A stretch of 64,000 bases of DNA from Vicia villosa (taxonomy: Eukaryota; Streptophyta; Magnoliopsida; Fabales; Fabaceae): positions 13,514,497-13,578,496 of the forward strand of contig NC_081182.1 in NCBI RefSeq assembly GCF_029867415.1, written 5' to 3'. Under the pieces are notes generated by a model. The model ran no database searches and was not told the DNA's origin. It worked only from the letters and a program-made list of their open reading frames with translations. Positions 1 through 64,000 of this stretch are shown here, in pieces. A program made the translations under genes and the position numbers. Positions within the stretch are counted from its first letter, which is position 1. The number at the start of each line of letters is the position of its first letter.

Positions 1-208
1 GCTGGGAGCGCGCTTGGTATGTTTGGGTCTAGACGAGGAGGGACGCTCGCGGGGAACATCTTAGGCCGAACACTCGCTGTAGTACTTTAATTTCGTTGGT
101 TCTCTAAGGACCCGAGCATTGTTTTCTCCTTTTGGGCTTATGGATGATTTGGGCCTCCAAATCCAATTGGGTTGAGAGTAGACTGGGCCGAATCTTGGCC
201 CAGTCCAG

Positions 209-218
<10 letters not shown>
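1..218. other. Unassigned left edge
   Basis: This stretch is less AT-rich than what follows. It contains several GGGCC/GGCCC words (for example near 146-151 and 184-203) but no convincing reading frame. It could be the end of a transposable element cut by the window edge. I see no gene. Confidence 0.3.
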
Positions 219-295
<77 letters not shown>

Positions 296-320
296 ATATA
301 TATGTATGTGTGTGTGTGTG
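219..320. repeat. TA/TG microsatellite
   Basis: A (TA)n tract runs to about 286, followed by degenerate TATG and a short (TG)n tract. It directly abuts the left end of foldback element A. The Ile-Tyr-repeat reading frames here are artefacts of the dinucleotide. Confidence 0.95.
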
Positions 321-574
321 TGGAGTGTATTCGGTGAGAACTAATATCTTTCGTGAGAAACGATAACTATCAATATCAATGTCACATATAATTGACGTCT
401 AAGATAAAAAATTTATATAAAAAGAACAACGGAATTATTTTCTATTATACTTAATATTTTAAAATTTTATATAAAGAGATTCTTACCAAAAATATTTTTA
501 TTTTTTTATTAAATTATTATTAAAAATAATTTTTATAAACATACTATTAGCTAGTTTTATTTATTTATTTAAGG

Positions 575-2190
575 GCCATATATTGAAAGAAAAAGAGTAC
601 ACAAAAGTGGGGGGACTATACCAAAACCCAACTAACAAAATATAAAAAAAGGCCAACCAAGCCTATTTTTTACAAAGTCACCCCTTATGTCCAAAGGAAT
701 GTCATCAAAAATGGTTAGGGAAGAAGTTGCGAGGCCAAGAGACGCAAAAAAGTCAGCACAACTATTCCCCTCTCTATAAATATGGGTTAGTAAAAAGGAG
801 ATATGAGCAGTAATAACTAAACAAGAATTCTAAAGCTTACGAAGGTGCAACGGTGCAACAAGACAATAGAGGGGTTGGAATAAGCCTGAACAACCAAGGA
901 CGAATCCGTTTTCAACCACAACTTAGACCACCCCCTTTGCTCCGCAATAAAGATGACCCTAATGGCCCCACAAAGCTCAACATGAAACCAATAAGGCATA
1001 GAAAGATTCTCAGCAAAAGCCAACAAAAAATCCCCATAATTGTTTCTGAAAACTCCACCGCAAGCAGATGCGGGCCCATTGGAATCGAAAGCGCCATCAC
1101 AATTACCTTTAACCCAATCCAGAATGGGAGGCTTCCAGAGGACCTCCTTAGGGACCAAAACAGGAGGAGGACGAATGGACACTTTGAAAGCTTTGAGGAT
1201 GGAGAATTCTTGCATAGAAGAGAAAGATGTAAGGTTAGAATTATTACCTGATAGAGCAATCTGAGCCTGAATATTAGAAATGGAGACTCGAACGTTAGGA
1301 GCGATATTCTTATAAATACACAAGTTGCGGAACAGCCAAATGTTCCAAATCACAAAAACAGCGGCAGCTCGAAGGACAAGCAAGCAATGCTTAGAAAAAC
1401 CAGAGTTGCACAATTGCAAGATCTCCTCAAAAGTATTCGGTATCGCGGTAAATTTTGCAATCTTGAAAAACCAATTCCAAAGAGAAGATGCGAATCTACA
1501 AGAAGAGAAGAGATGCATAATAGATTCTGGAGCTTTCTTGCAAATGGGACACATAGAAGCCAAGGAAATCCTGTGAGCCAAAAATAAATCATCAGTTGGA
1601 ACTCTCCGTAAAATAAGCTTCCAAGCAAGGATAAATTTGGAAGGAGGAATGTCAGAACTCCAAATGCTTTTAGCCCACGAACGCTCACACGAAATAGGGG
1701 CTTTAATATTGAAAGCATCCTTGAGACAGAGCGGGCCCGAAGAGCAGCGAGGCCGGACCATAACATCATAATGAACCAAATCCTGGTTGCACAGAGCTGG
1801 CAAACGAAAGGAGAGAAACGGAAAGGAAATCGACCAAGATTCCGGCAAGCACCAGCAACCCCAAATCAAAAAATCAGAGACAGTAGAAAAAATAGACACC
1901 CCTTGGCCAAGGAGGAATTCCGGAGACGATTCCCAAATCAATGCGTACCACACCAATGGTCGGTCCAGAATTTAGTAAGATTTCCATTTCCCAAAATTCA
2001 GCGAACATTCCCATTAAGAAAGCTATACTCGGATTTGATGCCTGCCATAAAGAAGAAAAAATATGGTGCTTAATCAAACCAAAGTTCCTGATGACTCTCG
2101 CTTTCAAAATACATACCCACTCTTCTTTGGAATTCAGAAGATCTCAACACAACTTTAAGTTCGAGACAGCATTTAAAGCGGTGAGAGAAT
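575..2190 (-). pseudogene. 5'-truncated L1 LINE fragment (zinc-binding region plus RNase H)
   Basis: The minus-strand translation matches the C-terminal third of plant L1 ORF2. It has a zf-RVT-like segment (PPSKFILAWKLI, then CPICKKAPESIMHLFSSC near 1530-1590) and an RNase H domain (GNCDGAF, then LKTDSSLVVQA). The tail (REGNSCADFF at about 735-765) lies in another frame, so there is a frameshift near 817. A second frameshift near 1900-1960 separates the more upstream part (RNFGLIKHHIF). The C-terminus closely resembles the neighbouring L1 at 2388-7966 (DIPL-DIRGDFVKNRLG against AIPIGIRCDFVKNRLG), so the two are diverged members of one family. No endonuclease or reverse transcriptase remains. 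I found no target-site duplication. Confidence 0.8.
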
Positions 2191-2366
2191 GAAGATTATG
2201 AGTACAAAATATAATTCAAATATATTCAATATTTTTATTTAAAATTAAAATTTTCTATATAAGCTTTAAATAATTTTCAATACTAAAAGAAGAATTATAA
2301 AATAAAAAATTACAAAGTTAGTATTAATTTTTTTTTAAAAGGCCAGAGTTATATTAATTTTAAATT

Positions 2367-2387
2367 TGTTAGAAGAATAAATTATTT
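2367..2387. repeat. Target-site duplication of the L1 (3' side)
   Basis: These 21 bases are repeated exactly at 7967-7987, at the other end of the L1. They begin TGTTAGAAGAAT. A short T run follows at 2388-2392, which is the A tail on the element's strand. Confidence 0.9.
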
Positions 2388-2464
2388 TTTTTAAATAAGG
2401 GCTATTTGAATAAATGAAAAGGTGATACACACAAAAAGGAGAGGGGGGGCCAAACCAAACCCGC

Positions 2465-5400
2465 TCAAGAGTTAACAAATCTGAAAAAACACATCCCCAA
2501 TCTATTCTTTACAAAATCACATCTAATGCCTATGGGGATGGCATCAAAAAGAGTTAGCGAAAGCGAATTGCGGCCTAAATTAGCAAAAAAATCCGCACAA
2601 GAGTTCCCTTCCCTGTAGATATGAGTAATAAAAAAAGACATATTAGCAATTATATTTTTACATCTAAACCACCTATCCCGAAATTGCCAAGGAATTAAGA
2701 CCTCCTTTGAAAAAGCTTGGACGACAATTAAGGAGTCACATTCAATCCAAAGCTTCAACCATGCTCTGTCTCTAGCTATTTCAATGGCTCTGAAAACAGC
2801 AGAGAATTCCGCATCTAAGGAATTCAGCTCCGCTACCGGCTCAGCAAAGGCAAGAACAAAATTACCAAGAGAATCGCGAAAGATACCACCACAGCCACTA
2901 GCAGAGTTGGCAAGAGAGCCGTCACAATTACACTTAATCCAAGACTGAATCGGAGGATGCCAGAGAAACTCAATAACCCGAGGGGCCCGAGGAAAGTTCA
3001 CGGAAATCTTGAAAGATTTAAGCAAGCAGAAGTCAGACATAGATGAAGAGGCACGCAAGACCGAACAATTCCCTGCCAATCTAATTTGGGCCAGAATACC
3101 CGAGACTGTCGAATGAAAAGAAGGAGTGATATTCCGATATCTAGCTCCATTACGGGCCAGCCAAATGAAGGATAAAACAGAAACAATGGCAGCCGAAATA
3201 ACAAGCATACCTTGCGGAGATGTACTACTGCGGCAAAGGTTCCAAACAGAATCCATGGAATGAATGTTGATAGGACAATTAATCATACAGCAGAGCCATT
3301 TCCAAATTCTAACCGCAAAGCGACAGTGAAAGAAGATATGAGAGGTAGATTCACTCTGTAGATTACAGAGGCTGCACCGCGAGCAGAGGCTAAAGCCGCG
3401 AGATTGGAAGGCTTCATCTGTAGGAATCTTGCCGTGAATGAGACGCCAGACAAGAAAGGACTTCGATGGAGCAATATCATTATGCCAAACGATAGCAGGC
3501 CAGGGAAGCTTAATCGAAGGGGACGCTTTAAATTTGTAAGCATCTTTCAATGAAAGTGTACCATCGCAAGAGGAGGGCCAAACCAGAAAATCCGGAAGAG
3601 AAACATGGGGGAGAACATGTGAAATATGCTGCGGAATAAATGGGAAAAGATTGTACCAGAGAATTGGAATGTTCCAGCTCCCGTTGTTCAGAAGATCGCA
3701 AATACGAATGTGAGGGTCAATTCCATTCAAGACGAGAACATGGAGCTGAGTTTTCTCAATAAGGGGCGGTCCGCACCAAGCATCAGTCCAGAATTTAATG
3801 CGAGAACCGTTTCCAATCGACCAAGCGGTGTTAGAATAAAGGCATTGAATTTCAGGCTTAATACTGCTCCATACAGTAGAGAAAATATGATGACGAATAT
3901 AACCGAAATTCCTGAGCACTCTAGCACGAAGCAAACAAGCCCAGTTTTCCTCACTATTGATAAGATCCCAGCCGAGTTTTAAATTGGAAGCATTATTGAG
4001 GGTAATCAAGGAGCGTAAGCCAAGTCCGCCGTGAGATTTAGGTTGACAAACTTTGTTCCAAGCCACTGTAACCAGCTTTTTAGAAGTGGTAGAGCCACTC
4101 CAAATAAAGTTTCGGGAAGCTTGTTCAATGTCTTTGAGGAGAGAAACAGGCTAGGAATAAATGGAGATCGAATGATAAATCATGCTGTGAATAATCGAAC
4201 CAACCAAAGTAATTCTACCTGCATAAGAGAGAAGGGATCCCTTCCAGGCAGCCATCTTGGATATCATACTGTCAGCTAAGTCTTGAAAATGGGCACGTTT
4301 GACCCTCCCTTTAAAGATAGGGACACCGAGATAACGAAAAGGCAAGGAACCTTTGCTGAAACCAGTGAGGCTAGAGAGATGTGTGGCTCTGTTGTTGTCC
4401 ATAGCTCCACAATAAATAAAAGATTTGGCGGTGTTGACGTACTGACCCGAGGCTACCGAGTAATTATGAAATAAATGCTGGAGGGCAGTGATGTTGGAGC
4501 TCTTTCCTTTGCAGCAAATAAGGATGTCATCCGCGTACAGAATGTGAGAAGGAATGCACAAATTTTTGGTAGCTTTCATAGGAAGAAGCTTTCCCGTAGA
4601 AACCAAAGAAGAAATATGTCGACTTAAAACGTCTTCCGCCAAACAAAAAAGAAGAGGGGAGAGAGGATCACCCTGTCGGACTCCCCTCTTGCAGGGAAAG
4701 TAACCATGAATGGAACCATTGAAAGCCACCGACATGTAGGCAGAATCCAAAATAGTGGAAATCCAATGACAGAATGTGTTGTTAAAACCATACCTCTTAA
4801 GCACTTTGAGAAGGAAGCTCCAATTGATGGTATCAAAAGCTTTTGTGATATCTACTTTAAGAACAACATTACCACCAACAGTTTTTTTATCCAAGAGGTT
4901 AGCAATTTCCGAAGCCAGACATAGACAGTCTTTGATGTTTCTCCCTTTTATAAATCCCTTCTAATTCGATGACACCAAAAAAGGCATGATGCAAGAGAGC
5001 CTACCCGCAATGATTTTGGAAATTATCTTGAACTTAAAGTTGGCAAGGGCAATTGGTCTGAAATTCTCCATAGAATCAGCATCTTTAGATTTGGGAATCA
5101 AGATAATCAGATTGGCATTGTAGTTCTGCGGAATCCAACCTTCTTTGAAAAACTGCCAAACTGCATTACACACGTCATTACTAATAATATTCCAGTATGT
5201 ATGAAAGAATACACCACCAAATCCGTCGGGGCCAGGAGCACTGTCTTTGCGAAGACCAAACACCGCAGCTTTGATTTCGTCCACCGAAGGAATAGCCGTG
5301 AGAGTAGCATTCATAGTCTCCGAGACCAGCGAGGGAATAATGTCTGTGATAGCGTTATCTTGGACTGTACCTGCAAAACCGAAGATGTTAGTGAAATAAC

Positions 5401-6595
5401 TGACTGCGTGAGCAGCCATGTCCTCAGGGTCCAGAATCAAAAGGTCCCCATTCCGCAGGCTAGATATCGTGTTTTTGGAACGTTTGATTTTGGAAATTCT
5501 ATGAAAATAAGCAGTATTCCGATCACCCTGTTTATGCCATCTCACTCTCGCCTTCTCCATCCAATAAAGCTCCTCCTTGACTAAAGCGTCTTCAAGATCA
5601 ATTTGAGCTTTAACCTCCTGAGCTTTTAAGGAATCAGTCATGCCAATCAGGTGAATTTGCTCCTGTATGTGATTTAAAAGAGTAGTAGAGGTCTGAACCA
5701 GCTTGTGAATGTCTCCAAAAACCTCTTTATTCCAGATTTTGAGCTTGCCTTTGAGAAGCTTGAGTTTGTGGGACAGGATAAACATGGGGCAGCCAAACAC
5801 AGGTTGAGACCAACAGTCTGCCACAAGAGCCTTGCAAGTATCATGGGAGGTCCACATATTAAGAAACCTGAAATTAGATTTGAAACAAATATGGGAGAAA
5901 GAGGCTTCCAAACAGATGGGGAAGTGATCCGATCTGATTTTCGGCAGGGTGAAAGCATGAGAAGAGAAGCATCTAGTGATCCAAGCTTGATTGCATAGCA
6001 CTCTATCCAGGCGTCTCTCAACAAGGTGAATGCCATTTCTACCATTCAACCAAGTGAAGAAAGGACCTTTGGTGGGTAAATCAGAGAGACAATGAAGATT
6101 AAACCAGTCGCGAAAATCAGAAATAGAGGATCTCGAGGGAGAGATCCTACCACGATGCTCGTGAGCTCCAAGAATGGCGTTAAAGTCACCTAAAAAGCAC
6201 CAAGGAGCGGGATGGTTAACCAGCAGAGAAGAGAGATCAGCCCAAAGGAGTTTGCGGTTGATAGCATTAGTGGAAGCATAAACAGAGGCGATAAAAACAC
6301 AAGAATTGTCAATGACTAAACTGAAAGCGACAAATTGGTCAGAACAATGAATTATCTGAGGGGATAGGTCTTTAGAACAAATACACCAAAGGTTAGGGAG
6401 ATTAAGGGGTCTGTGGTTAGTAGCAAAAACATGAAGGTTGAGAGAACTGAGAAAGTTTGGAGGAAAAAGCTGAAGGTCCATCCAGGGCTCAGCAAGAAAA
6501 CAAAAATCTGGTTTGTGTTTAAGGAGAAAATTTTTTAGAACCAATCTTGTGGGGGAATTGGAGAGACCCCGTGCATTCCAAAAAATGCACTTCAT
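2465..6595 (-). pseudogene. L1 ORF2: endonuclease, reverse transcriptase, RNase H, interrupted by two TAG stops
   Basis: One single reading frame runs 6595 to 2465 (1377 codons including the final stop) and is broken only by TAG at 4961-4963 and TAG at 4151-4153. I found no frameshift. Domains in order: an EEP endonuclease from the start (MKCIFWNARGL, then FLGDFNAIL, then SDHFPI); reverse transcriptase (SAPGPDGFGG, FRPIALANF, KVDITKAFDTINW, RQGDPLSPLLF, and the catalytic YADD at about 4520-4535); a zf-RVT region (CSLCNLQSESTSHIFFHC); and a C-terminal RNase H (CNCDGSLA, then IECDSLIVVQAF). The first stop lies in a motif that is usually N-Q-x-G-F-I-x-G-R, so a CAG-to-TAG change is likely. The element is immobile on its own but very well preserved. 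Confidence 0.9.
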
Positions 6596-7966
6596 CAGAA
6601 AGGCTTAGAGGTACCAGATTGGGATCTGGTGTGGTAACTGGCTTTAGACTTGGCTTTTTGGCGAATTTTCTTTTTTTGGGATTTAGAGGTGACAAGGTGG
6701 AATTTAAGCTGCTCAGGATCAAAGTCGTCATCATCATTATCAGAGATTGCTTCATCTAATCTTTCAGACAAATTGGCCCACGAGGCTTCAAGAAATTTAG
6801 CGTTTGGATCTGCAGGATAGAGTTGTGTGGCATCAACAAATTCAGATTCATCAGAACTCTGATTGCCTGAAGACTGAATGCTATTAGCCACCAATTGAAG
6901 ATTCGCCTGGTTGGCAAGTAATGGAACTAGAACGGGATCAAGAGGCACAGGAATGGGGTCAGGGGGTTGAATCGGAATCAAGGGGCAGACAATAGGATCG
7001 AGAATGGGTCCAGGATCATTATTGTTGTGACTTGAAACATTGGTAGAATGACCAGCCGATTGAGCATTATGGTTAGGAGTTTCCACCTCCACCAAAGGTT
7101 TGGATTTGGATACTTCTTGGTAAAGTTGTTTTGGTTTTTCCTTTGTCTGCATAGGAACAGAATTTTTATCCACCATCAGGTTTTTAGCATCATGTTTATG
7201 AGTAGCAGCTTTCTTTCTTTTACAATCCTCCAAAGAATGTCCAATGAATTTGCAGAAGTTGCAGTAGATTGGCAACTTCTCGTATTCAATATCAACAAAA
7301 AATGCAAATCCCACTCTTTCTACCAAGATTTTGTAGGATAACTCTTTAGCCAGATCTATGTCAACAAGAACTCTGACATAGTGTCCAAAGGCCCTTTCAA
7401 AAGAAGTTTTGTTGGAGGTGGAATCTATACAAATGGGTGTACCAATACTGTTAGCAATCGCAAAGACTATTCGAGGACGCCAATATTCTTGAGCAAGGCC
7501 ATGTATACGAATCCAGACCTGAGTCGAAGACTGATTAGCCGCCGAAGGGATGAAATCCCTGGACCAAGGGAAAAGCTTGAGCATTCCAGGATTAATGTTC
7601 CACGAGTTTGTTGACCTCACCCATCTGACGTCTTCAAGGGAGGAGAAGGAGAATTCAAAGAATCCCTTTCCAAGAGAAGTAACTCCCCATTTAGAGATGG
7701 GGCTCCAAAGTTCTAAGAGTTTAGATTTTAAGGCTACGACAGTAAGAGGGCTTGATCCTTTAGGCCAAATAATTCTACCATGAAGGTTGTGCTTGCAGGA
7801 GGCTAAACCTAGTTGGTACTCCTCTTCAGGAATTGTGATTGAGAGTCTATCTCCCTTAACACAGGGTGTTGGGAGCTGACTAAGAGGAATGTTGCATACA
7901 TTGAGAACTGCATCCGCGAAGGATTTGGGAGTTTTGTTTGGTTGTGAGTTGCCATGACCAGAGGAA
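6595..7966 (-). pseudogene. L1 ORF1 (DUF4283/zinc-knuckle RNA-binding protein), 5' part missing
   Basis: The frame is open from the truncation point (7966) to TGA at 6595-6597. The first in-frame ATG of the long open stretch is at 7620, but homologous coding continues upstream to about 7955 (NKTPKSFADAVLN), with an in-frame stop in the TSD-adjacent bases. The N-terminal part is DUF4283-like (KGFFEFSFSSLEDVRWV, then WSRDFIP). A CCHC zinc knuckle follows at about 7220-7265 (CNFCKFIGHSLEDC). The C-terminal third is low-complexity, with Pro-rich and then acidic stretches (DNDDDDFD) and a basic tail. In plant L1s this protein binds the element RNA. The missing N-terminus makes this copy non-functional. 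Confidence 0.85.
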
Positions 7967-7987
7967 TGTTAGAAGAATAAATTATTT
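7967..7987. repeat. Target-site duplication of the L1 (5' side)
   Basis: Exact copy of 2367-2387. It marks the 5' truncation junction of the L1. Confidence 0.9.
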
Positions 7988-8300
7988 ACTACTCTTCCTA
8001 GCGAAAACATTTTTTCAAAAAGATTATATCATTTGATTTTATTTGAAAATTTAAACTCTGAAATAAATTTAATTAAAAAGACAATTTTATCGTTGTACTT
8101 TGAATTTTATGTATAGAAGTATATATTTCCACAATTAATTTTGTTAATCCATTTGTCAGCAAACAAGCGTTGAGCCTAGTTTATTTAATTTTAATTTCAA
8201 ATAAAAGTAATAAATAATTCATTTAAATTATTTTATATTCATATCTTAACTAAATATTAAATGTGTTAATAACAAATATTTTGACTATTTTTTTAATGAT
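7988..8300. other. AT-rich interior of foldback element A
   Basis: AT-rich DNA between the L1 insertion and the right arm of element A. I see no coding signal. Confidence 0.4.
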
Positions 8301-8582
8301 TTAATAATCAAATAAAAATATTTTTGGTAAGAATCTCTTTATATAGAATTTTAAAATATTAAGTGTAATAGAAAATAATTCAATATGTTATTTTTTACAT
8401 GAAAATTTTAAATCTTAGACGTCAATTATATCTTACGATTGATATTGATAATTGTTATTTCTAACAAAATATATCATTTCTTATCGGATAAGTTCCCCAT
8501 ATATGACATTTATATCAATTTATTGAACATATATAGATATTTATTTGTCGAGAAACGTTCTTCTTCGAATTATAATAATTGG

Positions 8583-8584
<2 letters not shown>

Positions 8585-8673
<89 letters not shown>
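8585..8673. repeat. (AT)n microsatellite
   Basis: About 89 bp of uninterrupted AT dinucleotide ending exactly where foldback element B begins (GGGAGCG at 8674). Confidence 0.97.
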
Positions 8674-10198
<1,525 letters not shown>

Positions 10199-10499
10199 GA
10201 TGAAATTGAAATATTTTTTATTGTATAAATGATGAATTCGAAAATGTATCTCCAAATTAATTTTTTTTTCAAAATATTATGCACCAACATAGTATGCTAT
10301 CTTTAGATTTGGTTAAATTTTGCTAATTCTCATTCAACCTATCAAGTATAAGATCTTTATAACTCCTCACAATAGAGTTTCATGTCTTCTTTAATATATT
10401 TGAACATGTGGACTCTTATTTTAGTCAGTTATTATGACAGAAAAAAATACAATATATGACTTGATTGATTGTTCAAACAACTATATACATTAATTAATT

Positions 10500-10672
10500 G
10501 GTTAAATAAGTTTTTGGTCCTTATAAATATTGCAGTTTTATTTTTATTCTTTTCTGGGTTTTGGTCCATTCCTACCTTTATTTTTAGTCCGTTGCCTAAA
10601 GGTAGGAAGGGACTAAAAATAAAAACTGCAATATTTATAGGGACCAAAAACAAAAACTTATTTAATCCTTAA
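10500..10672. mobile_element. Short foldback MITE
   Basis: The left arm (TTAAATAAGTTTTTGGTCC at about 10503-10521, then TATAAATATTGCAG and CATTCCTACCTTTA) returns as its reverse complement in the right arm, ending GGGACCAAAAACAAAAACTT then ATTTAATCC. The loop is very short (near 10590-10600). The element is about 170 bp and non-coding. Reading frames on both strands look alike only because the sequence is palindromic. Confidence 0.75.
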
Positions 10673-10919
10673 TTAATTGGCTTCAATTTGACCCAATAAA
10701 ATATGATATAGAAACTATTATTTTACTGTCTTTCTCATGATTTAACAGAGATAAAATTAAGGAAATTTCTAATATTCAATAATACAAGTAGAATTACAAT
10801 ATAGAGGATAACACACATACTAATACTAGGATAATTATGTTAAACTACTTACTTAAAGGTGTAACAAACAACTGCCTAAGTTTGAAATACTAGACTAATG
10901 TGACTTCATCTCAATCTTT
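10673..10919. other. Intergenic, AT-rich
   Basis: No gene, repeat array or RNA signal that I can support. Confidence 0.4.
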
Positions 10920-11047
10920 AAATTGAGGTTTATTTTAAAACACAATTATCTAGTTCTTAGAAACAAGACCTTACTTAGTGCACAAACAAGGCCTTACAGG
11001 ACACATATATCGACTAACAAAGATATGAACTAGTAGTTTCCTTATGT
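10920..11047 (-). other. Probable 3' UTR / 3' flank of burpitide copy 1
   Basis: The sequence just 3' of the copy 1 stop (words such as AAGTAAGGTCTTGTTT and TTAGTCGATATATG on the minus strand) is recognisably homologous to the DNA immediately 3' of the BURP-less arrays at about 18090-18182 and 63700-63790. This homology locates where the BURP domain has gone missing in those copies. I see no obvious canonical polyadenylation hexamer next to the stop. Confidence 0.6.
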
Positions 11048-13379
11048 TCACTTGGTGGCAGCTGGTGGGCGTGGCACCCATAGAAGGTGCTTAACAGGGA
11101 AGAAATGACACAATGGACCTTCCCCAGGCTTCATTCCAAGTAGGTCAAAATAAAAATGAGTAGGATTCATAGCAGATGTGTCGAGGTGGCAAATTCCCAA
11201 AGCATTCATTATGTCTCCATATTGACCCTTTAGAAGAACCTTGAAAATCTTACTCCCTATGTCTAGGTAGTGGCAATAGTGAAGCAAGTATGGGTAAGGC
11301 CTAGGGTGACATGCTACCCATTTAGGAGCATAGATATCCTCTGAGATATCCAAAACAGTGTAGTTTTGCAAAGGTACAGCTGATGTTGTGGGATAGCTAG
11401 TCGAATGAATGTCATATTTTGTATCTGCGCCAATAACACTATGAACAAATTCAACCATGGACTCTAATGAAGTAGGACAAGCCTTGGTCTCCCCTTTTTG
11501 TGGTTCATACTCACATTGATTAATTATGCCTATCATGTCTTCACCTTTTGGAGAATCTTTTGTGAGTGAGAATAGATCAAGAAGGCTTGGAATTTGTGAT
11601 TTAGAAACCGGAATGTCGTCGGCAACTTTTTTGGGCAAGAAATTAGCATATTCAACGATAGGAAATTGCAAGGTCATTACACTTCCTACATAAAGATCTT
11701 CTATACCAAAAAAAAATACCTTAAATGCTTCTGTATGGTCAACTTTTGAAGGTAGTTTTCTGTCTGATTCCGCATAAGCTTGTCCAGTTTTAATGTGGTT
11801 ATTTGCATGTGAGTCTTTCAACCAACCATCAAGGTAAGCTTGCTTGGAATTCTCAACATGGCTATCTTTCAGCCAGCCATCAAGGTAAACTTGGTTGGAA
11901 TTAGGGGAGGAAATTTCTTTCCCAACCCGTATATCTTTCAACCATCCATCAAGGTAAAGTTGGTTGGAGTCAAGAGTCGGTTTTTCTTTCAAAGCTTGGG
12001 TATTTTTCAACCATCCATCAAGGTAAACTTGGTTGGAGACAAGGTTGGATTTTTCATTTTCGGCTCGGGTATCTTTCAACCATCCATCAAGGTAAACTTG
12101 GTTGGAGTCTGTATTTTCGGCTCGGGTATCTTTCAACCATCCATCAAGGTAAACTTGGTTGGATTCAGGGTTGGCTTTGGCTTTCTCGTTTCTAGTATCT
12201 TTCAACCATCCATCAAGGTAAACTTGGTTGGAGTTAGGGTTGACTTTTTCTTTCTCTGCCCGAGTATCTTTCAACCATCCATCAAGGTAAACTTGGTTGG
12301 AGTCAAGGTTGGCTATGACTTTCTCATCTCTGGTATCTTTCAACCATCCATCAAGGTAAACATGGTTGGAGTTTGCATTTTCAGCTCGGGTATCTTTCAA
12401 CCATCCATCAAGGTAAACTTGGTTGGAGTCAGGGTTGGATTTTGCATTTTCATCTCGAGTATCTTTCAACCATCCATCAAGGTAAACTTGGTTGGAGTCA
12501 GGGTTGGATTTTGCGTTTTCGACTCGGGTATCTTTCAACCATCCATCAAGGTAAACTTGGTTGGAGTCAGGATTGGCTTTGGCTTTCTCGCTTCCAGTAT
12601 CTTTCAACCATCCATCAAGATAAACTTGGTTGGAGTCAAAGTTGACTTTTTCTTTCTCGCCTCTTGTATCTTTCAACCATCCATCAAGGTAAACTTGATT
12701 GGAGTCAGGGGAGGGTATTTGGTTCTTCAGTGGAGTATTTTTTAGCCAGCCATCAAGATAAGGCTGATCAACTTGGTTCATATCTCTTGCAAAGCTTCCA
12801 TGGTTATTCTACAATACAATTGAATAAGGGATATTAATGAGTGGCAAATTAATTTACATATTTTGGATGGTATATATGATTTAAAAAAACACAAATGTTT
12901 ATAGTGGAAGAAATATTCATTATGTAATTTGAAACAAAAATATTTATAGTGGAAGAAATATTCATTATGGAAGAACATTATTAGATAGATATATAATTTG
13001 AAACATAAAAAATAGGAAGTAGAATATTTTTAAATTCATTAGAGCTAAAATCTACATAATTTTGTGAAATAGTATAGAACAACTCGATTCTGAGTATGTT
13101 GAATGCTTGAAAAACAACCAAGAAGAAGCATTTTAGAACTCTACATGATTGTATAATTGCAAATAAAGATGAAAATGATAGATTATAAACATGTTGAAAT
13201 TTTTTATTTTTAACATGCATGCACAATTGCAAATAAAGATGAAATTGATAGATTATTATGATAAATAAATGATGAAAAATATAAGTATAAAAGATAGAAG
13301 CATGCATGCAAATTTAGTAACTCACAATCAGCCAGAGCAAGAGAAAAGGGAGGAGAGACAGAACAACTCTGTGTGTCAT
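11048..13379 (-). CDS. Burpitide-type precursor: signal peptide, 15 core repeats and C-terminal BURP peptide cyclase
   Basis: I infer two exons. Exon 1 (13379-13326) encodes MTHRVVLSLLPFLLLWLI, a hydrophobic signal peptide, and ends at donor GTGAGT. A 517-bp phase-0 intron (13325-12809) ends TTGTAG, and exon 2 runs 12808-11048, giving 604 residues. Residues about 28-350 hold 15 copies of a unit of about 23 residues with core Q-V-Y-L-D-G-W-L-K; the first is QPYLDGWLK, others have L or A at position 2, and one has NH for NQ. Asn precedes 13 of the 15. Residues 380-604 form a full BURP domain: CH-x10-CH-x26-CH-x25-CH-x8-W (CH at 518, 530, 558, 585; W595) and a Cys pair (CEYEP, KACPTSLESM). BURP domains of this kind are copper-dependent cyclases that cross-link Tyr or Trp of cores in the same polypeptide. 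The exact peptide product is unknown. A start at the internal ATG 12779-12781 is less likely because it would lose the signal peptide. Confidence 0.92.
11051..11725 (-). other. BURP domain of copy 1
   Basis: The 225-residue C-terminal domain begins FKVFFFGIEDL and ends WVPRPPAATK. All four CH pairs and the final Trp have the spacing typical of the family. In this family the His/Cys pairs bind copper and drive the oxidative cross-link. No other BURP domain is visible in the window. Confidence 0.93.
11790..12775 (-). repeat. Core-peptide tandem array of copy 1 (15 units)
   Basis: Most units are 69 bp (23 codons); a few have shorter linkers of 4 to 6 fewer codons. The bases coding for core plus LKD are almost invariant between units, while the linker (charged E/K/N/S/P residues) varies. 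A degenerate sixteenth core (QAYAESD) lies just after the last unit. Confidence 0.95.
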
Positions 13380-13449
13380 TTCTTTCTGTTATGTTTGTGA
13401 GAAAATTGTTTTGTTGTGAAATATGCATTGAAGTGGAAATGAGATGAGC

Positions 13450-13457
13450 TATTTATA
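13450..13457 (-). promoter_or_regulatory. TATA box of burpitide copy 1
   Basis: Minus-strand CTATAAATAGC lies about 70 bases upstream of the exon 1 ATG. The same motif occurs at the same distance from the ATG in copy 2. A 5' UTR of roughly 40 bases would follow. Confidence 0.65.
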
Positions 13458-13479
13458 GGCAAGTAAGAAGAAAAAGTAC

Positions 13480-14975
13480 AAATAATTTTGTTTGGCAAAA
13501 TCATTTTTTAACTTTATATTTATGATAAAATCATTTTTTAAGTTTACAATTAATTTCTCATAATTTACATGTTTAAAAAATCTGTTTGGTAACGTAATTG
13601 TGTCATATGCTTATAGTTTTTTTTTATCAACTTATAAATTATATTGATAAGTTATTTCAATTAGTATATAATTATATTTTTTTTCAATTCTGTTATTGTA
13701 ATTGTAATTGAAATATATAAAAAATTAAACAAATCATTTCATATTTTTAAGCTACATTAACTTTATAAATTTAAGCTCCTACCTCATCAGACATATGCAT
13801 TAAATTAATTTATCGACTATTAACTACCTTAGAAAATAATGTTTGGACATAAACAGTATGAAATACCTACCAAATAGCTTTTGTGATCTTGTGTGAATTT
13901 TTAAAATGTTTGTAAAAAGTAGAGAACAAAAAGATAATCACATATAGTTCTTTTTTTTTCTCTTAACTGTTTCTATATTATCTTAGGGTCAATATTTGTT
14001 TTTATGTATAATCGAATGATATTCAACTAGTATTATGAATTGATTATGTTTTGTGCATTGTAATTTTCTTATTTAATTAGCTGTATTTGAAAATGTATTA
14101 AACATTAAAATTGTAACAAAATTACAATCATAGTTTAATTTTGTTAAGTTGAGTTGTGCTATGTTTATTGGTGCTCAATAATAGGGAGAAACCTTATTCT
14201 ATGTTTCTAGATTTTGTGCATGATACATCATGAATGCGACTAGTCCTAGTAATTTACAACCTAGAAAACAATGAATTCAGACATTAAGACAAAATAGTGT
14301 CACAAGAAATTCTAAAATACCGTGTAGAGTTTGCATGCTTAAGAAGTTAATATGACAATTTTACATAGAGGGCTTGCATGCATAATTGTAGTTAACTAAA
14401 AAGCAAAAAAATGAGTTATAAAAGAAGAAGTTACACTACATTATAGGAGTATTTTTTGGTTTATGTTAAATTGTTAAATTTTATTATAAATAAATGTTCG
14501 CAAGCCAAAAGCTAACTAAAAGACTTGAAGTAGTACTTTTTTTATCGAATGTTTGAAGTAACAAAGATGAAACATATGACTAGCATCGTTTGGTTTTTTT
14601 TAATCAAATTAAATTCAAATAAAGTATTAAATTAACTATTTATTTGGTTGAATAAAAAAACCCAAAGCCATAAAATCGATTTAATAATTGGTTGTGGTTA
14701 TAAAATCATATTGTTCAAATTTAAATTTAATTTTTAAAAATCGCACATTCTTAAAATAGATATATACAATTGGCTATGGTTATAAAATCATATTCAAATT
14801 TAAATTTATTTTCTAAAAATTCAATTTATGCTCTTTCTTGGTTTGTTTAATTTAGATCTGAGTTCAAATCAACTAAATGGGTTTATCCCAAAGTTTATAT
14901 CTGAAATAAAGAGTATCAAGTACTTGAATCTAACTATCAATAACTTTCATGTTGTTATTTTACAATTTTAAGTTA
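13480..14975. other. Upstream region of copy 1, including flank module M1 (about 13985-14520)
   Basis: AT-rich, non-coding. The part around 14140-14400 (AGGGAGAAACCTTA, then CATGATACATCATGAATG, AGTGTCACAAGAAA, GAGTTTGCATGCTTAAGAAG) is the first of several diverged copies of a module. The others are at about 15.3, 21.0, 23.0, 29.5 and 38 kb. Confidence 0.6.
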
Positions 14976-15240
14976 GGATGTGTTTGGATTGGCGGTTAAA
15001 ATAAGCATAATTGGATTTGGTAGAATTGATTTTAATAGAATTGAATTTAGGAGAATTAATTTATGTTTGAATACATTTATGTAAAAGCGAGTTGAACAAT
15101 AAATTTCAGTGGAAAAATTACCCATGATCAATTCTGGAGGTAGAAGCTACAAATTATTGCTTCAAGTAGAATCACTCCGAATCAATTCTACACCTCTAAA
15201 AATGATTCTGGATCATCAAAAAGTCAATCCAAACATGCTA
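14976..15240. mobile_element. Tourist-like MITE
   Basis: The ends are inverted: GGATGTGTTTGGATTG on the left and CAATCCAAACATGC-TA on the right. The element is flanked by TTA on both sides (14973-14975 and 15241-15243). It is about 265 bp, non-coding, and typical of PIF/Harbinger-derived MITEs. Confidence 0.7.
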
Positions 15241-15289
15241 TTAGTCTAACTTAGTTTTATTAAGCATTATTTTGTTAATTTGCGAGCCT

Positions 15290-15720
15290 AGTAAAAAATT
15301 GTCATTATTATCTGTTTTTATGTATAATCTTTTTAGTCTATAGACAAAGTAACATGTATCACATGAAACTCATACACAAAAGTCATGTATAATTATGAAA
15401 TTTTAGATTTGAATTAGAATAAAGATTTTGTGCATGAGAGCAGATTAGTATTCATCATGAATGTGACTCATGTTTTGGTTATTGTAACGAGTTGTACTAT
15501 CTTTTGTTATCAAGTACTAGGATTTTACAACATAGGGAACAATGAATCCAGATATTAAGACAAAATATAGTGTGTAGAGTATGGATGCTTAAGAAGTTAA
15601 TGTGACAAGTTAAACTGACACAATATCACATGCAGAGGCCTGCATGTTCTTTAGTAAACTGACATGACAAGTTATCTATAAGCAAAAGTTCTTGCATTAA
15701 TAAGTCAAGAAAGAACATTA
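15290..15720. repeat. Flank module M2
   Basis: A diverged repeat of module M1 (about 13985-14520). It shares CATCATGAATGTGACT, GTTTTGGTTATTGTAA, GTTATCAAGTACTAGGATTT, AACAATGAATCCAGA and GCTTAAGAAGTTAATGTGAC in the same order and orientation. Confidence 0.65.
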
Positions 15721-15734
15721 AATTAATCAGATGT

Positions 15735-16330
15735 GCTAGTCATACACCATTGTGTACACCTACACTCAATTCACTGTTCATAAATACTGTGAATAGTGAC
15801 ATGAATAGTGAATAATGACATGAATAGTAACGTAAACAGAGATCGTGAATAGTAATATGAACAGTGCATGAATAGTGATAGCAGAAAATTGGTTAATTGA
15901 GTGTAAAAAATTGGTTAATATAGTTTATTGTTTGGTTAATAAGGGTCCAGATATTAAAAATAATTTTTTAGAATTAAAACAAAGTTGGTTAATTATGTAT
16001 AAAACGGTTAATAAAGTGATGAAGTTGGTTAATAAACGCCCAGATATTAAAAATAATTTAGTAGTAAAATAAAGTTGGTTAATGAAGTGTAAAATGTTGG
16101 TTAATGTAGTCATGAAGTTGGTTAATAAGCAAATAATTTTTAGTAGTAAAATAAAGTTGGTTAATGAAGTGTATAATGTTGGTTAATAAAGTGATGAAGT
16201 TGGTTAATCACATAGTTTTATATCAGTCTTAATTCAAAAATATATATTATTATTGTAATAAAAATACTGTTCATCATATTGGTGAACAGTAAATACAGTG
16301 TAGTGTATATTTTAGGCGTAAGAATAGCAT
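15735..16330. repeat. MITE-like element with two internal simple-repeat arrays
   Basis: The outer ends are similar in inverted orientation: GCTAGTCATACACCATTGTG plus CACTGTTCA on the left, and GCTATTCTTACGCC plus CTGTTCA as the complement of the right end. Inside is a GTGAATAGTGACAT-type array (about 15785-15880), then 12 occurrences of GGTTAAT (15890-16210). The TTGGTTAAT part is organised as a longer unit of about 90-100 bp repeated nearly three times (GATATTAAAAATAATTT at 15950 and 16043; a partial third near 16130). It is non-coding. Confidence 0.6.
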
Positions 16331-16339
16331 TTTTTTCTA

Positions 16340-16660
16340 AATTAATTATAGTATTAAAAATAAATGTTTGAGAAAAAAGCTTAAAAGGTTTGAAGTTGTA
16401 CTAATAAAAACGACATATATGAAACATAAGATAACTCCAAATAAGATAATGTTTAATATTTAAAATAAATGCAAAGATAATAACATTTATTAGTTCTAAT
16501 GATAAACTAATATATATCTTAATCAAAAAATTTATTCAAAATATATATGCAGTTTTAAAAAAATAATAGCATTTTATAATTTTAATAGTAAATTAATATC
16601 ATTATTAAAATATTTTTATTAATTTTAAATAAAATAGTTGAATAAGTATAATAATAATTA
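16340..16660. repeat. Second recurrent flank module
   Basis: AT-rich module (TATCATTATTAAAATATTTT, AATAGTTGAATAAGTAT) that recurs at about 29010-29130, 36890-37130 and 39060-39330, usually near the other flank module. It is non-coding. Confidence 0.5.
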
Positions 16661-16676
16661 ATTTTACCGGTTCATC

Positions 16677-17190
16677 TGAGAACCAAGAGTGGGCCAGTGG
16701 GTCCGAGATTTCTTGCACAATATTGGTGATGAGGAAGAGGGGTGTATCTGCAAGGCACTCCGATGATGAAGTAAATAGGAGTACAAATATGTTTGAATGT
16801 TTATGAGGGTTTTAAAATGAGTTACCTAACCCTCTCAAATGAGATGGTTTTTATATTGCCCAAAGTGTTTGGTCATTGGCCCATAATGTGTGACTGCCAG
16901 GAATATAGGAGTATGTTTAAGAATCATGGTAGGCTGCCCGGAATTAGATGTTGGTTGGGAAGAGACGTACTTCTGGGCGACAGAGGTTCCCTAACGAGTA
17001 GAAGGCCAATTGTCCCCGATTGAGTGGCAGAGCATATGTCTTACTGCTGGCACAATTGGAGGTCTGGCCGGAGACAATGATGGTTAGCTATCCTCGGCCG
17101 GTTGAAGATGTGTCCTCGATAGAAGGGGCATGAGGAAAAAGGCTTTCTTGGGCCAAGGTTATTGGGTCGTTCTGGGCCCTCTCAATAAAT
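16677..17190. other. Relatively GC-rich island of unknown origin
   Basis: About 510 bp with distinctly higher GC than either side, beginning near CCGGTTCATCTGAGAACC and ending near TGGGCCCTCTC. It carries a 76-codon frame (16793-17023, plus strand) without recognisable similarity. The sharp composition edges suggest an inserted transposon or LTR fragment. I cannot identify the family. Confidence 0.4.
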
Positions 17191-17325
17191 ATATAATAAA
17201 TTAACATTTTTGTCGGTGGAAAATTAAATAGTAAATAAAATTTAACAGTGACTAAAAACATATTTAACTCTTTAATAAATAATTTTGTAACTAAAAAAAT
17301 TTAACTATAAAAAATCTTATTTTCA

Positions 17326-17441
<116 letters not shown>

Positions 17442-17519
17442 TCAAAAAATTATAATAAACTCACTGTAGGTCTCAATATCTATTGAGGCGGCGCTAACAG
17501 TGAGTAAAGTGATTCTTTT

Positions 17520-18182
17520 AGTTTCCTGTTTCACATCCTTCAGCCTATTTTAATGCCATATTTTTTTTATGATGCTGCTTTCTTTTTTTTTAATTGTTTA
17601 TCCATTTCTTATATATATTCTAATTGGAATATATTGCACCTACATATAATTATATGTTATCTTTGTATGTTTGATTAAGTTTATGTAATTTGTTTGAGGG
17701 TAATTCTAATGATATAATCATGCATAGTGATAGAAAAAGATATAATATGTGACTACCACATAATATTGAATACCATATCTATTTAGTATTTCAATAATCT
17801 TTTTACATAACAATTGAGGTTTATTTTTCACTCTCAGTAATATAATATGACATTCGCTTATTATTTCAATAATCTTTTTCTCATGACAAATTGAGGTTTA
17901 TTTTTATATCAATTGTTTAGTATACAAAACTAATACCTTATTTAGTACACAAACAAAAAAAACAAGAGCTTAATTAGTACACAACAACAATAATCAAGTT
18001 TTTTTCAATAGCAAATCCTTATTTAATACTCAAGCAATAGCTTAACTAGTACACAATAATAACCAAGCATTTTGCCACTAATTTGGAACCTAATTAGTAC
18101 ACAAACAAGACCTTACTTAGTACACAGAAGGAAAATAATACAGTACACAAACACTACACAAACACTGACTAACATATATGAA
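17520..18182. repeat. 3' flank shared by BURP-less copies 2 and 3
   Basis: This stretch is clearly homologous to 63140-63790. Shared words include TATTTTAATGCCAT, GGAATATATTGCACCTACAT and AATTATATGTTATCTTT, with GTGACTACCAC, GAGCTTAATTAGTACACAAC and CCAAGCATTTTGCCACTAA further along. The part nearest the array also matches the 3' UTR of copy 1. It marks a duplicated block containing a BURP-less array. Confidence 0.85.
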
Positions 18183-19725
18183 TTAATTATTCTTCAACCA
18201 GATGTCAAGGTAGACTTAGTTGGAGATAAGGGATGAATTTTCTTTCTCAGCTCGTATATCTTTCAACCATCCATCAAGGTAAACTTGTTTAGAGTCAAGG
18301 GTCGATTTTTCTTTCAAGTCCCGATTATCTTTCAACCATCCATCAAGGAAAATTTGGTTGGAGTCAGAGTTTGATTTTTTATTTTGACTCGGGTATCTTT
18401 CAACCATCCGTCAAGGTAAACTTGGTTGGAGTTAGGGTTGACTTTTGCTTTCTCAGCTCGCATATCTTTCAACCACCCATCAAGGTAAACCTGGTTGGAG
18501 TCAGAGTTGGCTTTTTCTTTCTCAGCTCGGGTATCTTTTAACCATCCATCAAGGTAAACTTGGTTGGAGTCAGGGGTAGATTTTTCTTTCTCAGCTCGGA
18601 TATCTTTCAACCATCCATCAAGGTAAACTTGGTTGGATTCAGGGGCGGATTTCACTTTTTCAGCTCGGGTATCTTTCAACCATCCATCAAGGTAAACTTG
18701 GTTGGAGTCAGAGTTAGATTTTGCTTTCTCAGCTCGGGTATCTTTCAACCATCCATCAAGGTAAACTGGTTTGGAATCTGGGTTGACGTTCTTGGCTCTG
18801 GTATCTTTCAACCATCCATCGAGGTAAACTTGGTTGGAGTTAGGATTGATTTTTACTTGCTTAGATCGAATATCTTTCAACCATCCATCAAGGTAAACTT
18901 GGGTAGAGCCAGGGTTAGCATTTGCTTTCTCGTCTCTTGTATCTTTCAACCATCCATCAAGGTAAACTTGGTTGGAGTCAGAGTTAGATTTTTCTTTCTC
19001 AGCTCGGGTATCTTTCAACCATCCATCAAGGTAAACTTGTTTGGAGTACGGGTTGACTTTCTTGGATCTGGTATCTTTCAACCATCCATCGAGGTAAACT
19101 TGGTTGGAGTTAGCGTTGACTTTTACTTGTTCAGATCGGGTATCTTTAAACCATCCATCAAGGTAAACTTGGTTAGAGCCAGGGTCTGCTTTTGCTTTCT
19201 CGCCTCTTGTATCTTTCAACCATCCATCAAGGTAAACTTGGTTGGAGTTAGAGTTAGATTTTTCTTTCTCAGCTCGGGTATCTTTCAACCATCCATCAAG
19301 GTAAACTTGGTTGGAGTCAGAATTAAATTTTTCTCTCTCGGCACGAGTATCTTTCAACCATCCATTGAGGTAAACTTGGTTCGAGTTAGGGTTGACTTTT
19401 GCTTTCTCAGATCGAGTATCTTTCAACCATCCGTCAAGGTAAACTTGTTTGGAGTCAGGGTTTAATTTTGCTTTCTCAGCTCGGGTATCTTTCAACCATC
19501 CATCAAGGTAAACTTGGGTGGAGTCAGGGTTGGCCTTTGCTTTCTCACCTCTGGTATCTTTCAACCATCCATCAAGGTAAACTTGGTTGGAGTGAGGGTT
19601 GGATTTTACTTTCTCGACTCTGGTGTCTTTCAACCATCCATCAAGGTAAACTTGGTTGGAGTCGGGAGAGTGTTGTTGGTGTTGAGTGTTTTTGAGCCAA
19701 CCATCAAGGTAAGGCTGATCAACTT
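18183..19725 (-). repeat. Core-peptide array of copy 2 (about 22 units plus one decayed)
   Basis: Units are of 21 to 23 codons. Cores are almost all Y-L-D-G-W-L-K; exceptions are one YLNGWLK, one YLDGWFK, one IFLDGWLK and a last YLDIWLK. The residue before Gln is N in most, but T or K in several. Units 7-10 and 11-14 are copies of one four-unit block: the linkers SNSNS/ADPGS/VNANS/VNPYS parallel SNSDS/ANPGS/INPNS/VNPDS. Confidence 0.93.
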
Positions 19726-20374
19726 GGTTCAAGTCCCTTGCAATGCTTCCATGGTCATTCTACAATACAATTCAATAAAGTGATATAAATGAGTGACAAA
19801 TTATTATATGTTTTAGATGGTATATATGATTACGAAAACACACGCGCGTTATAAGACACATTCTGTTGTACAATGGAAAAAATTCATTATGTATATATTG
19901 CAGATAGATACATAATTTGAAGCATAAGAATTATGATATTTTTAATTTCATTACAGTAATAAACAACATAACTTTGTTAAATCGTATAGAACAACTCGAT
20001 TATGAATGTGTTGAATGCTTGTAAATTAAAGAAGGAGAAAAATCTTAAAAGCATGTATTAGGCTCTACATGCTTGTACAACTGCAAATAAAGATGAAAAT
20101 AATAGATTATGAACATGTTGAATTTTATTTAATTTAACATGCATTCACAATCGCAAAAAAAAAATATGAAAATGATAGATTATAAACATGTTGAATTTTA
20201 TTTAAGTTAACTTACATGCCAAAATGCAAATAAAGATGAAAATGATAGATTACCATGAAAATAGATGATGAAAATTGTTAGTATAAAAGATAGAAATAAC
20301 ATGTAAAGTTAGTTACTCACAATCAACGAGAGCATGAGAAAAGGGAGGAGAGACAAAACCACTCTGTGTGCCAT
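18183..20374 (-). pseudogene. Burpitide-type core array without BURP domain (copy 2)
   Basis: Exon 1 (20374-20321) encodes MAHRVVLSLLPFLMLSLI, nearly identical to the copy 1 signal peptide, with the same GTGAGT donor. Exon 2 starts at 19759 after TTGTAG, in phase 0. From QPYLDGWLK onward there are 20 cores in one frame to about 18390. One missing base (near 18385) shifts the frame; two more cores follow in the new frame, then TAA at 18216-18218, then a decayed unit (VYLDIWLKNN) and stop TAA at 18183-18185. There is no BURP domain. The DNA that follows resembles the 3' UTR of copy 1. The codon that aligns with the internal ATG of copy 1 is TTG here (19730-19732), which supports the signal-peptide exon as the true start. 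Even with the frameshift, a secreted protein of about 20 intact cores could be made. It is either a decaying relic or a substrate for a cyclase acting in trans. Confidence 0.85.
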
Positions 20375-20447
20375 TGCTTTATGTGATGGTTCTTGTAAGA
20401 AAACTGTTTTGATATGAAATGTGCGTTGAAGAGGAAGTGAGCTAAGC

Positions 20448-20455
20448 TATTTATA
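20448..20455 (-). promoter_or_regulatory. TATA box of copy 2
   Basis: Minus-strand CTATAAATAGC is positioned relative to the ATG as in copy 1 (about 74 bases upstream). The upstream promoter of this BURP-less array is therefore still recognisable. Confidence 0.6.
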
Positions 20456-20456
20456 G

Positions 20457-20869
20457 AGGAGGAGTAAGAAGAAAAACTACTAATAATCAAGACACTAAGA
20501 CTTTTTTTGAAAGAATTTTTTTTTAAATTTATAATTTATTTCTTATAATTTATATGTTCTTATGTTTAAAGAATTTGTTTGGTATATGCTCCTAATTTAT
20601 TTTTGTCAAATTTATAGCTTATTTTGATAAGTTATTTCTAGTAGGTTACAATTTATCTTATTTCTTTTCTTTCAATTCTATCATTGTAATTTTAATTGAA
20701 ATATAAAAGAAATAACTAAAAATATTTTTCATCTCATTTCATATTTTTAAGCTTAATTTTATAAATTTAAGTTGTTATATGCAATAAATTAATTCATTAA
20801 CTATTAACTATATTTTTTTTAATCAAAAACAGCCTAACCTTAGAAAATGTTATTTGGACATTTAGTCCA
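20457..20869. other. Upstream region of copy 2
   Basis: AT-rich DNA resembling the region upstream of copy 1 (for example the parallel ATTGTAATT-TTAATTGAAATAT passages near 20685-20705 and 13695-13715). No gene seen. Confidence 0.5.
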
Positions 20870-21540
20870 ACTTTAATTTTACTAAGTTCAATCCGTTAAC
20901 TTATTCTATACCATTGGCTAGTTTAGAAGGTAATTTATCAAATTTTGACTATTTTTCATCAAATAAATCCTTAGTGTTAATATTAGATATAAAAACAGTT
21001 GTTAAAAATGGTCATTATTATCACTTGAAACTCATACACAAAACTCGTACATAACTTTAAAATTTTATATTTGAATTTGAATGACATGTCTTAAGAATTG
21101 TAATTAATTATTTATTTAATTATTTAATTATTTATTTAACATTAAAATTGTAATAAAATCACAAAAATAGTTTAATTTTGTTAAATTGAGAAGTGCTTTG
21201 TTTATAGGTTCTCAGTAGTAGGGAGAAATCTTACCCTATGTTTGTGGAACTGACATCATTTTTTATTGTTGTAATGAGTTGTATCAATCTTTTGCCAAAA
21301 TCTTCTTTTACCAAGTCCTATGATTTACAATCTAAGAAACAATGAATTCAGGCTTTATGACAAAATAGTGTCACAAGAAACTCTAAAATACCGTAAAGAA
21401 TTTGTGTGTTTAAGACGTTGATGTGACAAGTTTACATGTAAGAAGAGGGCTTGCATGTAGCTTTCTTAAGTAAGTTGACATGATAAGTTAAAAAAAATGT
21501 AGTTATAAAGCTTACATTAATAAGTCAAATCCGTGTTCTA
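20870..21540. repeat. Flank module M3
   Basis: Module with AGGGAGAAATCTTACCCTAT, CCAAGTCCTATGATTTACAA, AACAATGAATTCAGGCTTTA and AGTGTCACAAGAAACTCTAA, in the same order as M1. It lies upstream of copy 2 as M1 lies upstream of copy 1, so gene and flank were duplicated together. Confidence 0.7.
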
Positions 21541-22460
21541 GAGCTTGATCTTCATCGGAGATTTTGTCGGCGAAAAAAATAGTAGAGCATCTCTTATGAT
21601 AAGTGAAAATGTTGGAAGGGTGATTGAAAACATTTTAAAAAAAAATCAAAATATTTCGATAGTAACTGATGTGAGTACCAAATGACCATGAACAATTTAT
21701 ATAAAAATAAATATTAATAAAATATTATTCTGTTGGTCTAACAGATGGTCGAACCTGTTCTAAAAATGCGATTACATGAATCGCTTTTTTCAACGTGAGA
21801 TATTTTGGTATACTCGTCTCAACTGCTCGGCCATTGAATAACCGAATATATTATATTATATTATATTAACTTATTTACTAAAATATATTATTAATTAAAT
21901 TATAAAACAATTATTCAATTAAATTTTATATAAAATTATTATATTATTTTATATTAATCAAATATAATATTAAATTAAATTAATACTTAAAATAATTAAT
22001 AATATTATTAATAAATAAAAAACATTATAAATTAATTTATAAAAATTTGAAAACGAAAAAAAAATTCCTTCATAAGTTCAACCAATCATTTTTTGATTTA
22101 ATATTGAATTGTAAAATTATATTATGAATAAATAAAAACTTGAAATGTTTGAAGTAGTAATATTTTTTTATCAAATGTTTTTTTTTTGTTGCAATTTTTT
22201 TTTCAAATGTTTGTAGTACTAATATAAGTTCATAGATAAATCAGATGACTAATAAAGTTTGCAGTAACATATGCATTATCTTTTTGTAGTACTAGTTAAA
22301 AATGGTCATTATTATCAGTTTTTATAAATTATATCAGTTTTTATAAATTATCTTTTTAGTCGGTTGACAAAATAACAAGTATCACATTAAAGTTGTACCC
22401 AAAACTCATATGCACAACTAAGAAATTTTAAATTCAAAATCGAATGAAATATGCAACTTA
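21541..22460. other. AT-rich intergenic stretch
   Basis: Nothing coding. The piece at 21545-21840 is slightly less AT-rich (AGAGCTTGATCTTCATCGG to CAACTGCTCGGCCATTGAA) and may be an unrecognised mobile fragment. Confidence 0.35.
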
Positions 22461-22909
22461 GAGCTTGTTTGTTTTAGCTTTTTTTAAAAATAACTTTTAC
22501 AATGTTACATAAGTTTGTGTAAAAAAGTTTTGTAAAGAAACTTTTTATAAAATTTCAAATGAAAATTTGGTTTGAATAATTATTCTTAAAATCAAATTTT
22601 AGGTATTTCATTTATTTGTGAAAAAAAATTGAATATCAAAATTTCAAAAAATCACTTAATTTTGAAGTTATTTCAAATAGACTTTCATAAAAATCATTTT
22701 TAAAATACAACATTTTTAAAAAATTGCGATTTTGACTAAGTTTTGGTCTTCGATAATTTATGTTTATGTAATAGGATGTCAAAATTAGTGTTTCATTTTA
22801 GAAAAGAAAATAAAAAAACTTGTAATATTTTGAAAAACGGTTTTGAAAAATCTATTTTCAAAGATACAAAGAAAAAATCAATTTTTTTAAACCTGAAACA
22901 AACAGGTCC
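22461..22909. mobile_element. Tourist-like MITE with TTA target duplication
   Basis: Terminal inverted repeats GAGCTTGTTTGTTT and AAACAAACAGGTCC are flanked by TTA at 22458-22460 and 22910-22912. The element is 449 bp and non-coding. Confidence 0.75.
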
Positions 22910-23770
22910 TTAATGCCATCATTACATATTGATTATGTCTTGAGGATTGTAATTTCCTTATTTAATTAGCTATAGTATTTAACATTAAAATTGTAACAAA
23001 ATCACAAAAATAATACTCAGATTTAGCTATAGTATTTGTAAAATTGGTCTGTGCTAGGTTGGTAGGTGCTCAGTAGTAGTAGGGAGAAACCTTATCATAT
23101 GTTTCTAGATTTTATGCATCAGAACCAACTAGTAAACATCATGAATATGACTCGTGTTTTCGTTATTTTAATGAGAGAATCCACATACATACCACTCAAT
23201 TTGGTGGTATAAATGGACTCCACTTAATATATTATATTGTTTTATAATTTTCAATTATTTAATTGATTAAAATACATTTTTCAAATATCCATACCACTCA
23301 TTTAAAATTTTAAATTGGATTCCACTAATACTAAAATATACTTCAATTTAATTTGTGAATGGTTAAAAGGAAATTTTTTTGCCAAATCCTACCAAAGCCA
23401 CGGTGCCAAAAAAGGGTTTATTGATATCTGGACCATTGCATTCAAATATTATTATTTTCTGATATTGGGTAGTCTTATATTGTTAAGCAACCATCAATAA
23501 TCATGCTCTATAATCATGCTCTGAGTCTATGAATCTTCTGCTAAATCTTTTGTTACCAACTCCTAGGATTTTACAACATAGGAAACAATGAATCATAAAT
23601 CCAGACATTAAGACAGACAAGACACTCTAAAATGCTGTGTAGTTAATGTGACAAGTTTGCATGTAAGACTTACTTCTATAGGTAGTTATATTGGCACAAT
23701 CACAGAGCTTGCATGCATAAGTTTTTAAAATAAGTTGACATGAGAAGTTAGATAATTTCATTTACCTGTA
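22910..23770. repeat. Flank module M4, interrupted
   Basis: Module pieces at 22915-23160 (GTCTTGAGGATTGTAATTT, AGGGAGAAACCTTATC, CATCATGAATATGACTC) and 23520-23770 (GTTACCAACTCCTAGGATTT, AACAATGAATCATAAATCC). Between them lies about 350 bp of unrelated AT-rich DNA with a TACCACTCAATTTGGTGGTA palindrome near 23188-23207. Confidence 0.6.
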
Positions 23771-23771
23771 A

Positions 23772-24329
23772 GACTATGTACAATGGTTACATTATTCAAC
23801 ATTCTACTTTTTCACTTTTTATCTTCCACATCATCTTCTCTCTCTTCCACCTAATAATTCAACACCTATTCAATTTTTTTTCACTACAATGGTTTTGTTT
23901 AATAAAATTCAACACCCTACCCCACATCATATTCTTATTTTCTTTTAAAGTTTTGTTTTTATGATTATATATTAATATCTATTATCAATTAAAAGTGAAT
24001 TTTTTTTTATGAGTCCAAATCAAATGAACCAAGTCTCTATTTATAGAGGAAAAAAAATAATGAATTTTGATAAAAATAAAAATAAATAAAAAATTTATTT
24101 ACTATGAAATAATTAATTTTAAATGATTAAAAGAAAATAAAATCTAAATAATCACAACAACCAATAAAATTGTGTAAAGTGTTGCATGTGGCCCCACTTT
24201 TTTCTCATTCAACATGTTGAATCTTTTCAACACCAATTAATCCACATCACATTAAACACCTCATTCAACAAACCATTGTAGACATTCAACTATTGAATAA
24301 TTTTTTCAACACCCCCATTGTAAATGGTC
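23772..24329. mobile_element. Tourist-like MITE with TAA target duplication
   Basis: Ends GACTATGTACAATGG and CCATTGTAAATGGTC are inverted. TAA flanks both sides (23769-23771 and 24330-24332). Subterminal TTCAACA/TGTTGAA words recur in both halves. The element is 558 bp and non-coding. Confidence 0.75.
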
Positions 24330-24451
24330 TAAAGCAAAAGTTTTTACATCGATGAGTAAAAAAAAGAAATTATAACATTTTTTAGTTTAATTTTAATTGT
24401 CAAAATCTTGAAAGGATTGAAGTTGTAATTTTTGATCAAATGTTTGAAGTA

Positions 24452-27278
<2,827 letters not shown>

Positions 27279-27328
<50 letters not shown>
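27279..27328. repeat. TG/TA microsatellite
   Basis: Short (TG)n then (TA)n tract, ending exactly at the first base of foldback element C. Confidence 0.9.
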
Positions 27329-29154
<1,826 letters not shown>

Positions 29155-29173
29155 AATATTTTGTAAATATAAA

Positions 29174-29343
29174 CCAAGTGCTTGGGCTCGAGTGGCAAAC
29201 GAGTCAATATAAAGGACGACATTCGGGAAATATCGAGTTCGGTTCCTGACAAAAACAACGCTTGGCCAGTGCACGTGCCTCCGTAGCACAAGCCAGATTA
29301 GTCGATCTACTATGTAGGTCAGAACCGGTGCGAAAGCAAAAAA
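29174..29343 (+). mobile_element. tRNA-derived SINE with TSD
   Basis: A 170-bp insert begins CCAAGTGCTTGGGCTCGAGT. It carries a box A-like segment (TGGGCTCGAGTGGCAAACG) and a pol III box B-like segment (GAGTTCGGTTCC near 29238), and ends in an A run. It is flanked by a 19-bp direct repeat, AATATTTTGTAAATATAAA (29155-29173 and 29344-29362). The TSD, A tail, internal promoter boxes and length define a plant SINE. It interrupts a flank module, so it is younger than the duplications. Confidence 0.85.
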
Positions 29344-29362
29344 AATATTTTGTAAATATAAA

Positions 29363-29889
29363 AACAGAGTTGTTAAAAATTGTCATTATTATCACTTGAA
29401 ACTCATACACAAAACTCATACATAACTATTAAATTTTAGATTCAAATTCAAATGTTATGTATTAAGGATTGTAATTTACTTATTTAATTATATGTATTTG
29501 GATATGTATTTAATATCAAAATTGTAATAAAATAACAAAAATAGTTTAATTTGTTAAATTGAGTTATGTTATGTTTATATGTGCTCAGTATTAGGGAGAA
29601 ACCTTACCCTATGTTTCTGGATTTTGTGCATGAGAGGAATGACTAGTATACATCATGAATATGACTAATGTTTTGGTTATTGTAATGAATTGTATGAATC
29701 TTCTTTTAAATCTTCTGTTACCAAGTCTTAGGAATTTACAACATAGGAAATAATGAATTCAGGCTTTAAGACAATCACAAGAAACTCTAAAATAGCATGT
29801 AGAGTTTGCATGCTTAAGAAGTTAATGTGACAAATTTACATGTAAGACTTGCTGACATGATAATAATCAACAGTAAGCCGACATGACAA
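29363..29889. repeat. Flank module M5
   Basis: It has AGGGAGAAACCTTACCCTAT, CATCATGAATATGACTAATG, GTTACCAAGTCTTAGG and GAGTTTGCATGCTTAAGAAG in the order seen in M1 and M3. No burpitide gene lies beside it. Confidence 0.7.
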
Positions 29890-29891
29890 TA

Positions 29892-30141
29892 CTCTCTTTG
29901 TTTTACAATGAGTGTCGTTTTATCAAGTAAAATTTGTTTCAAAATGAATGTCATTCTCACTTTTTAATATAGTAATGATTGCTATTTTTCCAATTCTATC
30001 CTTCAATTATTACTGTGTACACTACTTTCAATATATTTATAAGGTTAATTTAGTAAAATTACAATGTCACATAACAATTTATTACATTCCTTAATTTGTG
30101 TGTAAAAACCTTAAACGACACTCATTTTGAAACGGATGGAG
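29892..30141. mobile_element. Stowaway-like MITE
   Basis: Ends CTCTCTTTGTTTTACAATGA and CATTTTGAAACGGATGGAG, with TA on both sides (29890-29891 and 30142-30143). Internal inverted copies of ATGAGTGTCGTTTTA and AACGACACTCAT. Non-coding, 250 bp. Confidence 0.75.
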
Positions 30142-30151
30142 TAATATATTA

Positions 30152-30297
30152 CTCTCTCTAGTCTAACTTATAGGAAAAAGTTCACTTTTTAAATACATTG
30201 AATAAATAATGTATTTGGACAATATATTGACTAGATATATTAATTATTCAACGTATCTATAAAGTAAAATTTTTCTTATAAATAGGACTAGAGGAAG
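30152..30297. mobile_element. Second, shorter Stowaway-like MITE
   Basis: Ends CTCTCTCTAGTCTAACTTAT and ATAAATAGGACTAGAGGAAG, with TA duplications at 30150-30151 and 30298-30299. It is 146 bp. It lies only 10 bp from the preceding MITE. Confidence 0.65.
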
Positions 30298-30390
30298 TAA
30301 TACAATGCATCCGTTTTTGGTTTAAAATTGAATTGTGAAATTATATTTTAAATAAATTTTTATAAACCAAAATCTAGAAATGTTTGAAGT

Positions 30391-30867
30391 TGTGAAAATT
30401 AGATCAAACTCTATTAGGTCGAAGGGTAGCTTCTGGTTCGACGGAGAATATGTATAAGGTCGAAGCTTGTTTGCATGTTGTTGTTGAAATCCTACATATT
30501 ATAGTCGAAATGTGTTCTACTATGTCGGTGTCAAAATTATAGGGTTGTTAGTATTTCGAATTAGGCATGTTTGTTATGTCCAATTGTTTAAGTAAGTTTG
30601 TACCATAAGTTAGCTTGTAATGGGTATTTTTGAAAAAGCTCATTAGTTTAGTATGTAAGGTTTATTATAAATAGCATACTAGTCTCTCATTATTGCCTAC
30701 GACAAATCCTAATTTAGGTTGAGAGGATTATATGTTATTTTTGTAACAGTTGTAATCTTGTTTGAAGAGAAAGTAAAGAATAGCACTTATAGCCAATTCC
30801 TTGTTGTTCTTCTTGCTTCTCATTGTGTTCCATATTATACTTTGTTCTTGACATCGTTTTCATAACA
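30391..30867 (+). repeat. 5' LTR of the copia element
   Basis: Begins TGTGAAAATTAGATCAAACT and ends near CATAACA. It shares GAAGGGTAGCTTCTGGTTCG, TATGTCCAATTGTTTAAGT, GCATACTAGTCTCTCAT and GTAATCTTGTTTGAAGAGAA with the 3' LTR. Confidence 0.88.
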
Positions 30868-33733
30868 AATTGGTAAGGTGAGTGTGGAGAAGATGACTTC
30901 AACAAAGTATGAGATTGAAAAGTTCACCATAGTGAACAAATTTCGATCTATGGCGCTTGAAGATGAAAGCTCTACTAGTTCAGCGGGGTTGTTTGGAAGC
31001 GTTGAAAGGAGTGGCGGCTATGGACACTGCGTTAACGGAAAAAGAAAAGACGGTCATGATTGAGATAGCCTACAATGCAATTCTATTGAGCATTGGTGAT
31101 AAGGTTCTTCAACAGGTATCAAAGGAGACGACATCATCAGGGTTATGGGTGAAACTTGAAAGTTTGTACATGACGAAATCATTGGTAAATCGACTCTACC
31201 TGAAGCAAGCTTTGTATTCATTCAAGATGATTGAAGACAAAGTGTTGGCTGAGCAGTTGGATATGTTCAACAAGCTGATTCTTGATCTTGAAGATATTGA
31301 TTTGAAGATCGATGATGAAGATCAAGCGTTGTTGTTGTTGTGCGCTTTGCCCAAAACACATGCTCACTTCAAATAAACTCTATTGTATGAAAGGGAGTCC
31401 CTGACCTTCGAAGAAGTTCAATCATCCTTGTATTCTAAGGACTTGAACGAACGAGAAGAAGAAAGGTAAAAGTTAGCAGAAGTCTTACCGTGGTGAATCA
31501 TCTGGTATTCGATGCTATCATTGTAAGAGTGAGGTTCATACAAGAAAGGTGTGCCATGAACGCTTGAAAGATGATGGAGGTAAGGATAATGGCAACACAG
31601 CCATTGTTCAAGATGATTTCGAATCATCTAATGTTCTTGTGGTTTCAAGAAGTGACTCAACTCTCAAGTAAGGAGCGGATTATGGATTTAGGTTGCACTT
31701 GGCACATGACTCCAAACAAATACTTCTTCAAGGAATTATGTGATCAAGATGGTGGATCTGTATTGCTGTGAAACATCAAAGCTTCAAAATTGCAGGTGTT
31801 AGATCTATAAGATTCAAGCTCCATGGTGAGTCAATAAGATTGTTGACTGAAGTCAGGTATGTTCCTGATTTGAAGAGAAATTTTATTTCTCTTGGTGAAT
31901 TCGACAAGAAAGGATATGTTTTTCAAGAAGAGAAAAATATCCTAGAAGTCATGAAGGGGTCGAAGGAAATCTTGAGAGGCGTGAAGAAACAAGGCTTGTA
32001 TACCCTTGAGGCTGAAGTGGTAAGTGTTTTGACAAATGTTGCATCCACGAAATCCTTGTCGATGACAGAAAATTGGCACATGCGATTGGGCCTTGTCAGT
32101 GAAAAGGGTCTGGTTGAATTGGGAAAACCAAATATCTTGGCGGAGACAAAGTCGAAAAAGCTGAAGTTTTGTGAACCATGTGTACTTGGAAAATCTTGCA
32201 GAATGAAGTTCAACAAAATCAAACAAAGAACACATGGATTTCTTGATTACATCCATGCTGGTCGAAAATAAAATTGACATAAAGGTCAAGAGGTTGAGAA
32301 CCGATAATGGCCTTGAATTTTTCAATGACGCGTTCGACAACTTTGGTGATGCCTCTGGTATTGCAAGGAACAAAACTACTACACGTACTCCACAGCAAAA
32401 TGGTTTGGCTGAAAGGTTTAATCAAACTATTTTGGAGAGAGTTATATGCATGTTGACTAGTGGTGGGTTAAAGAAGGTGTTTTGGGCTAAGGCTGTTTCG
32501 ACAACAACTTATCTGATAAACAGATGTCCTTCGACCGCGTTAGATATGAAGACACTTGAAAAAGTTTGGTCGAGACATCCACCAGATCTCGATAAATTGA
32601 GAGTATTTGGCTGTGTAGCCTATGCTCACATTAGGCAAGACAAGGTCGAACCTAGAGCTCTGAAATATATGTTCATGGGATATCTTGAAGGAGTCAAAGC
32701 TTATATGCTATGGTGCCTAGATCCAGGTCACAAGAGGAGTATCACCAGTCAAGATGTAGTTTTCAATGAAGCAGAAATGGCTTTTAAGAAATCTGATAAT
32801 GTTGGTCGAAGTGCAGAAATATCTGACGAATAGCTGGAACAAGTAAAGATTCCTGTTGAGGTAGAGCATGTTGATGCTGAATTGCATATTCCAGATGAAG
32901 TCGAAGAAGAAGCAAAAGATGCTAAGGAAGTTGAGGAAACTGTCTAGAACTACCTATTGTTTAGAGATAGGTTGATAAGATTCATCAAGCCACCTTAGAG
33001 ACTTAGGAATGCAGATATTATAACTTATGCCTTAATATCTACAAGTGAAGTTCTAGACGAAGAACCTAGAAACTATAAGGAAGTTATGAGGATTCGAAAT
33101 AAGACTGAATGGCTGAAGGACATGAATGATAAGATGAAATATCTTCATGATAATCACACTTGGGAATTGATCAAGAAACCTACTGGAGCAAGGTTAGTCA
33201 TTTGTAAATGGATTTTCAAAGTTAAGGAAGGAATCAAAGGTGTTTCACTCAGAAACAAAGTGTCAACTTCAATGTTGTGTTCTCTTTGTTGTGAAGCACA
33301 CATCTATTCGAATGTTGCTTTCCATGGTGGCATAGTTCAATCTTGAATTGGAACAGATGGATGTGAAGACTGCGTTCTTGTATGGTGATCTAGATAAAAC
33401 GATCTTGATGAGGCAACTTGAAGGGTATGTCGAAAAGGGGAAGCGAGATTATGTGTGTAAGCTAAAGAGATCTTTGTATGGACTGAAACAATCTCCTCGA
33501 CAGTGGAATAAGAGATTCGACAAGTTCATGACATACATAAGTTTCATTAGAAGATAGTTCGACCACTGAGTTCACTTCCAATTTTGACCTAATAATTCAT
33601 TTGTTATTTTGTTGCTTTATATAAATGATATTCTCATAGAAAGCAACAATGTTGAAGATGTAATAAGGGTAAAGGCTGAATTCAATAAGGAGTTTGATAT
33701 GAAGGATCTAGGAGCTGCATCCAGGATTCTAGG

Positions 33734-35153
33734 TGATCGGTCACCATTTCTACCTAATTTCTGTCATGTATTCGGTCTAAATTTGTCGATTCGGTAACAC
33801 TTTGATCAATGTTTTATTGCTTTTGTTTAAGTATTTCATGTTCCATTGTTTTTATGTTTACTTTGCATTTTGTTTTAATTTAAGTTATTTAGATTCTTTT
33901 GATGCCGTTTGGTTAGTTGTGTATGAATATCAGGTTTAAACAAGTCATCTTAAGTGTCAAAGCAACTATGAAGGAAGGAGAGGCAAGAGAAAGATGAAAA
34001 TTCAAGGTTCTGGGGTCTAACACGGCCGCCCGTGCTTCCACGCACGGCCCGTGTCAGGAGAATGGCACTCTCCATACAAAATCCAGGGACCACGCACGGC
34101 CGCCCGTGCTTCCACGCACGGCCCGTGTCAGGATGGCTGGGAGAAAAAATAAAAATAAAGAGCAGCACGGCCGCCCGTGCGTCCAAGCACGGCCAGTGCT
34201 GCTGTGAGCGTGAAAACTTCCAATTTTAAGGCTTTTTCACTAAATCTCCACCTTGAGGGTACTTTAGACATTTCATTTGCCTGAGATTTGTACCTAGACT
34301 ATTTAGTTGAGTTTGAGAGAATTATTTTGGGACTTTTTGCATCATACGATAGAAAACTACAGAGGAGAGAAGATAGCTTCATCAAGGGTTTCGGAGACGG
34401 AGAGATTCAACGGTGGACACCATTGAAGATCAAAGTTCCCCATTATCTTTGTAATGTCTAAATTCTTTACTTTGTCTTTCTTGAATATTATGAGAGGCTA
34501 AACCCCCCAATGCTAGGGGGTGGTCCTGATTTGGTTTTTGTAATAACGATGAATTTGTGATTTCGTCAATACATTGGTTTATATTATTCAGTTAAATTAT
34601 GCAATGTTCTTCTTGTTTTCTTTATCGGTCAAATAAGGATTAATCTATGGCTAACAAATACAGGACTGTAGTTGTTAGGGTTTGTGCATAATTTGATTAT
34701 AGTAGATATCACCTAGGACTAGGGATACCCTATAATTACCACATAATCTTGATTATACAAAAGCTTGGTTTCAATTTAGGTTCCTAAGGACTTAGGATTT
34801 AGGTTGGAAGACCAAAGGTTTTCTCACTAAGGACTTAGGAGGAAACACCCTAAGGATGTGGTAACTGAATGTTATGAACTTGTTGAAGAGATCTTAATTC
34901 TGAAAGTGTTACATGCCAAATCAACCACTCACCCTAGCATCTCATATATTTGATAATAAAACTCAATTTATTTTTCTCATTATTTTTCTTTGCAAGGATT
35001 AAATTCCCCAAAACCAAAACATTAGTTTTTGTTCAATTGAATTATATTTTACGAATCTGTATTTCCTACGCAGTCCTTGAGATCGACATTCAGGGAATTT
35101 CCCCTATTATTACTACAGAGGCAAAAATAGTACACTTGCTATTTTTCCGATCA
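33734..35153. mobile_element. Nested solo LTR with 5-bp target duplication CTAGG
   Basis: The 1420-bp insert begins TGATCGG and ends CCGATCA (TG...CA with short inverted ends). It is flanked by CTAGG on both sides (33729-33733 and 35154-35158). Removing it reconnects the copia reading frame at that point, which confirms it as an insertion. It contains no coding domain, so it is a solo LTR. The left part holds three GC-rich palindromic units (34021-34200). The ending resembles LTR ends of plant Ty3/gypsy elements, but the family is not proven. Confidence 0.85.
34021..34200. repeat. Three GC-rich palindromic repeats in the solo LTR
   Basis: Units starting CACGGCCGCCCGTGC at 34021, 34095 and 34166 (74 and 71 bp apart). 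Each is followed by TTCCACGCACGGCCCGTG or a variant, so each unit can pair with itself and with its neighbours. They are strikingly CpG-rich in an AT-rich setting. Confidence 0.85.
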
Positions 35154-35992
35154 CTAGGGATTGACATTCGAAGAGATAGAAAGAAGTCGAAATTATGTTT
35201 ATCTACAGAGGCATACCTACTAAAGATTCTCGAAAAGTTTGGTATGTTGAATTCAAAGTCTGTTGTGACTCCGACAAACCCTCAATTCAAGCTGAGTATA
35301 TATCAGTGTCCAAGTAATGATGTCGAAAGAGCTTATATAAATAGCATCCCATATGAAAATATAGTTGGTTTTTTGATGTGTGATATGGTATGTACTTAAC
35401 CCGACATAACATATGCAGTAAGTCTTATAAGCAGGTACATGGCGAATTCTGAAAAGGCTCACAAGTAAGCATTGATGTGGATTCTAATATACGTAAATGG
35501 GACTTTGAACATAGTTCTAATTTATGGTGGAGCCTTGGGTGAAGATAGTAAAGCAGTAATCAAAGGATATGTCGACTCTGATTATGCAGGTTGTATGGAT
35601 TCCAGAAAATCTATTTTTGGATATGTTTTCATTATGTTTGGCACAACCATTAGTTGGAAAGCAACACTTCATAAGGTTTTGCTAAGGAATTGAAACTTCA
35701 AGGTCAAGGTATCACTGTTAAATGTGATAGTCAAAGTGCTATACACCTGCCGAAGAACTCAGCATATCTTAAACGAACCAAGCACATCGATGCGAGGTTG
35801 CATTTCATTAGAGGAGTAATCGAGCGTGGAGAAGTCCAAGTGTTAAGGGTTTCAACAGATCACAATGTTGCTGATATGATCACCAAGACATTGTCAAGTT
35901 GCAAATTTTTCCACTGTATGCAATTGATAAAACTACATGAAGAAAGCTAGTCTGGTCTTTGATTTTATATAGTTTGTTCTAAGGTGGAGATT

Positions 35993-36466
35993 TGTAAGAA
36001 TCAGATCAAACTCTATTATTTCGAAGGGTAGCTTCTGGTTCGACAGAAAATATGCATGAGGTTGAAGCTTGTTCGCATGTTGCTATCGAATACCTACATA
36101 CTGTAGTCGAAATGTGTTCTAGTATGAGGGTGTCGAAATACTAAGGTTATTAATATTTCGAATTGAGTCTGTATGTTATGTCCAATTGTTTAAGTTAGCT
36201 TGTACCCTAAGTTAGCTTGTAATGGGTATTTGTGAAAAGGCCCATTAGTTTAGTATGTTAGGTTTACTATAAATAGCATACTAGTCTCTCATCATTGTAT
36301 ACGGAAAATCTTAATTTAGAGTGAGAAAGTTATATATTATTTTTATAACACTTGTAATCTTGTTTGAAGAGAAAGTAAAGAATATTAGTTATAACCAATT
36401 CCTTATTGTTTTTCTTGCTTACTATTGAGTTCCCTATTATACTTTGTTCTTGGCATTGTTTTATCA
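35993..36466 (+). repeat. 3' LTR of the copia element
   Basis: Begins TGTAAGAATCAGATCAAACT directly after the polypurine tract and ends near TTTTATCA. Many substitutions against the 5' LTR. Confidence 0.87.
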
Positions 36467-36499
36467 AATGTTTGTAGTACTTATAAAAATACTTGGAAG

Positions 36500-36822
36500 T
36501 AGGGGTGGCAAAACGGGTCCAGCCCGCGGAGAAAGCCAGTTTTGCCCACATTTTTTTGCGGGGCTGGACCAGGTTTTAGGCTCGCTCTCTTTAATGTGTC
36601 CGTCCCATTATTTTGTATGTATGAGCTTTATCATACAATTTTACTATTTTTAGTCCTAAAATGTTCAATGCCCACGAGCCTTCCTCGCCTTGCTCTCATT
36701 TTTTTTCGAGGTGAAACAAGATTTAAGACCCGCACTCTCAAATATGTCCGCCCACCACATTTTTTCGCAGACTTTTGCAGTGCGGGCCTAAGCGGAACGA
36801 ACATGCCCGTTTGCCACCCTTA
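36500..36822. mobile_element. hAT-type MITE
   Basis: Terminal inverted repeats TAGGGGTGGCAAAACGGG and CCCGTTTGCCACCCTTA bound a 323-bp non-coding, GC-richer element. The flanking 8-mers CTTGGAAG and TTTAGAAA agree at 5 of 8 positions, compatible with an aged 8-bp duplication. Confidence 0.75.
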
Positions 36823-36839
36823 TTTAGAAAAAACATACG

Positions 36840-37601
36840 ACTAACAAACTCTGTAATAGAAGAGAATCAAACAAAAAGGTTAAGGGAAACATAAATGCTC
36901 CAAATAAAGTAAACAAGTACGTATGTCTTATAAAAATGTTTTATTTAAAATATATGCAGTTGTTTAAAAAATAATTGTATTTATTAATTTTAATGGTAAA
37001 CTAATATAATAAAAATATTTTTATTAATTTTAATTAATACTAATAATAATTTTTTTTAGTAAAGGGAGAACCATATATTAAAATTAATATAATACTTGAA
37101 TAAGTTTAATAATAATAATAATAAAAATAATGAATATTATATTTATAATATAAATAAGAAAATAAATAAATTGTTTTTTTAATTTTTTAAAAGTGGTAAT
37201 AAATTCCAAGAAACACTAAAATATAGGCAACATTTTAAAGTGGTTGATTCTAAAATATAGGCAACATTTTAAAGGAGTATATTTCATGATTTTCTTTTCT
37301 GATTCTTTTATTTTATTTTAATTTTCATGATTAACAAAAACACTATCTAAATTTTAGAATTCAATATCTAAATTTTAGAATTCAAATATTTAAGAACGCT
37401 TTGGTCTTCCAAAACCTTTTTCTTTTTCTTTTTTTTAAGTTGATATTTTTTTGGATTCTACAATCTGAATTAAATTTGAATTCTATAATTTAAGCAAAGA
37501 AAACATTTTTCATTATTATTTTTTAATTAATAAAGCTTAAAATGTACTAATCATTAATTGAAGAAAAATATAGTGAATGATTTCTCTTCAATTAGTTTTT
37601 G
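36840..37601. other. AT-rich stretch with flank-module remnants
   Basis: Contains a copy of the second flank module (about 36890-37130) and a small tandem duplication of TAAAATATAGGCAACATTTT (about 37218 and 37251). No gene. Confidence 0.5.
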
Positions 37602-37618
37602 ATAATAATAATAATAAC

Positions 37619-37686
<68 letters not shown>
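37602..37686. repeat. (AAT)n microsatellite
   Basis: Trinucleotide tract with one interruption near 37617. The poly-Leu reading frame on the minus strand is an artefact of it. Confidence 0.97.
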
Positions 37687-37859
37687 GTCTTTTGTGTATA
37701 CTGAGTTATAAAATTCAAATTCAATATAAATTATAAAATTAAATATTTGTAAACTTAAAAAAAAGATAGGGAAAGTGGGAAAGTTTAAAGAGGAAAAGAT
37801 CACCATATATATTTTTAACCATTAAATCAATTACAATATATTATTAATAAATCTTTTTT

Positions 37860-38760
37860 TAGATCATTTTCAACCTTCCCAAACTTTATTGCTCTCCAAA
37901 AACAACCCAATCATACCTTGAGAGTTTCACGTGGAACCGAAATTATTCATTTGTTGGTTATTGTAATGAGTTGTATTATCAATCTTCTGCAAATTCTTTT
38001 TTACCCAGTTCTAAGATTTTACAACAATGACTTCATGCTTTTAAGTTTGCATGCTGACACAATCACATGTAGGGGTATGCATGTTCTTAACTTACTCTTC
38101 TATGATGCAAAAAGCTTTGAAGTTTGCATGCTGACACAATATTGTAATGAGATGGTAATAAATTCTAATAAAAATCCAAATACTCTTTCTGGTTCTATTT
38201 ATAAAAAAAAATTATTTTTTAATTATATTAAATAAATAATGTATTAAAAAAAAATCTTTTCTTATAAATGTTATCGGAGGTAGTACTAATTTGTAATTTT
38301 CTTTTCTAATCCTTCCCAAAGTTTATTGCTCTCCAAAAACAACCCAATCATATCTTGACAGTTTCACGTGCAATTGAAATTATTCATTTGTTGGTTATTG
38401 TAATGAGTTCTACTATCAATCTTCTGCAAACTCTTTGTTACCCAGTTCTAGGATTTTACAACAATGACTTCATGTTTTTAAGTTTGCACGCTGACACAAT
38501 CACATGTACATGTAGGGGTATGCATGTTCTTAACTTACTCTTCTATGATGCAAAAAGCTTTGAAGTTTTGAAGTTTGCATGCTGACACAATATTTTACAA
38601 CAATGACTTCACGCTTTTAAGTTTGCATGCCGACACAATATTGTAATGAGATGGTAATAAATTCTACTAAAAACCCAAATACTTCTTTTGGTCTCATTTA
38701 TAAAAAAAGATTTATTTTTTAAATATATTAAATAAATAATGTATTAAATAATTTTTTTTA
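37860..38760. repeat. Tandem duplication of a flank module (M6, M7)
   Basis: About 37870-38280 and 38320-38750 are direct copies. They share CTCTCCAAAAACAACCCAATC, CATTTGTTGGTTATTGTAAT, GGGGTATGCATGTTCTTAAC and TTCTATGATGCAAAAAGC. Each copy includes a Stowaway-like remnant (38183-38280, flanked by TA; and about 38681-38755). A partial third copy follows at 38930-39060. Confidence 0.75.
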
Positions 38761-40270
38761 GGCAATCCTCTAATAACTTTATAATCTAAACAAGGAAAAC
38801 ACCTCTCTTTATTCTTTTTATTTTTAAGATAATGACTAGAATTTAATTATTAATTGAAGAAAATATAATGAATGACTCTCTTGAATTAGTTTTTGATATC
38901 TAAATAATGTGAGGTAAAAAAGAAGTTTTATGATGCAAAAAGCTTTGAAGTATTGAAGTTTGCATGCTGACACAATATTTTACAATAATGACTTCAGGCT
39001 TTTACATGTAACCTATGTAGGCGTATGCATGTTCGTAAATACTGGAGTATCTATGAAGCAAAAAGCTTTTTTTTTTTAATCAAATGTTCGAAGTAGTACT
39101 AATAAAAGGACATAGATGAAGCATGTGACTAACAAACTTTGTATTCATAGTACTGACAGAGATTCAAACAAAAAGGTTAACTCCAAATAAAATAAACAAG
39201 TATATGTTTTACAAATAATGTTTAATATTTAAAATATATGAAATATTATTTATTAATTTTAATAATAAAAATCAGATATTATATTGGTAATGTAAAGAAA
39301 ACAATTATTTAAAAATAAAATATTAATGAAATATTTTTGTGTGAAACATAGATGGTAATAAATTCCAAGAAAAACTCAAATATAGACCACTTTTTAAAGT
39401 GGTTCGTGATAGACTAATATATTTTGTGATTTTTCTTTTCTAATCCTTCTAATTTCTTTTAGACAATCCACTAACAACTTAATAATCTAAATAAGGAAAA
39501 CACTTTTCTTTATTCTTTTTATTTTTATTATAATGACTAAAACTTAATTATTAATTGAAAAAAATATAATGAATGACTCTCTTGAATTAGTTTTTGATAT
39601 CTATAATAAGAATGAAATGTCTTTTGTTTGTTCAAGTTATTAAATCCAAATTCAATTTTGTAAACTCAAAAATATGAGGTAAAGAGGGTGTTTCCATGGA
39701 TAATAGGTTTCTTTAGATTATAGAATTTAAAGAATATTTTTGTCAATTCTAATTTTTTTTTAGAAGCTTAAAGGTGAAAAATATAATCACCATATTAAAA
39801 CAATATAAATTTTTTTAATAGTCTTCATATTAAAATTTTTTCAACCTTCACAAATTACTATCCAAAAACAACTCAATCATATGGTGAAAACTTCACGTGA
39901 AGCTTAAGCAATAGCAAGCACATGGGAAACAACCTATAAGTTGTATGGTCATTCTTTTCACTCCTAATTTTACAGTTTAATTATTTAATTACTTTTTAGA
40001 AACCACACACATTTTAAAAAGTACTAAAATACTTTAACATATACACATAAAGATTCTCCACATATTTAGCGTAGAGTTAGTCATAGAGTTAGGCATAACG
40101 GGCTAGTTGATCTTAAACAGTCCAGTCAAATATAGATTTTTGCCTACAAATTTTAAATGAGATTGTTTTTAAATTATTTTTACCCGATGCAATGATAATG
40201 TAAAACATATATGAGTATGTTGCATAACATTTCTATCGAGTTCTTTTACAATAAAGAAATAAGTTTAATA
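38761..40270. other. AT-rich intergenic region
   Basis: Contains the partial module at 38930-39330 and a further copy of CCAAAAACAACTCAATCATA near 39860. Otherwise there is no gene, RNA or array I can support. Confidence 0.45.
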
Positions 40271-40279
40271 TATTATCTT

Positions 40280-42426
40280 GTACTCTTGATGTAGTGGTGC
40301 AGACTTCTAATGCAGCGGCAGAGGGATGAACCTGCAAGGTTAACACTTCAACGTCTAAGTTAGTTAAGAGTCTAAAATAAGTGAAGTGAAAGTATGAGAT
40401 CACTAAGTTGTACCTTGTATATCCCGTGTGTCAAATGTATATGGTTGGTAAGTTTAATGGGCTTTGCATTTTTGGGTTTAACACTTGGGTCTCGTTCGTA
40501 TTGGGCATTTGATCGGCCCAGTATAGTTGCCCCAAGGCTTGCCAGATCTCGTTATTCGGAAAGTCTTTTGAAGTTGAGGCCAACTTTGTGTACTAAATCC
40601 ATCTCCAAGGTGAAATGGGAAGGCCATGAGATAGTTGCAAAAGAAGTAGGAAACAAGCGCATTAAATGTGTTTCCCTTCATTAAGACATTTCACTGTTTT
40701 TTAGGCATGTGACCTTAGAATCGCAAGTTAGGATGTAGTGCTCTTCCTTAGGAAATTCGAGTGTGCTTTAGTATGTTTGTATTCCCAAGGTGAAGTCTAA
40801 CCATTGAATTTAACTTTACATCTCCCTTTTGACCTGACACGCTGTTCACTTTCTCTATATAAAGGTTTCCTAGTTCTTTGGGAAAAAAATTCGTCACTCT
40901 TGAAAGTTGGCTTCACCTTTGTGAGAGCGATTTCCATTTCCTTTTTAGAAGTCTTTGCGTGAGCGTTTGCTCACTTTGGAACATAATGTTTTTGTTTTGC
41001 ATTTAGCCTTCACTGTCTTTGCATGTTTCCATCTTCTACATGTGGCCTTCTTACTTTGAGTTTATTCCATCATTCCCAGTCTTTATTTTCTCAATGGCTC
41101 ATATAAATTATCCCCCCAGTAAGCCTCTATAGTGATTTTGGGAGGATGTTACTTTGAAACTCTTCTTTTTGATGATGATGTTATGAGTGATTGCTTAGTT
41201 AATTTGGTGCCCGCCCCCTTTGTAGCCGTTGGGGATTTAGCTCTTCCTGTTTTGGCTTCGTCGGAGGTGGAGGTTATTGCCTTATCGGAAAATATCTTGT
41301 CCCTTTATAAGAACTTATTGATTCGTCTTTGAATGTTATCCAAGTAATGTGTAAATTAAGGATCATCTCAAGCTTGGGACTTGGTCTGCTTGCATTGATT
41401 GGCTCAGGTCGCCAACTATCGTTTGGGCTGACAAGGTTCCCCAAAGAATGTATTTCTTGTAAAGTGAACACATATAAGTAGATAGATTCAGGTTGATTTC
41501 TTAAATACTTGGAACCTTTTCCACTTTAGAAATTCTTGCGGTCGTGGGGGAGGCTAACATAGAAGTAAGTCATCATTCTTATTGGTTGGTTCTTCTAGTA
41601 GAATTAGGAAAAATGATTTGTAACAGTTTCTTGGAATGCTTTATCCCTTTTTACATGTTCCTATTTACTCAAGTAAATAGGGGCCTCCCTTGACTAGATT
41701 CGAAGATGAGGTGTTAAGGTTCTCAGTAGGGCTTGCTTCTGTTTTTTAGGAAGACCTTGCATATCTCCATAATCTCCCAGAATCAGAGAAGATAAAAATC
41801 TTTTCAGAAGTTAGTTTTTATGTTTATTGGACGACTTCTCTATTTTCTATGGCTTTTGATAGTCGGGGAGGCGCTTAAGATATGGGAAACCCTTCTAAAG
41901 AAAGGGATACCTAAAAGGATAAATATGAAGCAGTTGAGCATGATAGATCTAAACTATAGAAGAAAGTGCTGGCTCTTTAGGAAGAAGTGGACAAGCTAAA
42001 TTCGCTCGAGGGAGAGGCACAAGTTCATGGGACCCCTTATTCACTTGCAGCTACGAACGATGAACTTCAATCTTCCTGGGAGGCAGAGAAGAAGTTTTAT
42101 GAGGAGGTTGCCAATAATATGGCTTTGCCGACATTTCGTACCGGCGTGGCTATGAAGGCTCTTCAAAAGGAGAAGTAGTCTTGGGTAAAAGGGAGAAAGA
42201 TATATGAGGGGAAATTGGCCAGCTTGAGAAACAAGGTCGATGAGTTACTTGACCAAGCCATCAAAGATGCATGTGGGGCTTCTGAAATTAGAGGTGCTCC
42301 ATCAGGGTGTTCATGTTCTCCGCTTGAAACTTAACCCGCAAAATATAGTCCAATATGGAGCCTTAGTGGAGGAAGAGGATGCTCGGCTCCTAGACGGTGA
42401 TGCATGATTTAGTATTTTTTATATAA
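40280..42426 (+). pseudogene. Unidentified decayed transcription unit, possibly retroelement-derived
   Basis: Base composition is more even than in the neighbours. A TATA-like CTATATAAAGG (about 40855) is followed by about 240 bp and an ATG (41094, MAHINYPPSKP). Short coding-like stretches come next, separated by stops and shifts. They include an acidic/hydrophobic run (41132-41328) and a Lys/Glu-rich, probably coiled-coil stretch (41987-42290: MDKLNSLEGEAQV, WEAEKKFYEEV, ASLRNKVDELLDQAI). I do not recognise the protein. Coiled-coil proteins of this kind occur in plant retroelement gag regions, but this is a guess. It is not functional as read. Confidence 0.4.
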
Positions 42427-42431
42427 CTTGG

Positions 42432-44960
42432 TGTTGCACCTCAAAATTTGCCCACCTATTTATAACCTGAAAGAGGTTTCATACCCCACTCATGTGCATA
42501 TTTCATTTAGGTCATTCATCCAATACATTCATTCATATCATGGATATGGTTCAAAAATTATCAAGAAAGGAGTTTTCCCCTAAGAGGGATCTCTGATTAA
42601 AAAGAAGAGTTTTGAGGCTTAAGTGGATTACTCTCTCTCCATCATGGTCGAGAATTAGGGTTTCATCATTCTCGAGTTCAAGGCCTTGGTTCAAAAGATA
42701 CAAGCTAAAAATTCATCTGGTCTCCCTAAATTAGGGTTTTGACCAAAGTCAACACAATTGATTTTTTTGGGTCAACTTTTTAATTAGGAGCAGATTTTTT
42801 AGTGTGAAGTGGCATGAGGTCCATATGGAGGTATTCAATTGATTTTATTGGTTGGAGATTGATCGAAACTGAGTTGGCGGTTGATTAATCAGAAAATTAA
42901 TTTGGGGCTAAAAGTCAACTGTGTGACTTTTTGGAGTTATGGTCAAAAATCAAGTCAATATTCAAATGTTGACTTTTGGTGGAAAATCGGTCAAAGAAAA
43001 CCATGAGAATGAATAAAATCAAGAGAAAACAAAAAATATTCAAATTTTTCCATTTTTGGATGGTGGTTAAGTAGGGAATTCTAAAAATGGAAGGTGAAAA
43101 AGACTTAGAAATTTTTTGAAATTTTTGGGTTTTAAACATGGTTGGTCAGCTCACTTCAAGTCCATTTTGCACAAATTTCGAGGCTTGATTTCAAGACAAG
43201 GTCAACATAAAAAATGTTCATCTCATGGCAAAATACAATTGTGTAGTTGGAAGTTTCTTCATTTGAGTTGTATGTCAAAAGTTATGGAGGTGTAAAGTAT
43301 GAAGATTCTCACTGAACACAGGGAAAGATGCTTGGCAAAATTCTGGCCCAACGCAAGCATTTTATCAAACAGGTGGCGTGCCATATTTAGAGTCAGTTTT
43401 AGGGAATGGTAGATGTCTCCTAGAATCAATTCCAATGCAAACGTGTTCTATTACATGTCATCTATTCAATGAGCCAAATATCATTGATTTTGGTTGTGTG
43501 GTTGGAAGGATACAAGGCCCCAAAGTCATGCCTTTGAATCTGCAGTTGATTGGTCTTTTGGACTAAGGCACGCACGAACAATTTATCAAACAGGTGGCAT
43601 GCCAAATTTAAAGATAATTTTAGAGAGGTACAAGCACCTTTTTAATTCAAATTCAGCACCAAACTATTCTACCCCATTCTACCCCATGCATTACTCCAAT
43701 AATCAACACAATACTATGCATGCATAAAAGCACCTCAAGGCCTTACTACAAATGTCACTACTTACTCTCTAAGTTTGGTAGAGAAATACTACACTACAAG
43801 CACCACACCATACACTAGCATACACCCTCCATATATGTAATCATTCTCCTTCACAAAGTCACGCTCACGATTTGATTGTCCATTTTTTTACTCTCAAATC
43901 TTCTCCTCATTCTCTCATCACTCCCTCTCTCTCCATAAGAAGTTTGTTACAATCTCACAACAAACTTCTAACCATCATCATAACCAACTTCATCCATCAC
44001 CACCATAACCAAACATTCATCTTCTCTTCTCGACTGTGCTCCATCTAAAATCATCACCATCATCAAGTTGCGATTCAGATCTTCATTCTCACTGAATCAT
44101 CAACGTCATCACCTTCAAGTCTGAATCGCCATCATCATCTCTACCAACCAGCTCCTAATGTCATCATCTCATTGAATCACCACTGCTATGGAGTCTTGAG
44201 GAAGCATATAATGTTCTAACAAGTTTCAAGAGCTGAGTTTATTTCTCAGCAATTTAAAGATTCGTACACCGTCTATCATCATCCATACCTAGATTCAAGA
44301 TTTCAGACGGTAGAGTTTTCTGAAGGTTTCAATCCAAGATTCTTCAAGTAAGCGCTCAAACTTTGTTAGCATCTTAGATAACATGTAATAATTCATGCAT
44401 TTAGTTTTGCACTTATGTGAGTTCTCTTCGATTCTTGAATTTGTTTTCAGTTTGTGTGAAATGCTCACCGTTAGATTGATTGAATTGCGTATTTGAATGA
44501 TATATATCGTGCAGATCATTTTTATATAAGTAGCTTGAGTTTCCGTGAGTTTTGGTAGAGTTAGGGTTTTGGTGTGGGGCTCGGTTGGAAATTTAGAGGA
44601 AGAATTGATGAAAATGGAGATTGAATTCGTACTCAGAGCAAAAATCCGAGTCAGGTGGTGGCGGAGCCGTGATTTTCTGGGCGTTTTGGAGCCTTAGCGG
44701 CGGTGATGGTACCGGAGAAGACGAACAGAGTTGGCATCTGCGGCGTCTGGTTCATGTGATACGTTCCATCCGTCAAGCTTAGGTGGCGCTACGCCATTGG
44801 ATGCTGTTCCCATATTCTTGGTTTTTTTTTGTTTTATTTAAATGATTGGGAATCAGCGTGTTGGCTTGTGATTGGATGAAACTTTTGTTTTTGTTTTTTC
44901 TCACTTAAGATTTACTTGACCAATTGATAGATATCACATTATGCTAGCATGTCACGTTTT
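42432..44960 (+). repeat. Ogre-like LTR, left part
   Basis: Non-coding. It has a CT/CA-rich stretch (about 43690-44200: many CATCATC and CTCTC words) and GCGGTGATGG-type GC-richer sequence near 44640-44760. It contains no ORF of substance. Confidence 0.55.
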
Positions 44961-44976
44961 AATCAGCAAACACCAT
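44961..44976. repeat. Target-site duplication of the full-length L1 (5' side)
   Basis: AATCAGCAAACACCAT, repeated exactly at 59354-59369 after the L1 A tail. Confidence 0.88.
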
Positions 44977-45838
44977 ACACTACGGTGAATATCATACGTT
45001 TTAATCGTGAGCGAGACACGGCGAAGGTTACGGTGTAACGGCGAAGGCTACAGGGAAGCCATGGCGAGGATCGGCGGTACTGTTTGACGGTTGATGGTCG
45101 GGGACGAAGGGGATCAACGGTGGAGGTGATTTTCCCCCTGTGAAAAAATGAACTCTGTATTGCAAGTTTTGGTGGAATTAGGTTTTCTCTCCCTGCATCA
45201 GTGTGAGAGTTGTTGTTGTATTCAAGTTAATTAGCTGATTGGTGCTAATTTCTCTCTGAATTTTCTTGATGATGCGAATCCTAAAACTTTTAATGTGGAG
45301 GATTTTGCAATTTGTCTGTTATAAACATATGATTGATGGCTGCATAAAAGTCCCAATAGAGAAGCTTCCCAAAGATCATGGCGGCAACTCAAATAGGAAG
45401 GTTAATTCAAGTTTTTGTCTGAGGATGATCTTCATCATAATTTGGAGAATCAGAAGCTTCCTTGCTTTAGACTGGTCTGTCAACAGCTTCTTTATTATCT
45501 GCTTGCAGGGTGATAAGGGGAGAGATTTGAAATTATGTGCAATTAACAAATGGACAGATATTGTTAAGGAGGAAAGGCGGTGGAAGGCTAACAGAATCAG
45601 GTTGTGCCTTGATTGGGTCTTAAAAGAAAGATAGTTGTTACTGACAATATGGGACATCCGGATCCAATTTGGAAATATGATCAAAAAGTTCAGTTTTAAG
45701 GATTATGGTGGGAGTTATTGTCATTGTTGTTTGTGTATAAATTCAAGATTTCTCTGCAGTGGTCAACATAACCTCATGTGTTATAACAATAATTTATACA
45801 CTTTCACTCTAATTTGCATTCTGCTGTGTGCTGATATC
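44977..45838 (+). other. L1 5' leader
   Basis: The first 150 bases are GC-richer (GAGCGAGACACGGCGAAGG). A 122-codon frame at 45266-45634 shows no known domain and is most likely chance. No intron or host gene can be supported here. Confidence 0.55.
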
Positions 45839-46188
45839 ATGGAACAAAACACTGGTACTGATAATGCTGGTAGCAGTCGAGTCATCGACGACTCTTCCCA
45901 ATTATCGCAGGAGGATTTACTCGAGCTATGTTTGGTTGGTACTCTGCTATCAAACAAACCAGTTCGTTTTAATATGCTGAAAGAGAGATTACCAGAACTA
46001 TGGCAACCAGAACAAGGCATGGATATTTCAAAGATGGCGGAAAACAGATTCATGTTTCAGTTTTATCATGTGTGGGATTTAGATAGAGTGTATCATGGAG
46101 GTCCTTGGCTCCTTGATAACTTTATGCTAATCTTAAAGAAGATCAATTTTGGTGATAAGCCACTCACTTTGCTTTTGAATGAAGTTGA

Positions 46189-47396
46189 TGTTAGAACAAG
46201 ATTTGTTCTGATCAATTATCTTAGTTTTGATGATAACAATAATATGAATTTTGCTTAAGATAATATGGTACTCTAATCCAATGCAATTTCCCTTTCAGGA
46301 AATATATAAAGAGTACGCATAATTCAGCGCTCAGAAGCTTTGTCTCAAAGGGTTCAGCATGCAACATCAGAACATGGTCTGGCAAGACATCAGAAGATGG
46401 TCGAAGCAGAATCAGAACATGGGTCTATGGAAGCATCAGAAGAACAAGAGAACAGAAGCACTGAAGTTCTGATGGTATCACGCTCAGAAGCACTTCAAGG
46501 TCAGAAGATCAGAAGATGCTATGCATCAAGCTGTTTGACTCTGATGATATTCAAACGTTGTATTCACAAACATCAGATCAAAAGGAAGTACAAGTGGCAA
46601 GCTACGCTGACTGACAAAAGGAACGTTAAAAGCTATTCTAGGCTACGTCAGTAGACACAGCGTGAACAAGGCTCGAGGTAGTTGACAAAAGCGTATAACA
46701 TTAAATGCGATGCTGTACGGAACACGCAAAGCATTAAATGCACTCAACGGTCATCTTCTCCAACGCCTATAAATATGAAGTTCTGATGAGAAGCAAGGTT
46801 AACGATCCTGAACAAAACAACTCATATTAAACTTGCTCAAATGCTGTTCAAATCAAAACTCAGAATCTTCATCTTCATCAAAGCTCACTACATTGCTGTT
46901 GTAATATATTAGTGAGATTAAGCTTAAACGTTAAGAGAAATATCACAGTTTGTGATTATCGCTTTTAAGAAGCATTTGTAATACTCTTAGAATTGATTAC
47001 ATTAAGTTGTAAGGAACTAGAGTGATCGTGTGGATCAGAATACTCTAGGAAGTCTTAGAGGTTATCTAAGCAGGTTGTAACTAGAGTGATCGTGTGGATC
47101 AGTAGACTCTAGAAAAGTCTTAGAGGGTATCTAAGCAGTTGTTCCTGGAGTGATCAGTGTGTGATCAGAAGACTCTGGAAGACTTAGTTGCTGACTAAGT
47201 GGAAAACCATTGTAATCCGTGCGATTAGTGGATTAAATCCTCAGTTGAGGTAAATCATCTCTGCGGGGGTGGACTGGAGTAGTTTAGTTAACAACGAACC
47301 AGGATAAAAATAACTGTGCAATTTATTTTTATCTGTCAAGTTTTTAAAGCTACACTTATTCAAACCCCCCCTTTCTAAGTGTTTTTCTATCCTTCA
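46189..47396 (+). repeat. 5' LTR of the Sirevirus
   Basis: Begins TGTTAGAACAAGATTTG, ends TTTCTATCCTTCA. It has a TATA-like CTATAAATATG (about 46769) and a later part with repeated CTAGAGTGATCGTGTGGATC units (about 47020, 47082). A 104-codon frame in each LTR is not a gene. Confidence 0.93.
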
Positions 47397-47397
47397 A

Positions 47398-47410
47398 TTG
47401 GCATCAGAGC
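47398..47410 (+). promoter_or_regulatory. Primer-binding site of the Sirevirus
   Basis: TTGGCATCAGAGC, one base after the LTR. It matches the initiator Met-tRNA primer motif TGGTATCAGAGC except for one T-to-C change. Confidence 0.8.
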
Positions 47411-47482
47411 GCCGGTTCTAAGGTGCAAGCACTTAACCGTGTTTAGAAAAGATTCAGGAAGAGAAAAACGCTTCAGTAAAAG

Positions 47483-50400
47483 ATGGTTGATGAAAGTGAA
47501 AAGTCTACACCTGTATCTACATCTGGCTCTGCTGAGCAATACAACGGTAACAATGGTTATACTAGACCGCCGGTATTTGATGGTGAAAACTTTGAATACT
47601 GGAAAGATAAACTGGAAAGTTACTTTCTTGGTCTAGATGGTGATCTATGGGATCTTCTGATGGATGGTTACAAACATCCAGTAAATGCCAGAGGCGTAAA
47701 GCTGACAAGGCAAGAAATGAATGATGATCAGAAAAAGCTTTTCAGGAATCATCATAAATGCAGAACTGTTTTGCTGAATGCTATCTCTCATGCTGAGTAT
47801 GAGAAGATATCTAACAGGGAAACGGCCTATGACATATATGAGTCCTTGAAAATGACTCATGAAGGAAATGCTCAAGTCAAGGAGACTAAAGCTCTAGCTT
47901 TAATCCAGAAGTATGAAGCCTTCAAGATGGAGGATGATGAAGACATTGAAAAGATGTTTTCAAGATTTCAAACTCTTACTGCTGGATTGAGAGTTCTTGA
48001 CAAGGGATACACCAAGGCTGATCACGTAAAGAAGATCATCAGAAGCTTACCCAGAAGATGGGGTCCTATGGTGACTGCATTCAAGATTGCAAAGAATCTG
48101 AATGAAGTTTCTCTAGAAGAGCTTATCAGTGCCTTGAGAAGTCATGAAATAGAGCTGGACGCAAATGAGCCTCAAAAGAAAGGTAAGTCTATTGCATTAA
48201 AATCAAATATCAAGAAATGCACTAACGCTTTTCAGGCTAGAGAAGAAGATCCTGAAGAATCAGAATCTGAAGAAGAAGATGAACTGTCTTTGATCTCCAG
48301 AAGGCTAAATCAACTCTGGAAGACCAAGCAAAGGAAGTTCAGAGGTTTCAGAAGCTCAAAGAAATTTGAACGTGGAGAATCTTCTGATGACAGAAGATTT
48401 GACAAGAAGAAGGTCATGTGCTATGAATGCAATGAGCCTGGACACTTCAAGAATGAATGTCCAAATCTTCAGAAGGAAAATCCCAAGAAGAAGTTTCATA
48501 AGAAGAAAGGTCTTATGGCAACCTGGGATGAGTCAGAAGATGATTCAGACTCTGAAGATGAGCAGGCCAACTGTGCGCTGATGGCGACAGAAGATGACGG
48601 ATCAGAATCTACATCAGAATCAGATTCTGAAGAGATATCCTTGACTGCAAAAAGGACAAAGCACAACATGTCATGGTACCTGGACTCTGGATGCTCACGA
48701 CACATGACAGGAAGAAGGTCTATGTTCCAAGACCTGGTGCTTAAGTCTGGAGGAGAAGTCAAGTTTGGAGGAGATCAGAAGGGCAAGATAATTGGCTCTG
48801 GAACTATAAAGTCTGGTAACTCTCCTTCCATTTCTAATGTACTTCTTGTAGAAGGATTAACACATAACCTCTTATCTATCAGTCAATTGAGTGACAATGG
48901 TTATGATATAATCTTTAATCAAGAGTCTTGCAAGGCTGTAAATCAGAAGGATGGCTCAATCCTATTTACAGGCAAGAGGAAGAACAACATTTATAAGACA
49001 GATCTGCAAGATCTTATGAGTCAGAAGGTGACTTGTCTTATGTCTGTTTCTGAAGAGCAGTGGGTCTGGCACAGAAGATTAGGTCATGCTAGTTTGAGAA
49101 AGATCTCTCAGATTAACAAACTGAATCTTGTCAGAGGACTCCCTAATCTGAAATTCAAATCAGATGCTCTTTGTGAAGCATGTCAGAAGGGCAAGTTCTC
49201 CAAACCTGCATTCAAGTCCAAGAATGTTGTTTCTACCTCAAGGCCATTAGAACTCTTGCACATTGATCTGTTTGGCCCAGTCAAAACAGCATCTGTCAGA
49301 GGGAAGAAATATGGATTAGTCATCGTAGATGATTATAGCCGCTGGACATGGGTAAAATTCTTGAAACACAAGGATGAGACTCATTCAGTGTTCTTTGATT
49401 TCTGCATTCAGATTCAATCTGAAAAAGAGTGTAAAATCATAAAGGTCAGAAGTGATCATGGTGGTGAATTTGAGAACAGATCCTTTGAAGAATTCTTCAA
49501 AGAAAATGGTATTGCCCATGATTTCTCTTGTCCTAGAACTCCACAGCAAAATGGAGTTGTAGAACGAAAGAATAGGACTCTACAAGAAATGGCCAGAACC
49601 ATGATCAATGAAACCAATATGGCTAAGCATTTCTGGGCAGAAGCAATAAACACTGCATGCTATATTCAGAATAGAATCTCTATCAGACCTATTCTAAATA
49701 AGACTCCTTATGAATTGTGGAAGAATAGAAAGCCCAACATTTCATATTTCCATCCTTTTGGATGTGTATGCTTTATTCTGAACACTAAAGATCATCTTGG
49801 TAAGTTTGATTCCAAAGCTCAAAAATGTTTCCTTCTTGGATATTCTGAACGCTCAAAAGGCTACAGAGTATACAATACTGAAACATTGATTGTAGAAGAA
49901 TCAATCAATATCAGGTTTGATGATAAGCTTGGTTCTGAAAAACCAAAGCAGTTTGATAATTTTGCAGATTGTGATATTGATATATCAGAAGTTGTTGAGC
50001 CAAGAAGCAACGCATCAGAAGCAGAGCTTCTCAGAAGCAAAGAATCGGAAGATCAAGTATCAGCTTCTCTGGAGAATTTAAGCATTTCTGAAGAACCAAC
50101 TGTCAGAAGATCATCCAGACTCATCACTGGTCATTCAGAAGATGTCATTCTTGGAAAGAAGGATGATCCAATCAGAACAAGAGCATTCCTTAAGAACAAT
50201 GCAGACTGTCAATTAGGTCTTGTATCTTTGATCGAGCCAACTTCTGTTGATCATGCTCTAGAAGATCCAGACTGGATAATTGCTATGCAAGAAGAATTGA
50301 ATCAGTTTACAAGGAATGATGTTTGGGATCTTGTTCCTAGACCAGATGGATTCAATATAATCGGTACAAAATGGGTCTTCAGAAACAAGCTCAGTGAGAA

Positions 50401-50860
50401 AGGTGAAGTGGTAAGGAACAAAGCCAGACTGGTGGCTCAGGGTTATAGTCAGCAAGAAGGGATTGACTATACAGAAACCTTTGCACCGGTGGCCAGGTTA
50501 GAATCTATTCGTCTATTAATTTCTTTTGCCACTCAACATAACATCACTCTCTATCAAATGGATGTTAAGAGTGCCTTCTTAAATGGTTATATAGATGAAG
50601 AAGTTTATGTCCATCAACCTCCTGGTTTTGAAGACTCTATGTCTCCTAATCATGTTTTTAAACTAAAGAAATCATTGTATGGATTGAAACAGGCTCCCAG
50701 AGCTTGGTATGAACGCTTAAGTTCTTTCCTTCTGGATAATGGTTTCACTAGAGGAAAAGTGGACACTACTCTCTTTTGTAAAACCTTTAAAAGGGATATT
50801 TTAATTTGTCAAATATATGTAGATGATATTATTTTTTTTTGCATTCATATCAAACCCTAG
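47483..50860 (+). pseudogene. Sirevirus gag-pol, truncated in reverse transcriptase
   Basis: A single open frame of 1125 codons. Gag: about residues 25-230 (PPVFDGENFEYWKDKLESY). CCHC knuckle CYECNEPGHFKNEC near residue 312. Protease DSGCSRHM near 402. Integrase: WHRRLGH near 529, LCEACQKGK near 564, then a catalytic D (HIDLFGP), D (SDHGGEF) and E (GVVERKN) with the canonical D-x35-E spacing. RT: QMDVKSAFLNG, LYGLKQAPRAWYERL and the catalytic YVDD near the very end. The frame then stops after a few unrelated residues. The rest of RT and all of RNase H are absent; a full copia polyprotein would run several hundred residues longer. Up to the break the frame has no stop, so the loss was one deletion rather than slow decay. 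Confidence 0.92.
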
Positions 50861-50884
50861 CTGTTCATTATCTGCAAATCCATC

Positions 50885-51280
50885 ATGAACTCTTCATCAA
50901 GCCCAGGAAACCATGGAAAAGATCAAAACAACAAAAGAAAAGCTGTTGAAACATCTCCTTCCAAACCCAAAAAGATAAAAATCACCTATGATCCTCTCAA
51001 GGTGAATCCATTCGAAGCAATGTTATCTGGAAACTATTCTAGACGTGTGTTTCAACCTCCTGGTGAAAGCCCTCCATCATCTCCATCTTCTTCCTCATCT
51101 TGTTTCCTTCTAGACTCAACTTCCTCTTCATCTAACCTTTCCTCTCCCTCAACCCATTCCGAAGAAATCTCTTCATCTTCACCCGCTGAGAATGTTGTCT
51201 CTGATAAAGATCGTGGAAGATCTGCATCAGAACCAAGTCTCCCTGACCCCTCGCCTGGAAGTCCAAGAAGCAGTCAATGA
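50885..51280 (+). CDS. Small ORF downstream of pol in the Sirevirus, function unknown
   Basis: 131 codons (MNSSSSPGNHGKDQNN...). A basic, nuclear-signal-like N-terminal part (KRKAVETSPSKPKKIKI) is followed by a very Ser/Pro-rich acidic region. Sireviruses often carry an envelope-like ORF after pol, so this may be the N-terminal remainder of such an ORF left after the deletion that removed RNase H. I see no membrane segment. It could also be non-coding by now. Confidence 0.4.
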   Translation: MNSSSSPGNHGKDQNNKRKAVETSPSKPKKIKITYDPLKVNPFEAMLSGNYSRRVFQPPGESPPSSPSSSSSCFLLDSTSSSSNLSSPSTHSEEISSSSPAENVVSDKDRGRSASEPSLPDPSPGSPRSSQ

Positions 51281-52003
51281 GGCGTTTCACTCCTTCATGG
51301 CATGCTGGCACAGACTTTGTCTTAGCTAGGGTCTTAGGTTTTGGTCTTAGTAGTTTTCTTTTCCTTGTTGCATCTGCTTGTTAAAACATCTTCATGTAAT
51401 ATCTTTTGATTATCAATGAAAAATTTCCTTGTTTTTACATTCCAGTGATTTTATTTGTCGTTTTATTCATCTGAATCTTTTGAAATATTCTTTTTGATGT
51501 TATGACAAAAAGGGGGAGAAGATAAATGATAAATGATTTGATTAAATCTATCAGTTGCTGGGTAAAGCTCCCACACATTTACTAACAAGAACTGCAAGTT
51601 CTATATGGTTTAAGTGTTTTGCAGGTATAAAGAAGTGAAGAGAATCTTCAAAGCAAACACAAGAAGCAAAACCATGGAAACTGAAGCAAGCTGAGTGCTA
51701 TCAAGCTTCAGAAATCAGAAGCAAGAAAGAAGAATAAATCAGAAGCACTGATAATAGAATTTGATCCATATTTGTCTATTTGATTTGACAAAATTCTATT
51801 TGCTCTGATACATTATTTTAGCCTATATGGCTCTGATACATATCATGTGTTCTCATATACATTTTATGTTCTGACTCGTTCATGCTGACTTTTGTCGTTT
51901 AGTTTTTGTTCTGTAACATTTCAGGATGTAGAGATGCTCTGATGATGCTCTGGTACATTCAACAATGTTCTGATACAAATCTAGCATGAAGTGATGTTGG
52001 TAG

Positions 52004-52215
52004 AAATTCAAAGCTCTGAAGCTATCCGAGGGAAGCAGAAATCAGAAGCTGCGAAGGTTCTAAAGGTCCAGAAAACTCAAGTTCTGAAGCTGTCCTAAAT
52101 GGAAGCAGAAATCAGAAGCTGTGAGTGTTCTAGGGATCTAAGGAAATTCTAGTTCTGAAGCTGTCCAATGGAAGCAGAAGTCAGAAGCTATGAATTCTCT
52201 GAAGACAGAAGCTTA
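52004..52215 (+). repeat. Tandem repeats with GAAGCAGAAATCAGAAGCT in the Sirevirus 3' region
   Basis: Three units of about 70 bp (near 52019, 52087 and 52157), each with AGTTCTGAAGCTGTCC-like and GGAAGCAGAAATCAGAAGCT words. Non-coding. Confidence 0.75.
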
Positions 52216-52280
52216 TATGATCGTCTCTACCGAAATAATCAGGGAAGTCTTTTATTAAAGTTCTTCGAGTATTTATTTCA

Positions 52281-52328
52281 GGGGGAGATTATTTATCTCA
52301 GGGGGAGATTGTTAATCTCAGGGGGAGA
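52281..52328 (+). promoter_or_regulatory. Multiple polypurine tracts of the Sirevirus
   Basis: GGGGGAGA occurs at 52281, 52301 and 52321, at exact 20-bp spacing, each preceded by CTCA or TTCA. A fourth tract (AAAAAGGGGGAGATT) lies directly before the 3' LTR and another (AAAAAGGGGGAGAAG) near 51508. Repeated tracts of this kind are reported for Sireviruses. Confidence 0.8.
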
Positions 52329-52442
52329 CATATTCATATGCTTATGCTATAGCTGTGTAATTTGTCTTTTGCCGTCTGTTCTTTCTGATCGCAAATTCAT
52401 ATCATTTATATATGTTTTTGTCATCATCAAAAAGGGGGAGAT

Positions 52443-53650
52443 TGTTAGAACAAGATTTGTTCTGATCAATTATCTTAGTTTTGATGATAACAATAATATG
52501 AATTTTGCTTAAGATAATATGGTACTCTAATCCAATGCGATTTCCCTTTCAGGAAATATATAAAGAGTACGCATAATTCAGCGCTCAGAAGCTTTGTCTC
52601 AAAGGGTTCAGCATGCAACATCAGAACATGGTCTGGCAAGACATCAGAAGATGGTCGAAGCAGAATCAGAACATGGGTCTATGGAAGCATCAGAAGAACA
52701 AGAGAACAGAAGCACTGAAGTTCTGATGGTATCACGCTCAGAAGCACTTCAAGGTCAGAAGATCAGAAGATGCTATGCATCAAGCTGTTTGACTCTGATG
52801 ATATTCAAACGTTGTATTCACAAACATCAGATCAAAAGGAAGTACAAGTGGCAAGCTACGCTGACTGACAAAAGGAACGTTAAAAGCTATTCTAGGCTAC
52901 GTCAGTAGACACAGCGTGAACAAGGCTCGAGGTAGTTGACAAAAGCGTATAACATTAAATGCGATGCTGTACGGAACACGCAAAGCATTAAATGCACTCA
53001 ACGGTCATCTTCTCCAACGCCTATAAATATGAAGTTCTGATGAGAAGCAAGGTTAACGATCCTGAACAAAACAACTCATATTAAACTTGCTCAAACGCTG
53101 TTCAAATCAAAACTCAGAATCTTCATCTTCATCAAAGCTCACTACATTGCTGTTGTAATATATTAGTGAGATTAAGCTTAAACGTTAAGAGAAATATCAC
53201 AGTTTGTGATTATCGCTTTTAAGAAGCATTTGTAATACTCTTAGAATTGATTACATTAAGTTGTAAGGAACTAGAGTGATCGTGTGGATCAGAATACTCT
53301 AGGAAGTCTTAGAGGTTATCTAAGCAGGTTGTAACTAGAGTGATCGTGTGGATCAGTAGACTCTAGAAAAGTCTTAGAGGGTATCTAAGCAGTTGTTCCT
53401 GGAGTGATCAGTGTGTGATCAGAAGACTCTGGAAGACTTAGTTGCTGACTAAGTGGAAAACCATTGTAATCCGTGCGATTAGTGGATTAAATCCTCAGTT
53501 GAGGTAAATCATCTCTGCGGGGGTGGACTGGAGTAGTTTAGTTAACAACGAACCAGGATAAAAATAACTGTGCAATTTATTTTTATCTGTCAAGTTTTTA
53601 AAGCTACACTTATTCAAACCCCCCCTTTCTAAGTGTTTTTCTATCCTTCA
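52443..53650 (+). repeat. 3' LTR of the Sirevirus
   Basis: Same length (1208 bp) as the 5' LTR. The two differences seen are at the GCAATTTCCC/GCGATTTCCC position and at CAAATGCTG/CAAACGCTG. Confidence 0.93.
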
Positions 53651-55251
53651 GTTGAGCTGTGGGTTCAAATTTTCCAACTTCCTTTTGGTTTCATGAACGA
53701 AGAGGTCGGTGTTCTTATTGGTAATCATATCGGTAAGTTCATTGCCTATGATCAAAAGAACGGATACGGGACTTGGAGGAGATATATGAGAATTAGAGTT
53801 TCTATTAATGTGCAAGAATCTCTGAAGAAAGGTTGGGCTTTTGAGTGGCTTGGAGGCGATGTTATCCATGTTAGTTTCAAATACGAGAAGCTTGGAATCT
53901 TCTGTTTCCATTGTGGTATCCTGGGACATTCTGAAAACTTTTGTCCTAAAATTAACAAGTCAACAAACGAAGAGGTCGTGCGAAGCTGGGGAAATTCTGT
54001 CCGTGCAGAAAATGGCTCTTTTGACAGCAACAATTCGAATAAGTGGTTGAGAGGGGGAGGTCGAGGTGCTGGGGGCAGAAGTCAACATGGTCGTGAAAAT
54101 GGGCGAGTCGGTGATAACGCTTTTGTCAATGCAAACTTGAATGCCACTACTATCAATCACTCCCTATTTGGTAAAGTATTGATAGACAGAGATCCTTCCT
54201 CTAAGCTATTAGTCTTTTACAAACGTGGAAACGATACCGAAACTCAATCCGGAGGGAGCCCAAGCTGGACTTGCTTTAAGCCTTCAGAGAAGATCGAAAT
54301 TGCGACAACAAATTCTTCTTATATGTCCAGCTCTACCAGTGCTAATATGGTGACTCTTCCAAGCGTTAATACGGAGTTGGCGGTTCTGCTTCGAGAGAAG
54401 GCTGCGGTCAGTATAAAGGGCACGCAGGAGTTGAATTGTGTCGTTAACAAGTCTCCAAATGTAGATGTGAAGCAGTATTTTCTCAATCAGGTCGAAGCAC
54501 CAACTTTTTGTAACTCGGTTCTGAACTTGGACAACACAAACGCTGTTGGAAAATTTCTGGAAGTCGAAGCCAGACCCCGGATGCTGCTGATTAACGAAGG
54601 AGGGGGACGGGAAGATGACGAGAGGAGGGATAACACTTTTATGAACAGGTCACGAATTGGCCAAGGTAGCAATGTTGTAAAGAATGTGGAATCTGTAGAA
54701 AGAGGAAGAATTACTCAGGCCCAGAATATATCTCAAATCTCACTTGATGGAAACAAAGTTACCTTTGATAACTTTGCCATAACTCAGTCTGTTGAACCTT
54801 AACAGGCAGCCCTCAATGCACAAGCTATGAGAGACATGACTCAGGCCACGGGACGGATGATAGCCGCTACTGGAACTAAGTTGGAGCGTATAGCAGCCAA
54901 AGATACTTCAGCGGGACAAAACTCTATTAGAATTCCTACCACAAAGGTCTCTATGAAAAATCAAGCTCGCCATAAAATTCCGATTAAAAATATATTGTTG
55001 AATGAAGGGAACAATGTTCTTGAAGATATTTTTGTGGGTTTAACTGTGAAGAAGAGGTCCCGAATAGAGGAGAATGGAACAGCCGCGACAAAGCCCAAAG
55101 CGGCGAAATGTGTGAATGAAGACACAGTCTGTAGTGATGATGCTGGAAAACTCAATTTAGCTGCTGGAAATGACACAACCATGCAGGATGAAGCTGGAAA
55201 CGATGTTGATTTTGTAATGGCAGGCACTGTTAATCAGGCCTGCCAAGAGCC

Positions 55252-58200
55252 ATGAATGTTATTAGCTGGAACTGTCGGGGTCTAGGTAGCCCGAGCACAG
55301 TTCCGAACTTAAAGTAACTCATCCGAAGATATAAACCGGATGTTTTATTTCTGTTTGAAACAATAAGTAATGCTAATGAAATTGAGGAATTACGATATTT
55401 GTTGGGTTTTGAGTCGTGTTTTACTGTTAATAGAGAAGGCAGAGGTGGTGGACTGGCAATTTTATGGAAGTTTTCTAATTTTTGTTTAATTCAGAGTTAC
55501 TCTATCAATCATATTGATGTTATTGTTCATGATTCAAGAGTTGGCAATTGGAGACTCACTGGTTATTATGGACATACTGAAGCTTCTCGTAGGAGGACTT
55601 CTTGGAATTTAATTCGCAATCTCGCTGATTATTCTAATTCACCTTGGTGTATATTGGGAGATTTCAACGATATATTGTCGCCTGATGAAAAAAAGGAAGA
55701 GTAGAAAGACCAAACTGGTTAATCAGCGGGTTCAGACAAGCGGTTCAAGATGCTGGCTTGGTAGACATCCCAATGGAAGGTTACGTATTCACGTGGTTCA
55801 AAAGTCTAGGTACGGCGCGAGCCGTTGAAGAAAAATTGGATAGAGCTATGGCAAACAACGCTTGGTGCGGGCTGTTTCTGAATTCTAAGATGAAGAGCTT
55901 ACCGGCTACAACCTCTGATCACTACCCCATCTTTCTCTGCTGTGATCCGTCTTCGGCTTACGTAACGACTCGGAAAGTATTCAGATTCGAGAATGCTTGG
56001 TTGTTGGAACCAGGTTTCAGTGATTTTGTTCATGAACAGTGGCTTAGACATGGTGAACATTATGACAGTATTATGAAGAAATTGGAAGTTTGTGGGGATA
56101 GTTTGCTTCACTGGAGTAAAAATAATAGCAACAAGACTAGAACTGATATTGAGAGTATCAGTAGAAAGCTTAATATTATTAGACAGCATGTTGAAGGGGA
56201 TAATTTTAATTACTTTTCAGCTCTTAAACGCCGCTTGAATTCTCTTCTGGTTAAAGATGATATATTCTGGAAACAAAGAGCAAAAGTGCATTGGTATAAG
56301 GACGATGATTTGAATACTCGCTTCTTTCATATTTCTGCTTCTACTAGAAAAAATATCAATACAATTCGGTCGCTCACTAATGATGATGGGGAAGTTATCA
56401 GAACTTCGGAAGGGATGTGTAAATTAGCTCATGACTACTTTATTGATTTATTTCAGAAAAAGCCAAGTTCTCGGGACCAGGTTCTTAAAGCTATTAACAC
56501 ATCCATTACTACTGAAGATAACAATATGTTGACTAATCCGTTTGTTATTACTGAATTTAAAGAGGCTATTTTTTCTATGCAAGCGGATAAAAGTCCGGGT
56601 CCTGATGGTTTTAATCCCGACTTCTACCATCAATTTTGGGATATATGTGGGGTCGAAATCTTCAATGCCAGTTGCTTATGGCTGGAAAGCGACATTTTTC
56701 CTGATAAGCTCAATTCGACAAATATCACTCTTATTCCGAAAGGAGATTCCCAAACCACCATGAAAGATTGGAGACCGATTGCACTGTGTAATGTTTTGTA
56801 TAAAATTATAGCTAAAGTTCTCGCTAATCGGCTTAAGCGAGTCCTTGACATATGTATTTTTGATAACCAATCGGCTTTTGTGCCGGGAAGATCTATTTTG
56901 GACAATGTCATGGTAGCTATTGAGTTGGTGCATCATATGAAGGCAAAGACTAAAGGTAAGATTGGAGACATAGCTCTTAAACTTGATATCAGCAAAGCTT
57001 ACGATAGAATGGATTGGGATTATCTTAAGTATGTACTTTCTACTATGGGTTTCTGTCAGAAATGGATTGGGTGGATTATGCTTTGTGTAGAAACTGTTGA
57101 TTATTCTGTGGGTGTGAATGGTAACATGGTGGGTCCGATTGTTCCGGGACGGGGATTGAGGCAAGGTGACCCTTTGTCTCCGTATTTGTTTATTTTATGC
57201 TCTGAAGGACTCTCAGCCCTCATTAAACAAGCAGAAGCGCGAGGAGATATTCATGGTGTTAAAATTTGTAAGAATGCTCCCATTATCTCTCATTTACTTT
57301 TTCCCGACGATTGTTTCCTTTTCTTCAGAGCAGCTGTTAGCGAAGCAAATATGATGAAGAATATTCTTACCACTTATGAAGAAGCCTCTGGTCAAGCTAT
57401 CAATTTCCAGAAGTCTGAATTCTATTGTAGTAGAAATGTTGATTTTGGACTTAGAAATCTCTTGGCTGGTACCTTAGGAGTTCAACAAGTATTAGGTACC
57501 GGAAAACATCTTGGTCCCCTCTATGATAGGAAGAAACAGGAAAGCTACTTTCAAGTTTATCAAAGACAGAATTTGGAAGAAGATAAGCTCTTGGAGTAGT
57601 TGAAGTCTCTCGCAAGAAGGTAGGGAAATGCTTATAAAATCTGTTCTCCAATCTATTCTGACATATATTATGAGTATCTTCTTACTTCCTTCCTCCTTGA
57701 TTGATGAAATTGAAAAAATGTTGAACTCGTTCTGGTGGGGTCATACAAAAGATAACTCAAGAGGTATTCATTGGTTATCATGGGACAAGCTATCTATGCC
57801 TAAGAAATTTAGTGGTATGGGGTTCAAAAATCTAAGTGCTTTCAATTATGCCATGTTAAGCAAACAAGCTTGGAGCCTTATGACTAAGCCTAACACCTTG
57901 TTTCGCGCCTTTACAAGGCTAGATACTTTCCCAAGTGTGATTTTCTTAGTTCAGAGATTGGACATAATCCGAGTTACGTCTGGCGTAGTATTTGGAGTGC
58001 TAAATTTGTGGTGCGAGGAGGGTACAAGTGGAGCATTGGTACGGGCGAGTGCATCTCGGTTTGGGATCAAAACTGGTTATACGACAGCTCTGCGGTTACT
58101 AATTTGTGGCCCGACAATCCGATGGTGGCAAATCTCAAAGATTCGGATCTTATTAACCCAACTGGCAAACAATGGAAGTTGAATTTGATTTATCTGTTAG

Positions 58201-59333
58201 TAGGTGGTGAAGTGGCGCAGAAAATTGCAAACACTCCATTATTCGAAGCGGTTCATGAGGATAGAGTGTTTTGGAATCTTGAGAAGAATGGTATTTTTTC
58301 TGTGCGTAGTGCCTATCGTTACTGTGTCAACGAAGCCATAGACACCTCTCATCTGCGTATTGTTAAAAATTGGGGTTTAATTTAGAATATGAAGATCCCT
58401 CCAAGAGTCAAGAACTTCCTGTGGCGCTTATGTAGAAATTATGTCCCTACTAGAACACGCCTCATTGACAAAGGTGTCGGGTGTCCTGATAGTTGTGTGA
58501 TATGTGGGAATGGTTATGAGAATAATAATCATTTATATTTTCAGTGTCCTAAGAGTATTGTCTGTTGGGAAAAAGTGGGGCTTTGGCAAACTATTCAGCA
58601 GTTAGTCAACAACGAAGGAGATTTTAGTTCTGTTGTATTTTCTTTTATGCAGGTCTCTACTCATGAAAATCAGGCGGTCTTTTCTACTATCTTGTGGAGT
58701 ATTTGGAAAAGAAGAAACAATGCCCTTTAGAATCAAATCGAGGATTCTCCAGATAATATCTGCTTGCGAGGTTCGCATCTATTATCAGGTTGGCGAGACG
58801 CTCAACGGGCCAGGAACATAGCTTCTCCTATAGATCAATCAGTAACCGATCCTAAGTAGTGTAAGCCACACACCGGTTGGCTAAAATGCAACATTGATGC
58901 ATCTTTTTCTAGCAACAAGGTTGGTATAGGTGCCTGTATCAGAAATGATGAGGGTGTTTTTATTACAGCTCGGACAGAATGGCTTTCTCCTATTACTGAT
59001 GTTGATACCGGCGAAGCTCTTGGACTCTTAGCTGCTATTAATTGGGTTTTGGACCTTGGCTATGATAATGTGGTTTTCGAGTCGGACTCTAAAAGTGTAG
59101 TGGATAGTGTGACTATTCCTAAGCCAAACGACTCAGATTTTGGCGCCATTACTCGAGATTGTTATCAGGTCCTGACTCACTCTACTAGGAATTTTCAGGT
59201 TAAGTTCATTAGAAGACAAGCTAATGAAGTTGCTCATGCTTTGGCTAAGGCGGCTCCATCTCTTGCTAGTTTTCATGTTTTTAACGATGTACCTACTTGT
59301 ATTTACAATCTTATTATTAATGAAATGGTTTAG
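55252..59333 (+). pseudogene. L1 ORF2: endonuclease, RT, RNase H, with several stops and frameshifts
   Basis: Starts MNVISWNCRGLGSPS (EEP endonuclease). TAA lies at 55315-55317, and a frameshift in the A run at about 55688-55694. The endonuclease then continues (TWFKSLGTARAVEEKLDRA, SDHYPIFL). Reverse transcriptase: SPGPDGFNPDFY, DWRPIALCNVLYKI, KLDISKAYDRMDW, RQGDPLSPYLF. The catalytic box usually read F/Y-A-D-D is FPDD here (57301-57312). There are frameshifts near 57500-57540 and 57910-57920. The zf-RVT region follows (PPRVKNFLWRL, CVICGNGYENNNHLYFQC), then TAG codons at 58383-58385 and 58728-58730, and another near 58857. The C-terminal RNase H (CNIDASFSSNKVGIGACI, FESDSKSVVDSV) ends at 59331-59333. 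It is non-functional. Confidence 0.9.
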
Positions 59334-59353
59334 TTTCTTGCTGTCAAAAAAAA

Positions 59354-59369
59354 AATCAGCAAACACCAT
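59354..59369. repeat. Target-site duplication of the full-length L1 (3' side)
   Basis: AATCAGCAAACACCAT directly after the A tail. Exact match to 44961-44976. Confidence 0.88.
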
Positions 59370-59595
59370 GGGAGATAATAATTGCATGATGATAAAAAAA
59401 TGGAATAAAATAAATGCTTTGGGCTACAAAAAATGTGGCAACAACGTGGGCCTATTGTTTTTCTTATTCCCACCCTCAGTTTCTATCCCATGTTGCTTGT
59501 AACGCCCCAGACTGCTTTCGGGATGATCGACTAACCCCACAAACCAACACTGGTCTTTTCAGCATGCTTTGACCTCACTGGCACGCTTTCCGGGA

Positions 59596-59661
59596 AACTT
59601 CCCAGAAGGTCACCCATCCCAATACTACTCCAAGTCAAGCACGCTTAACTGTGGAGTTCTT
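59596..59661 (-). other. 5S rRNA-like segment in the Cassandra 3' LTR
   Basis: On the minus strand it reads AGAACTCCACAGTTAAGCG, TGCTTGACTTGGAGTAGTA, then GGGATGGGTGACCTTCTGGG. The pol III internal control regions of 5S genes are recognisable: box A (AGTTAAGCGTGCT), the intermediate element (GGATGGG) and box C (GTGACCTTCTGGGAAGT). It is part of the TRIM, not a 5S gene. Confidence 0.88.
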
Positions 59662-60040
59662 ATGGAATGAGCTACCGAAAAGAAGATGCATCTTGTTGGT
59701 ATAGGTAGTACCTATCAATCCTTATAAGCTTTCCTTCAACCATGCAGTCCCATACCTGCACGGCTTTAGGATACCTCTCATTCCGATGTGGCGACCACCC
59801 TAGCCCCAATTGGCTCCAGGTGTTCCATGCGGTGCAACCACCTCTCGCCTTCTTCGGCCTCGGGTGTTACATGCCCACCAGCTTCCGCATGGTTCGTCCT
59901 CAAACCACATCGTACTGGGAGAGGTCTGGCTCTGATACCATTTGTAACGCCCCAGACTGCTTTCGGGATGATCGACTAACCCCACAAACCAACACTGGTC
60001 TTTTCAGCATGCTTTGACCTCACTGGCACGCTTTCTGGGA

Positions 60041-60106
60041 AACTTCCCAGAAGGTCACCTATCCTAATACTACTCCAAGTCAAGCACGCTTAACTGTGGA
60101 GTTCTT
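60041..60106 (-). other. 5S rRNA-like segment in the Cassandra 5' LTR
   Basis: Same as in the other LTR, except that the intermediate element reads GGATAGG and an adjacent base also differs, a change at a normally conserved pol III position. Box A and box C are unchanged. Confidence 0.88.
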
Positions 60107-60321
60107 ATGGAATGAGCTACCGAAAAGAAGATGCATCTTGTTGGTATAGGTAGTACCTATCAATCCTTATAAGCTTTCCTTCAACCATGCAGTCCCATAC
60201 CTGCACGGCTTTAGGATACCTCTCATTCCGATGTGGCGACCACCCTAGCCCCAATTGGCTCCAGGTGTTCCATGCGGTGCAACCACCCCTCGCCTTCTTC
60301 GGCCTCGGGTGTTACATTGCT

Positions 60322-61765
60322 AATGACAAGAGATTCAGTTCAATAAGAAATTGCTAATTCCCCCTGTAGTAGGCAGTTTTTAGAATTTGTTTTAAAATTG
60401 TTTTTCTTTTAATTTTTGTTTGATCAATAAATCAATTTTCTTTTGAATAAAATGACAAAAAAAAATTTCTAACCAATTAGAATTTTAGAATCCATAGATA
60501 TGTTTTTAGGTTTTTTTTAATTGTTTGTTTGCTATATTTTTTGGTTCCATAATAAAAAAATACTTAGTTTTCTTTTTTTAGTCTTTTAGTCATAAAAATA
60601 GTCTTAAGCTTGATAAAAATACCATGTGCTTGTGATTTTTTTCCTTGTTAGTTTAGAGTTTATCTCTTTTATTTTGTGAATATTTCTATGCTTTGTGAAA
60701 TTCCCAAAATACTCCTAGTTGTTAAAGTTGACTTTGGTAAACTTAAATGACTTTTTCACCCTTTCTACTTAGTCTTTTCCCTTAAGTTATTAGTTCAATC
60801 TTAATTAGGACTTAGACTCTCCTTTCTTAACAACAATCATTAGGTTAGAATATTAGGTTAGTCTCCCCCTCTTGCATTTCTTTTTCTTTTTCAAACTTTA
60901 AAACACCTAATAAATACCGACGAGGATCATACTACTACTACTTCTTTTATAGTGGGAAGGAAATGATTGGGGTGTAGACCCTGGTGTATTTCTTTCCTAC
61001 TTAATGGGAGAGAAATGATTGAGGTGTAGACGTTGGTCTATTTCTTGACTACTACTTAGGAAAATGATTGGGATGTAGACCCTAGTCTATTTCTCTAAAT
61101 ACTTAATTTTTTTGGTATGATTCAAGTCACAAATAAATTCTCTTTAAAAAACACTCAATCAAAAACACTCAAAACACTTAATAAAGGTTCAAATTTAAAC
61201 AAAGTAAGGAAGTGATGCGAAGTCTTGTAGTGGGTTTTGTTCATCATGGAATTACATCAAAAAACACAAACCCATGTTCCTTTTCTTCTAAGAACAAGTT
61301 AAGTTCATTCCATACTTAGGCGTGTAAGTCTCCAAAGGTCGAGCATCGTGGATTGTGACCTTAACCTCTGTTCACCTATAAAATACAAAACAAATGGAAA
61401 ATTTTGAGCCGAACTACGGTAGCTCTTATTCCTGGTATAGGATTCGTAGGCATTGGGTCGCGGGGCCTAAGCGAGCACAATTGTAAATATTCTTTCTTTT
61501 TCCCGTGTTTCTTTTACATGCATTCACATTTAGGCTTTAGACTTAGTTTACACTCTTTAGATAGAAATAAACATAGGTGGATACCGTCGAGTACGACGGA
61601 CGTGAGGGGTGCTAACACCTTCCCCTTACGTAACCGACCCCCGTACCCAGTTTCTCTGGTCGCAAGACCTCGTTCTTATTCTTTGCTAGGTGTTCTGATA
61701 TTCCTTTCCCTCAATGGGATAAATATATTAGCGGCGACTCTGGTTTATTTTTCGCGGTAGCGACT
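60322..61765 (+). repeat. Ogre-like LTR, right part
   Basis: Non-coding. It contains three repeats of a GAAATGATTGGGGTGTAGAC-type unit (about 60960, 61011 and 61060), each with CCCTGGTGTATTTCTTTCC-like sequence. The terminal 200 bases are GC-richer (CCGTCGAGTACGACGGACG, CCCTTACGTAACCGACCCCC), a known feature of Ogre LTR ends. The 118-codon frame at 61404-61760 has no recognisable product. Confidence 0.55.
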
Positions 61766-61770
61766 CTTGG

Positions 61771-62542
61771 TAACATGTATTATGTAGAAATAATATTATT
61801 TATTTGCCTTTCTTTATTCATTGTTCTTCGTATCATTTCCATTATATTAGTAACATTATTCTTAGCATTTGAAGTAAGCTCGCGACGACTCTGCTATCAC
61901 GACCTGCCTCGTTGGGGTATGGATAATCATGTTATGCTTTTGCTTGTTTGTTTCCTTTAATAAGGACTTACACTATCCCTAAAATTTTGCTCTGATTACT
62001 TCGTTAGGATGGGATCAGAAAGAGTCCTAAAACTAACGTAATTATCAAGCTTTGTAGTTATCCATCCCATTTGATGGAAGCTGGCGTAATCACCAAGCTT
62101 TTTGTCCTTACTCGTCCCAATTGATGAGAACTAATGTAATGACAAATATTTGTCACTGTCCATCCCTTTCATTGGAAACTGGCATAATCTCGAAGTTTTA
62201 CAACAAATTTAGCCAACATTCACATAGGAAAGCATATGCAACATATATGAAAATTACATAGCATATAGAAATCATATAGGAATTAATAATAACAATATGA
62301 CATGTACCTTGTGTCAGATGATTATTGATGGAAAAAATTAATCATTTTAAACGCCAAAACAAGTATGTAGAATATATATATTAGAAATTGTGAAAGTTTT
62401 TGATGTTACTCATTTTTATTAGAAATTGTGAAATATATTTTGTACAATATACTTTTATACAATTCGATAGCTAATAGATGATGATAGTCAAAACTAATTT
62501 AGTATGTCTTTTTAGTTTGTTAATTATAATTAACTCTTTATA

Positions 62543-62546
<4 letters not shown>
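61771..62546. other. Region after the Ogre-like LTR, with a threefold repeat
   Basis: Contains GCGACGACTCTGCTATCACG (61879-61898), similar to an Ogre-type primer region. Three diverged repeats of about 60-70 bp (about 62022-62200) follow, each with CCATCCCATTTGATGGAAGC, a TGGCGTAAT word and an AAGCTTT word. It may be a remnant of a retroelement's untranslated region. No gene. Confidence 0.4.

Positions 62547-62635
<89 letters not shown>
62547..62635. repeat. (TA)n microsatellite
   Basis: About 89 bp of TA dinucleotide. Confidence 0.97.
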
Positions 62636-62637
<2 letters not shown>

Positions 62638-63139
62638 TTTTCATCCAAGATATATTATGTGAAATTGCTTTGTGAATTTTTGAATTTCTACCTTGTATTA
62701 TTTGCAATCCACGACAAATTTTGTTTGTTTTTAATCTGTTTTTAATATTGTATTTTGCTTTTATGTTAGAAACAAAGTATGTGTAAATTGGATGTGCAAT
62801 GTGGTTGTTTGAATTTGTTATGATTGTATGGCTTATGTATGATGGTATTGCAACTCATGTTGATGTTGAATTGGCTGTGCATATGCTATGGCTGTAGGTT
62901 GGGTGATGAATTGATGATGATGGTGTAAGTTGGAGTAAGGATGGAAATTGGGCGTGTGGTCAGATGATGAAGAATGTACAAAACTTTCGATGGAATGCAA
63001 AAGCAAGCATAAATGGATATGGAATGATGATGATACCTAATTATAATTCCCAATTCGACGTACTCTATGAAATTCCTCTTGTATGCATTCAATTACAAAT
63101 TCTAATGGACTTAACAAAAGATGAAACAAAAGAACAACT
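62636..63139. other. Intergenic, no feature supported
   Basis: AT-rich. Contains TGATGATGG-type low-complexity near 62890-62930. Nothing else seen. Confidence 0.4.
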
Positions 63140-63790
63140 CTTTCACATCCTTAGCCTATTTTAATGCCATGTTTTATGAAGATGCTGCTTTTTTTTCTTT
63201 CTATTTTTAATTGTTTATCCATTTCTCTTATATTCTGATTGGAATATATTGCACCTACATACAATTATATGTTATCTTTATATGTTTTATTAATTTTATT
63301 TGAATTGTTTGAGGGTAATTCTATTGATATAATCGTGCATAGCGACATAAAAAGATACAATATGTGACTACCACTTAGTGTTTAATATGACATCCATTTA
63401 TTATTTCAATAATCTTTTTTACATAACAAATTGAGGTTTATTTTTAACTCTCAATAATATAATATGACATCCGCTTAGTATTTCAATAATCGTTATCACA
63501 TGACAAATTGAGGTTTATTTTTAACTTATTATTTAGTATACAGAACCAATACCTTATTTAGTACAATAACAAAAAAACAAGAGCTTAATTAGTACACAAC
63601 AACAATAATCAAGTTTCTTTTTTCCACTAGAAAATCCTTATTTAATACTTAATACTGAAGCAATAGCTTAATTAGTACACAATAATAACCAAGCATTTTG
63701 CCACTAAGTTGGAACCTAATTAGTACACAAACAAGACCTTACTTAGGAACAAAAGTAAGATATTACAATACACAGACTAACATATATGAA
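63140..63790. repeat. 3' flank shared with copy 2
   Basis: Homologous to 17520-18182 over nearly its full length, in the same orientation relative to the array. Small indels and substitutions are scattered along it. Confidence 0.85.
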
Positions 63791-64000
63791 CTAATTATCT
63801 TTCAACCAGCCATCAAGGTAAACTTGTTTGGAGTTAAGGTTGACTTATGCTTTCTCAGCTCGCATATCTTTCAACCATCCATCAAGGTAAACCTGATTAG
63901 AGTCAGAGTTGGCTTTTGCTTTCTCAGCCCGGGTATCTTTTAACCATCCATCAAGGTAAACTTGGTTGGAGTCAAGGTTGACTTTGGCTTTCTCGTCTCT
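63791..64000 (-). pseudogene. Burpitide-type core array without BURP domain (copy 3, 3' end only)
   Basis: Three cores (Q-V-Y-L-D-G-W-L-K) lie inside the window and the array continues beyond 64000. Reading on the minus strand, two cores are followed by TAA at 63845-63847, where copy 2 has a Lys codon (AEKAK). One further core (KQVYLDGWLKDN) follows, then TAG at 63791-63793. No BURP domain follows. The signal-peptide exon is outside the window, so I cannot say whether the 5' part is intact. Confidence 0.85.

Follow-up and report, generated by a model that had tools for sequence, protein, structure and literature searches.

Fused and BURP-less genes for a common YLDGW core in Vicia villosa, a candidate Trp-type burpitide family

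The fused gene f3 and its cluster

The window analyzed here, the whole stretch of 64,000 nucleotides from Vicia villosa (RefSeq assembly GCF_029867415.1, contig NC_081182.1, hereafter C3, positions 13,514,497 to 13,578,496 of the forward strand), contains on its reverse strand a fused gene, f3, that begins with an ATG at 13379 and ends with a TGA stop codon at 11048-11050 in the window translation (table 1). The initial annotation had placed a precursor fused to a BURP domain across 11048..13379 with an inferred splice; these coordinates proved exact, and the splice junction appears to be shared with relatives, the annotated proteins P0001-P0004, P0006, and P0007 reading through the same site. 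The f3 protein (604 aa) carries a predicted signal peptide (MTHRVVLSLLPFLLLWLI) encoded by exon 1, in line with the proposed secretion, followed by 15 cores, the number first given. Eleven of the cores read QVYLDGW and one each QPYLDGW, QLYLDGW, QAYLDGW, and HVYLDGW; all except the last (14/15) fit the original pattern Q-[VPLA]-Y-L-D-G-W, and both the lyciumin pattern QPxGVxxW and the moroidin pattern QLLVW are absent from the f3 cores, as had been noted. The BURP domain (PF03181, E = 1.7e-61 in a Pfam search) is complete, with four CH pairs spaced CHx10CHx26CHx25CH, within the CHx10CHx25-27CHx25-26CH arrangement expected of the domain, and a Pfam score over the cut-off. A search of the window for a 15-base core pattern with at most two mismatches gave 42 matches (1.2 expected in shuffles), of which 15 lie in f3, 23 in the BURP-less gene s1, 3 in the s2 array at the window end, and a single stray at 44766.

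Table 1. Features of f3, s1, and s2, numbered from the first letter of the window.
Feature	Position	Strand	Basis
f3 exon 1, signal peptide MTHRVVLSLLPFLLLWLI, 54 nt	13326..13379	-	translation and splice common to annotated relatives
f3 intron, 517 nt, phase 0	12809..13325	-	GTGAGT donor, ATTGTATTGTAG acceptor; likewise in six cluster sister genes
f3 exon 2 including stop	11048..12808	-	translation
15 f3 cores, xxYLDGWLK[D/N], mostly 69 nt apart	11822..12760	-	repeat pattern and translation
f3 BURP domain	11072..11713	-	Pfam PF03181, genome search at the same place, fold match to 8sy2
			
s1 exon 1, signal peptide MAHRVVLSLLPFLMLSLI	20321..20374	-	translation
s1 exon 2, BURP-less array, 20 in-frame cores, then 1-nt frameshift and stop	18332..19759	-	translation, no BURP remnant
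s2 array 3' end (BURP-less, 483 aa, 20 cores; rest beyond the window, L011)	63848..64000	-	translation
s2 stop and one final core outside the open frame, ending LKDN*	63786..63847	-	translation

A scan of 264 kb (C3:13424497-13688496) identified eight core arrays and four BURP domains, with no BURP domain in the scanned region beyond those of the fused genes f1 (742 aa, 21 cores), f2 (761 aa, 22 cores), f3, and f4 (581 aa, 14 cores). Each of these four encodes its presumed cores and a BURP domain in one polypeptide, the arrangement of a fused pathway. The BURP-less members are s1 (493 aa, 20 in-frame cores), s2 (483 aa, 20 cores), s3 (435 aa, 18 cores), and one decayed fragment, and f1-f4 and s1-s3 all have the signal exon of 54 nt, followed by an intron in phase 0 that measures 459-569 nt. 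Overall, f3 is not the sole copy: C3 holds four fused genes and about 20 BURP-less arrays with the same core, two of which lie wholly or partly in the window. In s1, three further cores continue out of frame downstream, to about 18183, and a tblastn search of the window with the BURP domain detected no BURP remnant after s1, matching f3 and otherwise giving only E values above 3. Pfam matches to Myosin_N and Methyltransf_30 on the arrays were taken as repeat artefacts.

The annotated V. villosa protein P0002 matches f4 (581 aa, identical BURP domain); it was the only one of f1-f4 returned by the protein search, and f1, f2, and f3 may be unannotated. The gene is not confined to hairy vetch: the protein search also found annotated relatives in pea, faba bean, grass pea, clovers, Sesbania, and Prosopis.

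Several further features were observed. Direct repeats at 46189-47400 and 52443-53654 of the window (99.75% identical over 1212 nt) flank a copia-type gag-pol frame (47480-50860) and look like a recent LTR retrotransposon; reverse-transcriptase/endonuclease-like frames at 2465-7968 (reverse strand) and 53633-59333 (forward strand) look like plant LINE elements, and a 1.7-kb segment (27287-28952) with an 80% match to its own reverse complement is perhaps an inverted-repeat element. On C4 (about 179.0-179.2 Mb), the loci L005, L006, and L007 represent another multi-repeat fused BURP family in vetch, in which repeats of about 20 residues (NGF[RG]YHHAASEPDVNSxEL) precede the BURP domain and are possible cores.

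Conservation of the core and the predicted ring

A total of 282 cores from 14 vetch loci were compared. Trp is present in all 282, Asp and Gly in 281 each, the post-Trp Leu, Lys, and Asp/Asn in 280 each, Leu in 277 (Ile 4, Val 1), Tyr in 276 (Phe 6), and Gln in 268; the position after Gln varies, and the position three before Trp is Leu, Ile, or Val in 282/282. A looser match with up to four substitutions left the vetch count and residues unchanged. Among 224 cores from 21 proteins (f3 and s1 included), Trp is found in 223, Tyr in 220 (Phe 2, Ser 2), Leu in 214 (Val 5, Phe 3, Ile 2), and Gln in only 154, several Trifolium cores having no Gln; the looser match raised this set to 225 cores with Trp in 223, adding one Trp-to-Arg change. 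The block YLDGW-L-K-[D/N] is constant, but the core start at Gln, present in only 154/224, is not a safe boundary.

It is unlikely that the repeats are structural elements of a wall or seed protein that stay in the protein, crosslinked or not, and release no free peptide. For many BURP proteins no peptide product is known, and the relatives of f3 carry polygalacturonase-beta-like or RAFTIN-like annotations, as such a role would allow, but the core stays constant while the spacers vary (dN/dS 0.33-0.68) and Asx flanks most cores on both sides (Asn/Asp precedes the Gln position in 164/224 cores and follows WLK in 221/224), both of which are expected of excised peptides. Furthermore, the layout equals that of proven fused precursors, as described in the accessible part of PMC11253845.

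The cores described in the accessible part of PMC8672867 end in a linked Tyr or Trp, with partners that include Leu and Ile, and the links given in that of PMC11253845 are Leu2-Trp5 in QLLVW, Ile2-Trp5 in QILFW, and Leu-Tyr in FLWGY. YLDGW has the same i,i+3 geometry as these published cores and an aromatic-Leu-x-Gly-aromatic plan like that of FLWGY. Conservation alone does not pick out the ring, since Tyr (276) and Leu (277) are kept alike among the 282 vetch cores and Asp, Gly, Leu, and Lys are conserved as well. The initial annotation held that the linked residue cannot be read from the sequence; this stands for the choice between C-C and N-C bonding, but the likely ring can be narrowed to the constant pair, Trp and the aliphatic residue at position -3. 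A Leu-Trp ring would be the best guess, with about even odds for the exact pair.

A ring through the phenol of Tyr3, as in cyclopeptide alkaloids, with Trp kept for recognition, would account for the Tyr found in 220/224 and 276/282 cores and would agree with the use of Tyr by many BURP cores, but it appears improbable given that Tyr is replaced by Phe in 6/282 cores and by Phe or Ser in 4/224, that Trp is replaced never in vetch and once elsewhere (twice when the match is loosened), and that the linked aromatic residue, here Trp, is C-terminal in the known cores covered by the accessible part of PMC8672867.

A tree of 57 BURP domains (6 of 63 sequences dropped, no anchor) separates 23 Trp-core rows from 33 Tyr-core rows, labeled by motif count with one row unlabeled, by a single branch with a support of 100/100. 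The sister clade comprises Tyr-core legume BURP proteins (P0019-P0053) with PYI[TA]GY repeats, which resemble the f3 family in the aromatic, aliphatic, and Gly positions but carry Tyr in place of its Trp. The residue three before the last Tyr in 472 YxxxY matches of the Tyr-core set is Ile in 261, Leu in 64, Ala in 28, Val in 20, and others in the remainder. Tyr-core sisters (P0019-P0056) also occur in other legumes, oak, pecan, and walnut and are likely precursors of the cyclopeptide-alkaloid type. Residue 565 of f3, in the third CH motif (CHLDTSxM), is Met in 16/16 Trp-core rows and Trp in 20/20 Tyr-core rows. Met is also found at this position in AhyBURP and in two USP-type vetch proteins; as the latter have no visible core of this kind, the residue was rejected as a Trp-core switch, and the difference may reflect lineage only.

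A Trp-type burpitide family is favored with moderate confidence, one in which each fused cyclase would join Leu(i) and Trp(i+3) within its own cores and the free arrays would probably be cyclized likewise, in trans. According to this model, f3 would be a fused burpitide precursor-cyclase of a legume family with the core YLDGW, its cores lying in an N-terminal repeat domain; fused precursors of this layout are termed type II. The protein would enter the secretory pathway, and its copper BURP domain would oxidatively join the core Trp to the side chain of the aliphatic residue (Leu, or in some cores Ile or Val) three positions upstream; the resulting Trp-linked ring would be spaced like those of stephanotic acid and cercic acid. 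The peptide, once ringed, would be released by proteases; the Asx residues that flank most cores would be suited to asparaginyl endopeptidase, and cleavage by this enzyme after Asx is a plausible release route. Fused cyclases are known to act on their own cores. The approximately 20 BURP-less sister genes may supply extra core as free substrate, which the four fused enzymes, or some other BURP protein, would cyclize in trans.

Origin, number, and selection of the BURP-less arrays

The s1-s3 genes descend from fused BURP genes by one loss of the BURP domain. In an alignment of s2 to f3 (74 columns), the s2 3' end matches the fused 3' UTR, starting 17 nt beyond the BURP stop codon, and s1 aligns with s2 across about 690 nt, as expected from a BURP domain that was cut out. 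The link between s1 and the fused 3' UTR is made through these two alignments; in a direct alignment to f3, the best match of the s1 3' flank fell at a place other than expected. A tree built from promoter, exon 1, and intron sequences splits s1-s3 from f1-f4 with a support of 100/100, which indicates a single BURP loss for s1-s3.

A protein search with a 179-aa array query returned seven matches, of which four have no BURP domain (P0060 from V. villosa and P0061, P0063, and P0064 from pea), whereas none of the 18 matches to a 475-aa array query is without BURP, a contrast explained by a length filter. A genome search with P0060 located further C3 arrays at 13.69, 14.32, 54.2-54.6, and 212.1-213.0 Mb, and as 150 of 250 candidates were scored the array counts are lower bounds. 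Among the matches listed, C3 contains at least 20 BURP-less array starts whose open frame spans 390 aa or more (17 from the P0060 search plus s1, s2, and s3), and seven further array starts are broken. Ten of the 20 (s1, s2, s3, and L040-L046) were read as DNA, with L040 extending past the stretch examined. None of the ten contains BURP motifs, and in nine the reading frame is open from the beginning of exon 2, the exception being L042 with a stop codon in the leader. They are multi-core and BURP-less, and by their signal exon would be secreted, the make-up of split precursors; this exon is present in 8/10 and lies outside the examined stretch for L043 and L044.

A strict DNA pattern for YLDGWLK[D/N] matches the genome exactly at 550 places, while its reversed control matches at 0; 65 of the matches lie in f1-f4 (first 100 places listed) and about 485 elsewhere. 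None of the 92 BURP matches in the 2.03-Gb genome (98/98 candidates scored) is located at C3 54 or 212 Mb. Candidate separate cyclases for the free arrays are f1-f4 and other BURP genes, for example that at C3:13763266. A leader of the form ARYIK...EEK...DQ[SP]YLDGWLKNPLKNQK is common to three pea proteins and to the arrays that were read at 54 and 212 Mb, and this leader class therefore appears to predate the pea-vetch split. The pea-type leader is nearer to the fused proteins of clover and Sesbania than to f1-f4, which suggests, from this short leader only, a separate BURP loss.

Strong purifying selection on the cores persists after BURP loss. In unit-matched pairs (equal length, at least 85% identity, a choice that favors similar units, with pairs that are mutually dependent), core dN/dS is 0.10-0.12 in s1-s2, s1-s3, and s2-s3 (5-6 synonymous and 3 nonsynonymous changes per pair), 0.02-0.05 for s1-s3 against s5, and 0.03-0.09 in four class-B pairs, with Fisher p from 3.5e-10 to 2.2e-5 for the s5 and class-B comparisons; the spacers give 0.33-0.68. 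Gene conversion among arrays may contribute to the likeness of the cores. Values from a plain MAFFT alignment did not serve as main evidence, since the divergence of the spacers in it showed that repeats were out of register.

It is also rather doubtful that the arrays lacking BURP are remnants of fused genes in decay and supply nothing. Every s-group array read (s1, s2, s3, s5, and s6) has a stop codon or frameshift near its 3' end and, as relics would, L042 has its leader stop, and one fragment and a further seven array starts are broken. However, a neutral simulation run on the present open frames (d 0.12, the flank and intron divergence) predicts 8.9 stops in s1 and s2 together and never fewer than 2 in 1000 runs; one stop and one frameshift are observed, each close to the 3' end. 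For core changes it predicts 42, with a minimum of 23, where 3-4 differences are observed. The core dN/dS of 0.02-0.12 likewise argues against relics, as do the gaps in flank and intron, of which 19/23 are not multiples of three, and, in pea, three proteins with this class of leader that are annotated without BURP, although these are short and might be frameshift-cut.

Relation to known burpitide systems

Burpitides are defined by a macrocyclic bond that a BURP domain forms. Fused and split burpitide pathways are already known, and according to the accessible part of PMC11250218, moroidin cores belong to a fused protein in one plant but are stand-alone elsewhere. The peanut protein AhyBURP (legumenin; 8sy2, 8sy3) resembles f3 in the BURP fold, the four CH pairs, and the core Trp, but its one core (QPYGVYTW) lies inside the BURP domain, a position at which f3 has no core, whereas the 15 cores of f3 lie in the N-terminal repeat domain. 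CcaBURP1, CcaBURP2, and KjaBURP (cercic acid QILFW, stephanotic acid QLLVW, and moroidin QLLVWRGH) are fused like f3, with repeat cores before the BURP domain and an aliphatic residue three before Trp; f3 differs by the core YLDGW, by the lack of a Gln directly before the aliphatic residue, and in that its ring is predicted. With the stephanotic acid type, which is defined by a bond from a Trp indole carbon to another carbon, the f3 cores share the aliphatic-x-x-Trp spacing only. LbaLycA (lyciumins, QPxGVxxW) is likewise fused, with many cores, a C-terminal Trp, and a frequent N-terminal Gln, but the f3 core has no Gly four before Trp and its spacing differs. In the split system of coffee (ArbA2 and ArbB2, arabipeptin, FLWGY), ArbA2 is BURP-less and multi-core like s1, and the plan of FLWGY resembles that of YLDGW; ArbA2 belongs to the PF10950 family, whereas s1-s3 descend from fused BURP genes and a Pfam search of s1 gave no match to PF10950 (DUF2775) up to E 1.

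The openly accessible literature searched gave no report of the YLDGW core, so that an earlier prediction in supplements or in subscription papers, including the primary burpitide papers, is possible; within the same limits, no report was found of a genome whose own fused genes gave rise to BURP-less precursors. In the full-length transcriptome paper on V. villosa (PMC11644882), the main text does not mention BURP, and PMC9219011 and PMC12515232 mention one BURP gene each, which is not shown to belong to the YLDGW family.

Taken together, a tentative picture, given slightly less than an even chance, is that of one genome with both architectures for one core, in which the BURP domain was lost at least once and probably twice and about 20 selected substrate-only genes outnumber four cyclases that would act in trans on free YLDGW to form an undescribed Trp-ring class. 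The s1-s3 genes represent an apparent intermediate in the origin of a split pathway: promoter, signal exon, and intron match those of the fused genes, no BURP domain stands between their final core and the 3' UTR, and the cores were conserved afterwards, whereas the split precursor ArbA2 comes from the unrelated family PF10950. Pea, faba bean, and vetch make the trans action of a fused cyclase directly testable, as well as the question of whether the change in the last aromatic residue of the core (Tyr vs Trp) accompanied a change in the BURP domain, and the genes of the YLDGW family sit in common crops.
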